A stretch of DNA of 64,000 nt. Origin: Burkholderiales bacterium (GTDB lineage Bacteria > Pseudomonadota > Gammaproteobacteria > Burkholderiales > Burkholderiaceae_C). Under the pieces are notes generated by a model. That model saw only the letters and a program-made list of their open reading frames with translations, was not told where the DNA came from and did not search any database. The translations under genes and the position numbers were made by a program. Below are positions 1-64,000 of this stretch, piece by piece (position 1 is the first letter of the stretch; each line of letters begins with the position of its first letter). The stretch is from assembly GCA_017307855.1 (NCBI GenBank), contig JAFKGD010000011.1, forward strand, positions 1 to 64,000, in the 5' to 3' direction.

Positions 1-162
1 TCACGCCCACCGCGAGCACCAGCAGCATCACCGCCGTGATGCGCGCCGCACGCGCTTTCCAGATCGCCGTGCGTGTCACGGCCAGATAGCTGATGGCGTA
101 AGTGAGCGCGTCCGAGCCGTTGTCGAGCGCGTTGGCGAGCAGGCCGCTGCCGTGATTCGAGT
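1..162 (-). pseudogene. Fragment of a CDF-like cation transporter, 5' end missing
   Basis: Read on the minus strand, this edge encodes a membrane-type peptide with the block LLANALDNGSDALTYAIS, which resembles the Asp/Asn-rich helix 2 of cation diffusion facilitator (CDF) efflux transporters, followed by a basic stretch and another hydrophobic helix. The frame continues out of the window on its 3' side. On its 5' side the similarity stops near base 160: a TGA stop lies a few codons upstream and no start codon or first transmembrane helix precedes it. The break coincides with a fall in GC content, so the gene was probably cut by insertion of, or deletion beside, the neighbouring island. Family assignment is by motif only; another polytopic transporter is possible. 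Confidence 0.45.
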
Positions 163-191
163 GTCAACGTCCACACCTAGCCCCACTACGA

Positions 192-752
192 TCACCTGGG
201 GACGAGAGGGAAGTCTTTGATATGAAACTCTATCGGGAACGGACCGGCTGCATAGAATGGCGCCTCGATCAGTACTTTCTCCGAAGTCGAGACTGCACGA
301 ATGAATCGCTTAGCGTCATAGATGTAGAGGAACTGCGTACGGGGAAGCTTTGTTGTTGCGGACCAGTATTCGACTGCGGATTCACCGAACCGCACTCGTA
401 GCTGGCAATCCGAGCACCAAAACTGACCGCTCACGACGCCAAGGATCACGTACTCCTCGCCTGCAGGCGTCTTTCCCACAGAGAGCATTACTGGCTGCTC
501 TCCTTGATACGGCGGCGGCAAGGATATCTTGTCTACAGACCATATAGATGCACTTTTGGTCGTCCGGCCGGTCATGCGATCCACGCGCTCAGACACGACC
601 CACGTATGGGAGGACATGTCTGTCTCCTTCAGCTGCGCTTGGACGCCGGACGCCAGAAATGCAGCTGCCACCCCTATCCAGACGCGGACGAATGCAGCTG
701 CGCAGCGGAATCGAGCATCTCCCGACACCGCATTGCCCAAAGAAAAGTTCAT
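192..752 (-). CDS. Small exported protein of unknown function (island cargo)
   Basis: A 186-residue protein with a long basic n-region, a hydrophobic core (WIGVAAAFLASGVQA) and an AQ cleavage context near residue 39, so it is probably a Sec signal-peptide protein of the periplasm or outside. The mature part is mixed alpha/beta in composition with one Cys-X2-Cys (WCSDC) and no family I recognise. The start is supported by a strong Shine-Dalgarno sequence AGGAGG nine bases upstream. It diverges from the XRE regulator gene across a palindrome that probably controls both. Base use matches the island rather than the chromosome. Function unknown. Confidence 0.6.
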   Translation of the reverse strand: MNFSLGNAVSGDARFRCAAAFVRVWIGVAAAFLASGVQAQLKETDMSSHTWVVSERVDRMTGRTTKSASIWSVDKISLPPPYQGEQPVMLSVGKTPAGEEYVILGVVSGQFWCSDCQLRVRFGESAVEYWSATTKLPRTQFLYIYDAKRFIRAVSTSEKVLIEAPFYAAGPFPIEFHIKDFPLVPR

Positions 753-772
753 CTGAATGTTCCTCCTAGTTC

Positions 773-795
773 AATACTACCAATTCGGTAGTATT
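773..795. promoter_or_regulatory. Palindromic operator between divergent XRE gene and exported-protein gene
   Basis: A perfect inverted repeat with arms aatactacc and ggtagtatt around a 5-base centre. It lies about 20 bases before the start of the leftward exported-protein gene and about 45 before the XRE ATG, where both promoters must be. Short perfect dyads of this size are typical for XRE repressor dimers, so autoregulation plus control of the divergent gene is the likely role. Binding is inferred. Confidence 0.6.
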
Positions 796-838
796 TTGGA
801 TAGAGGTATTGGAGATCATCGGCGCAGGCCCGATCCCA

Positions 839-1144
839 ATGACACTTCTTGCCCGACGATTGAAGGAAGCCCGACTTCGCGTTGGTCTGTCGCAAGAGCG
901 CTTGGGACTCGAAGCTGGACTGGACGCAATGTCTGCCAGTACGCGGATGAATCGTTACGAGGCCGGGGCCAGAGTTCCTGACTTCAGTCTGATGCAGAGA
1001 GTCGCAGCGGTCCTGAGCGTACCGACTGCTTTTTTCTATACCGAAGACGATGATCTCGCGGATCTATTGGTGCTTTATCACGCGCTTCCCCAGCGCGCAA
1101 AGAAACAGTTGCTTCGCATCGTGCGCGATTTGAGGTCGTCCTGA
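839..1144 (+). CDS. XRE-family helix-turn-helix regulator
   Basis: A 101-residue protein whose first two thirds form a Cro/C1-type helix-turn-helix (ARRLKEARLRVGLSQERLGL, then MNRYEAGARVPDF and a VAAVLSVPTAFFYTEDD tail), as in lambda-type repressors and standalone island regulators. The short C-terminal part (residues about 70-101) is a charged helix likely used for dimerisation. The frame opens earlier with a TTG at 809, but that has no usable ribosome site; the ATG chosen here gives the usual XRE N-terminus. It probably represses its own promoter and that of the divergent exported protein through the palindrome just upstream. Confidence 0.75.
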   Translation: MTLLARRLKEARLRVGLSQERLGLEAGLDAMSASTRMNRYEAGARVPDFSLMQRVAAVLSVPTAFFYTEDDDLADLLVLYHALPQRAKKQLLRIVRDLRSS

Positions 1145-1552
1145 ACCCGTCAGCGTTGCGTACGCCAGGTTGGCGCTCGGTGAGCGTCCTGCCGGCATTC
1201 CGCGGACGCTCACTGCCGAGAATCGAGCCTTCGGAAGAGCTGGCATAGGTAGTTCCCCTGCTACCGCACATTTCGCGTCTGGTGGAATTGATTTGTCGTC
1301 TTGCTGGTCACGAGTCGTGCAAATCAAAAGGTACTTCCGCCGCCCCGACTTTTTGGGGGAGGGCGCTGAGCCCCGACGCAAAAAAATTTCTGAATCTTGG
1401 CATGGCACCACCCCATCTGTAGAAGATGTAGGAATGTAGGAGCTTCACAGGTCTGAACTGAGTGGAAGAGATGGATCTCTATGTGCTCCCACCCAGGTTG
1501 GGCCTGCAGTCCGTCATAACTGCATTGGGTCGCATACTCGCGAAGACCAGGA
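1145..1552. other. About 400 bases without a recognisable gene
   Basis: No frame here has a plausible start, ribosome site and protein-like composition on either strand. It holds an inverted repeat (gtgagcgtcc at 1180-1189 and ggacgctcac at 1204-1213) just after the XRE stop, which could be a terminator stem though it lacks a T tract, and a short A7 run near 1382 downstream of the leftward primase gene that could belong to a weak terminator for that operon. Otherwise I see nothing. Confidence 0.5.
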
Positions 1553-4003
1553 TCAGATGATGTCGTCCGGGTCGATCGTCCTGAGGCCGTAGCGAATGCC
1601 CGCTTCATCTCTTGTCTTGTCCACGTCAAGCTTGCTAATAGCTCGCCCGAGTGAAACTATGGAGTTCGGCATTGGTCGGCGGATTCCCTTTACTTTACAA
1701 GCTTCCATATACGCCCCGAGCAACTGAGCAGCTCGCATTCCCTTTTTGGGATCGCATACCTCCTGCTCCTTCACCCAGTCGTAGAAGTATCCCTGTGTTG
1801 AAAGAAACGCAACGGTCTCATTCGTGACGTCTGATGGTGGCAGCAGCCCATCCCTAAGATAGAGCATCGCTCCTTCAACTAACCAGTTCAAGATTCCGGT
1901 GCGCTCTGTCTCCAGTACTTCAGCAAGATGCGGGTCTCCGTCTGGTAGCTCCGGATCCGGATTGGGATGACCTGGCCTGTTGAATGTCATCTCAAAGGGG
2001 ACGATATGCAGTCGCCCGATGATCGCCTCGCTGAGTTTCGCAATGCGAGGTTTCTCGTTCGTCATAAGCGCGAGTTTGTGCGTCATAGTGAACTCGAAGG
2101 GAGCTTGATTCAAACCGCGGGTTCGAAGCGGTCCCCCGCCTGAATGTCGCTTTATTGTTCCGACATCTAGTCGCTCCTCCTCTTGGGTCTCAGCAGCCAC
2201 GGCAAGCCGAACGCGATGCAACCCAGCCAGCATTGGTGAAGGGGCTTCAGGGTTTCGATCTCGCTTGCTGAGCATGAGCATTTCTGGCGGGATGCTCATT
2301 GCATATCCTGGTCCGAGCACCGCCATGACCTGATCAAGAATTGCGTTCTTCCCGTTGGCTCCATTCCCTACCCAAATGCCCATCATCTGAGCGTTAGTGA
2401 GGCCGGTACAAGCGTATCCCAGGTACCTCTGCAAGTACGCTGCAACCTGAGGGCGCGGCACAGACGACCGCCCCCTCGGCGTGCCCGTTGCCTCCCTAAT
2501 GAGGCGGCGCCATCGATCACACTTGGCTGAGGGGTCAAAATTTACTGAGCACTTCAGCGTCACGAAGTCATCTCGAGCTTCATGGCGAAGGGTCATAGTT
2601 TCGAGGTCAACGACACCGTTCTGGACTCCAAGAAGACGTGGATTTCGATCAAGCACGAGTGGATCGATGGTTAGTCGATCGTCGCGCCGCGCGAGCGTCT
2701 GTAGCGCGTCGATTCCCTTTCGGCTCCTACAGTATCGATACTGTCGGAAGAAGCTTTCCCCAACAGCTCGGATCTTTGACCACGTTCCTTCTGCTGATTT
2801 ACCGACGCTCTCCGCGTTCTTCTCCCGGGACTTGATGAACCAGTGCTCCGCTACCGCACCGCACAGCCGATCTAGCTCAGTTTCTGCCGATTTCCCAACC
2901 AGCCAGTGGGTCTCACTCCACCACAGCCATTCCTTCTGGCTGGCGTTGTACTTAAGATTGCCGTCAGCCAGCCTAACAAGAATATTCAGGTTGCCAGCGT
3001 CTGTAGCATCCTCTCGACCGCCGTCTGGCCGATCGCCCGGAGCGTCGCCGTCCTGCTTGTATCCTCGACGTTCAGCGGCACTGAAGAGCGTTGCAATCGT
3101 GATACCGCCGTCGCGCTTCGCACTCTTCGCATCTCGTTCAAAATCGAACTCGTCGAAGCTCGGCTCCGCGTAGCCATGAAGTGCGCCACTCGCCCAGTTA
3201 CGCCACATGTCGCTCCAATCAGACCATCCTGTTGAGCAGAGAGCGAACCCTATGTGAAGGTACTCTTGCCGGGAGCAACTAGGTGGAACTGCTTCAAGCG
3301 CAAAATGAACACGGGTCCTGTTTTCAGGCGTGTCCTCCAGGGTCGTGTCGATCGCATTGAACGGGTCATGCTCACCATCTGATGATCCCGCTTTGTCAAC
3401 ATTGGGCGTCTTCTTGGTCACTGTGGCGCACAAGCTCGCTTTCGTGCAAGGCCGAGGGGGGATAGTCCAGTCCTCCGCGTGCAGGTCAAAGGGATCTCCG
3501 TCGACTAGGCGAATGTCGATCTCTTGAGCAACGTTCTTCGCCCAGAACCAAGCTTGCGCCGCTACCTCCGACTCCTCGGCTAGGGCACCTGAAAGCACCC
3601 TATTTAGCTGTCGAACAAGTGTTCGATGAGTCGCTGTACTAGCATCTCGTGAGATCGGGACAACTATGCGCCAACGCGGCAATGCGACGCTATGACTGAA
3701 GGACGTGGCCACCAGTCCAGCAAGCCCGCAGTCCCTTAGTCGCGCTTCCACCTCGTCCACAGTCATCGTGCCCGCATCATGGTCACCTACGATTGCACCT
3801 ACATGCTCTATGTTGGCAGCAAGCCGATAGTTCTCTTTGAAGCTAGCGCAAGAGAGCAGAGGCTGTTCGATCTTGTTCGTGTACTGCTTCGCTCCATGCA
3901 AAAGTCGGCGCAACCCTCGTAGATTAAGCCGCTTCGCTTTGCCTTGAGGATTCTTTACCGAATCGAACAACGTCGCACCAAAAATCCGATCAACTGCAGA
4001 CAT
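1553..4003 (-). CDS. Phage/island-type primase-SF3 helicase (D5/P4 family)
   Basis: An 816-residue replication protein of the kind carried by P4-like elements. Residues about 1-200 look like an archaeo-eukaryotic-type primase region; about 215-310 match a PriCT-2 primase C-terminal domain (SRQEYLHIGFALCSTGW); about 340-500 are the D5 N-terminal region; about 520-700 are an SF3 helicase with P-loop GNGANGKNA (Lys552), an acidic Walker-B-like AAETQEEE and the sensor stretch LALMTNEKPRI. The P-loop has Asn where Ser/Thr normally follows Lys, which is odd. The frame is open to 4099, but the ATG at 4003 has GGAG nine bases upstream and overlaps the previous gene only slightly. It probably initiates replication of the excised element. 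Confidence 0.85.
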   Translation of the reverse strand: MSAVDRIFGATLFDSVKNPQGKAKRLNLRGLRRLLHGAKQYTNKIEQPLLSCASFKENYRLAANIEHVGAIVGDHDAGTMTVDEVEARLRDCGLAGLVATSFSHSVALPRWRIVVPISRDASTATHRTLVRQLNRVLSGALAEESEVAAQAWFWAKNVAQEIDIRLVDGDPFDLHAEDWTIPPRPCTKASLCATVTKKTPNVDKAGSSDGEHDPFNAIDTTLEDTPENRTRVHFALEAVPPSCSRQEYLHIGFALCSTGWSDWSDMWRNWASGALHGYAEPSFDEFDFERDAKSAKRDGGITIATLFSAAERRGYKQDGDAPGDRPDGGREDATDAGNLNILVRLADGNLKYNASQKEWLWWSETHWLVGKSAETELDRLCGAVAEHWFIKSREKNAESVGKSAEGTWSKIRAVGESFFRQYRYCRSRKGIDALQTLARRDDRLTIDPLVLDRNPRLLGVQNGVVDLETMTLRHEARDDFVTLKCSVNFDPSAKCDRWRRLIREATGTPRGRSSVPRPQVAAYLQRYLGYACTGLTNAQMMGIWVGNGANGKNAILDQVMAVLGPGYAMSIPPEMLMLSKRDRNPEAPSPMLAGLHRVRLAVAAETQEEERLDVGTIKRHSGGGPLRTRGLNQAPFEFTMTHKLALMTNEKPRIAKLSEAIIGRLHIVPFEMTFNRPGHPNPDPELPDGDPHLAEVLETERTGILNWLVEGAMLYLRDGLLPPSDVTNETVAFLSTQGYFYDWVKEQEVCDPKKGMRAAQLLGAYMEACKVKGIRRPMPNSIVSLGRAISKLDVDKTRDEAGIRYGLRTIDPDDII

Positions 4004-4262
4004 TGCTTCCACTCCGCATAGTTCGAATATCCGGAATAACAAGCTCAAGCTTTCCGGATGGTCCAGAGCGGAGCACCGATCCGGCGGTGTCGATCTCAAC
4101 GCTATCCAACTGTCCGCTCACTATCGCATCAAGCGCCATTTCCACTCGGTCAAGCCAATCTTGACCGGATTGAACGTTAGTAGCGCGCATTCGAGGTAGG
4201 AAGCTGAGCCGAAAAGCCGCCGCTGTTCCGCGAAGGGTGTAGAAGATATGGCTAGTCGGCAT
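3990..4262 (-). CDS. Hypothetical protein, island replication operon
   Basis: A 90-residue protein of no recognised family, with no signal peptide or membrane helix; an Arg-rich N-terminal half and a repeated short acidic/hydrophobic pattern (VEMALDAIVSGQLDSVEID). The start is set by GAGGAGG six bases upstream of the ATG; an in-frame ATG twelve codons earlier lacks such a site. It overlaps the AlpA-like gene before it by 11 bases and the primase gene after it by 14, so the three are translated as one unit. Its place between regulator and primase suggests an accessory role in element replication or its control, but nothing in the sequence proves it. Confidence 0.6.
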   Translation of the reverse strand: MPTSHIFYTLRGTAAAFRLSFLPRMRATNVQSGQDWLDRVEMALDAIVSGQLDSVEIDTAGSVLRSGPSGKLELVIPDIRTMRSGSNVCS

Positions 4263-4506
4263 GGGAGCCTCCTCGCGCGATGAGTAGCTGCGCCGCAAGT
4301 TCTTTCATGGCCGACTCATCCCTCCCGGCAATGATTGCTTCCCGAAGAGCTTCGATTTCCTCGCTCGGCCACGCCACTGAACGTTGCGTGAGTCCTGTCT
4401 TCACTCCCGGAGGTACTAGCCCTCCTTTGATCGCGGCGTAATAGGTTGTCTTTGCCATGCCCAATGCGCGCATGGCAGGCTTCAACTTCAGCATCGGCTT
4501 AATCAA
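4252..4506 (-). CDS. AlpA-like excision/regulatory HTH protein
   Basis: An 84-residue protein with a winged helix-turn-helix of the phage AlpA kind: LKPAMRALGMAKTTYYAAIK, then LVPPGVKTGLTQRSVAWPSEEIEAL. AlpA-type proteins activate integrase expression and act as excisionases in P4-like elements. The start is a TTG: it lies seven bases after AAGGAG, whereas the ATG four codons later and the farther upstream ATG at 4569 have no such site. It begins the AlpA-hypothetical-primase operon, and its own promoter must lie in 4507-4642, downstream of the integrase unit. Confidence 0.75.
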   Translation of the reverse strand: MIKPMLKLKPAMRALGMAKTTYYAAIKGGLVPPGVKTGLTQRSVAWPSEEIEALREAIIAGRDESAMKELAAQLLIARGGSHAD

Positions 4507-4642
4507 TTTCGATCTCCTTACCGAACCACTTCGGCGGGTATCGAACTGTGCTTTGATCGCAGACCTCACGAAAGTGTCAACCGTACTCCGGAGTTCGGTT
4601 GGCGCTCCTATTGGTTGCCTTTCAGCTACATGGCTGCTTTGT

Positions 4643-5182
4643 TCAGCCGGGCTTGCGCTGTGTTGCGGACTTTCTCAATGCACGACTGAGGCTGCTACGT
4701 CGGCCTCCTTTGAGCTCCGGCGTCCACCCTCTTCGCCTAATCTCTTCGTTTGCAAGTTGCAGCGCGATCTCATTCGGGTTTGCGCCGATCATTGCTTGGC
4801 CTTCAACTATGTGCGTCGCGATCTGGTCAACGAGGGCTTCCTTCTTCTCATTGATGGATCTTCCTTTCAGACCGGTCACGCCGAGCATCTGGTCAGCACG
4901 ACGACGACCTTTGCACCGAGTTTCAACACTGAGCATCGCTGCGAAAAGGGCTTGTACGAAACCCAATTGCATCGCATCGAGATCATCGGAAGCGACTATC
5001 GTCTGCATCATGCGAACCACGGTGGCCTTCTGATTCATGGCAAGTTTGGGCGGATTTGCCTCGCCAGATATCGATGCGCACTGGCGGTAATGTGAGAGCA
5101 CCAAGGACAGGTCCATGGCGGCTACATCGCTAGGGCTATCGGCACACACCAATTGCTCAGCTTCCGACTTGGAATCGTCCAT
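4643..5182 (-). CDS. Hypothetical protein coupled to the integrase
   Basis: A 179-residue soluble protein with no family I recognise. The middle (MQTIVASDDLDAMQLGFVQA) looks helical and the last third is strongly basic (RRRGWTPELKGGRRSSLSRA), compatible with nucleic-acid binding. Its ATG overlaps the integrase stop (TGATG), with a GTG one codon earlier as alternative, so translation is coupled to the integrase. A protein made together with the integrase could modulate recombination, but that is context only. Confidence 0.6.
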   Translation of the reverse strand: MDDSKSEAEQLVCADSPSDVAAMDLSLVLSHYRQCASISGEANPPKLAMNQKATVVRMMQTIVASDDLDAMQLGFVQALFAAMLSVETRCKGRRRADQMLGVTGLKGRSINEKKEALVDQIATHIVEGQAMIGANPNEIALQLANEEIRRRGWTPELKGGRRSSLSRALRKSATQRKPG

Positions 5183-6486
5183 CACGTCACTCCATGTTGC
5201 TGGGCTTTGTCGCGGAGTTCATCGAGGTAGTCTGCCCAACGTTGCATAAGCTGAACGCGTTGGTCCAAGTACTGCGTACGGTTGTAAGCTCGGCCGAGCG
5301 CGTCCCCAACTGCATGCGCGAGCTGTGCCTCGATCACTTCTGGGTCGATACCCAAACGCTCAGCAGCCATCGTCCTGGCGGTGGCACGGAATCCATGCGG
5401 AGTCATCTCGTCATTTGTGTAGCCCAGTCGTCGCAGAGCGCTCCTCACTGTGTTCTCGGACATACATCGTTGCGATGACGTCAATGATGGGAACATGTAT
5501 TTGCCGCTTCTAGTGTGACTTCCAAGCTGAACAAGAATCTCTTTGGCTTGGGTAGCTAGCGGTACGACATGAGGCGGACCATCCTGCTTGCCAGCGATTG
5601 AGCGCTTCATAAGCCTGGAAGGCAGAACTAATACGTCCCTGGTTTCGTCCATCCACTCCCACTCGAGGTGTCGGAGTTCACCTGGTCGCAGCAAGAGCAA
5701 GGGCGAGAGCATGAGCGCAGCCCGAGTGACCGCACTTCCACGGTACTCAGCAATATCCACCATAAGCTTTCCGACGGCAGATGGTTCCAGCAGCGCTGCG
5801 AAATGCTTGGTCTGCACTGGACGCAGCGCTTCCCTCAGATCTGCCGCTGGATTGCGAGCGCACTCACCCGACGCAATGGCATACCTGAAAACTTGGCCGC
5901 ATGAATCCTTAAGCCTATGCGCAGTCTCGAGAGCCCCACGACTCTCGACCAACCTTAGACAGCGAAGCAGTTCCGGGGGGTCGATCTCAGCAATTGGGCG
6001 ACTACCGAGCAACGGGAATGCGTCGTTCTCGAATCGAACCAACGTTCGGTCGGCATGCCCCTTGCTCACTTTCGAGCGGTGAATTTCTTCTACCCAGCGC
6101 CTAGCCAAGTACTCAAAACTGCCTTCGATCGGTCGACCTTCAGCAACCTGCTTGTTGCGAAGAGCCTTCTTCAGCTCGGCCGCTCGCACGCTCTGCCGCT
6201 GCTTGCTCGGGTCAATGCCGTTTGACACGAGGCGGCGGGCATCGTCGCGGCGCGATCGGGCCTCTCGCAACGAGACGTCCGGGTAGACGCCAAGACTGAG
6301 CATCTTCTCGACGCCGGCGATTCGATAACGGAAACGCCACCACCCAACGCGGCTCGGGCGCACATCCAGCAGCAGTCCCCCGCCGTCCGATATTTTCCGC
6401 GCAGTAGCGCTATCCGATGCAGTACGCAGGGCAGATTGGATTGAGCGATCAGACAGCAGATCGGACACGGCCACGGGTAACTCCAA
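5182..6486 (-). CDS. int: P4-type tyrosine integrase
   Basis: A 434-residue site-specific recombinase. Residues about 15-105 are the DUF4102 arm-binding domain of P4-type integrases (KISDGGGLLLDVRPSRVGWW), about 120-215 the core-binding domain and about 225-410 the catalytic domain. The catalytic set is visible: Arg267 (LLLRPGELR), His364 and Arg367 (TPHGFRATAR), His391 (QLAHAVG) and Tyr401 (RAYNRT). Its 5' end faces ssrA 160 bases away, the usual arrangement for an integrase beside its own attachment site. The gap holds paired GAACC repeats that may be arm sites. No frameshift or missing active-site residue is seen, so it could be active. Confidence 0.93.
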   Translation of the reverse strand: MELPVAVSDLLSDRSIQSALRTASDSATARKISDGGGLLLDVRPSRVGWWRFRYRIAGVEKMLSLGVYPDVSLREARSRRDDARRLVSNGIDPSKQRQSVRAAELKKALRNKQVAEGRPIEGSFEYLARRWVEEIHRSKVSKGHADRTLVRFENDAFPLLGSRPIAEIDPPELLRCLRLVESRGALETAHRLKDSCGQVFRYAIASGECARNPAADLREALRPVQTKHFAALLEPSAVGKLMVDIAEYRGSAVTRAALMLSPLLLLRPGELRHLEWEWMDETRDVLVLPSRLMKRSIAGKQDGPPHVVPLATQAKEILVQLGSHTRSGKYMFPSLTSSQRCMSENTVRSALRRLGYTNDEMTPHGFRATARTMAAERLGIDPEVIEAQLAHAVGDALGRAYNRTQYLDQRVQLMQRWADYLDELRDKAQQHGVT

Positions 6487-6550
6487 TCAAGTACTCGACA
6501 AAGAGTCGACATACCCTAGATGTTACCCGACAGTTACCCCGACTCACCGC

Positions 6551-6628
6551 GAACCCCGGCGAACCGCAACGAATTCAAAATCCGACCAACCCTTTGATTC
6601 TTAATAGTTTTTTGAACCATTCCGAACC
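6551..6628. repeat. Two pairs of GAACC repeats next to the ssrA attachment end
   Basis: The pentamer gaacc occurs at 6551, 6561, 6614 and 6624, that is two pairs each spaced exactly 10 bases, one helical turn. They lie between the integrase start and the ssrA CCA end. Further out, gttaccc is repeated near 6519 and 6532. Such phased short repeats are the usual form of integrase or excisionase arm sites; this role is inferred. Confidence 0.45.
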
Positions 6629-6644
6629 AAAGCGAGCTCAAATA

Positions 6645-7029
6645 TGGTGGAGCTGGGGGGATTTGAACCCCCGTCCGCAAGCCTTCTTCGCGCAGATCTA
6701 CATGTTTAGCGGTCTGTTTTGAGTCTTACCGGAAGAGCCGCGCAGTCGCACGCTGCCCCACCAGCCAGCACCCTTGGATCTCGCCCCATGCCAAGGTACC
6801 CGACATGAAGCCAGCCAATGTAAGTTACCCCGCAGCCTGGACACCGGTTTGACCCGATACCCTTGCCCAGCCCATTGGCCTGCTGTTGCGAGGCTCACCG
6901 GCAATTAAGCGGCGAGTGCGAAACGTTCGTCGTTTGCAGTTAGTTTGTCGAATACAGATTTACGAGCGCTATTCAAGCTCGACATGCACCGCTGCGATTC
7001 CGAACCCACGTCGAAACCAGTGCAGCCCC
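6645..7029 (-). ncRNA. ssrA: tmRNA
   Basis: A 385-nt transfer-messenger RNA. The 5' end gggctgcactgg and the 3' end with the T-arm ggttcaaatcc and encoded CCA form the tRNA-Ala-like domain. The tag frame read on the minus strand gives ANDERFALAA followed by TAA, the form seen in Burkholderiales. It rescues stalled ribosomes and marks the nascent chain for proteolysis, together with SmpB. The 3' end is intact even though an island is integrated right next to it, meaning either side of the recombination restored it. It follows gph on the same strand with 14 bases between. Confidence 0.97.
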
Positions 7030-7040
7030 GTGAGCTTCGT

Positions 7041-7067
7041 ATTTTAGGCGGTTTGTTCGGCTTTCAA
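7041..7067 (-). promoter_or_regulatory. Candidate promoter of ssrA
   Basis: On the minus strand TTGAAA (7067-7062) is followed after 15 bases by TAAAAT (7046-7041), ending 11 bases before the tmRNA 5' end. The -10 overlaps the gph stop codon, so tmRNA could be made from its own promoter inside the end of gph. The spacer is shorter than the ideal 17. Confidence 0.4.
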
Positions 7068-7724
7068 GTCCGCCAGCACACGAAGGACATCCAGCGGACG
7101 ATCAACGCTGGCATCGGCGCGCCAGTGCGCCGTGTCGGCGCGGGCGCCAAGATACCCATACGTGGCGGCGACGGTCGGCATGCCTGCCGCCCGGCCAGCG
7201 ACGATATCGCGTTCGTCATCGCCCACGTAGATGCAGTCGCTGGCGACCAGGCCCAGCCGCCGGGCGGCCTCGAGCAGCGGCGCGGGATGCGGCTTGGGGT
7301 GCGGCGTGGTGTCGCCGCTGACAATGGCCGCGGCCGAGTCGAACAGGGGCATCTGACGCGTCAACGGCAGCGTGAAGCGCTCGGCCTTGTTGGTGACCAC
7401 GCCCCAGGCCAGCCCGGCCTGCCCGAGCGCACGGACAAGCTCGGGCACGCCCTCGAATATGCGTGTGTGCTCCACCATGCTGCCCTCGTAGCTCACGAAG
7501 AACTCCTCGCGCATCGTCTCGTAGTCCGCATGGTCGGGGGTCATGCCGAAGGCCACGCCCAACATGCCGCGCGCGCCCGCACCCGCCATCGAGCGGTAGT
7601 CGTCGAGCGGCAACTCCGCGAGGCCGCGGCGCACACGCAGCCTATTGGCTGCCGCACCCAGATCAGGCGCGCTGTCGATCAGCGTACCGTCCAGGTCGAA
7701 AAGCACCGCGCGGACACGTGTCAT
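7044..7724 (-). CDS. gph: Phosphoglycolate phosphatase (HAD family)
   Basis: A 226-residue HAD-superfamily hydrolase that removes 2-phosphoglycolate. Motif I is [14 protein letters not shown] at the N-terminus with the nucleophile Asp, motif II the Thr of VVTNK, motif IV GDDERDI; an alpha-helical cap (residues about 17-90) is of the Gph/PGP type. The ATG overlaps the ubiG stop by four bases and has GGAGG upstream; longer upstream frame is inside ubiG. In this order the ubiG-gph pair is standard in Burkholderiales. Other HAD phosphatases cannot be excluded, but length and context favour Gph. Confidence 0.88.
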
Positions 7725-8440
7725 GCAGCCTCCGGACGGCGGGTGGCAACCAGGTAATTGACGCTGGTGTCGGCCGACAGCCAGTAGCGGCGTGTCACCG
7801 GGTTGTATTCGAGGCCACGGCTGCCCTGCAGGTCGAGTCCGGCCACACGGCAATGCGATGCCAGCTCGCTCGGGCGGATGAAGCGCGCATATTCGTGCGT
7901 GCCCTTCGGCAGCATCTGCAGCACGTATTCCGCACCGACGACAGCGAACAGGAACGCCTTGGCATTGCGATTGATGGTGGAGAAAAACACCCAGCCCCCC
8001 GGCTTCACGAGCGTGGCGCAGGCCTGTACTACCGATGCCGGGTCCGGCACATGTTCCAGCATCTCCATGCAGGTGACGATGTCGTAACCTGCAGGCTCTT
8101 CGGCGGCCAGCGCCTCTGCGCTGATCTCGCGGTAGCGCACATGCGGCGTTGCCGCCTCAAGGGCGTGCAGCTGTGCCACACGCAGGGCGCGGGAAGCGAG
8201 GTCGATGCCCAGCACATCCGCGCCACGCCGGGCCATTGAGTCGGCCAGAATGCCGCCCCCGCAGCCGATGTCGACCACACGCTTGCCGCGCAGTCCGGCC
8301 TGCTGATCGATCCAGTCGAGACGCAGGGGGTTGATGTCGTGCAACGGACGGAACTCGCTTTCAGGATCCCACCAGCGATGGGCCAGCTCGGAGAATTTGG
8401 CGAGTTCGGCCGGGTCGGCATTCAGGTTCTTCTGTGACAT
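7721..8440 (-). CDS. ubiG: Ubiquinone biosynthesis O-methyltransferase
   Basis: A 239-residue SAM-dependent methyltransferase that carries out the two O-methylations of ubiquinone synthesis. The family N-terminus [17 protein letters not shown] and the SAM site [17 protein letters not shown] with acidic LGIDLA are present, and [11 protein letters not shown] follows as in UbiG. The start MSQKNLN fits the family; the frame upstream runs through the ompA terminator and is not coding. It is coupled to gph and lies downstream of ompA. Confidence 0.95.
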
Positions 8441-8480
8441 GGATGGATTATCGGCTGCGCTGAAAGAGAGAGCTGAAATG

Positions 8481-8509
8481 AAAAAAGCCCCGCAGGGCGG
8501 GGCTTTTTC
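8481..8509 (-). terminator. Rho-independent terminator of ompA
   Basis: A stem of aaaaagccccgc and gcggggcttttt around a three-base loop, A-rich on one side and T-rich on the other, just after the ompA stop. It can act in both directions but only ompA needs it here. Confidence 0.85.
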
Positions 8510-8525
8510 AAATCGCCGAAGCGAC

Positions 8526-9173
8526 TCAGTTGGCGCGGGTGCCGACCACTTCGATTTCCACGCGACGGTTCTTCGCACGGCCTTCGGAGGTCTTGTTGTC
8601 GGCCACGGGTTGCTTCTCGCCCTTGCCTTCCGTGTACACGCGGTTCTGTTCGATGCCCTTGGAGACCAGATAGGCCTTCACGGCTTCGGCGCGACGAACC
8701 GACAGGCGCTGGTTGTAGGCGTCGGTACCGATCGAGTCGGTGTGGCCCACGGCGATGATGACTTCCAGGTTGATACCCTTCACCTTGCTGACCAGATCGT
8801 CAAGCTTGGCGCGGCCTTCCGGCTTCAGGACCGACTTGTCGAAGTCGAAGAAAGCGTCAGCGGCGTAGGTCACCTTGCTGGCCACGGCGGGGGCCGGAGC
8901 GGGTGCGGGAGCCGGAGCAGGAGCGGCGGCAGCCGGAGCGGGCGCGCGGGCCGGTGCAGGAGCCGGGGCCACAGTGGGGGCCAGAGCGCCGTCGCAGCCA
9001 GGAGCAGCCGTAGCCGGCGTCCAGTTGGCATCGCGCCAGCACAGTTCTTGCGTACCGTTCTTCCAGACCAGTTCGTTGCCTGCATTGCGCCAGTTATCAA
9101 CGGTTTGGGCACCGGCAGCGGAAGCGAGGGCTGCGGAGGCAATCAACATCGCCACTTTGTTCAGTTTCTTCAT
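8526..9173 (-). CDS. ompA: OmpA-family outer-membrane protein with Pro-Ala linker
   Basis: A 215-residue protein: signal peptide ([22 protein letters not shown]), a short conserved domain ([20 protein letters not shown]), a Pro-Ala repeat linker of about 35 residues, and a C-terminal OmpA peptidoglycan-binding domain ([20 protein letters not shown], then [20 protein letters not shown] and [12 protein letters not shown]). There is no eight-strand barrel, so it differs from E. coli OmpA; this short form is the major OmpA-like protein of Comamonadaceae. It ties the outer membrane to the wall. The ATG with GAGGAG upstream is preferred over the one four codons earlier. Strong expression is suggested by its own terminator. 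Confidence 0.9.
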
Positions 9174-9397
9174 GGTTCTCCTCATGGGAAAAAGCGCAGC
9201 CGCGCTGCGATCAACACGCTTTCATGACCATCACGAAAAACGTTAGTTGCGATTGTGCCACACGCCCCCCCTGTGACAATGGCAAGGTTCCCGGCGATGC
9301 GTAGGACAGAAGCGCATTACCCGGCTTCTGTTGTTCGGGCACGACATCGCCCAAGCCTTAAAATCCACCTTTCGCCGCCTGCCTGACTCGAGCCCGC

Positions 9398-12036
<2,639 letters not shown>

Positions 12037-12040
<4 letters not shown>

Positions 12041-12624
12041 TGAAAACCTCCACCACCCGGCTGATTGCGCTGGCCCTGCTGGCGGCCAGTTGCTGGGGCA
12101 CGGCACAGGCGCAGACCAAGAAAGAACTCGTCCAGAAGCTCCTGCTGCTGCAACGTCCCAGCATCGAGGCGCTGGCGCGCCAACTGGCCGAGCAGCCGGC
12201 GCTGCAGATCGCCGATTCGGCGCGCCGCGTGCTCGCTGCCCGTGTGCCGGCCGACAAGCGGGAAGCCACCGCGAAGGCAGCCGATGCCGAACTCAAGAAG
12301 TACCTCGACGAATCGGTGCCCCTGGTGCGCGAAAAAGCCCTCCAGCAGGCCGACCTCACGCTGGGGCCCCTGCTGGAAGAGAGATTTTCCGAAGACGAGC
12401 TCAAGCAGCTGATCGCCTGGATCGATTCACCGCTCAACCGAAAGTACCTGCAGATCGCTCCCGAGCTGCAGAGCACGCTGGCGCAAAAGGTCGTGGCTGA
12501 AGCCCGGCCGCAGATCGAGCCGCGCGTGCGCCAGCTCGACGCCAACCTCGCCAAGCTTCTGGGCGTGCCGCCCGCGCCTGCCGCTGCCGCACCCGCAGCG
12601 CCGGCGAAGAAGGGCACGAATTGA
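12037..12624 (+). CDS. DUF2059 periplasmic protein
   Basis: A 195-residue protein with a signal peptide ending in AQAQ (residues 1-26) and an all-helical body of the DUF2059 family, seen in the motif [23 protein letters not shown] split over residues about 110-140. The last 20 residues are Ala-Pro-Lys rich. Function is not established. It overlaps gyrA by four bases (ATGA) and serC by four, so it is cotranscribed with both; this position next to gyrA and serC is conserved in Comamonadaceae-like genomes. Confidence 0.85.
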
Positions 12625-13736
12625 CGCCCACGGTACGGCCCTACAACTTCTCCGCCGGCCCGGCCGCGATTCCGGAGGACGTGCTCCGCGAGGCGGCACG
12701 CGACATGCTCGACTGGCACGGCAGCGGCATGAGCGTGATGGAGATGAGCCATCGCGGCAAGGAGTTCGGCGAGATCCTCGCCAGTGCCGAAGCCGACCTC
12801 CGCCGGCTGCTCTCGGTACCGTCCCATTACCGCATCCTTTTCATGCAGGGTGGCGGTCTGGCCGAGAACGCGATCGTCCCACTCAACCTCTCGCGCGGCG
12901 GCACCGTGGATTTCGTGGTGACGGGCGGCTGGAGCCAGAAGTCCGTCAAGGAAGCCCGGCGCTATGCCACGGCCAACGTGGTTGCCAGCGCAGAGGACGG
13001 TGGCTTCACGTCCATCCCGGACGCGGGCACCTGGAAGCTCTCGCCCGGTGCCAGCTACCTGCACCTTTGCAGCAACGAAACCATCCATGGCGTCGAATTC
13101 CACACGCTGCCCGACCTCAAGGCGCTGGGCAGCGACGCTCCGCTCGTGATCGATTTTTCGTCGCACGTGGCGTCTCGCCCGGTCGACTGGTCGCGCGTCG
13201 GCCTGGCTTTCGGTGGAGCCCAGAAGAACCTGGGTCCGGCGGGCCTGACGCTGGTGGTGGTGCGTGAAGACCTGATCGGCCACGCCCTGCCCGCCTGCCC
13301 CAGTGCCTTCGACTACAAGCTGGTGGCCGAGAACCAGTCGATGTACAACACGCCACCCACGTGGGCGATCTATATCGCCGGCCTGACTTTCCGCTGGTTA
13401 CTCGGCCAGACCGAGGGCGCGGCCAAGGGCCTCGAGGCCGTCGAGCAACGCAACATCGCCAAGGCGAAACTGCTCTACGACTTCATCGACGGCTCGTCGT
13501 TCTACACCAACCGCATCGACGCCTCGTGCCGTTCGCGCATGAACATTCCGTTCCTGCTGGCCGACGAGTCGCGCAACGACGCTTTCCTGGCTGGCGCGCG
13601 CGAACGCGGCCTGCTGCAGCTCAAGGGCCACAAATCGGTGGGTGGCATGCGCGCCAGCCTCTACAACGCCATGCCGCTGGCCGGCGTGCAGGCGCTGGTC
13701 GCCTACATGCGCGAATTCGAGCAGACCCGCGCCTGA
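12621..13736 (+). CDS. serC: Phosphoserine aminotransferase
   Basis: A 371-residue class V PLP aminotransferase that makes phosphoserine from 3-phosphohydroxypyruvate (and the matching step of PLP synthesis). The N-terminus [14 protein letters not shown] is the SerC signature; [17 protein letters not shown] follows; the PLP-binding Lys sits in [12 protein letters not shown]. The start is a TTG that overlaps the previous stop (ATTGA); no ATG exists before the conserved RPYNFSAGP block, so the TTG is required. Length fits the family. Confidence 0.96.
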
Positions 13737-13758
13737 GGGGGGCGGGCAGAGCATATCC

Positions 13759-14871
13759 ATGACACAGCCACAGGACAACAACAAGCAGGACGACTCGCTG
13801 GCGCCCCTGCGCGCGCAGATCGACGACATCGACACCCAGGTGCTCACGCTGCTCAACCGCCGGGCGCGGCTGGCCGAGGAAGTGGGCGAGATCAAGAAGC
13901 GCGAGGGCACGCCGTTCTTCCGGCCCGACCGCGTCCGCGCACTCATTGCGCGCCTGCAGCAGGCCAACCCGGGCCCGCTCAAGGACAAGCACGTCGCCGC
14001 CATCTGGAACGAAATCGCCTCGGCGGGGCTCGACCTCGAAGCCCCCGTGCGCGTCGCCTACCTCGGCCCCGCAGGCACCTTCAGCGAAGAGGCCGCGCTG
14101 CAGTTCTTCGGCTCCAGCGTCGAACAGGTGCGCTGCGAGAACTTCGACGAGGTCTTCCAGGCGGCTGCAGGTGGCCGCGCCGAATTCGGTGTGGTGCCGG
14201 TGGAGAACTCCACCGAAGGCGTGGTCACGCGCTCGCTCGACCTGCTGCTGGGCTCGCCGCTGCATATCGTTGGCGAGGTCAGCCTGCTGATCCGCCACAA
14301 CCTGTTGCGCAGCTCGCCCAGCCTTGACGGCATCGAGGTCGTGTGCGCCCATCCGCAGGCGTTGGCGCAGTGCCAGCACTGGCTGACGGCCCACTTGCCG
14401 CACGCCGAGCGCCGTGCCGTTTCGAGCAACGCCGAAGGGGCCCGTCTGGCTGCCGGCAATCCGGCCTGGGCCGGCATCGCCGGCGCGCGCGCCGGCGCCG
14501 AGTTCGGCCTGCACATGATCGCGCCGGGCATCCAGGACATCGCTGTCAATCGCACGCGCTTCGTCGTGGTTTGCCTGCCGTCGGTGCTGGGCGCGCCGGC
14601 CGCCACGGGCCGCGACCATGTCAGCCTGGTGGTCTCGGTACCCAATCAGCCCGGCGCCGTGCACGATCTCCTCGTGCCGCTCAAGAAGCACGGCGTGTCG
14701 ATGACGCGCTTCGAGTCCCGCCCCGCGCGCTCGGGTCAGTGGGAGTACTACTTCTACATCGACGTCGTCGGCCATCCGAGCGAGCCGCACGTGGGTGCCG
14801 CGCTGGCCGAGCTCCAGTCGCTCTGCGCCTTCTACAAGGTGCTGGGCACCTACGCGAGCGGGGAACAATGA
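13759..14871 (+). CDS. pheA: Bifunctional chorismate mutase / prephenate dehydratase
   Basis: A 370-residue P-protein of phenylalanine synthesis. Residues about 12-95 are an AroQ chorismate mutase (LRAQIDDIDTQVLTLLNRRA), about 100-280 the prephenate dehydratase (VAYLGPAGTFSEEAALQFF, with the NRTRFVV motif) and about 290-365 a regulatory ACT domain with the phenylalanine-binding ESRP motif (RFESRPARSG). Feedback inhibition by phenylalanine is therefore expected. The chosen ATG precedes the mutase domain directly; the frame before it lies in the end of serC. The stop overlaps tyrA (ATGA). Confidence 0.96.
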   Translation: MTQPQDNNKQDDSLAPLRAQIDDIDTQVLTLLNRRARLAEEVGEIKKREGTPFFRPDRVRALIARLQQANPGPLKDKHVAAIWNEIASAGLDLEAPVRVAYLGPAGTFSEEAALQFFGSSVEQVRCENFDEVFQAAAGGRAEFGVVPVENSTEGVVTRSLDLLLGSPLHIVGEVSLLIRHNLLRSSPSLDGIEVVCAHPQALAQCQHWLTAHLPHAERRAVSSNAEGARLAAGNPAWAGIAGARAGAEFGLHMIAPGIQDIAVNRTRFVVVCLPSVLGAPAATGRDHVSLVVSVPNQPGAVHDLLVPLKKHGVSMTRFESRPARSGQWEYYFYIDVVGHPSEPHVGAALAELQSLCAFYKVLGTYASGEQ

Positions 14872-15782
14872 ACGCGGCCGCCCAGCAACCCGCCGGTGCG
14901 CCGGTGTTCGAGCAGCTCGGGCTCATCGGCTGCGGACTCATGGGCGGCTCGTTCGCGCTGGCACTCAAACGCGCCGGTCTGGTCAAGCGCGTGGTGGGCT
15001 ACAGCAAGTCGCCCTCCACCACGGAGCGCGCGCGCGCCATGGGAGTGATCGACGTCGAGGCGCCCTCGGCCCTGCTTGCCGTATCGGGCGCCGATATCGT
15101 GCTGCTGGCCGTGCCGGTGGCGGCCACCGAGGCCACGCTCAAGACGATCCGCCATCTGGTCACGCCCCAGACTCTGGTGATGGATGTCGGCTCCACCAAG
15201 CGCGACGTCGTCGATGCAGCGCGTCGTGTGCTGCGCGAGCAGATCGGCTGCTTCGTGCCCGCGCATCCGATCGCGGGCAAGGAACTCTCGGGCGTCGAGC
15301 ACGCCGACGCCGACCTGTACGCAGGCAAGCAGGTGATCCTCACGCCGCTCGAACGCACCTACACCGCGCACATCCAGAAGGCCGCGGCCGTCTGGTCGGC
15401 ACTGGGCTGCCACGTGGCCAAGATGTCGCCCGAGGCGCACGACGCGGCCTTCGCCGCCGTCAGCCACCTGCCGCACCTGCTGGCATTCGCACTCATGAAC
15501 GGCATCACGTCTCAGCCGAGCGGCCGCGACTTCCTGTCGCTGGCCGGACCGGGCTTCCGCGACTTCTCGCGCATCGCTGCCGCCGACCCCGAGATGTGGC
15601 GCGACGTGCTGCTGGCCAATCGCGAGGAGCTGCTGGAGCAGTCGAAGCTGTTCCAGCGCGCCCTCAAGGCACTCGAGGCCACCATCGAGGCTGGCAATGC
15701 GCAGGCCCTGGAGCTGCTGATCGAACAGGCCAGCGAGGCACGCGCAAACTGGCGCATGACCTCGCACAAGCCCGCACACTGA
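14868..15782 (+). CDS. tyrA: Prephenate dehydrogenase
   Basis: A 304-residue NAD(P)-dependent prephenate or arogenate dehydrogenase of tyrosine synthesis. The Rossmann start is [18 protein letters not shown]; the substrate site includes [14 protein letters not shown]; a helical dimer domain fills the C-terminal half. It has no mutase or ACT domain, unlike the enteric TyrA. Coupled to pheA by a four-base overlap and followed after 25 bases by aroA-cmk. Confidence 0.95.
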
Positions 15783-15807
15783 GCGGCCCGCACGGCCGCC
15801 CGCATCC

Positions 15808-17820
15808 ATGTACTCCACCGAATTCCTCGACGTGCCGCCGCTGGCGGGCGCGCAGGGCACGGTCACCCTGCCCGGCTCCAAGAGCATTTCCAACCGCGTG
15901 CTGCTGCTGGCCGCCCTGGCCGAAGGCACGACCGAACTGCTCGATCTGCTCGACTCCGACGACACGCGCGTCATGCTCGATGCTCTGCGCACGCTGGGTT
16001 GCGGCGTGGAGCAGTCCGCCGGCAGCACCCGCATCAGCGGCCTGGGCGGGCGCAAGCCTGCGCCGCGCGCCGACGGCCAGCCCCACGACCTGTTCCTGGG
16101 CAATGCGGGCACGGCCATGCGCCCGCTCACGGCTGCGCTCGCCGTGCTGGGCTGCGACGTGACGCTGCGCGGCGTGCCGCGCATGCACGAGCGCCCCATC
16201 GGCGATCTGGTGGATGCGCTGCGCCAGCTGGGCTGCCCCATCGATTACCTGGGCCACGATGGCTTCCCGCCGCTGCGCCTGCGGCCCGGGGCTGCGTTGC
16301 GGCTCGACGCGCCCATCCGCGTGCGCGGCGACGTGTCGAGCCAGTTCCTCACCGCGCTGCTGCTGGCTCTTCCGCTGGCGGCGCGGCAGGACATCGTCAT
16401 CGAGGTGGTGGGCGAGCTTATTTCCAGACCCTACATCGGCATCACGCTCGACCTGCTGGCACGCTTCGGCATCGAGGTGCGCCGCGAGGGCTGGCAGCGA
16501 TTCACGATTCCGGCCGGCAGCCGCTACCGCTCGCCTGGCCGGCTGCACGTGGAAGCCGACGCATCGTCGGCCAGCTACTTCATCGCGCTGGGGGCCATCG
16601 CCGAAGGCGGCGGCATCCGCATCGAAGGCGTGGGGGAAGCGTCGATCCAGGGCGACATCCGCTTCGTCGACGCGGCCCGCGCCATGGGCGCGCACATCGA
16701 GAGCGGCCCCAACTGGCTGCAGGTCGGCCGCAGCGAGTGGCCGCTGCGCGCCATCGATCTCGACTGCAACCACATACCCGACGCCGCCATGACGCTGGGC
16801 GTGATGGCGCTCTACGCCCGGGGCACGACGGTCTTACGCAACATCGCAAGCTGGCGGGTGAAGGAAACCGACCGCATCGCCGCCATGGCGACAGAACTGC
16901 GCAAGCTGGGAGCGACAGTCGAGGAAGGCGCCGACTTCATCCGCATCACGCCGCCTGCGAGCCCGGGTGACTGGCAGCCAGCCAGCATCCACACCTACGA
17001 CGATCACCGCGTCGCCATGTGCTTTTCACTCGCAGCCTTCAACCCTGCGGGTCTGCCCGTGCGTATTGAAGATCCGAAGTGCGTGGCCAAGACCTTCCCC
17101 GACTATTTCGAAACGCTGTTCGCCGTGGCCCATGCGCCCGCCGAGCAGGTTCCAGTGCTTTGCGTGGACGGCCCGACGGCTTCAGGCAAAGGCACGGTGG
17201 CGGCCCGGGTGGCGCGCCGGCTGGGCTACCACTTCCTCGATTCGGGCGCCCTTTATCGTGTCACGGGGCTGGCCGCCCATCGCGCCGGCCTGGCTCCCGA
17301 GCCGCAGCATGAAACTGCCATCGCCGCACTCGCGCGCCAGCTGCCGATCCGTTTCGGGGATGGCCACATCCTGCTGGACGGAGAAGACGTGAGCGATCTC
17401 ATCCGCACCGAAGCCGCCGGCATGACGGCCTCTCGCGTGTCGGCGCTGCCGGCCGTGCGTGAAGCACTGGTCGAACTTCAGCACGGTTTCCGCCGCCTGC
17501 CGGGCCTGGTTGCCGACGGCCGCGACATGGGCACCGTGATCTTCCCGCAGGCCACGCTCAAGGTGTTCCTGACGGCCAGCGCCGCGCAGCGTGCCGAGCG
17601 TCGGCATAAGCAATTGATTTCAAAGGGTTTTTCGGCTAACATCGACGACTTGCGTGCGGATCTCGAAGCGCGTGACCTGCGGGACTCGTCCCGCGCCGTC
17701 GCGCCACTCAAGCCCGCACCAGATGCCCGGCTGCTCGACAACTCCGATCTGTCCATCGACGAATGCGTGGATCAGGTGCTGTCATGGTGGCAAGGCGTGC
17801 GGCCATTCGGGCAATCCTGA
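15808..17820 (+). CDS. aroA-cmk: Fused EPSP synthase and cytidylate kinase
   Basis: A 670-residue two-domain enzyme. Residues 1 to about 440 are EPSP synthase (shikimate pathway; [29 protein letters not shown] and DYFETL near the end). After a linker of about ten residues ([10 protein letters not shown]), residues about 448-665 are cytidylate kinase with P-loop [18 protein letters not shown], the LDSGALYR motif and [13 protein letters not shown]. There is no stop or new start between them. The genes are adjacent in most relatives; here and in some Comamonadaceae they are joined. It supplies EPSP for chorismate, feeding PheA and TyrA next door, and phosphorylates CMP/dCMP. Both active sites look complete. 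Confidence 0.95.
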
Positions 17821-17985
17821 ACGGCAGCCAACCGGTCCATCCGGCTCCACTCGCGCTGCATGCGCACTGGCCGGATGGTGTGCAACCCCAACCGCGGATC
17901 TTCCGCAAACCAACCGCCGTCCCCAGCCTTAAAAACGTCAGCAATGGTGCTGGCGGAAAACTGCGTGGACCGGATAGGAAACTCA

Positions 17986-19674
17986 ATGTCTGAATCTTTT
18001 GCCGCCCTGTTCGAGGAATCGCTGCAACGCTCTGAAATGCGTGCCGGCGAGGTCATCACCGCCGAAGTCGTGCGCGTCGAACACAACCACGTGGTCGTCA
18101 ATGCGGGCCTCAAGTCCGAAGCCTACGTGCCCATCGACGAGTTCAAGAACGACAAGGGCGAAATCGAAGTCCAGGCCGGCGACTTCGTCTCCGTGGCCAT
18201 CGGCTCGGTCGAAAACGGCTACGGCGACACCATCCTCTCGCGCGACACCGCCAAGCGCCTGGCGTCGTGGCTCGCGCTCGAGAAGGCCCTGGAATCCGGC
18301 GAATTCGTCACCGGCACCACCAGCGGCAAGGTCAAGGGCGGCCTGACCGTGCTGGTCAACGGCATCCGCGCGTTCCTGCCAGGCTCGCTGATCGACACGC
18401 GTCCCATCAAGGATCTGACCCCGTTCGAGAACAAGACCCTCGAATTCAAGGTCATCAAGCTCGACCGCAAGCGCAACAACGTGGTGCTGTCGCGCCGCGC
18501 CGTGGTGGAAGCCTCCATGGGCGAAGAGCGCGCCAAGCTGATGGAAACGCTCAAGGAAGGCGCGATCGTGCGCGGCGTGGTCAAGAACATCACCGAATAC
18601 GGTGCGTTCGTCGACCTCGGCGGCATCGATGGCCTGCTGCACATCACCGACATGGCCTGGCGCCGTGTCCGCCACCCGAGCGAAGTCGTTCAGGCCGGCC
18701 AGGAAATCACCGCCAAGATCCTCAAGTTCGACACGGAAAAGAACCGCGTCTCGCTGGGTCTCAAGCAGATGGGCGACGACCCGTGGCTGGGCGTGTCGCG
18801 CCGCTACCCGCAAGGCACGCGCATGTTCGGCAAGATCACGAACATCGCCGACTACGGCGCATTCGTCGAGCTGGAGCCCGGCATCGAAGGCCTGGTGCAC
18901 GTCTCCGAAATGGACTGGACCAACAAGAACGTGGCCCCGTCCAAGATCGTGTCGCTGGGCGACGAAGTCGAAGTCATGATCCTCGAGATCGACGAAGACA
19001 AGCGCCGCATCAGCCTGGGCATGAAGCAGTGCAAGGCCAACCCGTGGCAGGAATTCGCGCAGAACACCAAGCGCGGCGACCGCGTCAAGGGCCCGATCAA
19101 GTCGATCACCGACTTCGGCGTGTTCGTGGGCTTGGCTGCCGGCATCGACGGCCTGGTGCACCTGTCCGACCTGTCGTGGAACGAAGCCGGTGAAGCGGCC
19201 GTGCGCAACTACAAGAAGGGCCAGGAAGTCGAAGCCATCGTGCTGGCCGTGGACGTGGACCGCGAGCGCATCTCGCTGGGCATCAAGCAGCTCGACGGCG
19301 ATCCGTTCTCGACCTTCACCTCGGTGAACGACAAGGGCCAGATCGTGACCGGCAAGGTCAAGACCGTGGATCCGCGCGGTGCCGAGATCGACCTGGGCAA
19401 CGACGTGATCGGCTACCTGCGCGCTTCGGAAATCTCCCGCGACCGCGTGGAAGATGCCCGCAACGTGCTCAAGGAAGGCGACGAAGTCACGGCCGTGGTG
19501 GTGAACGTGGATCGCAAGACGCGCAACATCCAGCTGTCGGTCAAGCAGAAGGACATGGCCGACGAGCAAGGCGCCATGGCCAACCTGAGCCAGCAGTCGG
19601 CCCGCGAGAACGCCGGCACGACCAGCCTGGGCGCCTTGCTGCGCGCCAAGCTGGACAACTCGGACAAGCAATAA
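17986..19674 (+). CDS. rpsA: 30S ribosomal protein S1
   Basis: A 562-residue protein of six S1/OB-fold repeats that helps the 30S subunit bind mRNA. Repeats are visible by their shared endings, for example [42 protein letters not shown] and [20 protein letters not shown] each within its copy. The start [13 protein letters not shown] is the family form; the frame before it is leader. AGGAA precedes the ATG. The 165-base leader after aroA-cmk is where S1 autoregulation normally acts. A strong hairpin follows the gene. Confidence 0.97.
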
Positions 19675-19684
19675 GCTGCATGAC

Positions 19685-19720
19685 ACCCGGCCGCGCCGCC
19701 TCCTGGCGGCGTGGCCGGGT
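19685..19720 (+). terminator. Strong hairpin between rpsA and ihfB
   Basis: A 16-bp stem with one G-U pair (acccggccgcgccgcc against ggcggcgtggccgggt) and a four-base loop tcct, ten bases after the rpsA stop. There is no T tract, so it may be a partial terminator or an mRNA-stabilising stem that sets the ratio of rpsA to ihfB. Confidence 0.6.
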
Positions 19721-19753
19721 CCATGAACGACACAACCGAGACCTTCCGAGTCC

Positions 19754-20065
19754 ATGACCCGTTCCGACCTCGTCGAAGAACTGGCCGCGCGTTTCGGCCA
19801 GCTCACGCATCGCGACGCAGAATTCGCCGTCAAGACCATTCTTGACGCGATGAGCGACGCGCTCGTGCGCGGGCACCGCATCGAGATCCGTGGCTTCGGC
19901 AGCTTCTCCGTGAATCGGCGCCCGCCGCGCATGGGCCGCAACCCGCGCAGTGGCGAGAGCGTCCACATCCCCGAAAAGCGGGTGCCGCACTTCAAGCCGG
20001 GCAAGGCCCTGCGCGAGGCGGTCGACCGCCGGACCGAGGAGATGGGCGGCGTCACGCCGCAATAA
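19754..20065 (+). CDS. ihfB: Integration host factor subunit beta
   Basis: A 103-residue DNA-bending HU/IHF protein. [30 protein letters not shown] is the IHF-beta start (quoted here only in part by its first residues [10 protein letters not shown]), and the arm [15 protein letters not shown] with the intercalating Pro and [10 protein letters not shown] at the end are typical. It pairs with IhfA to bend DNA in recombination, replication and transcription. The rpsA-ihfB order is conserved in proteobacteria. Confidence 0.95.
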
Positions 20066-20125
20066 CCCGATACCGGAGGCACCCTTCGGGTGGCCTAGAA
20101 TTCTTCTCGCCGCTCGAGGAGATGC

Positions 20126-20452
20126 ATGAAATACCTCTCGTGGCTGCTCAAGGCAGCCATTTTTTTTACCCTTTTCGCTTTCGCGCTGAACAACCAGCAC
20201 GAGGCAACGGTGCATTTCTTTTTCGGCACACAGTGGCGTGGTCCGCTGGTGCTGATCGTGCTGGGGGCTTTCGCGCTCGGCCTGGCCGCTGGCGTCCTGG
20301 CCATGGTGCCGCGCTGGTGGCATCACCGCCGCGTAGCCGTGCGTGTACAGGCCACCGTCCCCGCCGTCGTCGCAACGCCGCCGGCGCCGCCTTCGGCTCC
20401 CGTCGTCCCCGCAGCCACAACGGCCATGGCACCCGAGCAGCATGGAGTTTGA
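20126..20452 (+). CDS. lapA: LapA-family inner-membrane protein
   Basis: A 108-residue protein with two membrane helices (YLSWLLKAAIFFTLFAFAL and LVLIVLGAFALGLAAGVLAM) around the family block NNQHEATVHFFFGTQWRGPL (DUF1049). The C-terminal tail is Ala-Pro rich and cytoplasmic. LapA acts with LapB in controlling LpxC turnover and lipopolysaccharide synthesis. GAGGAG lies just before the ATG. It overlaps lapB by 11 bases. Confidence 0.85.
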   Translation: MKYLSWLLKAAIFFTLFAFALNNQHEATVHFFFGTQWRGPLVLIVLGAFALGLAAGVLAMVPRWWHHRRVAVRVQATVPAVVATPPAPPSAPVVPAATTAMAPEQHGV

Positions 20453-21608
20453 TTTCAGCTGGCTGCTGTTGGGCCTGCCCGTTGCATTCGCCCTGGGCTG
20501 GCTGGCGTCCCGCCTCGACCTGCGGCAGTTGCGCATCGAGAACCGCAACGCACCGCGCGCCTATTTCAAGGGCCTGAATTTCCTGCTCAACGAACAGCAG
20601 GACCAGGCCATCGACGCCTTCATCGAGGCCGTCCAGAACGATCCGGACACATCGGAGCTGCACTTCGCGCTGGGCAACCTGTTCCGCCGCCGCGGCGAAT
20701 ACGACCGTGCCGTGCGCGTGCACGAGCACCTGCTCTCGCGCGCCGACCTCTCGCAGGCCGATCGCGACCGCGCCCAGCACGCGCTGGCGCTCGACTTCCT
20801 CAAAGCCGGCCTGCTGGACCGCGCGGAGGACGCACTGCGTCGCCTGGAAGGAACGGCCTTCGAAAATCAGGCACGGCTCGCGCTGCTGGCCATCTACGAG
20901 CGCTCGCGCGACTGGCGCCAGGCGGCCGAGATCGCTCGCCGGCTCGACGGCAGCGACCAGGCCAGCTTCGGCGGCCGCCGCGCGCACTATCTGTGTGAAG
21001 AGGCGGCAGGCCACGTCTCCGGAGGGCGCGACGCGCAGGCCCGCGAGTTGCTGGAGCAGGCCGTTGCCACCGCGCCAGCCGCGCCCCGCGCCCGCATCGA
21101 ACTGGCGACGCTGCTGATGCGCCAGGGCCAGGCAGAAGACGCATGGCAGCATCTGCGCGCTCTGGTGGACGCCTCGCCCATCAGCCTTCCGTTGTTCGCA
21201 CGCAGCCTCGTCGAAGCCGCGCAGGCCAGCGGTCACGATGCGCAGGCGCGCGAGCTGCTGCTGGCCAGCTATACGCAGTCGCCCTCGCTCGACCTGGTGG
21301 AGGCCCTGATCCTCTCGGGCGCGGCGCTTCCTGAATCCGGCGGGCAGGCATCCGTGGCGACCGACTGGTATGCAGAGCACCTGCGCCGCGAGCCTTCGCT
21401 CGTTGCCGCGTCGCGCTGGCTGGCCAGGGAGCGGCTGGAGTCTGAGCAACTGCATCCGCAGGTGCAGCGCGCGCTGGACCATGCGGCCAAACCCCTCATG
21501 CGCTATCGCTGCGCTGCCTGCGGCTTCGAGGCCCAGCGCCACTTCTGGCAATGCCCGGGTTGCCAGGCCTGGGACAGTTACCCCGCACGCCGCGTCGAAG
21601 AACTCTGA
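20442..21608 (+). CDS. lapB: Lipopolysaccharide assembly protein B (TPR, rubredoxin-like)
   Basis: A 388-residue inner-membrane-anchored protein: one N-terminal helix (WLLLGLPVAFALGWLA), then TPR repeats over residues about 45-350 (first one YFKGLNFLLNEQQDQAIDAF), and a C-terminal rubredoxin-type metal knot with YRCAACGFEA and QCPGCQAWDSY. LapB recruits LpxC to FtsH and is needed for LPS balance. The ATG used is the one followed by EFDFSWLL; the frame before it is lapA in another frame. Overlap with lapA implies coupling. Confidence 0.93.
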   Translation: MEFDFSWLLLGLPVAFALGWLASRLDLRQLRIENRNAPRAYFKGLNFLLNEQQDQAIDAFIEAVQNDPDTSELHFALGNLFRRRGEYDRAVRVHEHLLSRADLSQADRDRAQHALALDFLKAGLLDRAEDALRRLEGTAFENQARLALLAIYERSRDWRQAAEIARRLDGSDQASFGGRRAHYLCEEAAGHVSGGRDAQARELLEQAVATAPAAPRARIELATLLMRQGQAEDAWQHLRALVDASPISLPLFARSLVEAAQASGHDAQARELLLASYTQSPSLDLVEALILSGAALPESGGQASVATDWYAEHLRREPSLVAASRWLARERLESEQLHPQVQRALDHAAKPLMRYRCAACGFEAQRHFWQCPGCQAWDSYPARRVEEL

Positions 21609-21787
21609 GCGCACGCATGCGGGCGGGCATAGGCGCTGCGTCGCGGGCAGCGAATTCGTAAAACTCTGCAAGTCGCCCGATCCGGGCGCGCCATGCACGG
21701 ACAAGATGCGCCTCGCCGCTGAAAGCCGGCGGCGAAAGCGGGCGCGGCGCCTGCCGCGCCTTCATGTCACTCAGGAGGAAAACACCC

Positions 21788-22105
21788 ATGCGCATCATCA
21801 AGACGGGCCTGCTGGCCACCCTCGCCCTCTGGGCCGGCCTGGCGTTCGCCGCCCCCGAAGTCAACAAGGCCACCGCGGCCGAACTCGACAGCATCAAGGG
21901 CATCGGACCGAGCCTGTCGTCACGCATCCTCGACGAGCGCAAGAAGGGCGACTTCAAGAGCTGGGCCGATCTGCGCGCCCGCGTGAAAGGCATCGGCGAC
22001 AAGACGGCCGCCAAGTTCTCGGCCGAGGGTCTGACCGTCAACGGCGAGGCCTACAAGGCTGCTGCCGCTGACAAGTCCGCGGCAGCCGCCAAGACGAAGC
22101 CCTGA
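21788..22105 (+). CDS. ComEA-like helix-hairpin-helix exported protein
   Basis: A 105-residue protein with a signal peptide (ending GLAFAAPEVN) and a double helix-hairpin-helix: NKATAAELDSIKGIGPSLSS and ARVKGIGDKTAAKF. This is the minimal ComEA form found in proteobacteria, which binds incoming DNA in the periplasm in competent species. The C-terminus is Ala-Lys rich. AGGAGG nine bases before the ATG sets the start; the frame eight codons earlier has none. No other competence gene is near. Confidence 0.85.
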   Translation: MRIIKTGLLATLALWAGLAFAAPEVNKATAAELDSIKGIGPSLSSRILDERKKGDFKSWADLRARVKGIGDKTAAKFSAEGLTVNGEAYKAAAADKSAAAAKTKP

Positions 22106-22153
22106 CCGTACGAGCGGCCCGGCGGGAATCCCGACCGGCCTGCAACCCGAGGA

Positions 22154-22188
22154 GAACGGCGCACGGCCTGCGGGGCTGTGCGCCGTTC
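22154..22188. terminator. Hairpin between convergent comEA-like and RcnB-like genes
   Basis: Arms gaacggcgcac and gtgcgccgttc around a 13-base loop, in the gap between two genes that face each other. It can serve both as a terminator stem, but no clear T tract follows on either strand. Confidence 0.5.
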
Positions 22189-22216
22189 CTGCTTTCAGCG
22201 CCCGGCGGGCAAATGG

Positions 22217-22618
22217 TCAGCGGCTCAGCACCACACTGGCGATCAGGCCGGTGGCGATGGCCACGAGCGCGAAGTCACGGCCGTCACGATCGCGCACCCA
22301 TTGATGCCCGCGCGGCGGCGCCGCCAGCCGGTGGGCTCGCCAGTCCGTCACCACGTACTGGGGCGCGCGGTAGGCCGCTGGCATGCGCTGGCCGCGGTGA
22401 TAGCGTGCGAAGCGCCGCTCGTCGACGTGCACGTAGCGCACCGGAGCCGCGTGGCGCGGAGGCGGTGCGTAGCGCACGGGCGGTGCGTGGCGCACTTCGC
22501 CATGGCGCACGACGACGACGCGCTCGGCTGGCGGTGCGTGGCGCGGCTGGGCGGTGGCGACGGCCGACAAGCCCATCGATGCGGCCAGTGCCAGGGTGAT
22601 CTTGCTCGCGGTGTTCAT
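22217..22618 (-). CDS. RcnB-like periplasmic protein
   Basis: A 133-residue exported protein: signal peptide (MNTASKITLALAASMGLSAVATA), a His/Arg/Pro-rich middle with repeated RHAPP/RYAPP units, then the RcnB-type end (RGQRMPAAYRAPQYVVTDW, GHQWVRDRDGRDFALVAIATG). E. coli RcnB supports nickel/cobalt homeostasis; whether this copy binds metal is unknown, though the His-rich middle would allow it and nickel genes (urease, NikR) lie elsewhere in the window. AAAGGAA precedes the ATG; the frame before it is non-coding. Confidence 0.75.
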   Translation of the reverse strand: MNTASKITLALAASMGLSAVATAQPRHAPPAERVVVVRHGEVRHAPPVRYAPPPRHAAPVRYVHVDERRFARYHRGQRMPAAYRAPQYVVTDWRAHRLAAPPRGHQWVRDRDGRDFALVAIATGLIASVVLSR

Positions 22619-22791
22619 GGCGTTTCCTTTCGGAGATGAAGAGCCTTCATCGTCCGGTCGCCACGTGAAGCGTGGGTAAACGCCCGGCAAAGGAAATCGC
22701 CAGCTTGTGCCAAGCCTGCCCCGCGCATGAAGCGCCCGTGAACGGCGCCCACAAGTCGCCACCAACTCCGTGTGCGCGGCGGGTGCGGGGC

Positions 22792-23484
22792 TCAGATCGC
22801 CACGAGCTGGCGGATGCCCCTGGCCTTCATCTCTTCGCCGGGACCGCGCGCGATGACCTCGCCGCGCTCCATGACGAGATAGTCATCAGCCAGCTCCTCG
22901 GCGAAGTCGTAGTACTGCTCGCACAGCAGGATGGCCATGTCGCCGCGGTCGGCCAGCATGCGGATCACCCGGCCGATGTCCTTGATGATGCTGGGCTGGA
23001 TGCCTTCCGTGGGTTCGTCGAGGATCAACAGGCGCGGCCCGGGTGCGAGTGCCCGGGCGATCGCCAGTTGCTGCTGCTGCCCTCCTGACAGGTCTCCGCC
23101 GCGCCGATGCAGCATCTGCTTGAGCACAGGGAACAGCTCGTACAGCTCGGCCGGCACCGGCGTGGACCCGCTGCGGTAGGCCAGTCCCATGCGCAGGTTT
23201 TCTTCCACCGTGAGGCGCGCAAAAATCTCGCGGCCCTGCGGCACGAAGCCGATGCCGGCGCGCGCGCGCTCGTAGGGCGTGGCGTCATGGATGGAGCGGC
23301 CATCGAATTCGATGCTGCCGGTCTTGATCGGCACCAGGCCCATCAGGCTCTTGAGCAGCGTGGTCTTGCCCACGCCGTTGCGTCCGAGCAGAACGGTGAC
23401 TTTGCCCAGACGGGCCTCGAGGCTGACGTCGCGCAGGATATGCGAGCCGCCGTAGTACTGGTTGATGTTCTTGACGGTCAGCAT
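22792..23484 (-). CDS. urtE: Urea ABC transporter ATP-binding protein UrtE
   Basis: A 230-residue branched-chain-type ABC ATPase. P-loop LLGRNGVGKTTLLKSLMG, signature DLSGGQQQQLAIARAL and Walker B LLILDEPTEGIQPSII are intact; EGIQPSII is the usual UrtE/LivF form. With UrtD it drives urea import through UrtBC. Last gene of urtABCDE; 129 bases with a hairpin separate it from urtD. Confidence 0.93.
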   Translation of the reverse strand: MLTVKNINQYYGGSHILRDVSLEARLGKVTVLLGRNGVGKTTLLKSLMGLVPIKTGSIEFDGRSIHDATPYERARAGIGFVPQGREIFARLTVEENLRMGLAYRSGSTPVPAELYELFPVLKQMLHRRGGDLSGGQQQQLAIARALAPGPRLLILDEPTEGIQPSIIKDIGRVIRMLADRGDMAILLCEQYYDFAEELADDYLVMERGEVIARGPGEEMKARGIRQLVAI

Positions 23485-23538
23485 GGTGGGATGTCGTGTC
23501 GCAGAGATGTCTTCCGGCCCCGGCCCGGCAAGGTGGCC

Positions 23539-23570
23539 GGACGGACAGCCGCCCGCGCGGCTGCCCGTCC
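23539..23570 (-). other. Hairpin in the urtD-urtE gap
   Basis: A stem of ggacggacagccgc with gcggctgcccgtcc (one mismatch) around ccgc, after the urtD stop. No T tract follows; it may protect or attenuate the upstream message, lowering urtE relative to urtD. Confidence 0.45.
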
Positions 23571-23613
23571 TTTCACACTCCCCTCTCCCGGCCGGCGCCG
23601 GCCTGTCCTGTCG

Positions 23614-24486
23614 TCAGCGGCCAAGGTACACCTCGATCACGCGCTCGTCCGCCTGCACCTCGTCCAGCGTGCCCTGCGCCAGCACCGAGCCATCGCACAG
23701 CACGGTGACGATCTCGCTGATGGCCCGGATGAAGGACATGTCGTGCTCCACCACCATCAGCGAATGGCGACCCTTGAGCGAGAGGAACAGTTCCGCCGTA
23801 CGTGCGGTCTCCTCGTCCGTCATGCCCGCAACGGGTTCGTCGAGCAGCAGCAGCTTCGGATCCTGCATGAGCAGCATGCCGATCTCCAGCCACTGCTTCT
23901 GGCCATGGCTCAGGTTGCCGGCCTGCCGCGTGACGCTGGCCCCCAGGTGGATCGTGTGCAGTACCTCGGCGAGCCGGTCACCCTGCGCCGAGTCGAGCCT
24001 GAACAACATCGACCTCTTCACGCCCTTGTCGGTCTTGAGCGCGAGCTCGAGGTTCTCGAACACCGTGAGTTGCTCGAACACCGTCGGCTTCTGGAATTTG
24101 CGGCCGATGCCGAGCTGCGCGATCTCGGGCTCGTTGTGCGCCAGCAGGTCGATCGTGCTGCCGAAATACACTTGGCCTTCGTCGGGCCGGGTCTTGCCGG
24201 TGATGATGTCCATCATCGTGGTCTTGCCCGCGCCGTTGGGACCGATGATGCAGCGCAGCTCGCCGGGGGCAATGTCGAGGTTGAGCTTGTTGATGGCCTT
24301 GAAGCCGTCGAAGCTGACACTCACGTCTTCCAGGTAGAGGATGCGGCCGTGAGTGACGTCCACCTCGCCGGCCACGTGCGGGCGCGCATAGCCCGCGCTG
24401 CGCCCGCCCGACTCGGTTTCGGTCTTGAGTTTCTCCATGCGCGCCGCCACGCGCTGCGCGCCCTGCTCCAGCAGATCGGGCGTCAT
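23614..24486 (-). CDS. urtD: Urea ABC transporter ATP-binding protein UrtD
   Basis: A 290-residue LivG-like ATPase with an N-terminal extension of about 45 residues typical of UrtD. P-loop CIIGPNGAGKTTMMDIITG, signature NLSHGQKQWLEIGM (the HGQKQWLEI form separates UrtD from LivG) and Walker B LLLLDEPVAGMTDEE are seen. It pairs with UrtE. The start overlaps the urtC stop by four bases. Confidence 0.95.
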   Translation of the reverse strand: MTPDLLEQGAQRVAARMEKLKTETESGGRSAGYARPHVAGEVDVTHGRILYLEDVSVSFDGFKAINKLNLDIAPGELRCIIGPNGAGKTTMMDIITGKTRPDEGQVYFGSTIDLLAHNEPEIAQLGIGRKFQKPTVFEQLTVFENLELALKTDKGVKRSMLFRLDSAQGDRLAEVLHTIHLGASVTRQAGNLSHGQKQWLEIGMLLMQDPKLLLLDEPVAGMTDEETARTAELFLSLKGRHSLMVVEHDMSFIRAISEIVTVLCDGSVLAQGTLDEVQADERVIEVYLGR

Positions 24487-25685
24487 GGTTTCGCTCCTTC
24501 GGCGCCTGCCTCGTGCGCGCGGCTCTCGGCCAGCGCCTGCGCCGGCGGTGGTGCGACGGCGCCCTTGACGAATTTGCTGCCCCGCCGCGCCAGCAACTGG
24601 CGCACCAGGCCCGCCACGCCCTGCGGCAGGAACAGCGTCACCGCGATGAACAGCAGGCCCAGGAAGTACAGCCAGTATTCAGGGAAAGCCACGGTGAAAT
24701 AACTCTTGGCACCGTTGACGAGGAAAGCGCCGACGATGGGGCCGATCAGCGTGGCGCGCCCGCCCACGGCCGCCCAGATGGCGATCTCGATCGAATTGGG
24801 CGCCGACATCTCGCTGGGGTTGATGATGCCCACCTGCGGCACGTAGAGCGCACCGGCCACGCCGCACATCATCGCCGAGAGCGTCCAGATCGTGAGCTTG
24901 TAGGCCAGCGGGTTGTAGCCCGAGAACATCACGCGGCTCTCCGCATCCCGGATGGCCTGCAGCACGCGGCCGAACTTCGAGGTGACGAGCCAGCGCGAGA
25001 ACAGGAAGAAGCCCAGCAACGTGAGGCCAGTGATGACGAACAGCGTCATGCGCATCTGCTGCGTGGCGATCGGGATGTCGAGAATCCGCTTGAAATCGGT
25101 GAAGCCGTTGTTGCCGCCGAAGCCCGTCTCGTTGCGGAAGAACAGCAGCATGGCGGCGAACGTCATCGCCTGCGTGATGATGGAGAAGTAGACGCCCTTG
25201 ATGCGCGAGCGGAAGGCGAAGTAGCCGAACACGAAGGCGAGCAGGCCCGGCACCGCCACCACCATCAGTGCCTGGAAGATGAACGAGTCGCTGAACGTCC
25301 AGTGCCAGGGCAATGCCTTCCAGTCGAGGAACACCATGAAGTCGGGCAACTCGCTCTTGTAGTTGCCGTCCAGGCCGATCTGGCGCATGAGGTACATGCC
25401 CATCATGTAGCCGCCCAGGGCGAAGAACAGGCCGTGGCCCAATGACAGGATGCCGGTGTAGCCCCAGATCAGGTCCATGGCCAGCGCGCAGATGGCGTAG
25501 CACATGATCTTGCCGAGCAGCGCCACCATGAAGTCGCTCATGTGGAACAGGCTGCCCTCGGGCACCACCATGTTGGCCAGCGGCGCGACGGCGCAGACGA
25601 AGACCAGGGCGGCCAGGAAGCCGCTCCAGCCGCGGCCGGACATCAATGGCGCCTTGGCGGGCAATTGCAAAGTCGTGGGATTCAT
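24483..25685 (-). CDS. urtC: Urea ABC transporter permease UrtC
   Basis: A 400-residue LivM-like inner-membrane permease with about nine to ten hydrophobic helices and the family pieces LIWGYTGILSLGHGLFFALG and GVYFSIITQAMTF. The NGFTDF stretch in the middle is usual for UrtC. It forms the channel with UrtB. Four-base overlaps at both ends link it to urtB and urtD. Confidence 0.95.
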   Translation of the reverse strand: MNPTTLQLPAKAPLMSGRGWSGFLAALVFVCAVAPLANMVVPEGSLFHMSDFMVALLGKIMCYAICALAMDLIWGYTGILSLGHGLFFALGGYMMGMYLMRQIGLDGNYKSELPDFMVFLDWKALPWHWTFSDSFIFQALMVVAVPGLLAFVFGYFAFRSRIKGVYFSIITQAMTFAAMLLFFRNETGFGGNNGFTDFKRILDIPIATQQMRMTLFVITGLTLLGFFLFSRWLVTSKFGRVLQAIRDAESRVMFSGYNPLAYKLTIWTLSAMMCGVAGALYVPQVGIINPSEMSAPNSIEIAIWAAVGGRATLIGPIVGAFLVNGAKSYFTVAFPEYWLYFLGLLFIAVTLFLPQGVAGLVRQLLARRGSKFVKGAVAPPPAQALAESRAHEAGAEGAKP

Positions 25686-27247
25686 GCTTCACGGCCCTTG
25701 ATGGCGAAGATGCCTTGGGGGCGCTTCTGGATGAACACGATGATCAGCACCAGCACGGTGATCTTGGCCAGCACGGCACCCGTCCAGCCTTCCAGCACCT
25801 TGTTGAGAATGCCCAGGCCCAGCGCCGCGTACACGGTGCCCGCCAACTGGCCGACGCCGCCCACCACGGCCACCATGAACGCATCGACGATGTAGGTCTG
25901 TCCCAGGTCGGGTCCGACGTTGCCGATCTGGCTGAGGGCGCAGCCCGCCAGGCCCGCGATGCCCGAACCCAGCGCGAACGCATAGGTGTCCACGCGCGCC
26001 GTGTTGACGCCCATGCAGGAAGCGATCGGGCGGTTCTGCGTGACCCCGCGCACGAACAGGCCCAGCCGCGTGCGGCTGATGAGGAAAGCCACGCCCGCCA
26101 GCACCAGCGCCGCGAACAGCACGATGAGCACGCGGTTCCACGGCAGCGACAGGTTGGGCAGCAGTTGCACGCTACCGCTCATCCACGCCGGGTTTTCCAC
26201 GCCGACGTTCTGCGCACCGAAGAGGCTGCGCACGCCCTGCATCAGCATCAGGCTGATGCCCCAGGTGGCCAGCAGCGTCTCGAGCGGGCGGCCGTAGAGG
26301 AAGCGGATCACGCTGCGCTCCAGCGCCGCGCCCACCAGTGCCGACGCCATGAACGATACGGGGATGGCGGCCACCAGGTACCAGCCGAATGCGGCCTCGG
26401 GCAGCCAGCGCTGGAACAGCCCCTGCGTGACGTAGGTGGCGTAGGCGCCGATCATCATCAGCTCGCCGTGGGCCATGTTGATCACGCCCATCAGACCGTA
26501 GGTGATGGCCAGGCCCAGCGCCACCAGCAGGAGCACCGAGCCCAGGCTGATGCCCGAGAACAGCTGGCCCAGGCGTTCGCCCCAGGCCAGGGCTTCGCTC
26601 ACCACCTTGAGCGAGGCCGAGAGCTGTGCCTTCACCTCGCCGTCTTCCTCGACGGTCAGGCGTTCGTTGAGCAACAGCCGCGTGTTGGTGCTGCGGCTGG
26701 ATTCGAGCAGCCTGGCCGCGGTGATGCGCTTGGCCTTGTCTTCGCTGTTGAGCAGGGCCGCCGCGCGCGCCAGTTCGAGCTGGTCGCGGATGGCGTCGTT
26801 CTTTTCGGCCGCCAGCGCCTTCTCGACCAGCGGCAGACGCGATTCGGATGGGTCCTTGAGCAGGGACTGCACCGCCGCCGCACGTGTGCGGTCGTCGGCA
26901 CTGAAAAGCGACAGCGTGGCCAGAGCCGTATCGAGCTCGCCACGCAGGTAGTTGTTGTTGACGACGTCTTCGGCGTCCTCGGGCACGGTCACTGCCGCAC
27001 CGGTCACGGGGTCGGTGCCGGCATCGCCGTTCATCACGAACACCGCGTCGTCCTTGAACTTCACGGAGTCGTCGGCCAGCGCCTGGATGAACGCCGCCGT
27101 CCTGTCGTCGGCATTCGCGAGGGCCTTCGCGATCGCCCCAACGCGCTCTTCCGCATCGCCGATCGCCATGCCCCGCGCCTCCTCGGCCGTGAGCGCATGC
27201 GCCCAGCCGGAAGCCAGCAGCATCAATGAAACCAGGAACAACCGCAT
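25682..27247 (-). CDS. urtB: Urea ABC transporter permease UrtB
   Basis: A 521-residue permease. A signal-like segment (MRLFLVSLMLLASGWAHA) leads into a periplasmic helical region of about 210 residues, characteristic of UrtB and absent from LivH, and then a LivH-like membrane domain (YGLMGVINMAHGELMMIGAY). The ATG used has GGAAA before it and starts the signal sequence directly; an ATG nine codons earlier is also possible. Together with UrtC it passes urea across the inner membrane. It follows urtA after a hairpin-containing gap. Confidence 0.93.
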   Translation of the reverse strand: MRLFLVSLMLLASGWAHALTAEEARGMAIGDAEERVGAIAKALANADDRTAAFIQALADDSVKFKDDAVFVMNGDAGTDPVTGAAVTVPEDAEDVVNNNYLRGELDTALATLSLFSADDRTRAAAVQSLLKDPSESRLPLVEKALAAEKNDAIRDQLELARAAALLNSEDKAKRITAARLLESSRSTNTRLLLNERLTVEEDGEVKAQLSASLKVVSEALAWGERLGQLFSGISLGSVLLLVALGLAITYGLMGVINMAHGELMMIGAYATYVTQGLFQRWLPEAAFGWYLVAAIPVSFMASALVGAALERSVIRFLYGRPLETLLATWGISLMLMQGVRSLFGAQNVGVENPAWMSGSVQLLPNLSLPWNRVLIVLFAALVLAGVAFLISRTRLGLFVRGVTQNRPIASCMGVNTARVDTYAFALGSGIAGLAGCALSQIGNVGPDLGQTYIVDAFMVAVVGGVGQLAGTVYAALGLGILNKVLEGWTGAVLAKITVLVLIIVFIQKRPQGIFAIKGREA

Positions 27248-27334
27248 TCGAATTTCCAGCAAGTCCGTGAACATTCTTCGCGAGCCGCGACGCGGAGCCA
27301 GGGCGCGCCACGCAGAGCCGCCTCACGCGGCCGC

Positions 27335-27360
27335 GCCGCCCCCGGTAGGGGGTGGGCGGC
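27335..27360 (-). other. Stem-loop between urtA and urtB
   Basis: gccgccccc pairs with ggggg..ggcggc (two-base bulge) around ggta. A stem after the gene for the substrate-binding protein commonly raises its message over those of the permeases; no T tract is present. Confidence 0.5.
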
Positions 27361-27390
27361 TACACGCAGTGAGCAAGCCCTGGGACGAGC

Positions 27391-28659
27391 TTATTTCTTC
27401 ACCGGCTCGTCGGGCTTCTTGTCGTTGCCTTCGATGTACGGCGACCACGGCTTGGCCTTGACCGGGCCGGGGGTCTTCCACACCACGTTGAACTGGCCGT
27501 CGGCCTTGATCTCGCCGATGAACACGCTCTTGTGCAGGTGATGGTTCTTCTCGTCCATCTTGGAGACGATGCCCGAGGGCGCCTTGAAAGTCTGGCCGGC
27601 CATGGCAGCGATGACCTTGTCCGGATCGGTCGACTTGGCCTTCTCGACAGCCTGTTTCCACATGTTGATGCCGATGTAGGTGGCCTCCATCGGATCGTTG
27701 GTCAGGGGCTTGTCCTTGTGGCCAGGGATGTTCTTGGCCTTGGCGTAGTCGGTCCACTTCTTGATGAACGCGGTGTTTTCCGGGTTCTTGATCGACATGA
27801 AGTAGTTCCAGGCGGCCAGGTGGCCCACCAGCGGCTTGGTGTCCACGCCACGCAGTTCTTCTTCGCCCACGGAGAAGGCGACGACCGGCACGTCCTTGGC
27901 CTTGAGGCCGGCGTTGCCCAGTTCCTTGTAGAAGGGCACGTTGGAGTCGCCGTTGATGGTGGACACCACGGCCGTCTTGCCGCCCTGGCTGAACTTCTTC
28001 ACGTCGGCGACGATGGTCTGGTAGTCGGCATGGCCGAACGGCGTGTACTTCTCGTCGATGTCGCTGTCCTTGACGCCCTTGCTCTTGAGGTAGGCGCGCA
28101 GGATCTTGTTGGTGGTGCGCGGGTACACGTAGTCGGTACCCAGCAACACCCAGCGCTTGGCGCCACCGCCAGCCTTGCTCATCAGGTAGTCGACGGCCGG
28201 GATGGCCTGCTGGTTGGGCGCGGCGCCCGTGTAGAACACGTTCTTCGACAGCTCTTCGCCTTCGTACTGCACGGGGTAGTACAGCAGCGCGTTGGCTTCT
28301 TCGTAGACGGGCAGCACCGACTTGCGGCACGACGACGTCCAGCAGCCGAAGGTGACGGCGACCTTGTCCTGCGACACCAGCTGCTTGGCCTTCTCGGCCG
28401 CCAGGGGCCAGTTGGAGGCGATGTCGACTACGACCGGTTCGAGCTTCTTGCCCATCACGCCGCCCTTGGCGTTGATCTCGTCGATCGTCATGAGCACCGT
28501 GTCCTTGAGCACGGTTTCCGAGATGGCCATGGTGCCCGACAGGCTGTGCAGGATGCCGACCTTGATGGTGCCGCCCGACTGGGCGAAGGCGGGCGAAGCC
28601 ATCACGCCTGCCAGCGCGGCGGCGGCAGCAATGGCCTGGATGGTGAAACGACGTTGCAT
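27391..28659 (-). CDS. urtA: Urea ABC transporter substrate-binding protein UrtA
   Basis: A 422-residue periplasmic binding protein with signal peptide (MQRRFTIQAIAAAAALAGVMASPAFA) and the UrtA/AmiC-type fold: IKVGILHSLSGTMAISE, FGCWTSSCRKSVLP and NALLYYPVQYEGEE are UrtA hallmarks. It captures urea and hands it to UrtBC. GGAG lies seven bases before the ATG; the frame before it is upstream DNA. First gene of the importer operon, whose promoter lies in the 240-base gap shared with the divergent DUF3348 gene. The Urt system in other bacteria responds to nitrogen limitation. Confidence 0.96.
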   Translation of the reverse strand: MQRRFTIQAIAAAAALAGVMASPAFAQSGGTIKVGILHSLSGTMAISETVLKDTVLMTIDEINAKGGVMGKKLEPVVVDIASNWPLAAEKAKQLVSQDKVAVTFGCWTSSCRKSVLPVYEEANALLYYPVQYEGEELSKNVFYTGAAPNQQAIPAVDYLMSKAGGGAKRWVLLGTDYVYPRTTNKILRAYLKSKGVKDSDIDEKYTPFGHADYQTIVADVKKFSQGGKTAVVSTINGDSNVPFYKELGNAGLKAKDVPVVAFSVGEEELRGVDTKPLVGHLAAWNYFMSIKNPENTAFIKKWTDYAKAKNIPGHKDKPLTNDPMEATYIGINMWKQAVEKAKSTDPDKVIAAMAGQTFKAPSGIVSKMDEKNHHLHKSVFIGEIKADGQFNVVWKTPGPVKAKPWSPYIEGNDKKPDEPVKK

Positions 28660-28766
28660 GTGTGCTCTCCGGGTGGTTGGATCGGCTCGCCGCGCCGCCT
28701 GCCCCTCCGGGTGGCCGTTTCGCTGGCGATGCGGCCGATTCTGGAGAGCACCCCCCGCCGCGCATA

Positions 28767-28782
28767 TACGCCGGGTGGCGTA
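28767..28782. promoter_or_regulatory. Palindrome in the urtA / DUF3348 divergent promoter region
   Basis: tacgcc-gggt-ggcgta, a perfect 6+4+6 dyad 108 bases before the urtA ATG. It is the right size and place for a regulator dimer, possibly the LuxR-type regulator encoded further along, but no binding is shown. Confidence 0.35.
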
Positions 28783-28900
28783 CGCGCCGCCGGCAGGCCT
28801 CAGGCGCGAGCGACCGCCCACGCCCGGCGCGCGGGTGGGCCGCCGTTAAACTGCCGGGTTTCCCGTTTTCTTCCCAACCGGCATCAGCAGCAAGGCGCAC

Positions 28901-29638
28901 ATGTCACGGCGCATCCCTGTCACCGGCCCGGCGCTCGTCCGCGTGCTCGCCCGGCTGGCCGACATCGACTCATCCTCCGAATCGCGTCAGTCGTTCCCCG
29001 ACCGGCTCAGCCAGTGGCTGCGCTGGAACGACGCGATTTCGCTGGCCGGCGCGCTCAACACCGCGCCCGTGGCCGCACGCGCCCTGCGTGGCGGCGACGC
29101 CGCCGCCGACTACCGCAAGGTGCGCGCCGCGCTGGAAGGCGCCATCGCGGCCGACAGCCACGCCCGCCCCAACGGCCTGCAACCCCTGCCCGGCGCCGAA
29201 CCCGAGGCCGACTTCTCCACCTTCCGCCACCGCTACCAGACGCGACAGCAGGCCATGGAAGCCGGCATCGCGCCGCTGCGCGCGCGCCTGCGCGCCCGGC
29301 TGGCCACGCGCTCGGCCGAACACGCAAGGCTGGCCGCGGTCGATGCCGTCATGGAGCAGGTGATGGGCACGCGGGAACGCAGCCTGCTGCTGCACGTGCC
29401 CGCGCTGCTGGAGCGGCGCTTCCGTCGGCTGCAGGCGGATGCCGCCGCGACGCAGGCCCCTGGCGACACCGCCGGCGCCGCTTCCGCCGCAGTCGCCACC
29501 AACCTCTGGCTGCAACAGTTCCGTCGCGAGATGCACGAGCTGCTGCTGGCCGAACTCGATCTCCGGCTGCAGCCGGTCGAAGGGCTGCTCGCAGCCCTCG
29601 ATCCTGCTGCCGCCTCACCCGTCATCGCCACACCATGA
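28901..29638 (+). CDS. DUF3348 protein
   Basis: A 245-residue soluble, largely helical, Arg/Ala-rich protein that matches the Burkholderiales DUF3348 family (LARLADIDSSSESRQSFPDR and FSTFRHRYQTRQQAMEAGI; C-terminal LWLQQFRREMHELLLAELDL). No membrane helix or enzyme motif. It starts the operon with the DUF802 stator-like gene, overlapping it by four bases, so its product is probably an accessory or regulator of that complex. Function unknown. Confidence 0.8.
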   Translation: MSRRIPVTGPALVRVLARLADIDSSSESRQSFPDRLSQWLRWNDAISLAGALNTAPVAARALRGGDAAADYRKVRAALEGAIAADSHARPNGLQPLPGAEPEADFSTFRHRYQTRQQAMEAGIAPLRARLRARLATRSAEHARLAAVDAVMEQVMGTRERSLLLHVPALLERRFRRLQADAAATQAPGDTAGAASAAVATNLWLQQFRREMHELLLAELDLRLQPVEGLLAALDPAAASPVIATP

Positions 29639-31959
29639 TCCGACAACTTCCTTCCATCGCATTCGCCGCCGGCCTCGCCACCGTGGCCTGGGTCGGGGCG
29701 GGCTACGTGGGCAGCCATCCGATGGCGCTGGCCATGACGGCGCTGATCGCCGCTTTCTATATCTGGGGCGCGGCCGAGTTGCGCCGCTACCGCGAAGCCA
29801 CCGACACGCTCGCCCACGCCGTGGCCGACGCACAGGAACCCGCCGGCCTGGCCGCCTGGATCGAGCGCCTGCACCCCTCGCTGCGCGAGCCGGTGCGCCA
29901 GCGCATCGAGGAGGGCCGCGCCAGTCTGCCGGGCCCGGCGCTCACGCCGTACCTGGCCGGCCTGCTGGTGCTGCTGGGCATGCTAGGCACCTTCCTGGGC
30001 ATGGTGGTGACGCTGCGTGGCACCGGCGCCGCGCTCGACACGGCGACCGACCTCGAATCCGTGCGCGCCGCGCTGGCCGCGCCCGTGCGAGGGCTGGGCC
30101 TGGCGTTCGGCGCATCGGTGGCGGGTGTGGCCACCTCGGCCATGCTGGGCCTGATGTCCTCGTTGCTGCGGCGCGAGCGGCTGCAGGCCGTGCAGGCGCT
30201 CGACGTGCGCATCGGCAGCACGCTGCGCGGCTTCTCGCGCGCGCACCAGCGCGAGGAATCGTTCCGCCTTCTGCAGCGTCAGGCCGAGGCGCTGCCGCTG
30301 GTGGCCGAGCGGCTGCAGTCGTTGATGGATTCGCTCGAGCGCCAGCATCAGGCGCTGGGTGATCGGCTGGCCGGCAGTCAGGACAGCTTCCACGCCCGCG
30401 TTGAAGCGTCCTACACCGGCCTCGCGGCCTCGGTGGACCAGTCGCTGCGCACCAGCCTGGCCGAGAGCGCGCGCGCCGCCGGCGCGGCCATCGCGCCGAT
30501 GGCCGAATCCACGCTGGCCGGGCTCGCACGCGAGGCTTCGGCGCTGCATGCCGGCGTGGCACAGGCCATGCAGGCGCAACTGGAAGCGCTGTCGGGCCGG
30601 TTCGACGAACGCGTCGACCGTGTGGCGAACCTCTGGACCGAGGCGCTGGCCGAGCAGCGCCGCACGCACGAGGTGGCGGGCACCCAGCTGGGCGACGCGC
30701 TGGGCCGCTTCACCACCGGCTTCGACGAAGGCGCGCAGGCGCTGGTCGACCGGGTGGCGAGCCGGCTGGAGCAGACGGTGGAGCGCGTCTCGACGCAAAC
30801 CGACGCGCTGCTGGCCCGCCAGCAGCAGGCCGGCGACGACCTCACCTCGGGCGCGCAGCAGGCGCTGTCGGCGGCCACGGCCGGCTTTGCCGACCAGGCG
30901 GCCGCGCTGCTGCGCACGGTGGAGCAGGCGCATGCCGACCTGCAGTCGCGCGTGGCCGAAGGCGACCAGCAGCGGCTGGCGGCCTGGACCGACGCGCTGG
31001 CCGCCATGGCGACAACACTGCAGCGCGAATGGCAGCAGGCCGGCGAGCACGCGGCGCGCCAGTTGCAGGCCGGCGAACAGATGGCTGCCGGCACGCTGCA
31101 GGCCCTGACCGCGGCCTCCGCCACGTTCGGCGAACAATCGGCCGCGCTGCTGCGCACGGTGGACGAAGCGCATGAGCGACTGCAGGCCAGCCTGGCCGGA
31201 CGCGAGCAGCAGCGCCTGGCCGCCTGGAGCGACGCCATCGGCGCGCAGACCGCCGCCTTGCAGGCCGAATGGAAGCAGGCCGGCGAGCACACCGCACGTC
31301 AGCAGCAGGCCATCTGCGACACGCTGGCGCAGACGGCACGCGACGTCACGGCGCAGGCGGAAACGCAGGCACGCCAGACGCTGGCCGAGATCCAGCAGCT
31401 GATGCAGGCCGCCGCCGAAGCGCCGCGCGCCGCCGCCAGCGTGATCGGCGAGCTGCGCCAGCAACTGTCGGACAGCATGGTCCGCGACAACGCCATGCTC
31501 GAAGAGCGCAGCCGCATCCTGGAGACGCTCGCCACCCTCCTCGACGCGGTCAACCACGCCAGCGGCGAGCAGCGCGCGGCCATCGACGCGCTGGTGTCGG
31601 CGTCGTCGGGCGTGCTCGAACGCGCGGGCGAGCGCTTCGCCGAGCACGCTGGCGCCGAAACGGCGCGCCTGCAGGACGCCGCCACCCATCTGGGCGAGGG
31701 TGCCGCCGATCTGACCCGCCTGGGCGAAGCCTTCGGCACGGCTGTCGAGCAGTTCAGCCAGACCAGCCAGCAACTGGGCGCGCAGTTGCAGCGCATCGAG
31801 GGCGCGCTGGGCCAGTCGATGGCCCGCAGCGACGAGCAACTGGCCTACTACGTGGCCCAGGCGCGCGACGTGGTGGACCTGAGCCTGCTGTCGCAAAAGC
31901 AGATCGTCGAGCAGTTGCAGCAGCTGGCGGCGGCGCCATCGCCGGGGGCGGCCCCATGA
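29635..31959 (+). CDS. MotA/ExbB/ZorA-like membrane protein with long DUF802 coiled-coil tail
   Basis: A 774-residue protein. Two helices near the N-terminus (residues about 8-50), then a cytoplasmic loop and a second pair at about 100-125 and 145-172. The latter carries the proton-channel pattern of MotA/TolQ/ExbB/ZorA: LLGMLGTFLGMVVTLRGTG followed by LGLAFGASVAGVATSAMLGL. Residues about 180-774 are a very long helical, coiled-coil-type tail with two DUF802 repeats (about 422-478 and 502-558). A channel plus long tail is the architecture of ZorA. The next gene is the matching MotB/ZorB-like partner. Likely an ion-driven stator-type motor; what it moves or signals is unknown. The ATG overlaps the DUF3348 stop. 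Confidence 0.85.
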   Translation: MIRQLPSIAFAAGLATVAWVGAGYVGSHPMALAMTALIAAFYIWGAAELRRYREATDTLAHAVADAQEPAGLAAWIERLHPSLREPVRQRIEEGRASLPGPALTPYLAGLLVLLGMLGTFLGMVVTLRGTGAALDTATDLESVRAALAAPVRGLGLAFGASVAGVATSAMLGLMSSLLRRERLQAVQALDVRIGSTLRGFSRAHQREESFRLLQRQAEALPLVAERLQSLMDSLERQHQALGDRLAGSQDSFHARVEASYTGLAASVDQSLRTSLAESARAAGAAIAPMAESTLAGLAREASALHAGVAQAMQAQLEALSGRFDERVDRVANLWTEALAEQRRTHEVAGTQLGDALGRFTTGFDEGAQALVDRVASRLEQTVERVSTQTDALLARQQQAGDDLTSGAQQALSAATAGFADQAAALLRTVEQAHADLQSRVAEGDQQRLAAWTDALAAMATTLQREWQQAGEHAARQLQAGEQMAAGTLQALTAASATFGEQSAALLRTVDEAHERLQASLAGREQQRLAAWSDAIGAQTAALQAEWKQAGEHTARQQQAICDTLAQTARDVTAQAETQARQTLAEIQQLMQAAAEAPRAAASVIGELRQQLSDSMVRDNAMLEERSRILETLATLLDAVNHASGEQRAAIDALVSASSGVLERAGERFAEHAGAETARLQDAATHLGEGAADLTRLGEAFGTAVEQFSQTSQQLGAQLQRIEGALGQSMARSDEQLAYYVAQARDVVDLSLLSQKQIVEQLQQLAAAPSPGAAP
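30898..31305 (+). repeat. Two DUF802 repeats, 240 bases apart
   Basis: The blocks beginning near 30898 and 31138 encode near-identical segments of about 56 residues (AALLRTVEQAHADLQ and AALLRTVDEAHERLQ, each ending near EW.QAGEH.ARQ). The DNA gccgcgctgctgcgcacggt is identical in both, showing a fairly recent tandem duplication inside the tail. Confidence 0.8.
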
Positions 31960-32606
31960 TGGCCGACGAGATCGACGACGGCATCGAGCCGTCGGTGCCG
32001 GTCTGGGCCGTCTTCGGCGACCTGATGGCCGGGCTCGTCGGCGCGCTGGCGCTCGTGCTGGTCGCGGCGCTGGGCATGCAGCTGGATCTGGCCGAACGCC
32101 TGAAGACCGAAATCGCGCAGCGCGAAGTCCAGACGCAGCGGCTGCAGGCGCTGGAGCAGGCCCTGGCCGGGCCGCTGGCCGCCGGCCGCGTGACGCTGGA
32201 CAACGGCCGCATCGGCATCAGCGGCAGCGTGCTGTTCGCCTTCAACTCGGCCGATCTGCAACCCGAGGGCCGCCAGCTGCTGCGCAGCCTGGCCGAGCCG
32301 CTGGCCGCCTATCTGAAGGCGCGCGACGAGGTACTCATGGTCAGCGGCTTCACCGACAACCGCCAGGTGCGCGACGGCGCACGCCGCTTCACCGACAACT
32401 GGGAGCTGTCGGCCCAGCGCGCGCTCACCGTGACGCGCGCGCTGATCGACGATGGCCTGCCGGCGTCGGCCGTGTTCGCCGCGGCGTTCGGTTCCGAGCA
32501 GGCCGTGGCGTCCAATGCCGATGCCGAAGGCCGTGCGCGCAACCGCCGCGTCGAAATGTCGCCGACCCCGCGCCCGGCGCGCACCGTGGCACCGCCCCGT
32601 GGCTGA
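31956..32606 (+). CDS. MotB/ZorB-like protein with OmpA peptidoglycan-binding domain
   Basis: A 216-residue protein with one N-terminal membrane helix (VWAVFGDLMAGLVGALALVL) carrying Asp22 at the place of the proton-accepting Asp of MotB/ZorB, a short coiled linker, and a C-terminal OmpA domain (LFAFNSADLQPEGRQLLRSL, SGFTDNRQVRDG, GRARNRRVEM). It should anchor the stator to the cell wall. It overlaps the DUF802 gene by four bases and the DUF2894 gene by eight, so they are made together. A second ATG one codon later is equally possible. Confidence 0.88.
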   Translation: MMADEIDDGIEPSVPVWAVFGDLMAGLVGALALVLVAALGMQLDLAERLKTEIAQREVQTQRLQALEQALAGPLAAGRVTLDNGRIGISGSVLFAFNSADLQPEGRQLLRSLAEPLAAYLKARDEVLMVSGFTDNRQVRDGARRFTDNWELSAQRALTVTRALIDDGLPASAVFAAAFGSEQAVASNADAEGRARNRRVEMSPTPRPARTVAPPRG

Positions 32607-33036
32607 ACCGGCCGCTGCCTCCGCCGCGCCGGCGCCGCGCCGCGGCCCGCTGGGCGAGCTGGCCGACCGGCTGAACGCCAAGGCCGTGGGACACGCCGAT
32701 CCCGCGGCCCCCCCGCCGGGCGGCGTCCCGGCGCCCGGCCTGCCCGAGCCCGGCACGCTGGAGTACTTCCGCCGCACCTGGTCACGGCTGGACGCCGGTC
32801 GGCGGCTGGCCCAGGCGCTGGCCGAGGTGCCCGAGAATGCCGGCCCGATCAATTCGCAGCAACTGGTGCATCGCTCGCTGGTGCTGATGAACGGGTTGTC
32901 GCCCGCCTACCTGCAGCATTTCCTGGCGCATGCCGACGCCTTGCTGTGGCTGGACGAGCACGCCCGAGGCGGTCCGGCACCGGCCGCGCCAACCAGCGCC
33001 GGCGGGGCGCGCCGCGGCCGGGGCAAGGCGGCCTGA
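32599..33036 (+). CDS. DUF2894 protein
   Basis: A 145-residue protein with a Pro/Ala-rich start, the DUF2894 core (LEYFRRTWSRLDAGRRLAQA, AGPINSQQLVHRSLVLMNGL, SPAYLQHFLAHADALLWLDE) and a basic Gly/Arg tail. No membrane helix. The start is a GTG inside the end of the preceding gene; no ATG precedes the core. Fourth and last gene of the DUF3348-stator operon. Function unknown. Confidence 0.8.
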   Translation: MAEPAAASAAPAPRRGPLGELADRLNAKAVGHADPAAPPPGGVPAPGLPEPGTLEYFRRTWSRLDAGRRLAQALAEVPENAGPINSQQLVHRSLVLMNGLSPAYLQHFLAHADALLWLDEHARGGPAPAAPTSAGGARRGRGKAA

Positions 33037-33212
33037 GCGGGCCGGCGCGCGAGGTGGGCATGTCTCGTGCATGCCCTTTCGTCGAACAAAGCCCGGTAAT
33101 CCCGGACTGGACGCAGGCTCCGCCCTACCGGAGTACCCGCCGCTGCATAGAATAGGCACCGCGTTGCTCCGCCCAAGGGGGGTGGAGATTGCGGAACGCC
33201 GCACACCTGAAT

Positions 33213-35876
33213 ATGGCCTTGGAATCGTTCGCTCTCCAGAATTGCCTAGACCACGCGGCGGACGACGGGCAAGCCTCGTTCGCGCGCTGCGTCGACAACA
33301 CGGTCAAGGTGCTGCAGGACGCCGAAGGCAAAAGCATCAGCAGCGCCAGCCGCAACGAGCTCACCCTGGCCTGGCGCACGCTGGCCAACCTGCGCGATCC
33401 CCTCTCGCGCCGCTACGCGGCCCTGCTGCGCGATGCGCTCAACGCCGAGACTGCGACGGCGATGCGGCTGGCGGCCAACCCCAATCCCAATGCCACGGGC
33501 CAGTTCGTGGTGCCCAAGTCAGCGACGTCCGATTTCGATCCGTTCGGCGACGGCGACTCGGGCTTCGGTGGACGCGACTTCACACTGGTCGACGACTCCG
33601 CGCTGTCGCAATCGATCGAAGTGTCCCGCCTGCTGCAGCGCCTCTCGGGCATCCTCGAGTCCAGCATGCTGGCCGTGGACGGCCTGGTGAGTTCGGCGCT
33701 CGGGCTCACGCACATCGCCCCGCAGTTCAATCCGTTCCGCGCCGACATCTTCGCGCGCGTGGTGCGTGCAACGCTGGACGAGGCCGGCGCCGAATCGGGC
33801 ACGGTGACCGTCTGGCTCGCGCACATCGCGCCGCCGCTGGGCGACGAGATCAAGTCGGTCTATGCGCGCGTGATCCGCGATCTCAAGGAAGCCGGCGTAC
33901 AGGCGGTCGGCTACAAGGTCGGGCAGGCGCCGGAATCACCCTCCGGCGCTGGCGGCTCGTCCACCGGCGAATCCGGCAGCCCCGACAGCGGCCATGGCGG
34001 GCTCGGGGGCCCCGGTGGCGGTAGCGGCGGCATGGGCGGCGGCGCCGGTGGCAGCGGTGCGGGGGGTGCCGGCGGCGGCACCTACATCGGCGACCCGGTG
34101 GTGGTGGACATGGCCGACGAGCAGGTGAGCGGCGAGTTGCTGCGCCAGTTCTTCGCCAATCCGGCGGCGCCCGCGCCCACCGGCCCGGCACCGCGCGTGC
34201 TGGCGCCGGCCTTCTACGAATCGGTGGACCGCGAGCTGGCGCAACTGCGCGACGAGCTCGACACCGAAGTGCTGCCCGACTCGCCCGAAAACTACCGCGA
34301 CGTCCCGCCCATCGAGCGGCCGATGCGCTACGTCGACGCCTCGATGGGCCTGAGCTCGCCGATGTGGGGCGAGTACGCGCGCGCCAGGGAGCGCGCTCTG
34401 GTACGCACGCAGCTCAAGCGCGACGCGCAGTACGTCGACCAGGTGCTGGGCCTGGAGCTGGTGCGCGAGCTGCTCAACCAGGTGGCGCGCGACGCCCGCC
34501 TGCTGGGCGCCATGCGCGAGGCCATCCTGGCGCTGGAGCCGGCGCTGCTGCGCCTGGCGATGATCGACCCGCGCTTCTTCTCCGACACCGCGCATCCGGG
34601 CCGCCGGCTGATCGAGCGCGTGGCGCAGCGCAGCTTCCGCTACAACGACGAGCTCGCGCCCGATTTCAACGAATTCCTCGAACCCATCGGCTCGGCCTTC
34701 AACGGCCTGAACCATCTGGAAGAAGTCACCGACGCCAAGCCCTTCGAGGCCGCGCTCGGCAAGCTCGAAGGGCTGTGGACCGAGCAGGACCAGGCCGACG
34801 CCGAACCGCGCAACGCCGTCGTCGAAGCCATGCGCTTCGCCGAAGAGCGCCAGGCGCTGGCCAACCAGCTGGCCTACGAGATCAGCCAGCGCACTGACCT
34901 CGACCTGGTGCCGGCCGTCATCCTCGACTTCCTCTACAACCGCTGGACGCTGGTGATGGCGCATGCGCGCCTGAAGGACACGAAGAACCAGCTCGACCCG
35001 GGCGGCTTCGGCTCGCTGGTGTCCGACCTGCTCTGGAGCACCAAGCACGAGCTCACGCTCAACAACCCCGTCAAGCTCATCGGCCTGATCCCCTCGGTGC
35101 TGCGCAAGATCAACGAGGGCCTGGAGATGCTGGGCCAGGACGATGCCGAGCGCCAATCGATCTTCGACACGCTCGAACGCCTGCACAAGCCCGTGCTCGA
35201 CCTGTGCCGCACGCGCAACCGCCGCGACTGGAAAGACGGCTTCCTCGACGCACGCCCCGAGGCACCCGAGGCGCCGGCCACGGCCGAGGAACGCAAGCCC
35301 AAGCCCGCGGCCCGGCCCTGGATCGGACGCGAGGCGCTCGAAGCCGTGGGCTTCGAGGAGCCCGGTCTGCTGGCCGGCGAAAGCGGCGACAGCCAGTTCG
35401 ATTCGTCGCTGTTCGAATCCTCATCCCTGTCGCCGGATTCGGGCGCCGTGCCGCTCGATTCCGGTGCCGCGCCGCTGGACGACGCCGCTGCCGCCGGCTC
35501 TGCCGTGCCGGCCGGGCCTGGCGTCGAACTCACGCCCTCGCAGATCATCAAGGGCCTCAAGCTCGGCGGCTGGGTCGACCTGCATTCGCAGAAAGCCTGG
35601 CTGCGCGCGCAGCTCATCTGGGCGAGCCAGCGCCGCACGCTCTTCATGTTCGAGAGCCAGAACAACCGGCCGCACTCCATGACGCGGCGCAGCTGCGAAC
35701 GCCTGATCCGCGCCCGCGAATTGCGGCCGGTGGACATGCAGGAAGTGGTGGCGCGCGCGCTGCAGGCGATCGCACGGGAAGCGGCCGGTGCACCGGCCGA
35801 CGAGTCCCAGGGCCCGGAATCGGTCTCCGCACCCGAGGCCGACCAGCGCGAGCCGGGGTTGCAGCCCGCGGCGTGA
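33213..35876 (+). CDS. DUF1631 protein with Gly-rich insert
   Basis: An 887-residue cytoplasmic protein of the DUF1631 family (PRFFSDTAHPGRRLIERVAQ, FLYNRWTLVMAHARLKD, and at the end LKLGGWVDLHSQKAWLRAQL then ASQRRTLFMFES). The terminal block resembles a PilZ-like motif region found at the end of this family, so c-di-GMP or regulatory function has been suggested but is not shown here. Residues about 240-295 are an almost pure Gly/Ser stretch, probably a flexible linker. The start is uncertain: a TTG eight codons earlier is also open. It is 176 bases after DUF2894 and may have its own promoter. Confidence 0.78.
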   Translation: MALESFALQNCLDHAADDGQASFARCVDNTVKVLQDAEGKSISSASRNELTLAWRTLANLRDPLSRRYAALLRDALNAETATAMRLAANPNPNATGQFVVPKSATSDFDPFGDGDSGFGGRDFTLVDDSALSQSIEVSRLLQRLSGILESSMLAVDGLVSSALGLTHIAPQFNPFRADIFARVVRATLDEAGAESGTVTVWLAHIAPPLGDEIKSVYARVIRDLKEAGVQAVGYKVGQAPESPSGAGGSSTGESGSPDSGHGGLGGPGGGSGGMGGGAGGSGAGGAGGGTYIGDPVVVDMADEQVSGELLRQFFANPAAPAPTGPAPRVLAPAFYESVDRELAQLRDELDTEVLPDSPENYRDVPPIERPMRYVDASMGLSSPMWGEYARARERALVRTQLKRDAQYVDQVLGLELVRELLNQVARDARLLGAMREAILALEPALLRLAMIDPRFFSDTAHPGRRLIERVAQRSFRYNDELAPDFNEFLEPIGSAFNGLNHLEEVTDAKPFEAALGKLEGLWTEQDQADAEPRNAVVEAMRFAEERQALANQLAYEISQRTDLDLVPAVILDFLYNRWTLVMAHARLKDTKNQLDPGGFGSLVSDLLWSTKHELTLNNPVKLIGLIPSVLRKINEGLEMLGQDDAERQSIFDTLERLHKPVLDLCRTRNRRDWKDGFLDARPEAPEAPATAEERKPKPAARPWIGREALEAVGFEEPGLLAGESGDSQFDSSLFESSSLSPDSGAVPLDSGAAPLDDAAAAGSAVPAGPGVELTPSQIIKGLKLGGWVDLHSQKAWLRAQLIWASQRRTLFMFESQNNRPHSMTRRSCERLIRARELRPVDMQEVVARALQAIAREAAGAPADESQGPESVSAPEADQREPGLQPAA

Positions 35877-35915
35877 CCGCACGGCCGGCAGCGCGCAGGC
35901 GCCGCCGGCCGCCGT

Positions 35916-38123
35916 TCAGAACTTGAAGTTCGCCGTGACCAGCGCCGAGCGGGGCGCACCCGGGGTGTAGCGGTTGCCGTTGTTGTTGATGGTGGCCAGA
36001 TAGAACTTGTCGGCCAGGTTGTACACGTTGAGCTGGAGCGAGACGTTCTTGCTCACCTCGTACGACGCCATCGCATCGAACACCCAGTAGCTCGGCATCT
36101 CGGGCATGTTGGCGGCCGGCGTATTGGTCGTCTGGCGAGCCACGCTGGACATGTAGCGCGCGCCGCCACCCAGCGTGATGCCGTGGCCGAGCCGGTAGGT
36201 GGTCCACGAGGTGAACGAGAGGTCGGGCGACCACTGCAGCGTGGCACCCTGCGCCGCCGTGTTGCTCTGTGCCAGCTTGGTGTTCATCTTGGCGATTCCG
36301 GCGCTGACCGACCACGCTTTGGTGATCTCGCCCACCAGGCCCAGTTCGATACCGTTGACGGTCTTCTTGCCGAGCTGGATGACTTCACCAGGCAAGGTGC
36401 CGGTGGCCGCGATTTCGTTCTTGTTCTCGCTGCGATAGATCGCGCCGGTGACGGCGAGCCGGTTGTCCAGCAAATCCCATTTGGTGCCGAACTCGAGGTT
36501 GGTGGCCTTCTGCGGATCCAGGTTCGGATTGTTGATGTTGGTCGCCGTCGCGTTGAGCGAGAAGTTGCTGCCGCCCGGCGGCTGCTGCGACGTCGAGAAC
36601 GAGCCATAAATGCTTCCGTTGGCAGCCGGCTTGTACACGGCACCGAGCTTCCAGCTCACGATGCTGTCGGAATCGGTGATCTCGGTCACGGCGCCGTTGG
36701 CCGCGATGTCCTTGTTGACCACCTTGTACTTGTCCAGCCGCAGGCCGCCGTTGAGCAGCCACTGATCGTTGAGCTTGAGGGTGTCGAAGGCATAGAGCCC
36801 CAGCGTGGTGACGCGGTCTCGGTCCTGCACCCCGGAGAAGCCGAGCGTGGTGTATGCGGTCGTGAGCTGGGACGGATCGGGGCTGTAGGCATTGGCGGCC
36901 GGTATGCCCGCCACGGTGCTGTAGGCGCGATTGTGCTGGCGCTCCTGGATCAGCTCGACGCCCGTGCTCAGGGTGTGTTCGTAGGCACCGGTCTTGAATG
37001 TGGTGGTGAGGTTGGTCTGGTTGGTGAAGAGCTCGTTCTCCTGCCATTTGGTCTGGCGCGAGCGACTCACGGTGATCGGATTGCCGGCCGTGGCGGCGCC
37101 CGGTGCGAACAGCATCAGGTCGTGTCGCACGCGAGCGACGCGCGTGGTGTTGCGCAGCGTGGTTCCGGCCGCCAGATCGTGCTCGATGCGGGCGGTCAGC
37201 ACGTCGCCATCGACTTTCTCGAAGTCGGAGAGGGAACCGTAGTAGTTCTCGCGGCTGGCCCGCGCCTGGCCTGCGATCGTGGTGTAGTTGGGCAGGCCCA
37301 GGGTCGTGACGCCGCCATCGGGCCGGTTGTCCTGCTCGACGTGCTCGTAGCTCAGGAACGTGCGTGTCGGCGTGTTCAGCCCGAGCGCCAGCGACGGCGC
37401 GAAAGACACGCCCTTGTTGCGCACGTAGTCGCGGCCCGGTACGCCACCGTCCTGCACCATGGCGTTGAAGCGGATGGCCGATGTCTCGCCGAGGATGCGG
37501 TTGACGTCGATCGTGCCACGCTTCTGATCGGCCGTCCCCAAGCTGCCGGAGCCCGAGACGAAGTTCTCCAGGCGCGGCACCTTCGTGGCCAGGTTGATCG
37601 TGCCGGACGGCGCACCGCGGCCGAACTCGGAGCCTGAAGGGCCCTTGATGATTTCGACCTGCTCGATGTTGTACATGTCACGGGGGAAGTTGCCCAGATC
37701 GCGAACGCCGTCGATGTAGACGCTGCCCGACGAATCGAAGCCGCGCATGAAGATGTTGTCCTTGGTATTGCTGTTGCCGCCCTCGCCCAGGGTCATCGTG
37801 ATGCCCGGCGTGTTGCGCAGCGCCTCCAGCAGGGTTCGCGCGCCCTGCTCCTGAAGAATTTCCTTCTTGATGACGGTGATCGTTTGCGGCGTGTCGACCA
37901 GCGGCTGCGTGAACTTGGGCGACGAAACCTTGTCGGCCTTGTAGTCGCCGCCCTCTGCGGACTCCTGCACCTGAACGGCTGGCAAGGTGCCGCCGCTGCT
38001 CGTCCCCTGCGCTGCGGCGGGTAGCGCCGTGAGCGCCAGCACGGCGGCCGCGGCGGCGGTCAATCGGGGATGGATGTGGCGGCGGTGTGCGTCGGCCGGC
38101 TTGAGGTTCTTGGTGTGTGCCAT
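35916..38123 (-). CDS. TonB-dependent catecholate-type siderophore receptor
   Basis: A 735-residue outer-membrane receptor: signal peptide (to about residue 39), plug domain (DTPQTITVIKKEILQEQGAR, NIFMRGFDSSGSVYIDGVRD, VEIIKGPSGSEFGRGAPSGT) and a 22-strand barrel ending in the typical aromatic residue (ALVTANFKF). The plug is of the Fiu/CirA-like catecholate type. It imports ferric siderophore with TonB-ExbBD energy. The Fur box upstream indicates iron repression. It stands alone; no synthesis or ABC genes are nearby. Ligand is inferred only broadly. Confidence 0.9.
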   Translation of the reverse strand: MAHTKNLKPADAHRRHIHPRLTAAAAAVLALTALPAAAQGTSSGGTLPAVQVQESAEGGDYKADKVSSPKFTQPLVDTPQTITVIKKEILQEQGARTLLEALRNTPGITMTLGEGGNSNTKDNIFMRGFDSSGSVYIDGVRDLGNFPRDMYNIEQVEIIKGPSGSEFGRGAPSGTINLATKVPRLENFVSGSGSLGTADQKRGTIDVNRILGETSAIRFNAMVQDGGVPGRDYVRNKGVSFAPSLALGLNTPTRTFLSYEHVEQDNRPDGGVTTLGLPNYTTIAGQARASRENYYGSLSDFEKVDGDVLTARIEHDLAAGTTLRNTTRVARVRHDLMLFAPGAATAGNPITVSRSRQTKWQENELFTNQTNLTTTFKTGAYEHTLSTGVELIQERQHNRAYSTVAGIPAANAYSPDPSQLTTAYTTLGFSGVQDRDRVTTLGLYAFDTLKLNDQWLLNGGLRLDKYKVVNKDIAANGAVTEITDSDSIVSWKLGAVYKPAANGSIYGSFSTSQQPPGGSNFSLNATATNINNPNLDPQKATNLEFGTKWDLLDNRLAVTGAIYRSENKNEIAATGTLPGEVIQLGKKTVNGIELGLVGEITKAWSVSAGIAKMNTKLAQSNTAAQGATLQWSPDLSFTSWTTYRLGHGITLGGGARYMSSVARQTTNTPAANMPEMPSYWVFDAMASYEVSKNVSLQLNVYNLADKFYLATINNNGNRYTPGAPRSALVTANFKF

Positions 38124-38259
38124 GGGTTCCAGACGGATGGAGGGAGAAGAAACGGGAACGTCCTGGCTGGCGTTCTGCCGTTCGTACCGTCTGGAGAGTT
38201 CTGGCGGTCCGGCGGGGCGGATGGCGGGCTGGGTGACGAGGCACAGGGCCTCAGTGTTT

Positions 38260-38278
38260 GCAAATGATAATTACTCTC
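38260..38278 (-). promoter_or_regulatory. Fur box upstream of the siderophore receptor
   Basis: gcaaatgataattactctc matches the 19-base Fur consensus at 14 positions by eye, including the core aatgataat. It lies 137 bases before the receptor ATG in an AT-rich spot. Repression by Fe-Fur is expected. Confidence 0.7.
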
Positions 38279-38408
38279 ATAAACAAATCAACACCCGGCG
38301 GATACATCGCGGACATGTGTTGCGAAAGCGCTGCAATGCGCGCCGGCCCGTGCGGCGGCACGAGCCACGCTGCGGCGCCCTCGCGGCAGCCACCGGAGGC
38401 GCGGGTCG

Positions 38409-39443
38409 TCAGCCTTCGAACTGCGGCTGCAGCGGGCGGATGCGGCTCATCGCCATGGCGGCGGCGGCCGTGCGGGTCTCGACGCCGAGCTTGGCGAACA
38501 CCCGCTCCAGGTGCTTCTTCACCGTGGCCGGGCTGGCGCCCAGGATGTCGCCGATGTCGCGGTTGATCTTGCCCTTGACGACCCAGTAGAGCACCTCGGC
38601 CTCGCGGGCCGTGAGGCCGAAGGCCGTGGCCATGGCGTCGATCACCGAGGCGTCGTCTTCTTCGCGCATCACGATCAGCCAGTCGCCAGTGCCGCCCTCG
38701 TCGCCGGTCTGCCGGTGCAGCCGGAACGTGAGGCGGCAGGCGCCCTGCTCCACCGTGAGACGCGGCGGCTCGATGTGGGCCTGCGCGGCGGCCAGGTGGC
38801 GGCGCAGCCAGTCGACCACGGGTTGGGGCGTCACCGGCGCGGCCGTGCCGTAGTGCTTCATGAGCAGGTCGCGCGCCAGCGGCGTCTGCCACATCAGCCG
38901 GCCGTCGGATACGCGCACGGTGATGCTGGCGTAGCCGAAGGCGTCGAGTGCGTTGCGCGCCTGCCCGGCCTGGCGCGCCTGCGCCCGCGCGGCGCGCGCG
39001 GCGCCCAGGTGTACGCCCATGCGGGCCAGCACCTCGCGCGGCTTGATGGGCTTGGTGACGTAGTCCACGCCGCCCGACTGCAGGGCCGCCACCAGGTATT
39101 CGGTGTCGGTGAGGCCGGTCATGAAAATGATCGGAATCTGCGCCGTCGCCGGCTGCGCCTTCAGGCGCCGCGCCACCTCGAAGCCGTCCATGCCAGGCAT
39201 GACGGCGTCCAGCAGGATGACGTGCGGCTGCGCCTGCGCAGCCCGCGTCAGGGCGGCCTCGCCCGAGGTGGCCACCAGCACGGTGTAGCCCGATTCGTCG
39301 AGCGCGTCGTGCAGCACGGCCAGGTTGTCGGGCACGTCGTCCACGATCAGCACGACCTCGCCGTCGCCCAGCGGCAAGGTGGCAGGAGAGGCCGCGCCGG
39401 TGGCAGCCGGTGCCGTGGGCGACGCAGTGGCAGAGGGGTTCAT
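38409..39443 (-). CDS. LuxR-type response regulator, partner of the permease-kinase
   Basis: A 344-residue DNA-binding regulator: receiver at residues about 28-150 (VVLIVDDVPDNLAVLHDALD; phospho-acceptor Asp79 in LLDAVMPGMDG; switch Lys in YVTKPIKP), a PAS-like or unique middle region (ASITVRVSDGRLMWQTPLAR) and a C-terminal LuxR/NarL helix-turn-helix (LTAREAEVLYWVVKGKINRD, then ASPATVKKHLERVFAKLGV). Twenty bases after the hybrid kinase and cotranscribed with it. Position next to urease and the urea importer suggests it controls them; targets are not shown by sequence. Confidence 0.85.
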   Translation of the reverse strand: MNPSATASPTAPAATGAASPATLPLGDGEVVLIVDDVPDNLAVLHDALDESGYTVLVATSGEAALTRAAQAQPHVILLDAVMPGMDGFEVARRLKAQPATAQIPIIFMTGLTDTEYLVAALQSGGVDYVTKPIKPREVLARMGVHLGAARAARAQARQAGQARNALDAFGYASITVRVSDGRLMWQTPLARDLLMKHYGTAAPVTPQPVVDWLRRHLAAAQAHIEPPRLTVEQGACRLTFRLHRQTGDEGGTGDWLIVMREEDDASVIDAMATAFGLTAREAEVLYWVVKGKINRDIGDILGASPATVKKHLERVFAKLGVETRTAAAAMAMSRIRPLQPQFEG

Positions 39444-39463
39444 GGCAGTCGGAAGCAGTCCGT

Positions 39464-42400
39464 TCAGGGCACGCTCGCCGGCGGCGCGTCCGGCGCGGCG
39501 GCAAGCAGGTCGTCGATGGCTTCGAGGCGGAACTCGCGCGCCATCGCGCGCAGCCTTTCGGCAAGGGGTGCGCATTCGGGCTGCGCGGCTTCCATTTCGG
39601 CAATCTGGTTGACGATGCCGCGGTAATAGCCCAGCGCCACCACCTCGCGCAGCATCTGCAGGCGCTCGCGCGCCGGATAGGTCAGCGGCGCATCGGAGGC
39701 GTTCGCGGGTTCGGACGTGGGCGCCGCATGCTCCAGCCATTGCAGCGCCAGGCGGCGGCCCAGCCAGTCGAGCAGTTCGGCATGGCGCACGGGCTTGACG
39801 ATGAAGTCTTCGGGGCCGATGCCGGCGTCGTTCTCCAGGCCCTTGTCGAAGGCGTTGGCCGAGACGATGGCCACCTGCGTGCCTGCCCCCAGCCCGGCCG
39901 CGCGCATGCGCCGCAGCGTTTCCCATCCGTCGATGCCGGGCATGGCAAGGTCCATGAAGAGGGCGTCGGGCGCCAGGCCCGCGGCCAGCAGGTCGAGCGC
40001 GTCGTGGCCGCTGGCGGCCGTGCGCAACTCGAAGCCCAGCGGCTCCAGCAGGTTGACCAGCAGATCGCGATCGGCCTCTTCGTTGTCGACCACCAGCAGT
40101 TTGCGGCGCGGCCCGGCATAGCCGCGCCGGGGCTGGCGCACGGGCTCGGCGCTGTGTGCGGCCCCGGTCAACTCGGGCAGGAACAGGCGCACGCGGAAGG
40201 TGGCGCCCTGCCCCGGCGTGCTGTCCGCGCTGAGCTCGCCGCCCATGAGGTCGGTGAGCATCTTGGCGATGGTCAGGCCCAGGCCCGCGCCGGGCGCGGC
40301 CAGCGCGGCGCCATCGCCACGCGCGAAGGGCTCGAAGATCTTTTCCAGCTCGCCGGCCGGAAGGCCCGGACCGGTGTCGGCGATCTCGACCAGCGCCATC
40401 TCGCGCGCGTAGCGTACGCGCAGGCTCACGCCGCCGCGCTGGGTGAACTTGACGGCATTGCCCAGCAGGTTGATGAGGATCTGGCGCACGCGCTTCTCGT
40501 CGGCGCGCACCAGCGCGGGCAGCCGCCCGTCGGCCGTGAAGCGGAACGACAGGCCGCGCGCGGTGGCCTGCGGCTCGAACATGCCTGCCATCTCCTGGAT
40601 GCAGTCGGCGAAACGCATGGGCTTGAGGTCGAGCGTGAGCTTGCCCGCCTCGATGCGGGCAATGTCCAGCGTGCCCTCGATCAGCGACAGCAGGTGCTCG
40701 CCGCCGCGCCGGATCACGTTGACGGCCTGGCGCCGGTGTGCGGGCACCGACGGGTCTTCGCCCATCAGCTGCGCATAGCCCAGGATGCTGTTGAGCGGCG
40801 TGCGCAGCTCGTGGCTGATGGCGCTGAGGTACCGGCTCTTGGCCTGGTTGGCATGCTCGGCGGCATGCTGGGCGCGCTCGGCTTCGAGCCTGGCGCGCTG
40901 CAGCGCCTCGTCGGTGAGGCGGTGCGATTCGATCTCGCGCATCAGCAGATGGGTCTGGCGGTTGGACTCTTCCTGCGCCACCTGCCGGCTCTTGTGCGCG
41001 AGCACCAGCCACCAGGCCACGATGCCGGCGATGAGGATGAGGGCCAGATAGGCCTTGAGGAAGCCCAGCCCCAGCGCGTGGCTGGCCAGTCCCTCGCCGC
41101 GCAGCACGCCCGCTGGCGAGAACATCTGCTGCGCCGATTCCTGCAGTGCCCGCAGCTCCTGGTGGTAGAGCAGCCCGAACACCGCCGCCAGCAGCGGCAC
41201 GATCACCAGCATGAGGAGGAGGTAGTGGCCCAGGCCGGTGTCGAGGTAAGGCCAGATGCGGCGCGGCAGCAGCCAGCGCAAAGCGCCCGACCACTGGGCC
41301 GACAGGCTCGCGTGCGGCTTGCACAGGTCGCCGCAGCGCGCATCGAGCGTGCAGCAGAGCGAACAGATCGCGCCCTGGTAGGCCGGGCAATGGGCCATGT
41401 CCGGGCCCTCATACTCGCGCTCGCATATCGTGCAGCGCTGCGTGACCAGCACGGGAGCGGTAAAGGACGTGGCGGGGGTGGCCGCAGAGCGCTGCCAGCG
41501 CAGCGGCTGCTCCTGCTGCGGGCCGCGTGCAATGTAGTAGCGGCCCTTCGTGAGCCACGCGATCAGCGGCGACGTGACCAGCGCCGTGCCCAGCGCGATG
41601 AGCGCCGAGAACGCCTGCGCCATGGGCCCGAACAGCCCCAGGTGCGCCAGCATCGACAGCGCCGAGGCCAACACCATCGCGCCCACGCCCACCGGGTTGA
41701 TGTCGTAGAGGTAGGCGCGCTTGAACTCGATGCCGCGCGGCGACAGGCCCAGCGGTTTGTTGATGACCAGGTCGGCCACCACGGCCATCATCCAGGCGAT
41801 GGCGATGTTGGAGTAGAGGCCCAGCACGTCGCCCAGCGCCTCGAACACGTTCATCTCCATCAGCATGAAGGCGATCAGCGTGTTGAACACCACCCATACC
41901 ACGCGACCGGGGTGGCTGTGCGTGAGGCGCGAGAAGAAGTTGCTCCAGGCCAGCGAACCGGCATACGCATTGGTGACGTTGATCTTGAGCTGCGACACCA
42001 CCACGAACAGCGCCGTCGCCGCCACCGCCAGGCCGTAGTGCGGAAACACGTATTCGTAAGCCGCCAGGTACATCTGGTTGGGATCGACCGCGCGCTCGGT
42101 CGGCACCATGTGGGTGATCGCCAGGTACGCCAGCAACGCGCCGCCCAGCATCTTGACCACGCCCAGCACCACCCATCCCGGGCCGCCCGCCAGCACGCCG
42201 GCCCACCAACGCACGCGGCCGCCGAACGCGGGTTGCGGCATGAAGCGCAGGTAGTCGGCCTGCTCGCCCATCTGCGTGATGAGCGCGATGCCCACTGTCA
42301 ATGCGGCACCAAACAAGGGCATGCTGAAGCCATCCACGGTGCCTTTCTCACCTTTGTAGTGCGTGATGCCCGCGAATGCCCCAGGATCGAGCGCCAGCAC

Positions 42401-43039
42401 GAACGCGAACGGCACGATCAGCATCAGCAGCCACAGCGGCTGCGTCCACAACTGCAGGCGGCTGATCGCCGAGACACCGTGCGTGACCAGCGGAATGACC
42501 ACCAGCGCGCAGATCAGATAACCCCAGCTCGGCGGAATGCCCAGCGCCAGCTCTAGCGCATAGGCCATCACGGCAGCCTCCAGCGCAAAGAAGATGAAGG
42601 TGAAGCTGGCGTAGATCAGCGACGTGATGGTCGAGCCGATGTAGCCGAAGCCCGCGCCGCGTGTGAGCAGGTCCATGTCGACGCCATAGCGCGCGGCGTA
42701 GATGCTGATGGGAAGCCCGGCCGCGAAGATGATGAGCCCGGTGGCCAGGATGGCCCAGAACGCATTGGCGAAGCCGTACTGCACCAGCAGGGTGGCGCCC
42801 ACGGCCTCCAGGATGAGGAAGGAGGCCGCGCCGAATGCCGTGTTGGCCACCCGCCACTCCGACCATTTGCGGAAACGCTGCGGGGTATAGCGCAGCGCGT
42901 AGTCCTCCATGGTCTCGCTGGCCACCCAGCTGTTGTAGTCGCGCCGGACCTTGACCACGCGCTGCGGCGCCTCGCCGCCATCGGCCGCGTCGGCGGTGGC
43001 CGGCAAGGTGTCGGCAGGAATCGGAGGGTGGGCGCTCAC
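39464..43039 (-). CDS. Hybrid histidine kinase with NCS1/cytosine-permease-like transporter as sensor
   Basis: About 1191 residues from the GTG used here. Residues about 30-510 form a complete NCS1 (purine-cytosine permease-like) transporter of about 12 helices ([40 protein letters not shown]). Then a nine-cysteine module (about 535-575), two more helices (about 600-715), a coiled linker, the DHp box [19 protein letters not shown] with phospho-His743, HATPase with NLLGNAVKF and [12 protein letters not shown], a receiver with Asp1030 ([12 protein letters not shown]) and an Hpt-like helical tail. It should sense, and perhaps import, a nitrogenous solute. The frame is open to 43180, only eight bases from ureA, so a downstream start is more likely; exact start is uncertain. 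Divergent from ureA. Confidence 0.88.
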
Positions 43040-43188
43040 GCCAGCAGCGGTGCAGCTTCCGTGCCATTGAAGGCCGGTCGGGCCGCTGCAGGGCGGCGAC
43101 GCCGTTTCCACGCTGCCGCAGGGGTGGCCCGGCATGGGCCTTGCAACGTCCCCATAATTGTCCGCATCGCCCCCAGACATCGCAGGCC

Positions 43189-43491
43189 ATGGAACTCACC
43201 CCCCGGGAAAAAGACAAGCTCCTCCTCTTCACCGCCGCGCTGCTGGCCGAGCGCCGCCGCGCACGCGGCCTCAAGCTCAACTATCCGGAAGCCATCGCGC
43301 TGATCTCGGCCGCCGTCATGGAAGGCGCGCGCGACGGCAAGAGCGTGGCCCAGCTCATGAGCGAAGGCCGCACGGTGCTCGCGCGCGAGGACGTGATGGA
43401 GGGCGTGCCCGAGATGATCCCCGACATCCAGGTCGAGGCCACCTTCCCTGACGGCACCAAGCTCGTCACGGTGCATCAACCCATCCCCTGA
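43189..43491 (+). CDS. ureA: Urease subunit gamma
   Basis: A 100-residue urease gamma chain ([60 protein letters not shown]). Part of the (UreABC)3 enzyme that splits urea to ammonia and carbamate. First gene of the urease run; the gene normally before it in this order, ureD, is not here and the permease-kinase takes its place in divergent orientation. Confidence 0.97.
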
Positions 43492-43501
43492 GGCGGCAAC
43501 C

Positions 43502-43807
43502 ATGATCCCCGGTGAACTCATCGTCGATGGCGACGACCACGTGCTCAACCCCGGTCGCCGCACGCTGACCGTGCGGGTGCTGAATACAGCGAGCCGTCCC
43601 ATCCAGGTGGGCTCGCACTACCACTTCGCGGAAACCAACGGCGCGCTCGACTTCGACCGAGCCGCCGCGCGCGGCATGCGCCTGAACATCGCCTCGGGCA
43701 CGGCCGTGCGCTTCGAGCCCGGCCAGCAGCGCACCGTCGAGCTGGTCGACCTCGGGGGAGATCGCGTGGTGTACGGATTCCGCGGCCTGGTCCAGGGCGC
43801 GCTCTGA
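43502..43807 (+). CDS. ureB: Urease subunit beta
   Basis: A 101-residue urease beta chain with the family pieces [39 protein letters not shown] and [16 protein letters not shown]. Short form without the Helicobacter fusion to gamma. Ten bases after ureA. Confidence 0.97.
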
Positions 43808-43832
43808 GCGAGACAGGGAAAGAACACACGAC

Positions 43833-45551
43833 ATGGCAACCATCTCCCGCCGCGCCTACGCGGAAATCTTCGGCCCCACCGTCGGCGACCGCGTGCGCCT
43901 GGCCGACACCGACCTCGTCATCGAAGTCGAGAAAGACTTCACCCTGGCCGCCGGTGGCTACGGCGAGGAAGTGAAGTTCGGCGGCGGCAAGACCATCCGC
44001 GACGGCATGGCGCAATCGCAGCGCACCAACCACTCGGGCGCGATGGACTGCGTGATGACCAACGCGCTCGTCCTAGACCACTGGGGCATCGTCAAGGCCG
44101 ACATCGGCATCAAGGACGGCCGCATCGCCGCCATCGGCAAGGCCGGCAACCCCGACACGCAGCCCGGTGTGAACATCGTCATCGGCCCGGGCACCGAGAT
44201 CATCAGTTGCGAAGGCAACATCGTCACGGCCGGCGGCATCGACAGCCACATCCACTTCATCAGCCCGCAGCAGATCGAAGAAGCCCTGTGCTCGGGCGTG
44301 ACCACCATGCTCGGCGGCGGCACCGGCCCGGCCACCGGCACCTTCGCCACCACCTGCACGCCGGGCCCGTGGAACATCGAGCGCATGCTGCAGGCGGCCG
44401 ATGCCTTCCCGATGAACCTGGGCTTTCTGGGCAAGGGCAACGCGAGCCGGCCCGAGGCGCTGCGCGAGCAGATCGACGCGGGCGTCATCGGTCTGAAGCT
44501 GCACGAAGACTGGGGCACCACGCCTTCGGCCATCAGCAACTGCCTGGACGTGGCAGACGAAACCGACACGCAGGTGGCTATCCACTCTGACACGCTCAAC
44601 GAATCCGGCTTCGTGGAAGACACCATCGCCGCCACCAAGGGACGCGCGCTGTGCGCCTTCCACACCGAAGGCGCGGGCGGCGGGCACGCGCCCGACATCC
44701 TGCGCGTGGTGGGCGAGGCCAACTTCCTGCCCTCGTCCACGAACCCCACGATGCCCTATACGGTGAACACGCTGGACGAGCACGTGGACATGCTCATGGT
44801 GTGCCATCACCTGGACGCCGGCATCGCCGAAGACCTGGCCTTCGCCGAAAGCCGCATCCGCAAGGAAACCATCGCAGCCGAGGACATCCTGCACGACATC
44901 GGCGCCATCAGCATGATGAGCAGCGACTCGCAGGCCATGGGCCGCGTGGGCGAGGTCATCCTGCGTACCTGGCAGACGGCGCACAAGATGAAGCAGCAGC
45001 GTGGCACGCTGCCCGAGGACAGCAGCAGGAACGACAACTTCCGCGCCAAGCGCTACGTCGCCAAATACACGATCAACCCGGCCATCTCGCACGGCATCAG
45101 CCACGAGGTGGGCAGCATCGAGGTGGGCAAGTGGGCCGACCTGGTGGTATTCAAGCCGGCCTTCTTCGGCGTCAAGCCCGCGCTCATCCTCAAGGGGGGC
45201 TTCATCGCATTCGCCGCCATGGGCGATCCCAACGCTTCCATTCCCACGCCGCAACCCGTGCACTACCGGCCGATGTTCGGCGCCTTCGGCGGCGCGCTGC
45301 ACAGGAGCTCGTTCACCTTCGTGTCGCAATCCGCACACGGCCTGGGCGTGCACGAACGTGTGGGCATGAAGAAGAACGTGGGCGTGGTGAAGAACATCCG
45401 CCAGGTGCGCAAGCAGCACCTCATCCACAACGGCGCGTTGCCGGTGATGGAGATCGATCCGCAGACCTACGCCGTGCGCGCCGACGGCGTGCTGCTCACC
45501 TGCGAACCGGCGAAGTCGCTGCCGATGGCTCAGCGGTACTTCCTGTTCTGA
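43833..45551 (+). CDS. ureC: Urease subunit alpha (catalytic)
   Basis: A 572-residue catalytic chain. All nickel ligands are present: His139 and His141 (DSHIHF), carbamylated Lys222 and nearby His224 (GLKLHEDWG), His251 (AIHSDTLNE), His277 ([11 protein letters not shown]) and Asp365 ([10 protein letters not shown]). The mobile flap Cys324 and His325 ([10 protein letters not shown]) are also intact. Activation needs the UreEFG chaperones encoded just after it and UreD, which is not in the window. No break or odd residue seen. Confidence 0.98.
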
Positions 45552-45646
45552 ACGCGCGGCTGGGCACGGTGCGCCCGGCCCTCTCGCATCGGCCCGGTAT
45601 AACAGCGCCTCACCTTCAAGCGTGTCCGCCCGGACCTCTTCCTTCC

Positions 45647-46252
45647 ATGCTCCAGGTCTCCAGACTCATTCCCGCCGGCCAGGGCCTCGCGCCCGTGCTG
45701 CTCAAACGCGCGGCCACCGTCCAGCTCGACTGGGACGTGCGCCAGAAAAGCCGCTTCGACGCCACCGATAGCCAGGGCCGCGCTCTGGGCGTGTTCCTGC
45801 CACGCGGCACGCTGGTGCGCGGCGGCGATGTGCTGGTGGCCGCCGACGGCTCGCTGATCCGCGTGGTGGCTGCGCCGCAGCCGGTGCTCGTCATCACGCA
45901 CTGCACCGAACACGGCACGCCGTTCGACCTGCTGCGCGCCGCCTATCACCTGGGCAACCGGCACGTGCCGATCGAGCTCACGCCCACGCACCTGAAGATC
46001 GAGCCTGACCACGTGCTGGCAGACATGCTGCGCGCGATGCACCTGATCGTGCGCGCGGCCGACGAGGCGTTCGAGCCCGAGGGCGGCGCCTACGGCGCAC
46101 ACAGCGCGTCGCATGGACACGGCCATGGGCATTCGCACGACCACGGCGACAGCCATGGGCACGGCCACGCGGATGGCCATTCCCACGACCACGCCCATCC
46201 GCATGAAGGACACGATCACGGCCATGACCACGGCCACCGCCATCCGCACTGA
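45647..46252 (+). CDS. ureE: Urease nickel chaperone UreE with long His tail
   Basis: A 201-residue metallochaperone: the N-terminal peptide-binding domain, the C-terminal metal domain with the conserved [10 protein letters not shown], and a tail of about 48 residues with 21 histidines alternating with Gly/Asp/Ser. Such tails, as in Klebsiella, hold several nickel ions. The start follows a 95-base gap after ureC. The stop lies inside ureF, which begins in another frame within the His-tail coding DNA. Confidence 0.95.
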
Positions 46253-46937
46253 CGTGCCTGCCGCCGCACTGGATGCGGCGAGCCTGCTCGACCTGATCTG
46301 GCTCGCCTCGCCCGCGCTGCCGGTGGGCGGCTTCTCGTACTCCGAAGGGCTGGAGGCCGCCGTCGAATGGGCCGGCGTGAAGGACGAGGCATCGGCCGCG
46401 CTCTGGCTGGTCGACCAGTTGCACCTGACATTCGCACGCGCCGATCTCGCCGTGCTGGCGCAAGCCGTGCCGGCCTGGCGCGCCAACGACCGCGAACGCC
46501 TGACGCACCTCACCGCCTGGGTGCTCGCCACGCGCGAGAGCGCCGAGTTGCGGCTGCAGACCGAGCAGATGGGTCGCTCGTTCGTCGAGTGGCTCAAGCT
46601 GCGGCACGCCGACGCGGCCTCCTGCTTTGCCGGCCTGCCAGCCACCTACCCCGTGGCCTTCGCCTTCGCCGTGTCGCGCACGGGCGCCCCGGTGCGCGAT
46701 GCCGCTCTGGCCTTCGCCTTCGGCTGGGCCGAGAACATGGTGGCGGCGGCCGTGCGCGCCGTGCCGCTGGGCCAGAGCGCGGGCCAGCGCATCCTGGCGA
46801 GGCTGGCGGCCGACATTCCCGCCGCCGTCGATACCGCCATCGCCCTGGCCGACGATGCGCGCCAGGCTTTCTCGCCGCGCCTGGCCATCCTCTCGGCGCG
46901 GCACGAAACACAATACTCACGGCTGTTCCGCAGCTGA
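46224..46937 (+). CDS. ureF: Urease accessory protein UreF
   Basis: A 237-residue all-helical GTPase-assisting protein ([40 protein letters not shown]), which with UreD and UreG builds the nickel site of UreC. The start is uncertain because several ATGs lie in the Thr-rich reading of the UreE His-tail DNA; this one follows AAGGA at a somewhat long distance and gives normal length. Overlaps ureE by 29 bases. Confidence 0.93.
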
Positions 46938-46965
46938 CCCCTCCCCTTCCCCAAGGACGACAACC

Positions 46966-47616
46966 ATGGCCTCCGCCCTGCATCACATTCCCAACCGCAC
47001 CAAGAAGCTGCCGCCGCTGCGCGTGGGCATCGGCGGGCCGGTCGGCTCCGGCAAGACCACATTGCTCGAGATGCTGTGCAAGGCCATGCGCGACAGGTGG
47101 GACCTGATCGCCATCACCAACGACATCTACACCAAGGAAGACCAGCGCCTGCTCACGGTCAGCGGCGCGCTGCCGCCCGAGCGCATCATGGGCGTGGAGA
47201 CCGGCGGCTGCCCGCACACCGCCATCCGCGAGGACTGCTCGATCAACCTCGAAGCCATCGACCGCATGCTGGCCGAGCATCCCGATGCCGACGTGGTGTT
47301 CGTCGAATCGGGCGGCGACAACCTGGCGGCCACCTTCAGCCCCGAACTGTCCGACCTCACCATCTACGTGATCGACGTCGCTGCGGGCGAGAAGATCCCG
47401 CGCAAGGGCGGTCCGGGCATCACCAAGAGCGATCTGTTCGTCATCAACAAGACCGATCTCGCGCCGCACGTGGGCGCCAACCTCGACGTGATGGAGTCAG
47501 ACACGCGCCGCATGCGGCCCACCAAGCCGTTCGTGATGACCAACCTCAAGACGCTCTCGGGTCTGGACGAGGTGGTGTCTTTCATCGAGAAGCGCGGCAT
47601 GCTCGCCGCCGCCTGA
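46966..47616 (+). CDS. ureG: Urease accessory GTPase UreG
   Basis: A 216-residue SIMIBI GTPase with P-loop [12 protein letters not shown] (Lys30), the nickel motif [13 protein letters not shown] (Cys-Pro-His) and the guanine motif [10 protein letters not shown]. It delivers nickel to UreC by GTP hydrolysis in complex with UreF and UreD. AAGGAC lies before the ATG. Confidence 0.97.
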
Positions 47617-47643
47617 ACCACGCCACCGCGCATCGAGTCCGCC

Positions 47644-48180
47644 ATGCAGCGCTTCACCATCTCGCTCGACGACGATCTGGCCCGGCAGTTCGACGAGATG
47701 ATCGCCGCGCGCAGCTACGGCAACCGCAGCGAGGCGGTGCGCGACCTGCTGCGTCATGAGCTCGGCCACGCCCGGCTCGAGGCCCCGTCAGGCTCGGCCG
47801 CCGCCGCGCGCTGGTGCGTGGCCAGCGTGAGCTACGTGTACGACCATCACGAGCACAGCGTCTCCACCCGCGTGATGAGCCTGCAGCACGACCAGCACGA
47901 CCTGGTGGTGACCAGCCTGCACACGCACCTGGATCATGACCATTGCATGGAGACGGTGGTGCTGCGCGGCCCCACGGCGGCCGTGCAGGCGTTCGCGCAG
48001 CAGCTCGTCGCACTGCGCGGCGTGCGCCACGGCAAGGTTCATCTGGTGCCGCTGGCGGAAGACGCGGGCCACACGCATCCGCATCCACACGTCGACGGCC
48101 ACGCCCATGAGCATGAGCGCGCAGGCGTTGACGCTGCAGCGGTGCCTGCGCGCCACACGCATCTCAAGCCGCTCAACTGA
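47644..48180 (+). CDS. nikR: Nickel-responsive regulator NikR
   Basis: A 178-residue repressor: ribbon-helix-helix (MQRFTISLDDDLARQFDEMI, YGNRSEAVRDLLRHEL) followed by an ACT-like nickel domain with the square-planar ligand set His82, His93, His95 and Cys101 at the same spacing as E. coli NikR. A His-rich extension of about 40 residues at the C-terminus is unusual and may bind more metal. It starts 27 bases after ureG and so is probably made with urease, linking nickel supply to urease production. Confidence 0.95.
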   Translation: MQRFTISLDDDLARQFDEMIAARSYGNRSEAVRDLLRHELGHARLEAPSGSAAAARWCVASVSYVYDHHEHSVSTRVMSLQHDQHDLVVTSLHTHLDHDHCMETVVLRGPTAAVQAFAQQLVALRGVRHGKVHLVPLAEDAGHTHPHPHVDGHAHEHERAGVDAAAVPARHTHLKPLN

Positions 48181-48286
48181 GCCGGCACGCGCATCCGGCA
48201 CCGCCTGGCCCGGTTATCGGCGCTGTCCGACACACACGGAGGGCGTGCACGCGGACACTGCGGGCTAAGGCGACGCGCCGTCCCCC

Positions 48287-49558
48287 GTGCGCTGCATGCC
48301 GATCCTGCCCGTGACCGTCCGTATTTCCCACACCCTCGCCTCTTGCGCGCTCCGTGCCGTGGCTTGCCTCAACCTGGCGGCAGGCGGCCTGTCGGCCCAT
48401 GCGCAAGGGCTGACGACCGAGCCGCCCGCCCCAGCGGTGCTCGGCGGTTCCGCCGGCACGGCGTGGGAGCAGCGCCTCTTGTCCCAGCTGCCGCGCGTGG
48501 ACGACGCCCACCGCGCCGACATCGGCGTCTATGTGCGAGACCTCGCGTCGGGTATCTCGGTGGGCTACAAGGCCGGACAGGACTGGTACATCGCCTCCTC
48601 GGTCAAGGTTCCGGTCGCCATTGCCGTGCTGCGCGCCGTCGAGGCCGGGCAACTCTCGCTCGACACACCCGTGACGCTGCGCGCTTCCGACTACGTGGAC
48701 GGCGCCGGCAACACCAACCGCCAGGCCGTGGGCACGCCACTGCCGGTACGGCTGCTGATCGACCAGATGATCATTCACAGCGACAACACGGCCACCGACA
48801 TGCTCATCGATCTGGTGGGCGTGCGCCAGGTGAACGACGTCGTCACCTCTCTTGTGCCGCAGGGATTCGGCCGTATCACCACGCTGGCCGACGTGCGGCG
48901 CCTGGTCTATGGCCAGTTGACACCCGCTGCCAGCCGGCTGGCCGGGCAGGACCTGCTCCAGCTGCATCGCCAGCCCGACGACAAGGCGCGGCTGGCCCTG
49001 CTCTCGCGCCTGACCGGCGTGCCGCAGCAGCACTTCCGCCTCAAGACGCTGGACGCTGCCTGGCGCGCTTACTACGCCAGCGGAGCGAACTCGGCGCGCC
49101 TCGATGCCTATGGCGAGTTGCTGTCGCTGATCGCCACCGGCCACGCGCTCGAGCCCCAGTCCACGCGATACCTGCTGGGCGTGATGAAGCGCACCGTCAC
49201 CGGCTCGCGCCGCATCCGCGCCGGCCTTCCACCGGGCACCGTGTTTGCACACAAGACCGGCACGCAACGCCAGCGTGTCTGCGATTCGGGCCTGGTGAGC
49301 GTTCGCGGCGCGGCGCAGCCGGTCGTCATCGTCGCCTGCGCCCAGGGCGAACCTTCCACGGCGCGTGGCGAGAATGCGCTGCGCGATGTCGGTGCGGCCA
49401 TCTGCCGCTCGGGCCTGATCACCTCTGGAGTCACCGATGCACCCGCCTGCCCTGTCGTCCCACCCGATGCTGTTGCCCCATCGAAATCGAAGCCGGCTCC
49501 TGCCTCCGTGGCCGGTGGCCCTCGCGCTGGGCCTGTGGCTCGCCCTGTCGCCCGCTGA
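48287..49558 (+). CDS. Exported class A beta-lactamase-like serine hydrolase (first of tandem pair)
   Basis: A 423-residue protein with a signal region (to about residue 40) and the penicillin-recognising fold. SxxK is Ser104-Ser-Val-Lys107, SDN is 165-167 and KTG is 323-325. The class A general-base motif ExxLN is not found at the usual distance after SDN, so it is more likely a peptidase, esterase or cell-wall enzyme than a resistance enzyme. The last 35 or so residues are Pro/Ala/Lys rich and run 122 bases into the next gene. It is about 20-30 percent-type similar by eye to the following gene product; the pair looks like an old duplication. Confidence 0.75.
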   Translation: MRCMPILPVTVRISHTLASCALRAVACLNLAAGGLSAHAQGLTTEPPAPAVLGGSAGTAWEQRLLSQLPRVDDAHRADIGVYVRDLASGISVGYKAGQDWYIASSVKVPVAIAVLRAVEAGQLSLDTPVTLRASDYVDGAGNTNRQAVGTPLPVRLLIDQMIIHSDNTATDMLIDLVGVRQVNDVVTSLVPQGFGRITTLADVRRLVYGQLTPAASRLAGQDLLQLHRQPDDKARLALLSRLTGVPQQHFRLKTLDAAWRAYYASGANSARLDAYGELLSLIATGHALEPQSTRYLLGVMKRTVTGSRRIRAGLPPGTVFAHKTGTQRQRVCDSGLVSVRGAAQPVVIVACAQGEPSTARGENALRDVGAAICRSGLITSGVTDAPACPVVPPDAVAPSKSKPAPASVAGGPRAGPVARPVAR

Positions 49559-50555
49559 GCACGCGCGCGCGGACGACTGGCGCGACGCCCTGCGGGCGCG
49601 CCTGGAGAAGCTCGACAGGGAAACGCCTGGGCAACTCGGCGTGTATGTCAAGCGGCTGGACAACGGCGAGTCGCTTTCCTACGCGTCCGACCGGCCCTGG
49701 TACCTCAGCTCCAGCACCAAAGTGCCGATCGCCATTGCCGTACTTCAGCAGGTCGACGCGGGCAAACTGCGCACCAACCAGCGACTGGCCGTCCAGGACA
49801 CCGACCGCATCGACGGGCCGGGCGAACTCGTGTGGGCGCGCACCGGCACGGCCTACACCGTCGATTCGCTGATCACCCGGATGCTGGGGGTGAGCGACAA
49901 CACCGCGGCCAACCTGCTCGTTCGCACCATCGGCGAAGACACCCTCAATGCCAGCGCCAGCAAGCATCTGGGCAAAGGCTTCGAGAAGCTGACGACGCTC
50001 ACCCAGGTGCGGCGCGATGTGTATGGCGAACTGCATCCCAAGGCCGCGCAACTGCCCAACCAGCGTCTCGTCGAAGTCGCCTCCGAGCCCATCGGCCCGC
50101 GCCGCGTCGAGGCTGTGCGCCGTGCCATCGGCGTGCCGGCCAGCGAACTGAAGACGCGCAGCATCGACGAAGCCTACGCCAGCTATTACCGGAAAGGCTT
50201 CAACAGCGCGACGCTCGAAGGCTACGGCGGCATGCTGGAGCAGCTGGTGCGCGGCCAACTGCTGTCTGCGGACAGCACGAAGCGCCTGTTCACCGCGATG
50301 AAGTTCGGCCGCCGCGGCGACTACCGCATGGAAGGCGGCATCCCCAAGAGCCAGCCCATCATCCACAAGACGGGCACGCAGCACCGGCGGGCCTGCCACA
50401 TGGTGGTGGTCAATCCGCAGGATGGCGGCGCGCGCGGTATCGTGATCGCGGCGTGCACCGCCGATCTCGACGAGCAGCGCCAGGCCGGCCCCGTGCTGCG
50501 CGGCGTGGGTTCGGCCGTGTCGGCGGTGCTGCTGCAATCCGCGCCATCGCGGTGA
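49437..50555 (+). CDS. Exported class A beta-lactamase-like serine hydrolase (second of tandem pair)
   Basis: A 372-residue paralogue of the previous protein: signal region (PWPVALALGLWLALSPAEHA), Ser92-Ser-Thr-Lys95, SDN at 153-155 and KTG at 311-313. Shared pieces include WYL(A/S)SS(V/T)KVP(V/I)AIAVL and HKTGTQ(R/H)(Q/R)R(V/A)C. At the place where the first protein has YGQLTP this one has YGELHP. The ATG used overlaps the upstream gene widely; the ATG ten codons later (MLLPHRN) is a good alternative and would shorten the overlap to 92 bases. Substrate unknown. Confidence 0.75.
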   Translation: MHPPALSSHPMLLPHRNRSRLLPPWPVALALGLWLALSPAEHARADDWRDALRARLEKLDRETPGQLGVYVKRLDNGESLSYASDRPWYLSSSTKVPIAIAVLQQVDAGKLRTNQRLAVQDTDRIDGPGELVWARTGTAYTVDSLITRMLGVSDNTAANLLVRTIGEDTLNASASKHLGKGFEKLTTLTQVRRDVYGELHPKAAQLPNQRLVEVASEPIGPRRVEAVRRAIGVPASELKTRSIDEAYASYYRKGFNSATLEGYGGMLEQLVRGQLLSADSTKRLFTAMKFGRRGDYRMEGGIPKSQPIIHKTGTQHRRACHMVVVNPQDGGARGIVIAACTADLDEQRQAGPVLRGVGSAVSAVLLQSAPSR

Positions 50556-50585
50556 CATCGCGACGTCTTTTTGCGGGGGAATGCA

Positions 50586-50783
50586 ATGACCGAGATACCG
50601 ACGCCGCTGTTCTGGCTGCTGGTGCTGATGGCGGGGGTGGGCTTCCTCACGGTGATGCTGCGCTTCCTGCGCCGCTCCCGCCCGCCGGAGGATGACCCGC
50701 GCACTGAAGTGCCCTCGCAGCTTTCTCCATCGCACCGCGCGCCGGCGGGCTACAAGTGGGTGCTGCTGCCGGACGACGACTGA
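50586..50783 (+). CDS. Small single-helix membrane protein
   Basis: A 65-residue protein: one N-terminal helix (LFWLLVLMAGVGFLTVMLRF), a basic stop-transfer (LRRSRPP), then a polar Pro/Ser tail ending in KWVLLPDDD. GGGGGAA lies close before the ATG. No family recognised. It stands 30 bases after the second hydrolase gene and could be part of its transcript. Confidence 0.55.
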   Translation: MTEIPTPLFWLLVLMAGVGFLTVMLRFLRRSRPPEDDPRTEVPSQLSPSHRAPAGYKWVLLPDDD

Positions 50784-50803
50784 ACGGCCGCGCGGCGCCA
50801 CGG

Positions 50804-51703
50804 TCAGGCAAGCAGCACTCCCCGCATCCGCAGGTAGGGCGAGCCGGCTTCGGTGGCGGCTGCGTGGCCCGACCCCTCGTCGTCCGAGGGCGCCTCGCGC
50901 CGCAGGAGGAGCCGGGCGGGCCGCAGCGGCATGCATCGCTCCCATGCCTTCGCCAAGCTGTCCAGGCCGCCTGTGACCGACTGGCGCAACTGTTCGGACA
51001 GATCCCGTGAAAGCTGCTCTGGCGACGCGTGCCGCAGGCGCTCGATCGTCGGACGCAGCCATGCCGGTGCCCGGTCGGAGTCAAGCTGTGCATACCGCCG
51101 GGCGGTGCATGCCGCCTGGTTGAATCCGGCGTAGGGATCGCCGTGCCGCATCTGGTGATCCTCTATCGCCAGTGCCAGCAACAGCATCGACAAGGCCCGC
51201 CGGCCTTCGGGCGATTGCGCCATGGCAGCAATCCGCTGCTGCGACGCGACATCGCCGCACCATGAGCAGGCGCCTTGCGCGCCAGGTGCCGCATCCTGGC
51301 GCTCGGGCGTGCAGCCGGCGCCCAGCAGTTCGGGCAAGCCGGTCAGCAGCTCGGACTGCGGCCGCAGATGCTCCGCGATCTCATAGACAAGCTGGGCCGC
51401 GCGCCTGCTGGGGGCGGGCAGATCGGCGGAAGGATTGTCTCCTGCCGGATCCCCTCCGTCGTCGCCGGACGCCCTGCGCTCGCTCCGCTTGCGCAGTGAC
51501 TGCAGGATGTGGCCACTGCGTGGCGGCGCTGGCGCGGTGGCGGCGTCCGGCTGATGGCCGGGTCGCGTTGCGGGCGTGTCGGCGACGTTCGGCGCCGCGG
51601 CGGGCAAGCCGGTGCCAGCGACCGGCCGGGCCTGCGATTGCGGTCCGATGACAGGTACGCCGGTCACTCCGCCGGACGCGCCGATGCCTGCGTTGATGGA
51701 CAC
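50804..51703 (-). CDS. Unknown protein with disordered Gly/Ala N-terminus
   Basis: A 299-residue protein with no signal peptide or membrane helix. The first 100 residues are Gly/Ala/Pro rich and probably disordered, starting MSINAGIGASGGVTG; the rest is helical with several Cys, including GACSWCGD near residue 145. The start of the neighbouring Cys-rich protein (MSVSGLGPASFGGVA) is strikingly alike. Such Ser/Gly starts without a classic signal recall, but do not prove, substrates of specialised secretion. Last gene of a leftward group with the Cys-rich protein and the REC-Hpt/regulator pair. Family not recognised. Confidence 0.55.
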   Translation of the reverse strand: MSINAGIGASGGVTGVPVIGPQSQARPVAGTGLPAAAPNVADTPATRPGHQPDAATAPAPPRSGHILQSLRKRSERRASGDDGGDPAGDNPSADLPAPSRRAAQLVYEIAEHLRPQSELLTGLPELLGAGCTPERQDAAPGAQGACSWCGDVASQQRIAAMAQSPEGRRALSMLLLALAIEDHQMRHGDPYAGFNQAACTARRYAQLDSDRAPAWLRPTIERLRHASPEQLSRDLSEQLRQSVTGGLDSLAKAWERCMPLRPARLLLRREAPSDDEGSGHAAATEAGSPYLRMRGVLLA

Positions 51704-51736
51704 GACGTCTCCAGTGCCCGTGGCGGACCGGCAGGC

Positions 51737-52303
51737 TCAGGCCCTGGCAGCGGCTGACCGGATAACCTGCTGCAGCAATGCCCAGAATGCCTTCGGATCG
51801 GCATTCGCGCTGTGGGCCAGCTTGCAGATGTCCTTCCAGAGCGCGGGCGGTTCGTTGCCCCAGGGGTCGGACTTCACCTCAGGATCGAAGCCATGGCGCT
51901 TGAGCCAGCCCTGGGCCGTGGAGAGGGGACTCTGGCAGCCAGCGGGACTCTGGCATGCGCATGCGGCGCAGCCCAGAAGCTGGTTGCAGGCGCTGCGTTG
52001 CGCCGGATAGTTCTGCGCGAATGAAGGCGGCATGGGCATGCCGCCGCAGCAGCACGCCTGGCACATCTGTCCGCAGCACGAGCTGCCGCAGCAGCCAGGT
52101 TGTTGCCGGACCCAGGCCTGCATCGCCGCCGCCCACGCGGGCGCAACGGCAGCCCAGGCGCCGCTGACCCCACCGAGGCTGCCGCATGCACCGCTGGCGT
52201 ACGAGGAGCTCTGCGGTGCGCACGCCGGAGCCTGCGGCGCGCCGCCCTGGGAGGCGGCCACACCGCCGAAGGAGGCAGGGCCGAGGCCAGATACTGACAT
52301 CAT
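51737..52303 (-). CDS. Cysteine-rich protein of unknown function
   Basis: A 188-residue protein with 16 Cys, 13 of them between residues 71 and 123, in pairs and a triplet (GCCGSSCCGQMCQACCCGG and GCAACACQSPAGC). The N-terminal 60 residues are Gly/Ser/Ala rich, and the last 60 (WLKRHGFDPEVKSDPWG to the end) look like a normal helical domain. There is no signal peptide, so the Cys may bind metal in the cytoplasm or be oxidised after unusual export. AAGGAGA six bases before the first of two ATGs supports the start. Sits 34 bases before the 299-residue protein gene and downstream of the regulator gene. Confidence 0.6.
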   Translation of the reverse strand: MMSVSGLGPASFGGVAASQGGAPQAPACAPQSSSYASGACGSLGGVSGAWAAVAPAWAAAMQAWVRQQPGCCGSSCCGQMCQACCCGGMPMPPSFAQNYPAQRSACNQLLGCAACACQSPAGCQSPLSTAQGWLKRHGFDPEVKSDPWGNEPPALWKDICKLAHSANADPKAFWALLQQVIRSAAARA

Positions 52304-52426
52304 GGAATCTCTCCTTTGCGGAAGGCCGCCGCGAAGCGGCAAAGTGATGCACCGACTTTCGGATCATTCCGGCGTGCACCGCGGACACCAGCCGAAGCGG
52401 TGGCATGGCACGCGAAACGCCACGCG

Positions 52427-53095
52427 TCAGACCCGCCGGGTCAGCGTGGTCGAGGGTGTTTCCTCGAAGTACTTGCGATAGCCGCTGACCAGCGACGTCC
52501 GGTTTTGTGAACTGACTGTCTTCACGCTGCGCACGAACTTGCGCGCAATGTCCGTCATGCTCATGCCCTGCAGGCAGCAGCGAAGGACCTCGATCTCGCG
52601 CGGGGTCAGACGTGACAGGCGCTGGTCTCCTGCATCGACGGCGTCGGCCTGGGAAAAGTGGATGTCGCCGGTCGCCACGGCTTCGAGAGTGCGCAGAAGC
52701 TGCGTGAGGTCTCCGCTCTTGGCCACGAAGCCGTGCGCCCCGGCCTTGCGCATGAGCAGCTCTGCCGAGGCATCCAGGTGCGCGGTGTAGACGAGGATGC
52801 GCACGTGCGGGAAGCGGACGCGGAGGATCTTCACCAGGCTCCAGCCGTCAAGCTCCCCGGGCGAGAGCTCATAGTCAAGCACCAGCACGTGACATGGAGC
52901 ACTCGACAGCAGCGAGAAAAGCTCGGCGCTGGTCGCTGCGCTCCCTGCCCAGCGCAGCCGCGGGCTCTGCTGCACGAGAAGCTCGAGTCCGTAGCGCACC
53001 ACGGCGTGGTCATCGAGAACCACCACGTGCAATGGCATGCCGGGCGGCCGCCCGGAGCCGGACGAGAGCGGATGACCGGATCCGGATCCGCTCAT
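52427..53095 (-). CDS. RcsB/BvgA-like response regulator
   Basis: About 222 residues: receiver (HVVVLDDHAVVRYGLELLVQ; phospho-Asp in VLVLDYELSPGELDG; switch Lys in FVAKSGD) and a NarL/LuxR helix-turn-helix (RLTPREIEVLRCCLQGMSMT, FVRSVKTVSSQNRTSLVSGY) whose VKTVSSQ matches RcsB and BvgA closely. The first 19 residues before MPLHVVVL are Gly/Ser rich; the start chosen overlaps the preceding stop as ATGA, but MPLHVVVL at 53038 is also possible. It follows a REC-Hpt gene, as expected for a multistep relay; no sensor kinase is near. Confidence 0.82.
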   Translation of the reverse strand: MSGSGSGHPLSSGSGRPPGMPLHVVVLDDHAVVRYGLELLVQQSPRLRWAGSAATSAELFSLLSSAPCHVLVLDYELSPGELDGWSLVKILRVRFPHVRILVYTAHLDASAELLMRKAGAHGFVAKSGDLTQLLRTLEAVATGDIHFSQADAVDAGDQRLSRLTPREIEVLRCCLQGMSMTDIARKFVRSVKTVSSQNRTSLVSGYRKYFEETPSTTLTRRV

Positions 53096-53859
53096 CTCCC
53101 ATCCTGTCCGGATGTCGCCATGAGCCACCCCTGCTGACGCAGCCAGCGACTGCAGGCCTGGTCAAGAGCCGCTGCGCGGAGGGCCAGCTCGACCTCGCCC
53201 AGGCCGGCACGCACAGCGTCGCCGAGCTGGCGAGCAGTGGCTGCGACCTCCGTGGCTTTCACGACGAGCGATGCACCTTCGATGCGGTGCGCGTGATGCC
53301 GGACCTGCTCGTCCTGCCCCGCCGACAACGCCGAGAAGAGATTCTGGAGATCGACGCCGCAGCTGCTGGCATACAGGCAGCGCAGTTCGAGTTCCTGCGA
53401 TCGCGCTGAGGCATTGTGGCTGGCCCGGGCCGTAGCCCCGATTCCGAGGCTTTGCATGAAGTCGGTCATGCGGGCCGGTTTCGCCAGCGCCCCGTCCATG
53501 CCGGACACTTCGCAACGGTGCCAATGCGCCGGATCGCTGCGTCCGGACACGGCGATGAGCAGGCTGCGCGGATCGTCGGGCAGGCGGCTTTCGTACTCGC
53601 GGATGAACCCTGCGAGGCGGTAGCCATCCCAGCCTGGCAGCACGCAATCGATCAGGACTGCGGCGGGGCGCCATTGTTGCCAGATGCCAAAGGCAGCCTC
53701 TGCAGCACCGACTTCGCGCACCTGGACGCCGAGGCACGTCAGCTGGCGTGCGATTGCCCGGCGTGACACGGGGTCGTCATCGACGATCAGACAGTCATGG
53801 ACGGTACCGGGCGATGGGTTGCGTCCGGAATCGGCGGAAGGAAATGCACGGAAAGACAT
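53092..53859 (-). CDS. REC-Hpt phosphorelay protein
   Basis: About 255 residues: a receiver (DCLIVDDDPVSRRAIARQLT; Asp in VLIDCVLPGWDG; Lys in ALAKPARM) then a histidine phosphotransfer domain with VRHHAHRIEGASLVVKATEV. This order equals the last two modules of BvgS/EvgS-type kinases without the kinase, so it probably relays phosphate from a distant kinase to the RcsB/BvgA-like regulator, whose gene it overlaps by four bases. Start uncertain: an ATG fourteen codons earlier (53901) is open; neither has a clear ribosome site. Confidence 0.8.
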   Translation of the reverse strand: MSFRAFPSADSGRNPSPGTVHDCLIVDDDPVSRRAIARQLTCLGVQVREVGAAEAAFGIWQQWRPAAVLIDCVLPGWDGYRLAGFIREYESRLPDDPRSLLIAVSGRSDPAHWHRCEVSGMDGALAKPARMTDFMQSLGIGATARASHNASARSQELELRCLYASSCGVDLQNLFSALSAGQDEQVRHHAHRIEGASLVVKATEVAATARQLGDAVRAGLGEVELALRAAALDQACSRWLRQQGWLMATSGQDGR

Positions 53860-54025
53860 CGGATGGCGGCGGCAGGTCGCCTCGTGCGTTTGGACGGGCA
53901 TCGTACGGCGCAGTGGCGCAGCTCAGAGTCGCGCATCCCCAATCCGGCGAGGAACAGACTGAAGCGCTTTTTTGAGGGAGCGGAGAAACCCGTCAGACCG
54001 ACGAGCCGACGCCCGCCCCCGTCAC

Positions 54026-54304
54026 TCAACGCAAGTACGTCCGGAAGATGCCGATCAGCCGGTCGATCTCCGCGTCGTCGGCCACAGCGGGCCGACCGGC
54101 AACGCCGCCGAAGGTTTCGCGCAGGTGGCTGTCGAGCACTTCAGCCATAAGGCCGGTGGTGGCGCCGCGAAGGGCTGAAAGCTGTTGAAGCAGCGCGCCG
54201 CAATCCGTGCCAGCCTCGACCGCGCGCTCCAATGCCTCTGCCTGGCCACGGATACGCCGCAGGCGAGTGATCACCCGTTTCTTCTCTTCGGCGGAATGAG
54301 GCAT
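54026..54304 (-). CDS. FrmR/RcnR-type metal- or formaldehyde-sensing repressor
   Basis: A 92-residue four-helix repressor of the CsoR/RcnR/FrmR family ([38 protein letters not shown]). Sensor residues: Pro2, His3, Cys35 and His60, with Thr at 64. E. coli FrmR uses Pro2 and Cys35 for formaldehyde; RcnR uses His3, Cys35, His60 and His64 for nickel/cobalt. This protein is nearest FrmR but has His3. No adjacent target gene (frmA or rcnA) is present. Ligand undecided. Confidence 0.85.
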
Positions 54305-54345
54305 CGAGGACGTGTCCGGTGAGACGAGGCGGCGTTCGGGTGAAG

Positions 54346-54435
54346 TGGCGGAAGCGGTGGGATTCGAACCCACGGACGTCGCGAAACGTCGCCGGTTTTC
54401 AAGACCGGTGCATTCAACCGCTCTGCCACGCTTCC
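54346..54435 (-). tRNA. tRNA-Ser (UGA)
   Basis: A 90-nt class II tRNA with acceptor ggaagcg/cgcttcc, discriminator G, encoded CCA, D-loop with ggcagagcggttgaat, anticodon loop cttgaaa (UGA) and a long variable arm gcgacgtttcgcgacgtc. Reads serine codons UCA/UCG and others. Complete. Confidence 0.97.
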
Positions 54436-54450
54436 GCAAGGCGGCCGATT

Positions 54451-55635
54451 CTACGCGGGCAGGAAGACCGACTGCAGATCGGAGAGGAAATCCAGCCCGC
54501 GATCGGTTGGCCGGACCCACGCGCCGTCGCGCTCGATCAGCCCGCGTGCCTGCGCTTCGTCGAGCCCGCGCGCGATGGCGTTGAGCGGCAGACCGGTACG
54601 CTCGAGGAACGAAGCGATCTCGAAGCCTTCTTTGAGGCGCAGCGCGCCGAGCATGAATTCGAACGGCAGGTCGGCGCGGCCCACCTCGTCTTCCTGCGCG
54701 ACCGCATTGCCGGCCAGCGCGTTGTCCATGTACAGGCGCGGCTCGCGAAAGCGCACCTGGCGCACCACGCGATGCGCGAAGCTCAGCTTGCCGTGCGCGC
54801 CCGCGCCGATGCCCAGGTAGTCGCCGAACTGCCAGTAGTTCAGGTTGTGCCAGCAACGGTGGCCGTCACGCGCGTAGGCCGACACCTCGTACCTGCGCAG
54901 CCCGGCCGCTGCGGTGGCCTCGGTGATTCGGTCGAGCATGGCATAGGCCGTGTCGTCGTCAGGCAGCGGCGGCGGGTACTTGGCGAAGTAGGTATTGGGC
55001 TCGAGCGTGAGGTGGTACACGGACAGATGGGGCGGCGACATCGCCAGCGCCTGCCCAAGATCGGCATCGAGTTGCTGCAGCGTCTGGCCGGGCAGCGCAT
55101 ACATCAGATCGAGGTTGAAGGTATCGAAAGCCGAGGCGGCCTCTTCCACCGCGGCCAGCGCCTGTGCGCGGTCGTGCACGCGACCCAGTGCCTTGAGGTG
55201 ATCGTCGTTGAAGCTCTGCACGCCCAGCGACAACCGTGTCACGCCCGCGCCGCGGAAAGCGCGGAAGCGGTCGCGCTCGAAGGTGCCGGGGTTCGCCTCC
55301 AGCGTGATCTCGCAATCGGGTTCGAGCTTGAGGCGCGCACGGATGTCGCCGATCAGCCTGTCGATGCCTTCGGGAGAGAACAGGCTCGGCGTGCCGCCGC
55401 CGATGAAGATGCTGTGCACCTGACGGCCCCACACCAGCGGCAGCGCTGCATCGAGATCGGCCACCAGGGCGTCCAGATAGCGCTGCTCGGGCACACCGCC
55501 CGCGGCTTCATGGGAATTGAAATCGCAGTACGGGCACTTGCGGATGCACCATGGCAGATGCACATAAAGCGACAACGGCGGCAGCGCCGCCAGCTGCAGC
55601 GTGCCGGCACGCATGTAGTGCGCGATGTCCTGCAT
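54451..55635 (-). CDS. hemW: Heme chaperone HemW (radical SAM)
   Basis: A 394-residue radical SAM protein of the HemN/HemW group with the cluster motif Cys30-X3-Cys34-X2-Cys37 ([10 protein letters not shown]), [11 protein letters not shown] and a winged C-terminal domain. It lacks the extra HemN residues needed for coproporphyrinogen oxidation and the gene order next to rdgB/rph fits HemW, which delivers heme to respiratory enzymes. Last of the kinase-PP2C-rph-rdgB-hemW run; 18 bases after rdgB. Confidence 0.9.
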
Positions 55636-55653
55636 GGCGAAGGTCGAAGCCGG

Positions 55654-56259
55654 TCAGTCGGCGAGCCAGCGCTCGCGCATGAGCGCCAGCATGGCGCGCG
55701 CCGCCTGGCCACGATGGCTGTGGACGTTCTTCGTCTCGACCGGCAACTGCGCGAAGGTCTGCCCGAACGCGGGGATGAACATCACCGGATCGAACCCGAA
55801 ACCGTTGCTGCCCGCGGGCTCCCGCGTGATCTCGCCTGCCGCGCGTCCGACGGCGATCAGCGGCTCCGGGTCGTCTGGGGTGCGCACGGCCACCAGCGTG
55901 CTGACGAGCGCGGCGCGGCGGTCTTCGATGCCCGCCATCTGCTCGAGCAGCGCGCGCACGTTGTTCGCGTCGCCCTTTTCGTAGCCGAATTGCGTGGCGT
56001 AGTAGGCCGTGTCCACGCCCGGCAGCCCATCGAAGGCCCGCACGCAGAGACCCGCGTCGTCGGCCAGCGCCGGCAGGCCGGTGGCTGCCGCGGCATGGCG
56101 CGCCTTGGCCAGCGCGTTTTCGACGAAGGTGCGGTAGGGCTCTTCTGCCTCGCCCACACCCAGGTCGGACTGGCGCACGAGCTCGACACCCAGCGGCGAG
56201 AACATCGCCTGCAGCTCCGCGAGCTTGCCGGCGTTGTTGGATGCGAGCACGAGCTTCAT
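55654..56259 (-). CDS. rdgB: dITP/XTP pyrophosphatase
   Basis: A 201-residue house-cleaning enzyme that hydrolyses non-canonical purine triphosphates. [42 protein letters not shown] and [14 protein letters not shown] are the Ham1/RdgB motifs, all intact. Coupled to rph by a four-base overlap. Confidence 0.95.
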
Positions 56260-56984
56260 GCGGCCAGGGCCTGGCGCTGCAGCGAAACCAGTTCGTTGAT
56301 GCCCTTCTCGGCCAGGCGCAGCAGCTCGTCCATCTCGCGGCGCGTGAACGCTTCGCCCTCGGCCGTGCCCTGCACTTCGATGAAATGGCCCAGGCCCGTC
56401 ATCACGACATTCATGTCGGTACCGCAGGCCGAATCCTCGATGTACTCGAGATCGAGCAGGGGCACGCTCTCGACAATGCCGACCGATACCGCGGCCACCT
56501 CGCCGGTGAGCGGTGATTCCTTGAGCTTGCCCGAGGCCAGCAGCGTGGCCACGGCGTCGCTGGCCGCCACGAAGGCGCCCGTGATGGCAGCCGTGCGCGT
56601 GCCGCCATCGGCCTGCAGCACGTCGCAGTCGAGGTGGATGGTGCGCTCGCCGAGCTTCTTCAGGTCGAACACGGCGCGCAGCGAGCGACCGATGAGGCGC
56701 TGGATTTCCTGCGTGCGGCCACTCTGCTTGCCGCGCGCGGCTTCGCGGTCGCCGCGCGTGTGCGTGGCACGCGGCAGCATGCCGTATTCGGCCGTCACCC
56801 AGCCTTCGCCGCTGCCCTTCTTGTGGCCGGGTACCTTCTCCTCGACCGAGGCCGTGCACAGCACGCGCGTCTGGCCGAACTCGATCAGCACCGAACCCTC
56901 GGCATGGATCGTGAAGCCACGTGTGATACGCACCGGGCGCAGTTGATCTGCGGCCCGACCGCCGCTTCTCGCAAACTCACTCAT
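56256..56984 (-). CDS. rph: Ribonuclease PH
   Basis: A 242-residue phosphorolytic 3'-5' exoribonuclease that trims tRNA 3' ends. [40 protein letters not shown] and [19 protein letters not shown] are diagnostic. Full length, unlike the E. coli K-12 frameshifted allele. Ten bases after the phosphatase gene. Confidence 0.97.
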
Positions 56985-56994
56985 TGATTACCTT

Positions 56995-57900
56995 TCAGGA
57001 CTTCCGGGCGGCGGAGCGCCGGATCGCCTCGTTGATTTCCGCGATCGAGCGCTCGATCGCGGCGTCGTCAAGGTCCTCCACCATGCCCTCGATGCCGCCG
57101 GCCTGGATGGTGGAGGCGAACACGCCATCGTTGATGCTGTCGGTGGAGATGCCGCGCGTGGATTCGAAGCTGTCGGGCGTTTCCCATTCAACGGCGATGA
57201 CGGTCACGTTGTCGCTGTACTCGCCGCCGTTGCGCAGCGCCTGCTCGACCATCTCGGGCACGGCTTCGGCCACGCCCTGGCGGCTGAGCTCGCGCACGAT
57301 TTCTTCGTCGCTGAGGCTGCCCCACAGGCCGTCGGAGCACAGCATGATGCGATCACCCTGCTGCAGGTTCACGGGCCCCGACACGTCGAACACCGGTCGT
57401 GTGGGCGAACCCAGGCAGGTGAACAGGATGTTGCGGTTGACCGGCGTGAGCCGGAGAACGGTAGAGGCCTCGCGGTGTTCCATGTACGAATGGTCGCGCG
57501 TGCGCGTCAGCAGTTCACCGTCGCGGACCACGTACAGGCGCGAATCGCCGCAGTGGATCCAGGTGGCGGCATTGCCCTGCAGCACGCCCGCCACGAGCGT
57601 GGTGCGGGGCGTGTCCAGCATGCCCTTCTCGCCGGCATAGCGCATGATCTGGTGATGCGCGGCCATCAGCGCCGCCGTAAGGAACTCACGGGGATCGCGC
57701 ACCACCGGACGCGCCTCCCGCTGGTAGAGCGCCGACACGGTCTGCAGCGCCAGCTGCGCGGCGACTTCGCCCTCGGGATGCCCACCCATGCCGTCGGCCA
57801 GCACGAAGAGCCCGGACTCCCGCGTGTAGCAATAGCCCATGCGGTCTTCGTTCTTGGCACGCCCGCCGCGCCGGCTGACCTGGAAGACGGAAAACTTCAT
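56995..57900 (-). CDS. PP2C-type Ser/Thr phosphatase
   Basis: A 301-residue PPM/PP2C phosphatase with the metal-binding motifs GGRAKNEDRMG, LADGMGGHPEGEVAA, GDSRLYVVRDGEL and MLCSDGLWG in order, using two Mn/Mg ions. It overlaps by four bases the kinase gene that precedes it and should reverse that kinase's phosphorylations. The kinase-phosphatase-rph-rdgB-hemW order is common in Burkholderiales. Confidence 0.93.
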   Translation of the reverse strand: MKFSVFQVSRRGGRAKNEDRMGYCYTRESGLFVLADGMGGHPEGEVAAQLALQTVSALYQREARPVVRDPREFLTAALMAAHHQIMRYAGEKGMLDTPRTTLVAGVLQGNAATWIHCGDSRLYVVRDGELLTRTRDHSYMEHREASTVLRLTPVNRNILFTCLGSPTRPVFDVSGPVNLQQGDRIMLCSDGLWGSLSDEEIVRELSRQGVAEAVPEMVEQALRNGGEYSDNVTVIAVEWETPDSFESTRGISTDSINDGVFASTIQAGGIEGMVEDLDDAAIERSIAEINEAIRRSAARKS

Positions 57901-58904
57901 TTGATCTTGGTGGAAAAGCCCGTGGCTTTCTTGAGGTTCTTCTTGGTGTCAGTGAGCATGTTGTCGAATTGCAGCCGCACCTTCTCGCCCATCGACAATT
58001 TGGTGTAGCGGCGCTCACCTTCACGGCTGAGCTCCTTTTGCAGCGCGAACACCGACTGCGGGCGCGACAGCGGGTCGAGCGACATGCACCACTCGACCAC
58101 CTCGATCAGGTTGTCGGAGTAGACGCCCCGCAGGCGCGACAACGACAGCGACAGGCGGTCCTTCTCGATGCGCTGCGGCGCATCGTTGGGCGGATAGCCC
58201 TGCATGCAGGCGTAGATGCAGGCGCCGATGGCATAGATGTCGGTCCATGGTCCCATCGACGAATCACGCCGGTACATCTCGGGCGCGGCAAAGCCGGGCG
58301 TATACATCGGGCGGATGAAATTGCCTTCCTTGGACAGCACTTCGCGTGCGGCGCCGAAGTCGATCAGCACCGCCTTGTTGTCATCCGTGATGAAGATGTT
58401 GGCCGGCTTGATGTCCAGATGCAGCATCTTGTGCTGGTGCACGATGCGCAGCCCGCGCAGGATCTCGTCGAACAGGCTGCGGATGGTGGACTCGCGGAAC
58501 ACCTTCTGCTTCTTGAGCTCGCGCGCGGTGATGATGAAATCCTGGAGGGTCGCGCCCTCCAGGTAGTTCATCACCATGTAGACGGTCTCGTTCTCGCGGA
58601 AGAAATTGAGCACGCTCACCACGGAGGCGTGCGAGATCTGGGCAAGCGAGCGGCCTTCTTCGAAGAAGCTCTTGAGGCCCAAGCGGTAGAGGGAAAGCTT
58701 TTCGGGCTGAACCTGCGGCAGCAATTCACCCGGACCACGCGTGGCCAGCGAAGAGGGGAGGTATTCCTTGACGGCGACCTGTTCGCCTTCGTTGTCGACG
58801 GCCAGATAGACCACGCCAAAACCGCCTGCGGAGACTTTCCGGACGATGCGGTATCCGCCGATCACGGTGTCTGGAGGCAGGGAAGCGGGCTTTACCTTTG
58901 ACAT
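57897..58904 (-). CDS. Hanks-type Ser/Thr protein kinase
   Basis: A 335-residue kinase domain without membrane helix or PASTA repeats: glycine loop VSAGGFGVVYLA, Lys of VAVKEYLP, catalytic HLDIKPANIFI, DFG of LIDFGAARE, activation segment to TPGFAAPEMY and DIYAIGACIYACM. All essential residues are present. The start MSKVKPASLP is preferred to an ATG six codons earlier. Partner of the PP2C phosphatase; substrates unknown. Confidence 0.93.
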   Translation of the reverse strand: MSKVKPASLPPDTVIGGYRIVRKVSAGGFGVVYLAVDNEGEQVAVKEYLPSSLATRGPGELLPQVQPEKLSLYRLGLKSFFEEGRSLAQISHASVVSVLNFFRENETVYMVMNYLEGATLQDFIITARELKKQKVFRESTIRSLFDEILRGLRIVHQHKMLHLDIKPANIFITDDNKAVLIDFGAAREVLSKEGNFIRPMYTPGFAAPEMYRRDSSMGPWTDIYAIGACIYACMQGYPPNDAPQRIEKDRLSLSLSRLRGVYSDNLIEVVEWCMSLDPLSRPQSVFALQKELSREGERRYTKLSMGEKVRLQFDNMLTDTKKNLKKATGFSTKIK

Positions 58905-58993
58905 AATCCGGGTGATTATCATGGGCCCGGCGCAGCGGCGCGACGGCGCTCCCTCCAGGGACGTGAAACGTCCTGAACCCTCAGCGAGTGTCG

Positions 58994-59911
58994 ATGTCAG
59001 TTTACAGCATGACCGGTTACGCCAGTGCCCAGAAAGTCACGGGCGAGGCGGGTTCTTCCAATGACGCCGCCCTGACCAGCCAGGGCCGGCTCGGACTGGA
59101 GATCCGGTCAGTCAACAGCCGCTTCCTGGACCTCTCTTTCCGGCTTCCCGACGAATTGCGCCAGCACGAGCCGGCGCTGCGCGAGTTGCTCACCCGCCGC
59201 TTGAAGCGCGGCAAGGTCGAGTTGCGCGCCACACTCGATAGCCCTTCCAGTGCCAGCCTGGCCGACCCGTCTCCCCGGCTGCTGCAAAAGCTCGGCGCGC
59301 TGCAGGACGGCGTGCTCGCCTGGCTGCCGCAGGCGCGACCGCTGTCAGTGGCAGACGTGCTGCGGCTATCCGCCGGTGGCAGCGGCCCCGGGCCGGACTG
59401 GAGCGCAACCGTTCCCGCCCTGGCCGAGCAGGTTGTCGATGCCTTGGTGGCAGCCCGCGCCCGCGAAGGCGGGAGGCTGGCCGAAATGCTGCTCGACCGG
59501 CTGGAGCAGTTGCGCGCACTCGCCGCGCAGGCCGCCCCGCTGGTTCCGCAGTTGGTCGACCAGCAGCGCCAGCGCTTTCTGGAGCGCTGGAAGGACGCCA
59601 TGAATCTGGCCGAGGGTGGCAAGCCGCCCGAGTCGGCCCAGGAAAGGGCGCTGACCGAAGCCACGGCCTTTGCGATCCGGATCGACGTGGCGGAAGAGTT
59701 GACCCGGCTGGCTTCCCACCTCGACGAGATCGAACGTCTGGTGAAGAAGGGCGGCGAGATCGGCAAGCGCCTGGATTTTCTCATTCAGGAACTGCACCGT
59801 GAGGCCAACACATTGGGCTCCAAATCCGCCGCCCTCGAACTCACGCGCATTTCGGTCGACATGAAAGTGCTGATCGAGCAAATGCGCGAGCAGGTGCAGA
59901 ACATCGAGTAG
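58994..59911 (+). CDS. yicC: YicC-family endoribonuclease
   Basis: A 305-residue protein beginning [13 protein letters not shown] and ending with the YicC C-terminal domain ([60 protein letters not shown]). E. coli YicC is an RNase that affects small RNAs. A GTG two codons earlier is open. Divergent from the kinase gene, upstream of gmk as in most betaproteobacteria. Confidence 0.92.
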
Positions 59912-60011
59912 GCGGGCGGCCCACAGGCAGCCCCAACAGCTAAAATGGCGGGCTTGGCGGGCGCCAGCCACCGGCCCGCCTTCGACCAATCGCACCGACG
60001 CCTTCCCGAAC

Positions 60012-60632
60012 ATGGACTATCCCGGAAACCTCTTTGTGGTGGCAGCGCCCAGCGGAGCCGGCAAGTCCAGCCTGGTGAAGGCACTGCTCGAACTGGATTC
60101 CCACGTCCAGCCGTCCGTCTCCCACACCACCCGCGCGCCACGGGGCCAGGAAAAGCACGGGCGGGAGTATTTCTTCGTCTCCCAGGGCGAGTTCGATGCC
60201 ATGGCCGGCGCGGGCGCCTTCCTCGAATGGGCACATGTGCATGGCCATCGATATGGCACCTCGCGCAGGGCGATCGAGGAGCGAATCTCGCAGGGCGCCG
60301 ACGTCGTGCTGGAGATCGATTTCCAGGGCGCCATCCAGATCAAGCGCATCTTTGCCAACGCCGTGCTCATTTTCATCCTCCCGCCGAGTTGGGAAGAGTT
60401 GCGCTCGCGCCTGGAGCGCCGGGGTGAGGACGCTGCCGACGTGATCGAGCTGCGGCTCAAGAATGCAGCGCTTGAGATGGCCCAGGCCCACGAGTTCGAC
60501 TTCGTTATAATCAACGAGTTGTTCGAACGTGCGCTGTTCGACCTCAAAGCCATCGTCCACGCGCAGCGCCTGAAGTTCGCGGCGCAGCGCAGGCTCAACG
60601 CCCAGGTGTTCCAGGCCCTGGACATCGTCTGA
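60012..60632 (+). CDS. gmk: Guanylate kinase
   Basis: A 206-residue nucleoside monophosphate kinase converting GMP to GDP. P-loop [28 protein letters not shown] and [12 protein letters not shown] are typical. A TAAAAT at 59941 is a possible -10 for its promoter. Precedes rpoZ and spoT, the guanine-nucleotide and ppGpp genes. Confidence 0.96.
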
Positions 60633-60662
60633 CCGAATCCAACCTCCCTACAGAGATCCAGC

Positions 60663-60866
60663 ATGGCCCGCATCACCGTCGAAGATTGCCTCGAGCAGAT
60701 TCCCAACCGTTTCCAGCTGGTGCTGGCGGCCACGTACCGCGCCCGCATGCTGAGCCAGGGCCACGCGCCCAAGATCGAGAGCAAGAACAAGCCGGCCGTG
60801 ACGGCCTTGCGCGAGATCGCTGACGGCAAGGTGGGCCTGGAGATGCTGAAGAAAGTCCCGATCTGA
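60663..60866 (+). CDS. rpoZ: RNA polymerase omega subunit
   Basis: A 67-residue omega chain ([57 protein letters not shown]). Helps assemble beta' and forms part of a ppGpp site. Between gmk and spoT as usual; a terminator follows. Confidence 0.97.
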
Positions 60867-60906
60867 GCGGCCATGAACCCGCTTCGCGCCTAGGCGGCGT
60901 GAGTCC

Positions 60907-60935
60907 AAAAGGCACCGCACTGCGGTGCCTTTTTT
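60907..60935 (+). terminator. Rho-independent terminator after rpoZ
   Basis: Stem aaaaggcaccg with cggtgcctttt, five-base loop and a T6 run, 40 bases after the rpoZ stop. It separates gmk-rpoZ from spoT, which then needs its own promoter or read-through. Confidence 0.85.
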
Positions 60936-60978
60936 CTTGCGTCCGTGCACTTGCGCTGCAGGCGCTACAGTTCAGGGG

Positions 60979-63222
60979 ATGAGTGCGCTCGTTAAACCCG
61001 CTCCCAGCCAGGCGGCGCCGACGCCCGCAGCCCTGAACGCGGCTGCGGCGAGCTTCGCCGCGCTCACGGAAAGGCTGGTGTACATGGACGCGGCCGACGT
61101 CGAGCTCGTGCGCCGTGCCTACCGCTTCGCCGACGAGGCCCATCTGGGTCAGTTGCGCAACAGCGGAGAGCCCTACATCACGCATCCGATCGCGGTCGCG
61201 GTGCAATGCGCCGAATGGAAGCTCGACGCCCAGGCGTTGATGGCAGCCTTGCTGCACGACGCGATCGAGGATTGCGGCGTGACCAAGCCCGAGCTGATCG
61301 AGCGTTTCGGCAGCCCGGTCGCCGAATTGGTGGACGGGCTGACGAAGCTCGACAAGCTCCAGTTCACCACGCGCGAAGAGAGCCAGGCCGAATCATTCCG
61401 CAAGATGCTGCTGGCGATGGCGCGCGACGTGCGGGTCATCCTGGTCAAGCTGGCAGACCGCACGCACAACATGCGCACGCTCGACGACGTGCCGCGCGAG
61501 AAGTGGGCGCGCATCTCCGCCGAGACGCTGGAGATCTACGCCCCCATCGCCCACCGCCTCGGCCTGAACCAGACGTACCGCGAACTCCAGGAGCTGTCGT
61601 TCCGCCACCTGATGCCTTGGCGCCATGCCATCCTGGCCAAGGCCGTGGCCAAAGCCCGCAGCCGACGCCGCGACCTGATCCAGAAGGTGCACCGCGAGGT
61701 GGAAACCGCTTTCGCCCAGGCCGGCATCTCGGTGCAGATCGCCGGACGCGAGAAGACGCTGTATTCCATCTACCGGAAGATGGACGAGAAGCACCTGTCG
61801 TTCGCACAGGTGACTGATATCTATGGCTTCCGGCTCATCGTGCCGTCGGTGCTCGACTGCTATACCGCCCTTGGCCTGCTGCACCAGATGTACAAGCCGG
61901 TTCCCGGCAAGTTCAAGGACCACATCGCCATCGCCAAGCTCAACGGCTACCAGTCGCTGCACACGACGCTGGTGGGACCATCGGGCGTGAACGTCGAGTT
62001 CCAGATGCGAACCGAGGCCATGCATGTGGTGGCCGAGTCGGGCGTGGCCGCTCATTGGCTCTACAAGGCCAACGAGCCCGGCAGCGCCAATGCCGAGCGC
62101 ATGGGCACGAAGTGGCTTCAGTCGCTGCTCGACATTCAGAGCGAGACCATCGATTCGGCCGAATTCTGGGATCACGTCAAGGTCGACCTGTTCCCCGATG
62201 CCGTCTACGTCTTCACGCCCAAGAGCCAGATCATGGCGCTGCCGCGGGGTGCCACCGTGGTCGACTTCGCCTATGCGATCCACAGCAACGTGGGCGACCA
62301 GACGGCAGCCGCGAGGATCAACGGCGAGCAGGTGCCGCTGCGCACCGAACTCAAGAATGGCGACGTGGTCGAGATCATCACCGCGCCGCTATCCAAACCC
62401 AACCCGGCCTGGCTGGGCTTCGTTCGCACGGGCCGTGCACGCTCCAAAATCCGCCACTACCTCAAGACGCTGGCGCAGGCCGAATCCCAGGGCCTGGGCG
62501 AGAAGCTGCTGGTGCAGGCGCTGCGCGCCGAGGGCATGGAGAAGCTACCCAGCGAGGATCCGCGCCGAGCCGTCATCTGGGAGAAGTTGCTGCGTTTCAC
62601 CGGCAGCCGCAACCGGGCCGAACTGCTCACCGACATCGGGCTGGGCAAGCGCATCGCGAGCATCGTTGCCAAGCGGCTGGTGGCCTACATGGCCGAAGAA
62701 GGCCTGCGCCCTGATGCCCTGCTTCTGACGCGGGAACGCTATACCGCGCACGAGAATGTGTCGCAAGGCGCGGTGATGCTCGACGGCAGCGAGAACTCCT
62801 CGGTCCAGTATGCGCACTGTTGCCGTCCGATCCCTGGCGACGACATCATCGGCTACCTCGGCCACGGCGAAGGACTGGTCGTCCATACGGCCGAATGCAG
62901 CGTGGGCCGCCGACTGCAGCAGAAGGACGCCGAGCGTTTCTTCGCAGTGGAATGGTCAGACGAGCCAGTGCGCGCGTTCGAAACCGGCGTGATCGTCACC
63001 GTGGCGCAGTCGAAAGGCGTGCTGGCGCGCGTGGCCGTGGCGATTGCGGGTGCGGAAGCCGACATCACCCATGTCGACATGCCCGAGGACACGGCACAGG
63101 ATGCAGCCGACCTGAGCTTCGTGGTTGCCGTGCGCGACCGCAGCCACCTCGACGGCATCCTGCGGCAACTGCGCCGCACCCCGTCGGTACTTGGCGCACG
63201 GCGCGCCGTTCCGGCCAGTTGA
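60979..63222 (+). CDS. spoT: Bifunctional (p)ppGpp synthetase/hydrolase
   Basis: A 747-residue Rel/SpoT protein: HD hydrolase (ALLHDAIEDCGV, LVKLADRTHNMRTL), synthetase (GREKTLYSIYRKM, YGFRLIVPSVLDCY, KFKDHIAIAKLNGYQSLHTT, where KFKD replaces the usual RFKD of bifunctional enzymes), TGS (VYVFTPKSQIMALPRGATVV), zinc-finger-like region (YAHCCRPIPGDDIIGYLG) and C-terminal ACT. Both active sites look complete. It sets alarmone levels in starvation. The ATG precedes an Ala/Pro-rich N-terminus. Confidence 0.95.
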   Translation: MSALVKPAPSQAAPTPAALNAAAASFAALTERLVYMDAADVELVRRAYRFADEAHLGQLRNSGEPYITHPIAVAVQCAEWKLDAQALMAALLHDAIEDCGVTKPELIERFGSPVAELVDGLTKLDKLQFTTREESQAESFRKMLLAMARDVRVILVKLADRTHNMRTLDDVPREKWARISAETLEIYAPIAHRLGLNQTYRELQELSFRHLMPWRHAILAKAVAKARSRRRDLIQKVHREVETAFAQAGISVQIAGREKTLYSIYRKMDEKHLSFAQVTDIYGFRLIVPSVLDCYTALGLLHQMYKPVPGKFKDHIAIAKLNGYQSLHTTLVGPSGVNVEFQMRTEAMHVVAESGVAAHWLYKANEPGSANAERMGTKWLQSLLDIQSETIDSAEFWDHVKVDLFPDAVYVFTPKSQIMALPRGATVVDFAYAIHSNVGDQTAAARINGEQVPLRTELKNGDVVEIITAPLSKPNPAWLGFVRTGRARSKIRHYLKTLAQAESQGLGEKLLVQALRAEGMEKLPSEDPRRAVIWEKLLRFTGSRNRAELLTDIGLGKRIASIVAKRLVAYMAEEGLRPDALLLTRERYTAHENVSQGAVMLDGSENSSVQYAHCCRPIPGDDIIGYLGHGEGLVVHTAECSVGRRLQQKDAERFFAVEWSDEPVRAFETGVIVTVAQSKGVLARVAVAIAGAEADITHVDMPEDTAQDAADLSFVVAVRDRSHLDGILRQLRRTPSVLGARRAVPAS

Positions 63223-63238
63223 GGACGGCAGCCGCCGC

Positions 63239-63805
63239 TCAGGCCTTCGCGGGGTAGCTGACGGCAAGCACCTCGATATCGCGCGGCCCGGTCGGTGTGA
63301 CCAGCCTGACCACATCACCTTCGCGCGACTTGAGCAAGGCCCTGGCGATCGGCGAGATCCAGCTCACCTGACCCTGCGCACTGTCGGCCTCGTCGATGCC
63401 CATGATGGTCACCGTGCGTTCGACGCCATCGGCCTCGTCGACATAGGTGACAGTGGCACCGAAGAACACTTGGTCGCTGCCGTGGTGGACACTCGGATCG
63501 GCCACCTCGGCAAGATCGAGGCGACGCGTCAGGAAGCGGATCCGGCGATCGATCTCGCGCAGGCGCTTCTTGCCATACAGGTAGTCGCCGTTCTCCGAAC
63601 GGTCGCCATTGCCAGCCGCCCAATGCACGACGTCGACGATCCTGGGGCGCTCGTTATCCAGCAAATCGAGCAGTTCGGCGCGCAACCGGGCATGCCCGGC
63701 TGGCGTGATGTAGTTCTTGCTGCCTGCCGGAAGCGGCGGCAGGCCTGCATCGCCGTCATCTCCGTCGTCGTCCTGATCGGTCTCGCGCGTGAACGCCTTG
63801 CTCAT
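63239..63805 (-). CDS. greB: Transcription elongation factor GreB
   Basis: A 188-residue secondary-channel factor: start MSKAFTRE (GreB form), an acidic linker of about 20 residues, the coiled coil ITPAGHARLRAELLDLLDNE with basic patch (RSENGDYLYGKKRLREIDRR) and the FKBP-like C-domain (QVSWISPIARALLKSREGDV). It rescues backtracked RNA polymerase. Convergent with spoT, 16 bases apart. The acidic Asp-rich insert near residues 10-20 is longer than in E. coli GreB. Confidence 0.93.
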   Translation of the reverse strand: MSKAFTRETDQDDDGDDGDAGLPPLPAGSKNYITPAGHARLRAELLDLLDNERPRIVDVVHWAAGNGDRSENGDYLYGKKRLREIDRRIRFLTRRLDLAEVADPSVHHGSDQVFFGATVTYVDEADGVERTVTIMGIDEADSAQGQVSWISPIARALLKSREGDVVRLVTPTGPRDIEVLAVSYPAKA

Positions 63806-63869
63806 GGTGATCGGTAGCCCTTCGAACCACATGCCGGCCAACGCGGGGGATAGCGACGGCCCAGACGAA

Positions 63870-63897
63870 AAAGCCCGCAACTTGCGTTGCGGGCTTT
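63870..63897. terminator. Terminator between the tRNA-Arg remnant and greB
   Basis: A perfect 11-bp stem aaagcccgcaa / ttgcgggcttt with loop cttgcg, A-rich before and T-rich after, so it works in either direction. It lies six bases after the tRNA CCA end and would end the leftward tRNA transcript. Confidence 0.85.
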
Positions 63898-63902
63898 CGT
63901 GT

Positions 63903-63947
63903 TGGTGCGGCTGGCAGGATTCGAACCCACGACCCCTTGGTTCGTAG
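63903..63947 (-). pseudogene. 3' half of a tRNA-Arg (ACG): likely attachment-site remnant
   Basis: On the minus strand this encodes, in order, an anticodon loop ctacgaa (ACG), the 3' stem ccaag, variable gggtc, T-arm gtgggttcgaatcctgc, acceptor strand cagccgc, discriminator A and CCA. The partner strands (5' acceptor gcggctg, D-arm, cttgg) are absent from the next 53 bases to the window end, where different sequence begins exactly at the anticodon loop. This is the standard product of tyrosine-integrase insertion in a tRNA gene. An interrupted tRNA with intron is a less likely reading. Confidence 0.75.
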
Positions 63948-64000
63948 TTTCCCCGCCGAACGCAAGCTGTTGATTCTATTAGCAACTGGGCCGTCCGTTC
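63948..64000. other. Sequence beyond the tRNA break, probably start of an integrated element
   Basis: Fifty-three bases that do not fit a tRNA-Arg 5' half. A short stem gttcg/cgaac spans the junction. Too short to show a gene. Confidence 0.4.

Follow-up and report, generated by a model that had tools for sequence, protein, structure and literature searches.

The closest described counterparts of the locus reported here are CbrA and CrbS, SLC5-STAC histidine kinases in which, as here, the kinase is joined to a whole LeuT-fold carrier and its response regulator is a protein of its own. In the portions of the published accounts available to us, CrbS is such a fusion and CbrA both transports and signals (PMC7096432, PMC13022988); CbrA transports L-histidine, its kinase activities are unaltered by L-histidine, and the protein minus its SLC5 domain keeps autokinase and phosphotransfer (PMC7096432). 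By analogy, CbrA may be read as a warning against substrate sensing by the carrier half. Ks-Amt5, an Amt-type ammonium transporter fused to a histidine kinase, may be taken as an encouraging precedent for carrier-based sensing; according to the available part of its report, the kinase follows ammonium although the carrier has lost transport (PMC5764959). It resembles the present protein as a nitrogen-source carrier recruited as a kinase sensor and differs in its carrier family and in having no receiver mentioned in that part of the report. In a comparable cluster, fmdCABDEF of Methylophilus methylotrophus, genes for amide/urea uptake and formamidase respond to formamide and urea as inducers, with no kinase named in the text available (PMC10781810). 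A further paper describes a urtABCDE operon accompanied by LuxR-type two-component genes, and names a hybrid kinase in a figure legend, with no function given (PMC13296017). Among the matches listed from the open-licence literature we found neither a characterised system of the present kind nor an NCS1 transceptor.

We report the computational analysis of a candidate for such a system in a 64,000-nucleotide stretch of contig JAFKGD010000011.1 from a Burkholderiales bacterium (GCA_017307855.1), this whole stretch being referred to as the window. A preliminary description, made from the letters of the DNA, had noted a transporter joined to a hybrid kinase, together with a LuxR-type regulator, beside urea genes, and this observation is confirmed (Table 1). 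The window UrtA scores 587.5 bits against the UrtA equivalog TIGR03407 (cut-off 492.75). Nickel genes also lie near the window kinase.

Table 1. Position and strand of the features discussed, in window coordinates.
Feature	Position	Strand	Details
Transporter-fused hybrid histidine kinase	39464..43039	-	~1191 aa from probable start GTG 43039
Kinase open frame	39464-43180	-	upstream limit ATG 43180
NCS1-fold transporter half	41525..42961	-	residues 74-552, 43180 numbering
Eight-Cys module	41321..41434	-	residues 583-620
Long helices, two hydrophobic stretches	40976..41263	-	between Cys module and kinase; sequence and predicted structure
HisKA	40643..40843	-	phospho-acceptor His790
HATPase_c	40178..40501	-	
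Receiver domain of kinase	39767..40096	-	Asp1077, Lys1129
Response regulator	38409..39443	-	receiver and LuxR-type (GerE) HTH
urtB, urtC, urtD, urtE	22792..27274	-	tblastn with annotated Urt proteins; Pfam for urtC, urtE
urtA, urea-type binding protein	27391..28659	-	TIGR03407 over cut-off; Pfam; ATG seen
-10-like hexamer CAGAAT	28738..28743	-	24 nt past window operator
Predicted regulator operator TACGCCACCCGGCGTA	28767..28782	-	upstream of urtA
Sigma-54-like element TGGCACGGAAGCTGCA	43051..43066	-	toward kinase; predicted transcription start next to GTG
Sigma-54-like element CGGCATGGGCCTTGCA	43130..43145	+	toward ureA
ureA, ureB, ureC, ureE, ureF, ureG	43189..47616	+	
nikR	47644..48180	+	

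HisKA, HATPase_c and receiver, with their catalytic residues, are all present in the kinase, which is therefore a hybrid histidine kinase, and the regulator, a receiver followed by a GerE HTH with PATVKKHL as its recognition helix, is of the NarL/LuxR type. In 106/106 hybrids His790 is identical, the receiver residues Asp1077 and Lys1129 are invariant and all eight cysteines of the module are kept. The module, which forms short strands in the predicted structure, is probably metal-binding; it was probably not made for the kinase, because three standalone relatives likewise terminate in it or in a four-Cys version. The long helices that follow it are likely, from the model, to be a TM pair. An Hpt domain considered for the C-terminal tail of the kinase was dropped, the conserved His being absent among the hybrids.

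Comparison of the predicted model with solved structures places the carrier half nearest to CodB and Mhp1, NCS1 proteins with which it shares the NCS1/LeuT fold at 14-16% identity, and so bears out the NCS1-type sensor half of the preliminary description; CHT1 (20.5) and DUR3 (19.5), whose chains we take to be SLC5 kin, fall below the NCS1 chains. Unlike CodB and Mhp1, the window protein has a C-terminal Cys module and a kinase, and gives no match to PF02133 at E<=1. In the window's own genome PF02133 matched another locus only, and NCS1 kinship was therefore decided by fold; since there is no PF02133 match over the cut-off, we label the half NCS1-fold without filing it as an NCS1 member. The standalone relatives L013 and L088 likewise have no PF02133 match and L102 lies above the cut-off (31.7, cut-off 23.5). 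The NCBIfam cytosine permease model matches the window protein weakly (23.2 bits, cut-off 326), and solved structures searched with a profile built from carrier-family sequences gave nothing beyond a weak Cys-rich match (E 0.75). In contrast to CbrA and CrbS, with their SLC5 carriers, no STAC or PAS model matched (for STAC, no match at E<=1 to a Pfam collection that may lack such a model); the eight-Cys module takes the place of STAC, the kinase is partnered by a LuxR-type regulator and it has urea/amide genes around it. The same carrier half occurs with other outputs than the HisKA hybrid, namely PAS-GGDEF-EAL (L099) and a PAS kinase (L101), both in one genome and neither with a urea/amide gene in its stretch, and a short kinase with REC-EAL adjoining (L103). 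The root of the carrier tree is not fixed, so that it gives no order between permease and sensor forms. Sixteen positions differ consistently between urease-linked and amide-linked carriers.

Of the 100 family genomes, 59 have a kinase match (weak in two; own genome included), as do 20/369 of a class sample and 64/398 of a phylum sample (weak matches included). The kinase is also matched in 539 plasmid records, of which Klebsiella accounts for 342. Loci were fetched for 43 of the 73 long family matches besides the window and for class and phylum matches of at least 45% identity. Within their stretch, 94 of the resulting 104 HisKA-fused loci are accompanied by urt, ure or fmdA (53 urt and fmd, 19 ure and urt, 15 ure, 4 fmd, 3 urt), and 6 of the 10 unlinked loci sit on stretches of less than 16 kb. 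A second set, the best 80 of 576 confirmed named loci, whose genera include Polaromonas, Variovorax, Acidovorax, Hydrogenophaga, Rhodoferax and Azonexus, has 65 linked to ure or urt (33 ure, 23 ure and urt, 9 urt); of the 15 with none, 5 are on stretches of less than 14 kb and 10 on longer ones. The homologues are thus mostly linked to urea/amide genes, the point on which the preliminary description had staked its proposal; by our estimate, chance would give a few per cent. Kinases of the window's own kind (at least 75% identity) are mostly divergent from ureA; most others are divergent from urtABCDE, with fmdA-fmdB-amiE or ureDABC behind. The neighbours tabulated as 'nitrilase' are aliphatic amidases by NCBIfam (719.7 and 715.2 bits for the two proteins tested, cut-off 427). 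Where urea, allantoin or a purine product had been suggested as the signal, the links are with urease, urea import, formamidase and aliphatic amidase, and the purine side is without support there. No purine gene is conspicuous in six annotated plasmid stretches, judged by annotation and without a targeted purine search.

Dyad counting in the kinase/urtA intergenic regions, with no preset motif, returned TACG-N8-CGTA in 44/54 nonredundant regions (null maximum 14). In full the dyad is TACGTCA-NN-TGACGTA, a 7-2-7 inverted repeat. Operators of NarL-type regulators share this architecture of heptamers with a 2-nt spacer, and differ in sequence from TACGYCA. Upstream of urtA, a site with at most one mismatch to TACGYCRNNYGRCGTA is found at 41/51 loci with urtA not scored as the divergent partner and at 37/60 with urtA so scored (54/60 at <=2), compared with 0 in shuffled urtA upstreams (five shuffles per sequence); at the short-kinase locus L147 the operator is absent at <=2 mismatches. 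The window site is the only exact match in its own 4.99-Mb genome, with one more at one mismatch, and a reversed, non-palindromic control pattern occurs there 37 times at <=1 mismatch. The 100 family genomes contain 56 exact sites. Of these, 39 are located 159-329 bp ahead of the point where the UrtA model begins in a full urtA, 3 precede partial urtA genes, 4 precede aliphatic amidase (four genomes), 1 separates kinase from fmdA in G013, where no urtA exceeds the cut-off, 1 abuts a porin gene, 2 are at contig edges with the regulator on those contigs, and 6 have no urea/amide gene beside them. The operator also occurs between the kinase and a standalone sensor paralogue occupying the usual place of urt.

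An exact site is present in 41/57 kinase genomes (among them the short-kinase G017 and G049, whose frame has stops) against 5/43 others (Fisher 1.2e-9, taking no account of relatedness). Kinase and a site at urtA occur together in 36 of the 73 genomes whose urtA exceeds the cut-off; 16 have the kinase only, 3 the site only and 18 neither (p 2e-5, overstated because genomes are related). The 16, out of 52 kinase genomes with such a urtA, lack an exact site within 600 bp of the gene and may in some cases hold mismatched sites. Of the three genomes with a site at urtA but no kinase, G062 retains the regulator next to ureA, another is 74% complete, and in G027 no close regulator was found. These conserved DNA sites suggest that the site upstream of urtA is the operator of the LuxR-type regulator. 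Furthermore, regulators with an xATVKKHL or ATIKKHL helix (A and K) are paired at 22 loci with operators that have C as base 5 of each half, with 5 mixed, and those with other helices with 4 C-type operators against 43 T or mixed (p = 2e-10, an overstatement since the loci are related), a pairing that direct binding by the regulator would predict. L066, one of the 4 exceptions, holds two urt systems and is probably mis-paired. TAnnnT stands exactly 24 nt past the operator in 28/40 and 16/50 nonredundant urtA upstreams, and at any other offset from 18 to 31 in at most 4; the operator centre would therefore lie near -43, the placing expected of an activator that acts from the -35 position, and the predicted urtA transcription start of the window is about 28731. 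A search for sigma-54 promoters upstream of urtA gave, at <=2 mismatches, a hit at only 1/51 and 1/60 loci.

Of 72 ureA/kinase regions, the window's among them, 46 carry elements facing both ways when matched to the sigma-54 consensus with at most two mismatches and with GG and TGC kept; in 8 they face the kinase alone, in 8 ureA alone, and 10 have none, the shuffled rates by direction being 1.5% and 1.3%. A looser rule gives 46, 8, 9 and 9, and 18/72 regions have no element toward the kinase. In the whole window such matches (<=2 mismatches) are at chance level, 16 found against 15.9 expected, and the weight of the two elements therefore lies in their place and conservation. With the transcription start predicted from the -12 to +1 distance, the first in-frame start codon after the element falls at -1 to +4 of that start in 36/54 regions with an element toward the kinase, against 239/3067 with the anchor shifted; GTG 43039 is therefore the probable start of the kinase, whose message would have almost no leader. 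The ureA/kinase interval of the window has no operator-like site (best 5 mismatches). The idea that the system turns on both urt and ure thus holds to some extent: urt is favoured by the urtA operator and its covariation with the recognition helix, and control of ure finds no support in the window, where divergent sigma-54-like elements stand instead. Elsewhere, 22/72 ureA/kinase regions, the window not among them, have an operator-like site at <=2 mismatches (shuffles 11/1440), and in 12 of the 22 a TATAAT-like hexamer (at least 5/6) lies 23-25 nt further toward ureA (control 0.4%); L050, L106 and L166 lack the arrangement. Urease would therefore seem to be a target for only some of the lineage.

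We consider it probable that the locus encodes a transceptor-type two-component system for urea or short amides that drives urtABCDE. Anatomy, fold, linkage, operator, spacing and sigma-54 elements, all read from sequence, argue for this model, in which ligand, signal direction, phosphotransfer, activation and coupling by the Cys module would be as follows. The NCS1-fold half would bind, and perhaps carry, urea or a short amide, its state passing through the eight-Cys module and the TM pair to the kinase, which would phosphorylate the LuxR-type regulator; this would bind TACGYCA-NN-TGRCGTA some 43 bp before the transcription start and activate urtABCDE with sigma-70 polymerase, and in relatives fmdA, amiE and, in a subset, urease. 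In the window lineage the kinase-regulator operon and urease would be made from the divergent sigma-54 promoters, and we therefore propose that nitrogen starvation readies the system and the substrate then triggers it. Uptake and, in the other branch, amide hydrolysis too would be raised by the regulator.

It is conceivable, if rather unlikely, that the carrier half is a modulator or plain permease and that the kinase signal is internal, whether ammonium/glutamine status or a metal read through the Cys module. An internal signal has been proposed for CbrA, where histidine is without effect and the truncated protein remains active in the part of the account available, and eight invariant cysteines could read zinc or nickel, with nickel genes nearby. 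Yet the carrier half is kept with a HisKA hybrid, PAS-GGDEF-EAL, a PAS kinase and a short kinase, which suggests a common input, and the Cys module, or its four-Cys version, also ends the three standalone carriers.

That the operator belongs to another urtA regulator, only correlated with the kinase system, seems very improbable: G027, with its site and no kinase or close regulator found, would fit such a case, but the recognition helix covaries with the operator, the site is tied to the kinase across the family genomes, it lies between kinase and fmdA where urtA over the cut-off is missing, and the kinase-less genome that keeps the regulator also keeps the site. We would give slighter credence still to the sensing of allantoin or some other purine product. 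Allantoin, hydantoin and nucleobases are known substrates of NCS1 carriers, and one standalone relative is annotated as an allantoin permease; that relative, however, sits with a urease operon, and the neighbours tabulated, with no targeted purine-gene search, are ure, urt, fmdA, fmdB and amiE.

Beyond the proposed urea/short-amide transceptor of the window, we offer tentatively, at a little under even chances, the reading that widespread NCS1-type urea/short-amide carriers double as sensors, the standalone forms that share the Cys tail being permeases and the fused forms reporting occupancy via the Cys module to kinases or c-di-GMP enzymes. To our knowledge, accounts of UrtABCDE and its uptake of urea mostly place it under general nitrogen control; the sequences of many Proteobacteria now let one read a sensor, a regulator and a DNA site that are specific. 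The predicted regulon (urt, fmdA, amiE, and urease in some) gives meaning to many 'hybrid sensor kinase' genes, and the kinase system lets one ask directly if a carrier fold is able to sense the substrate that it carries. If the wider reading is true, an NCS1 transceptor would be the missing substrate-specific regulator of urea/amide uptake in Proteobacteria, Klebsiella plasmids included.

In 36 of the 54 ureA/kinase intergenic regions that carry a sigma-54-like element directed toward the transporter-fused kinase (43039-43066 in the window, together with its relatives), the start codon of the kinase falls at -1 to +4 relative to the point where sigma-54-dependent transcription is predicted to begin, compared with 239 of 3067 in a shifted-anchor control, and a start codon so placed implies that the kinase message is probably nearly leaderless in the window and its relatives.

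A kinase and LuxR-type regulator of the same kind are borne by a conjugative IncFIB/IncFII plasmid of Klebsiella (L010, CP024516.1), where amiF-urtEDCBA runs divergently from them and a one-mismatch copy of the regulator's predicted operator lies between the two. Genome G062, without the kinase, retains the regulator beside ureA (L283:4792-5916) and also the operator, at urtA. An exact operator (L285:4043-4058, in G033:C6) directly abuts a Gram-negative porin gene, perhaps encoding a urea/amide porin.

The urea genes of the window are interspersed with nickel-related genes (RcnB-family, TonB-dependent receptor and nikR), and two neighbouring frames with a small overlap immediately follow nikR. 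The sole UreD match in genome G000 (G000:C6:559807-560412) and ureABCEFG are apart, on different contigs.

Features of the window and of two related loci
Feature	Position	Strand	Family
RcnB-family nickel/cobalt gene, 3' of urtE	22217-22765	-	
TonB-dependent receptor, adjoining regulator	35916-38123	-	
nikR, 3' of ureG	47644-48180	+	
Open frame matching beta-lactamase enzyme family	48287-49558	+	PF13354
Second such open frame	49437-50555	+	PF13354
PAS-GGDEF-EAL fused to the kinase's carrier-plus-Cys sensor	L099:7052-10726		
Short kinase form with carrier-plus-Cys sensor, adjoining REC-EAL protein	L103:6748-10759		

The carrier-plus-Cys sensor forms at L099 and L103 have c-di-GMP as their predicted output.
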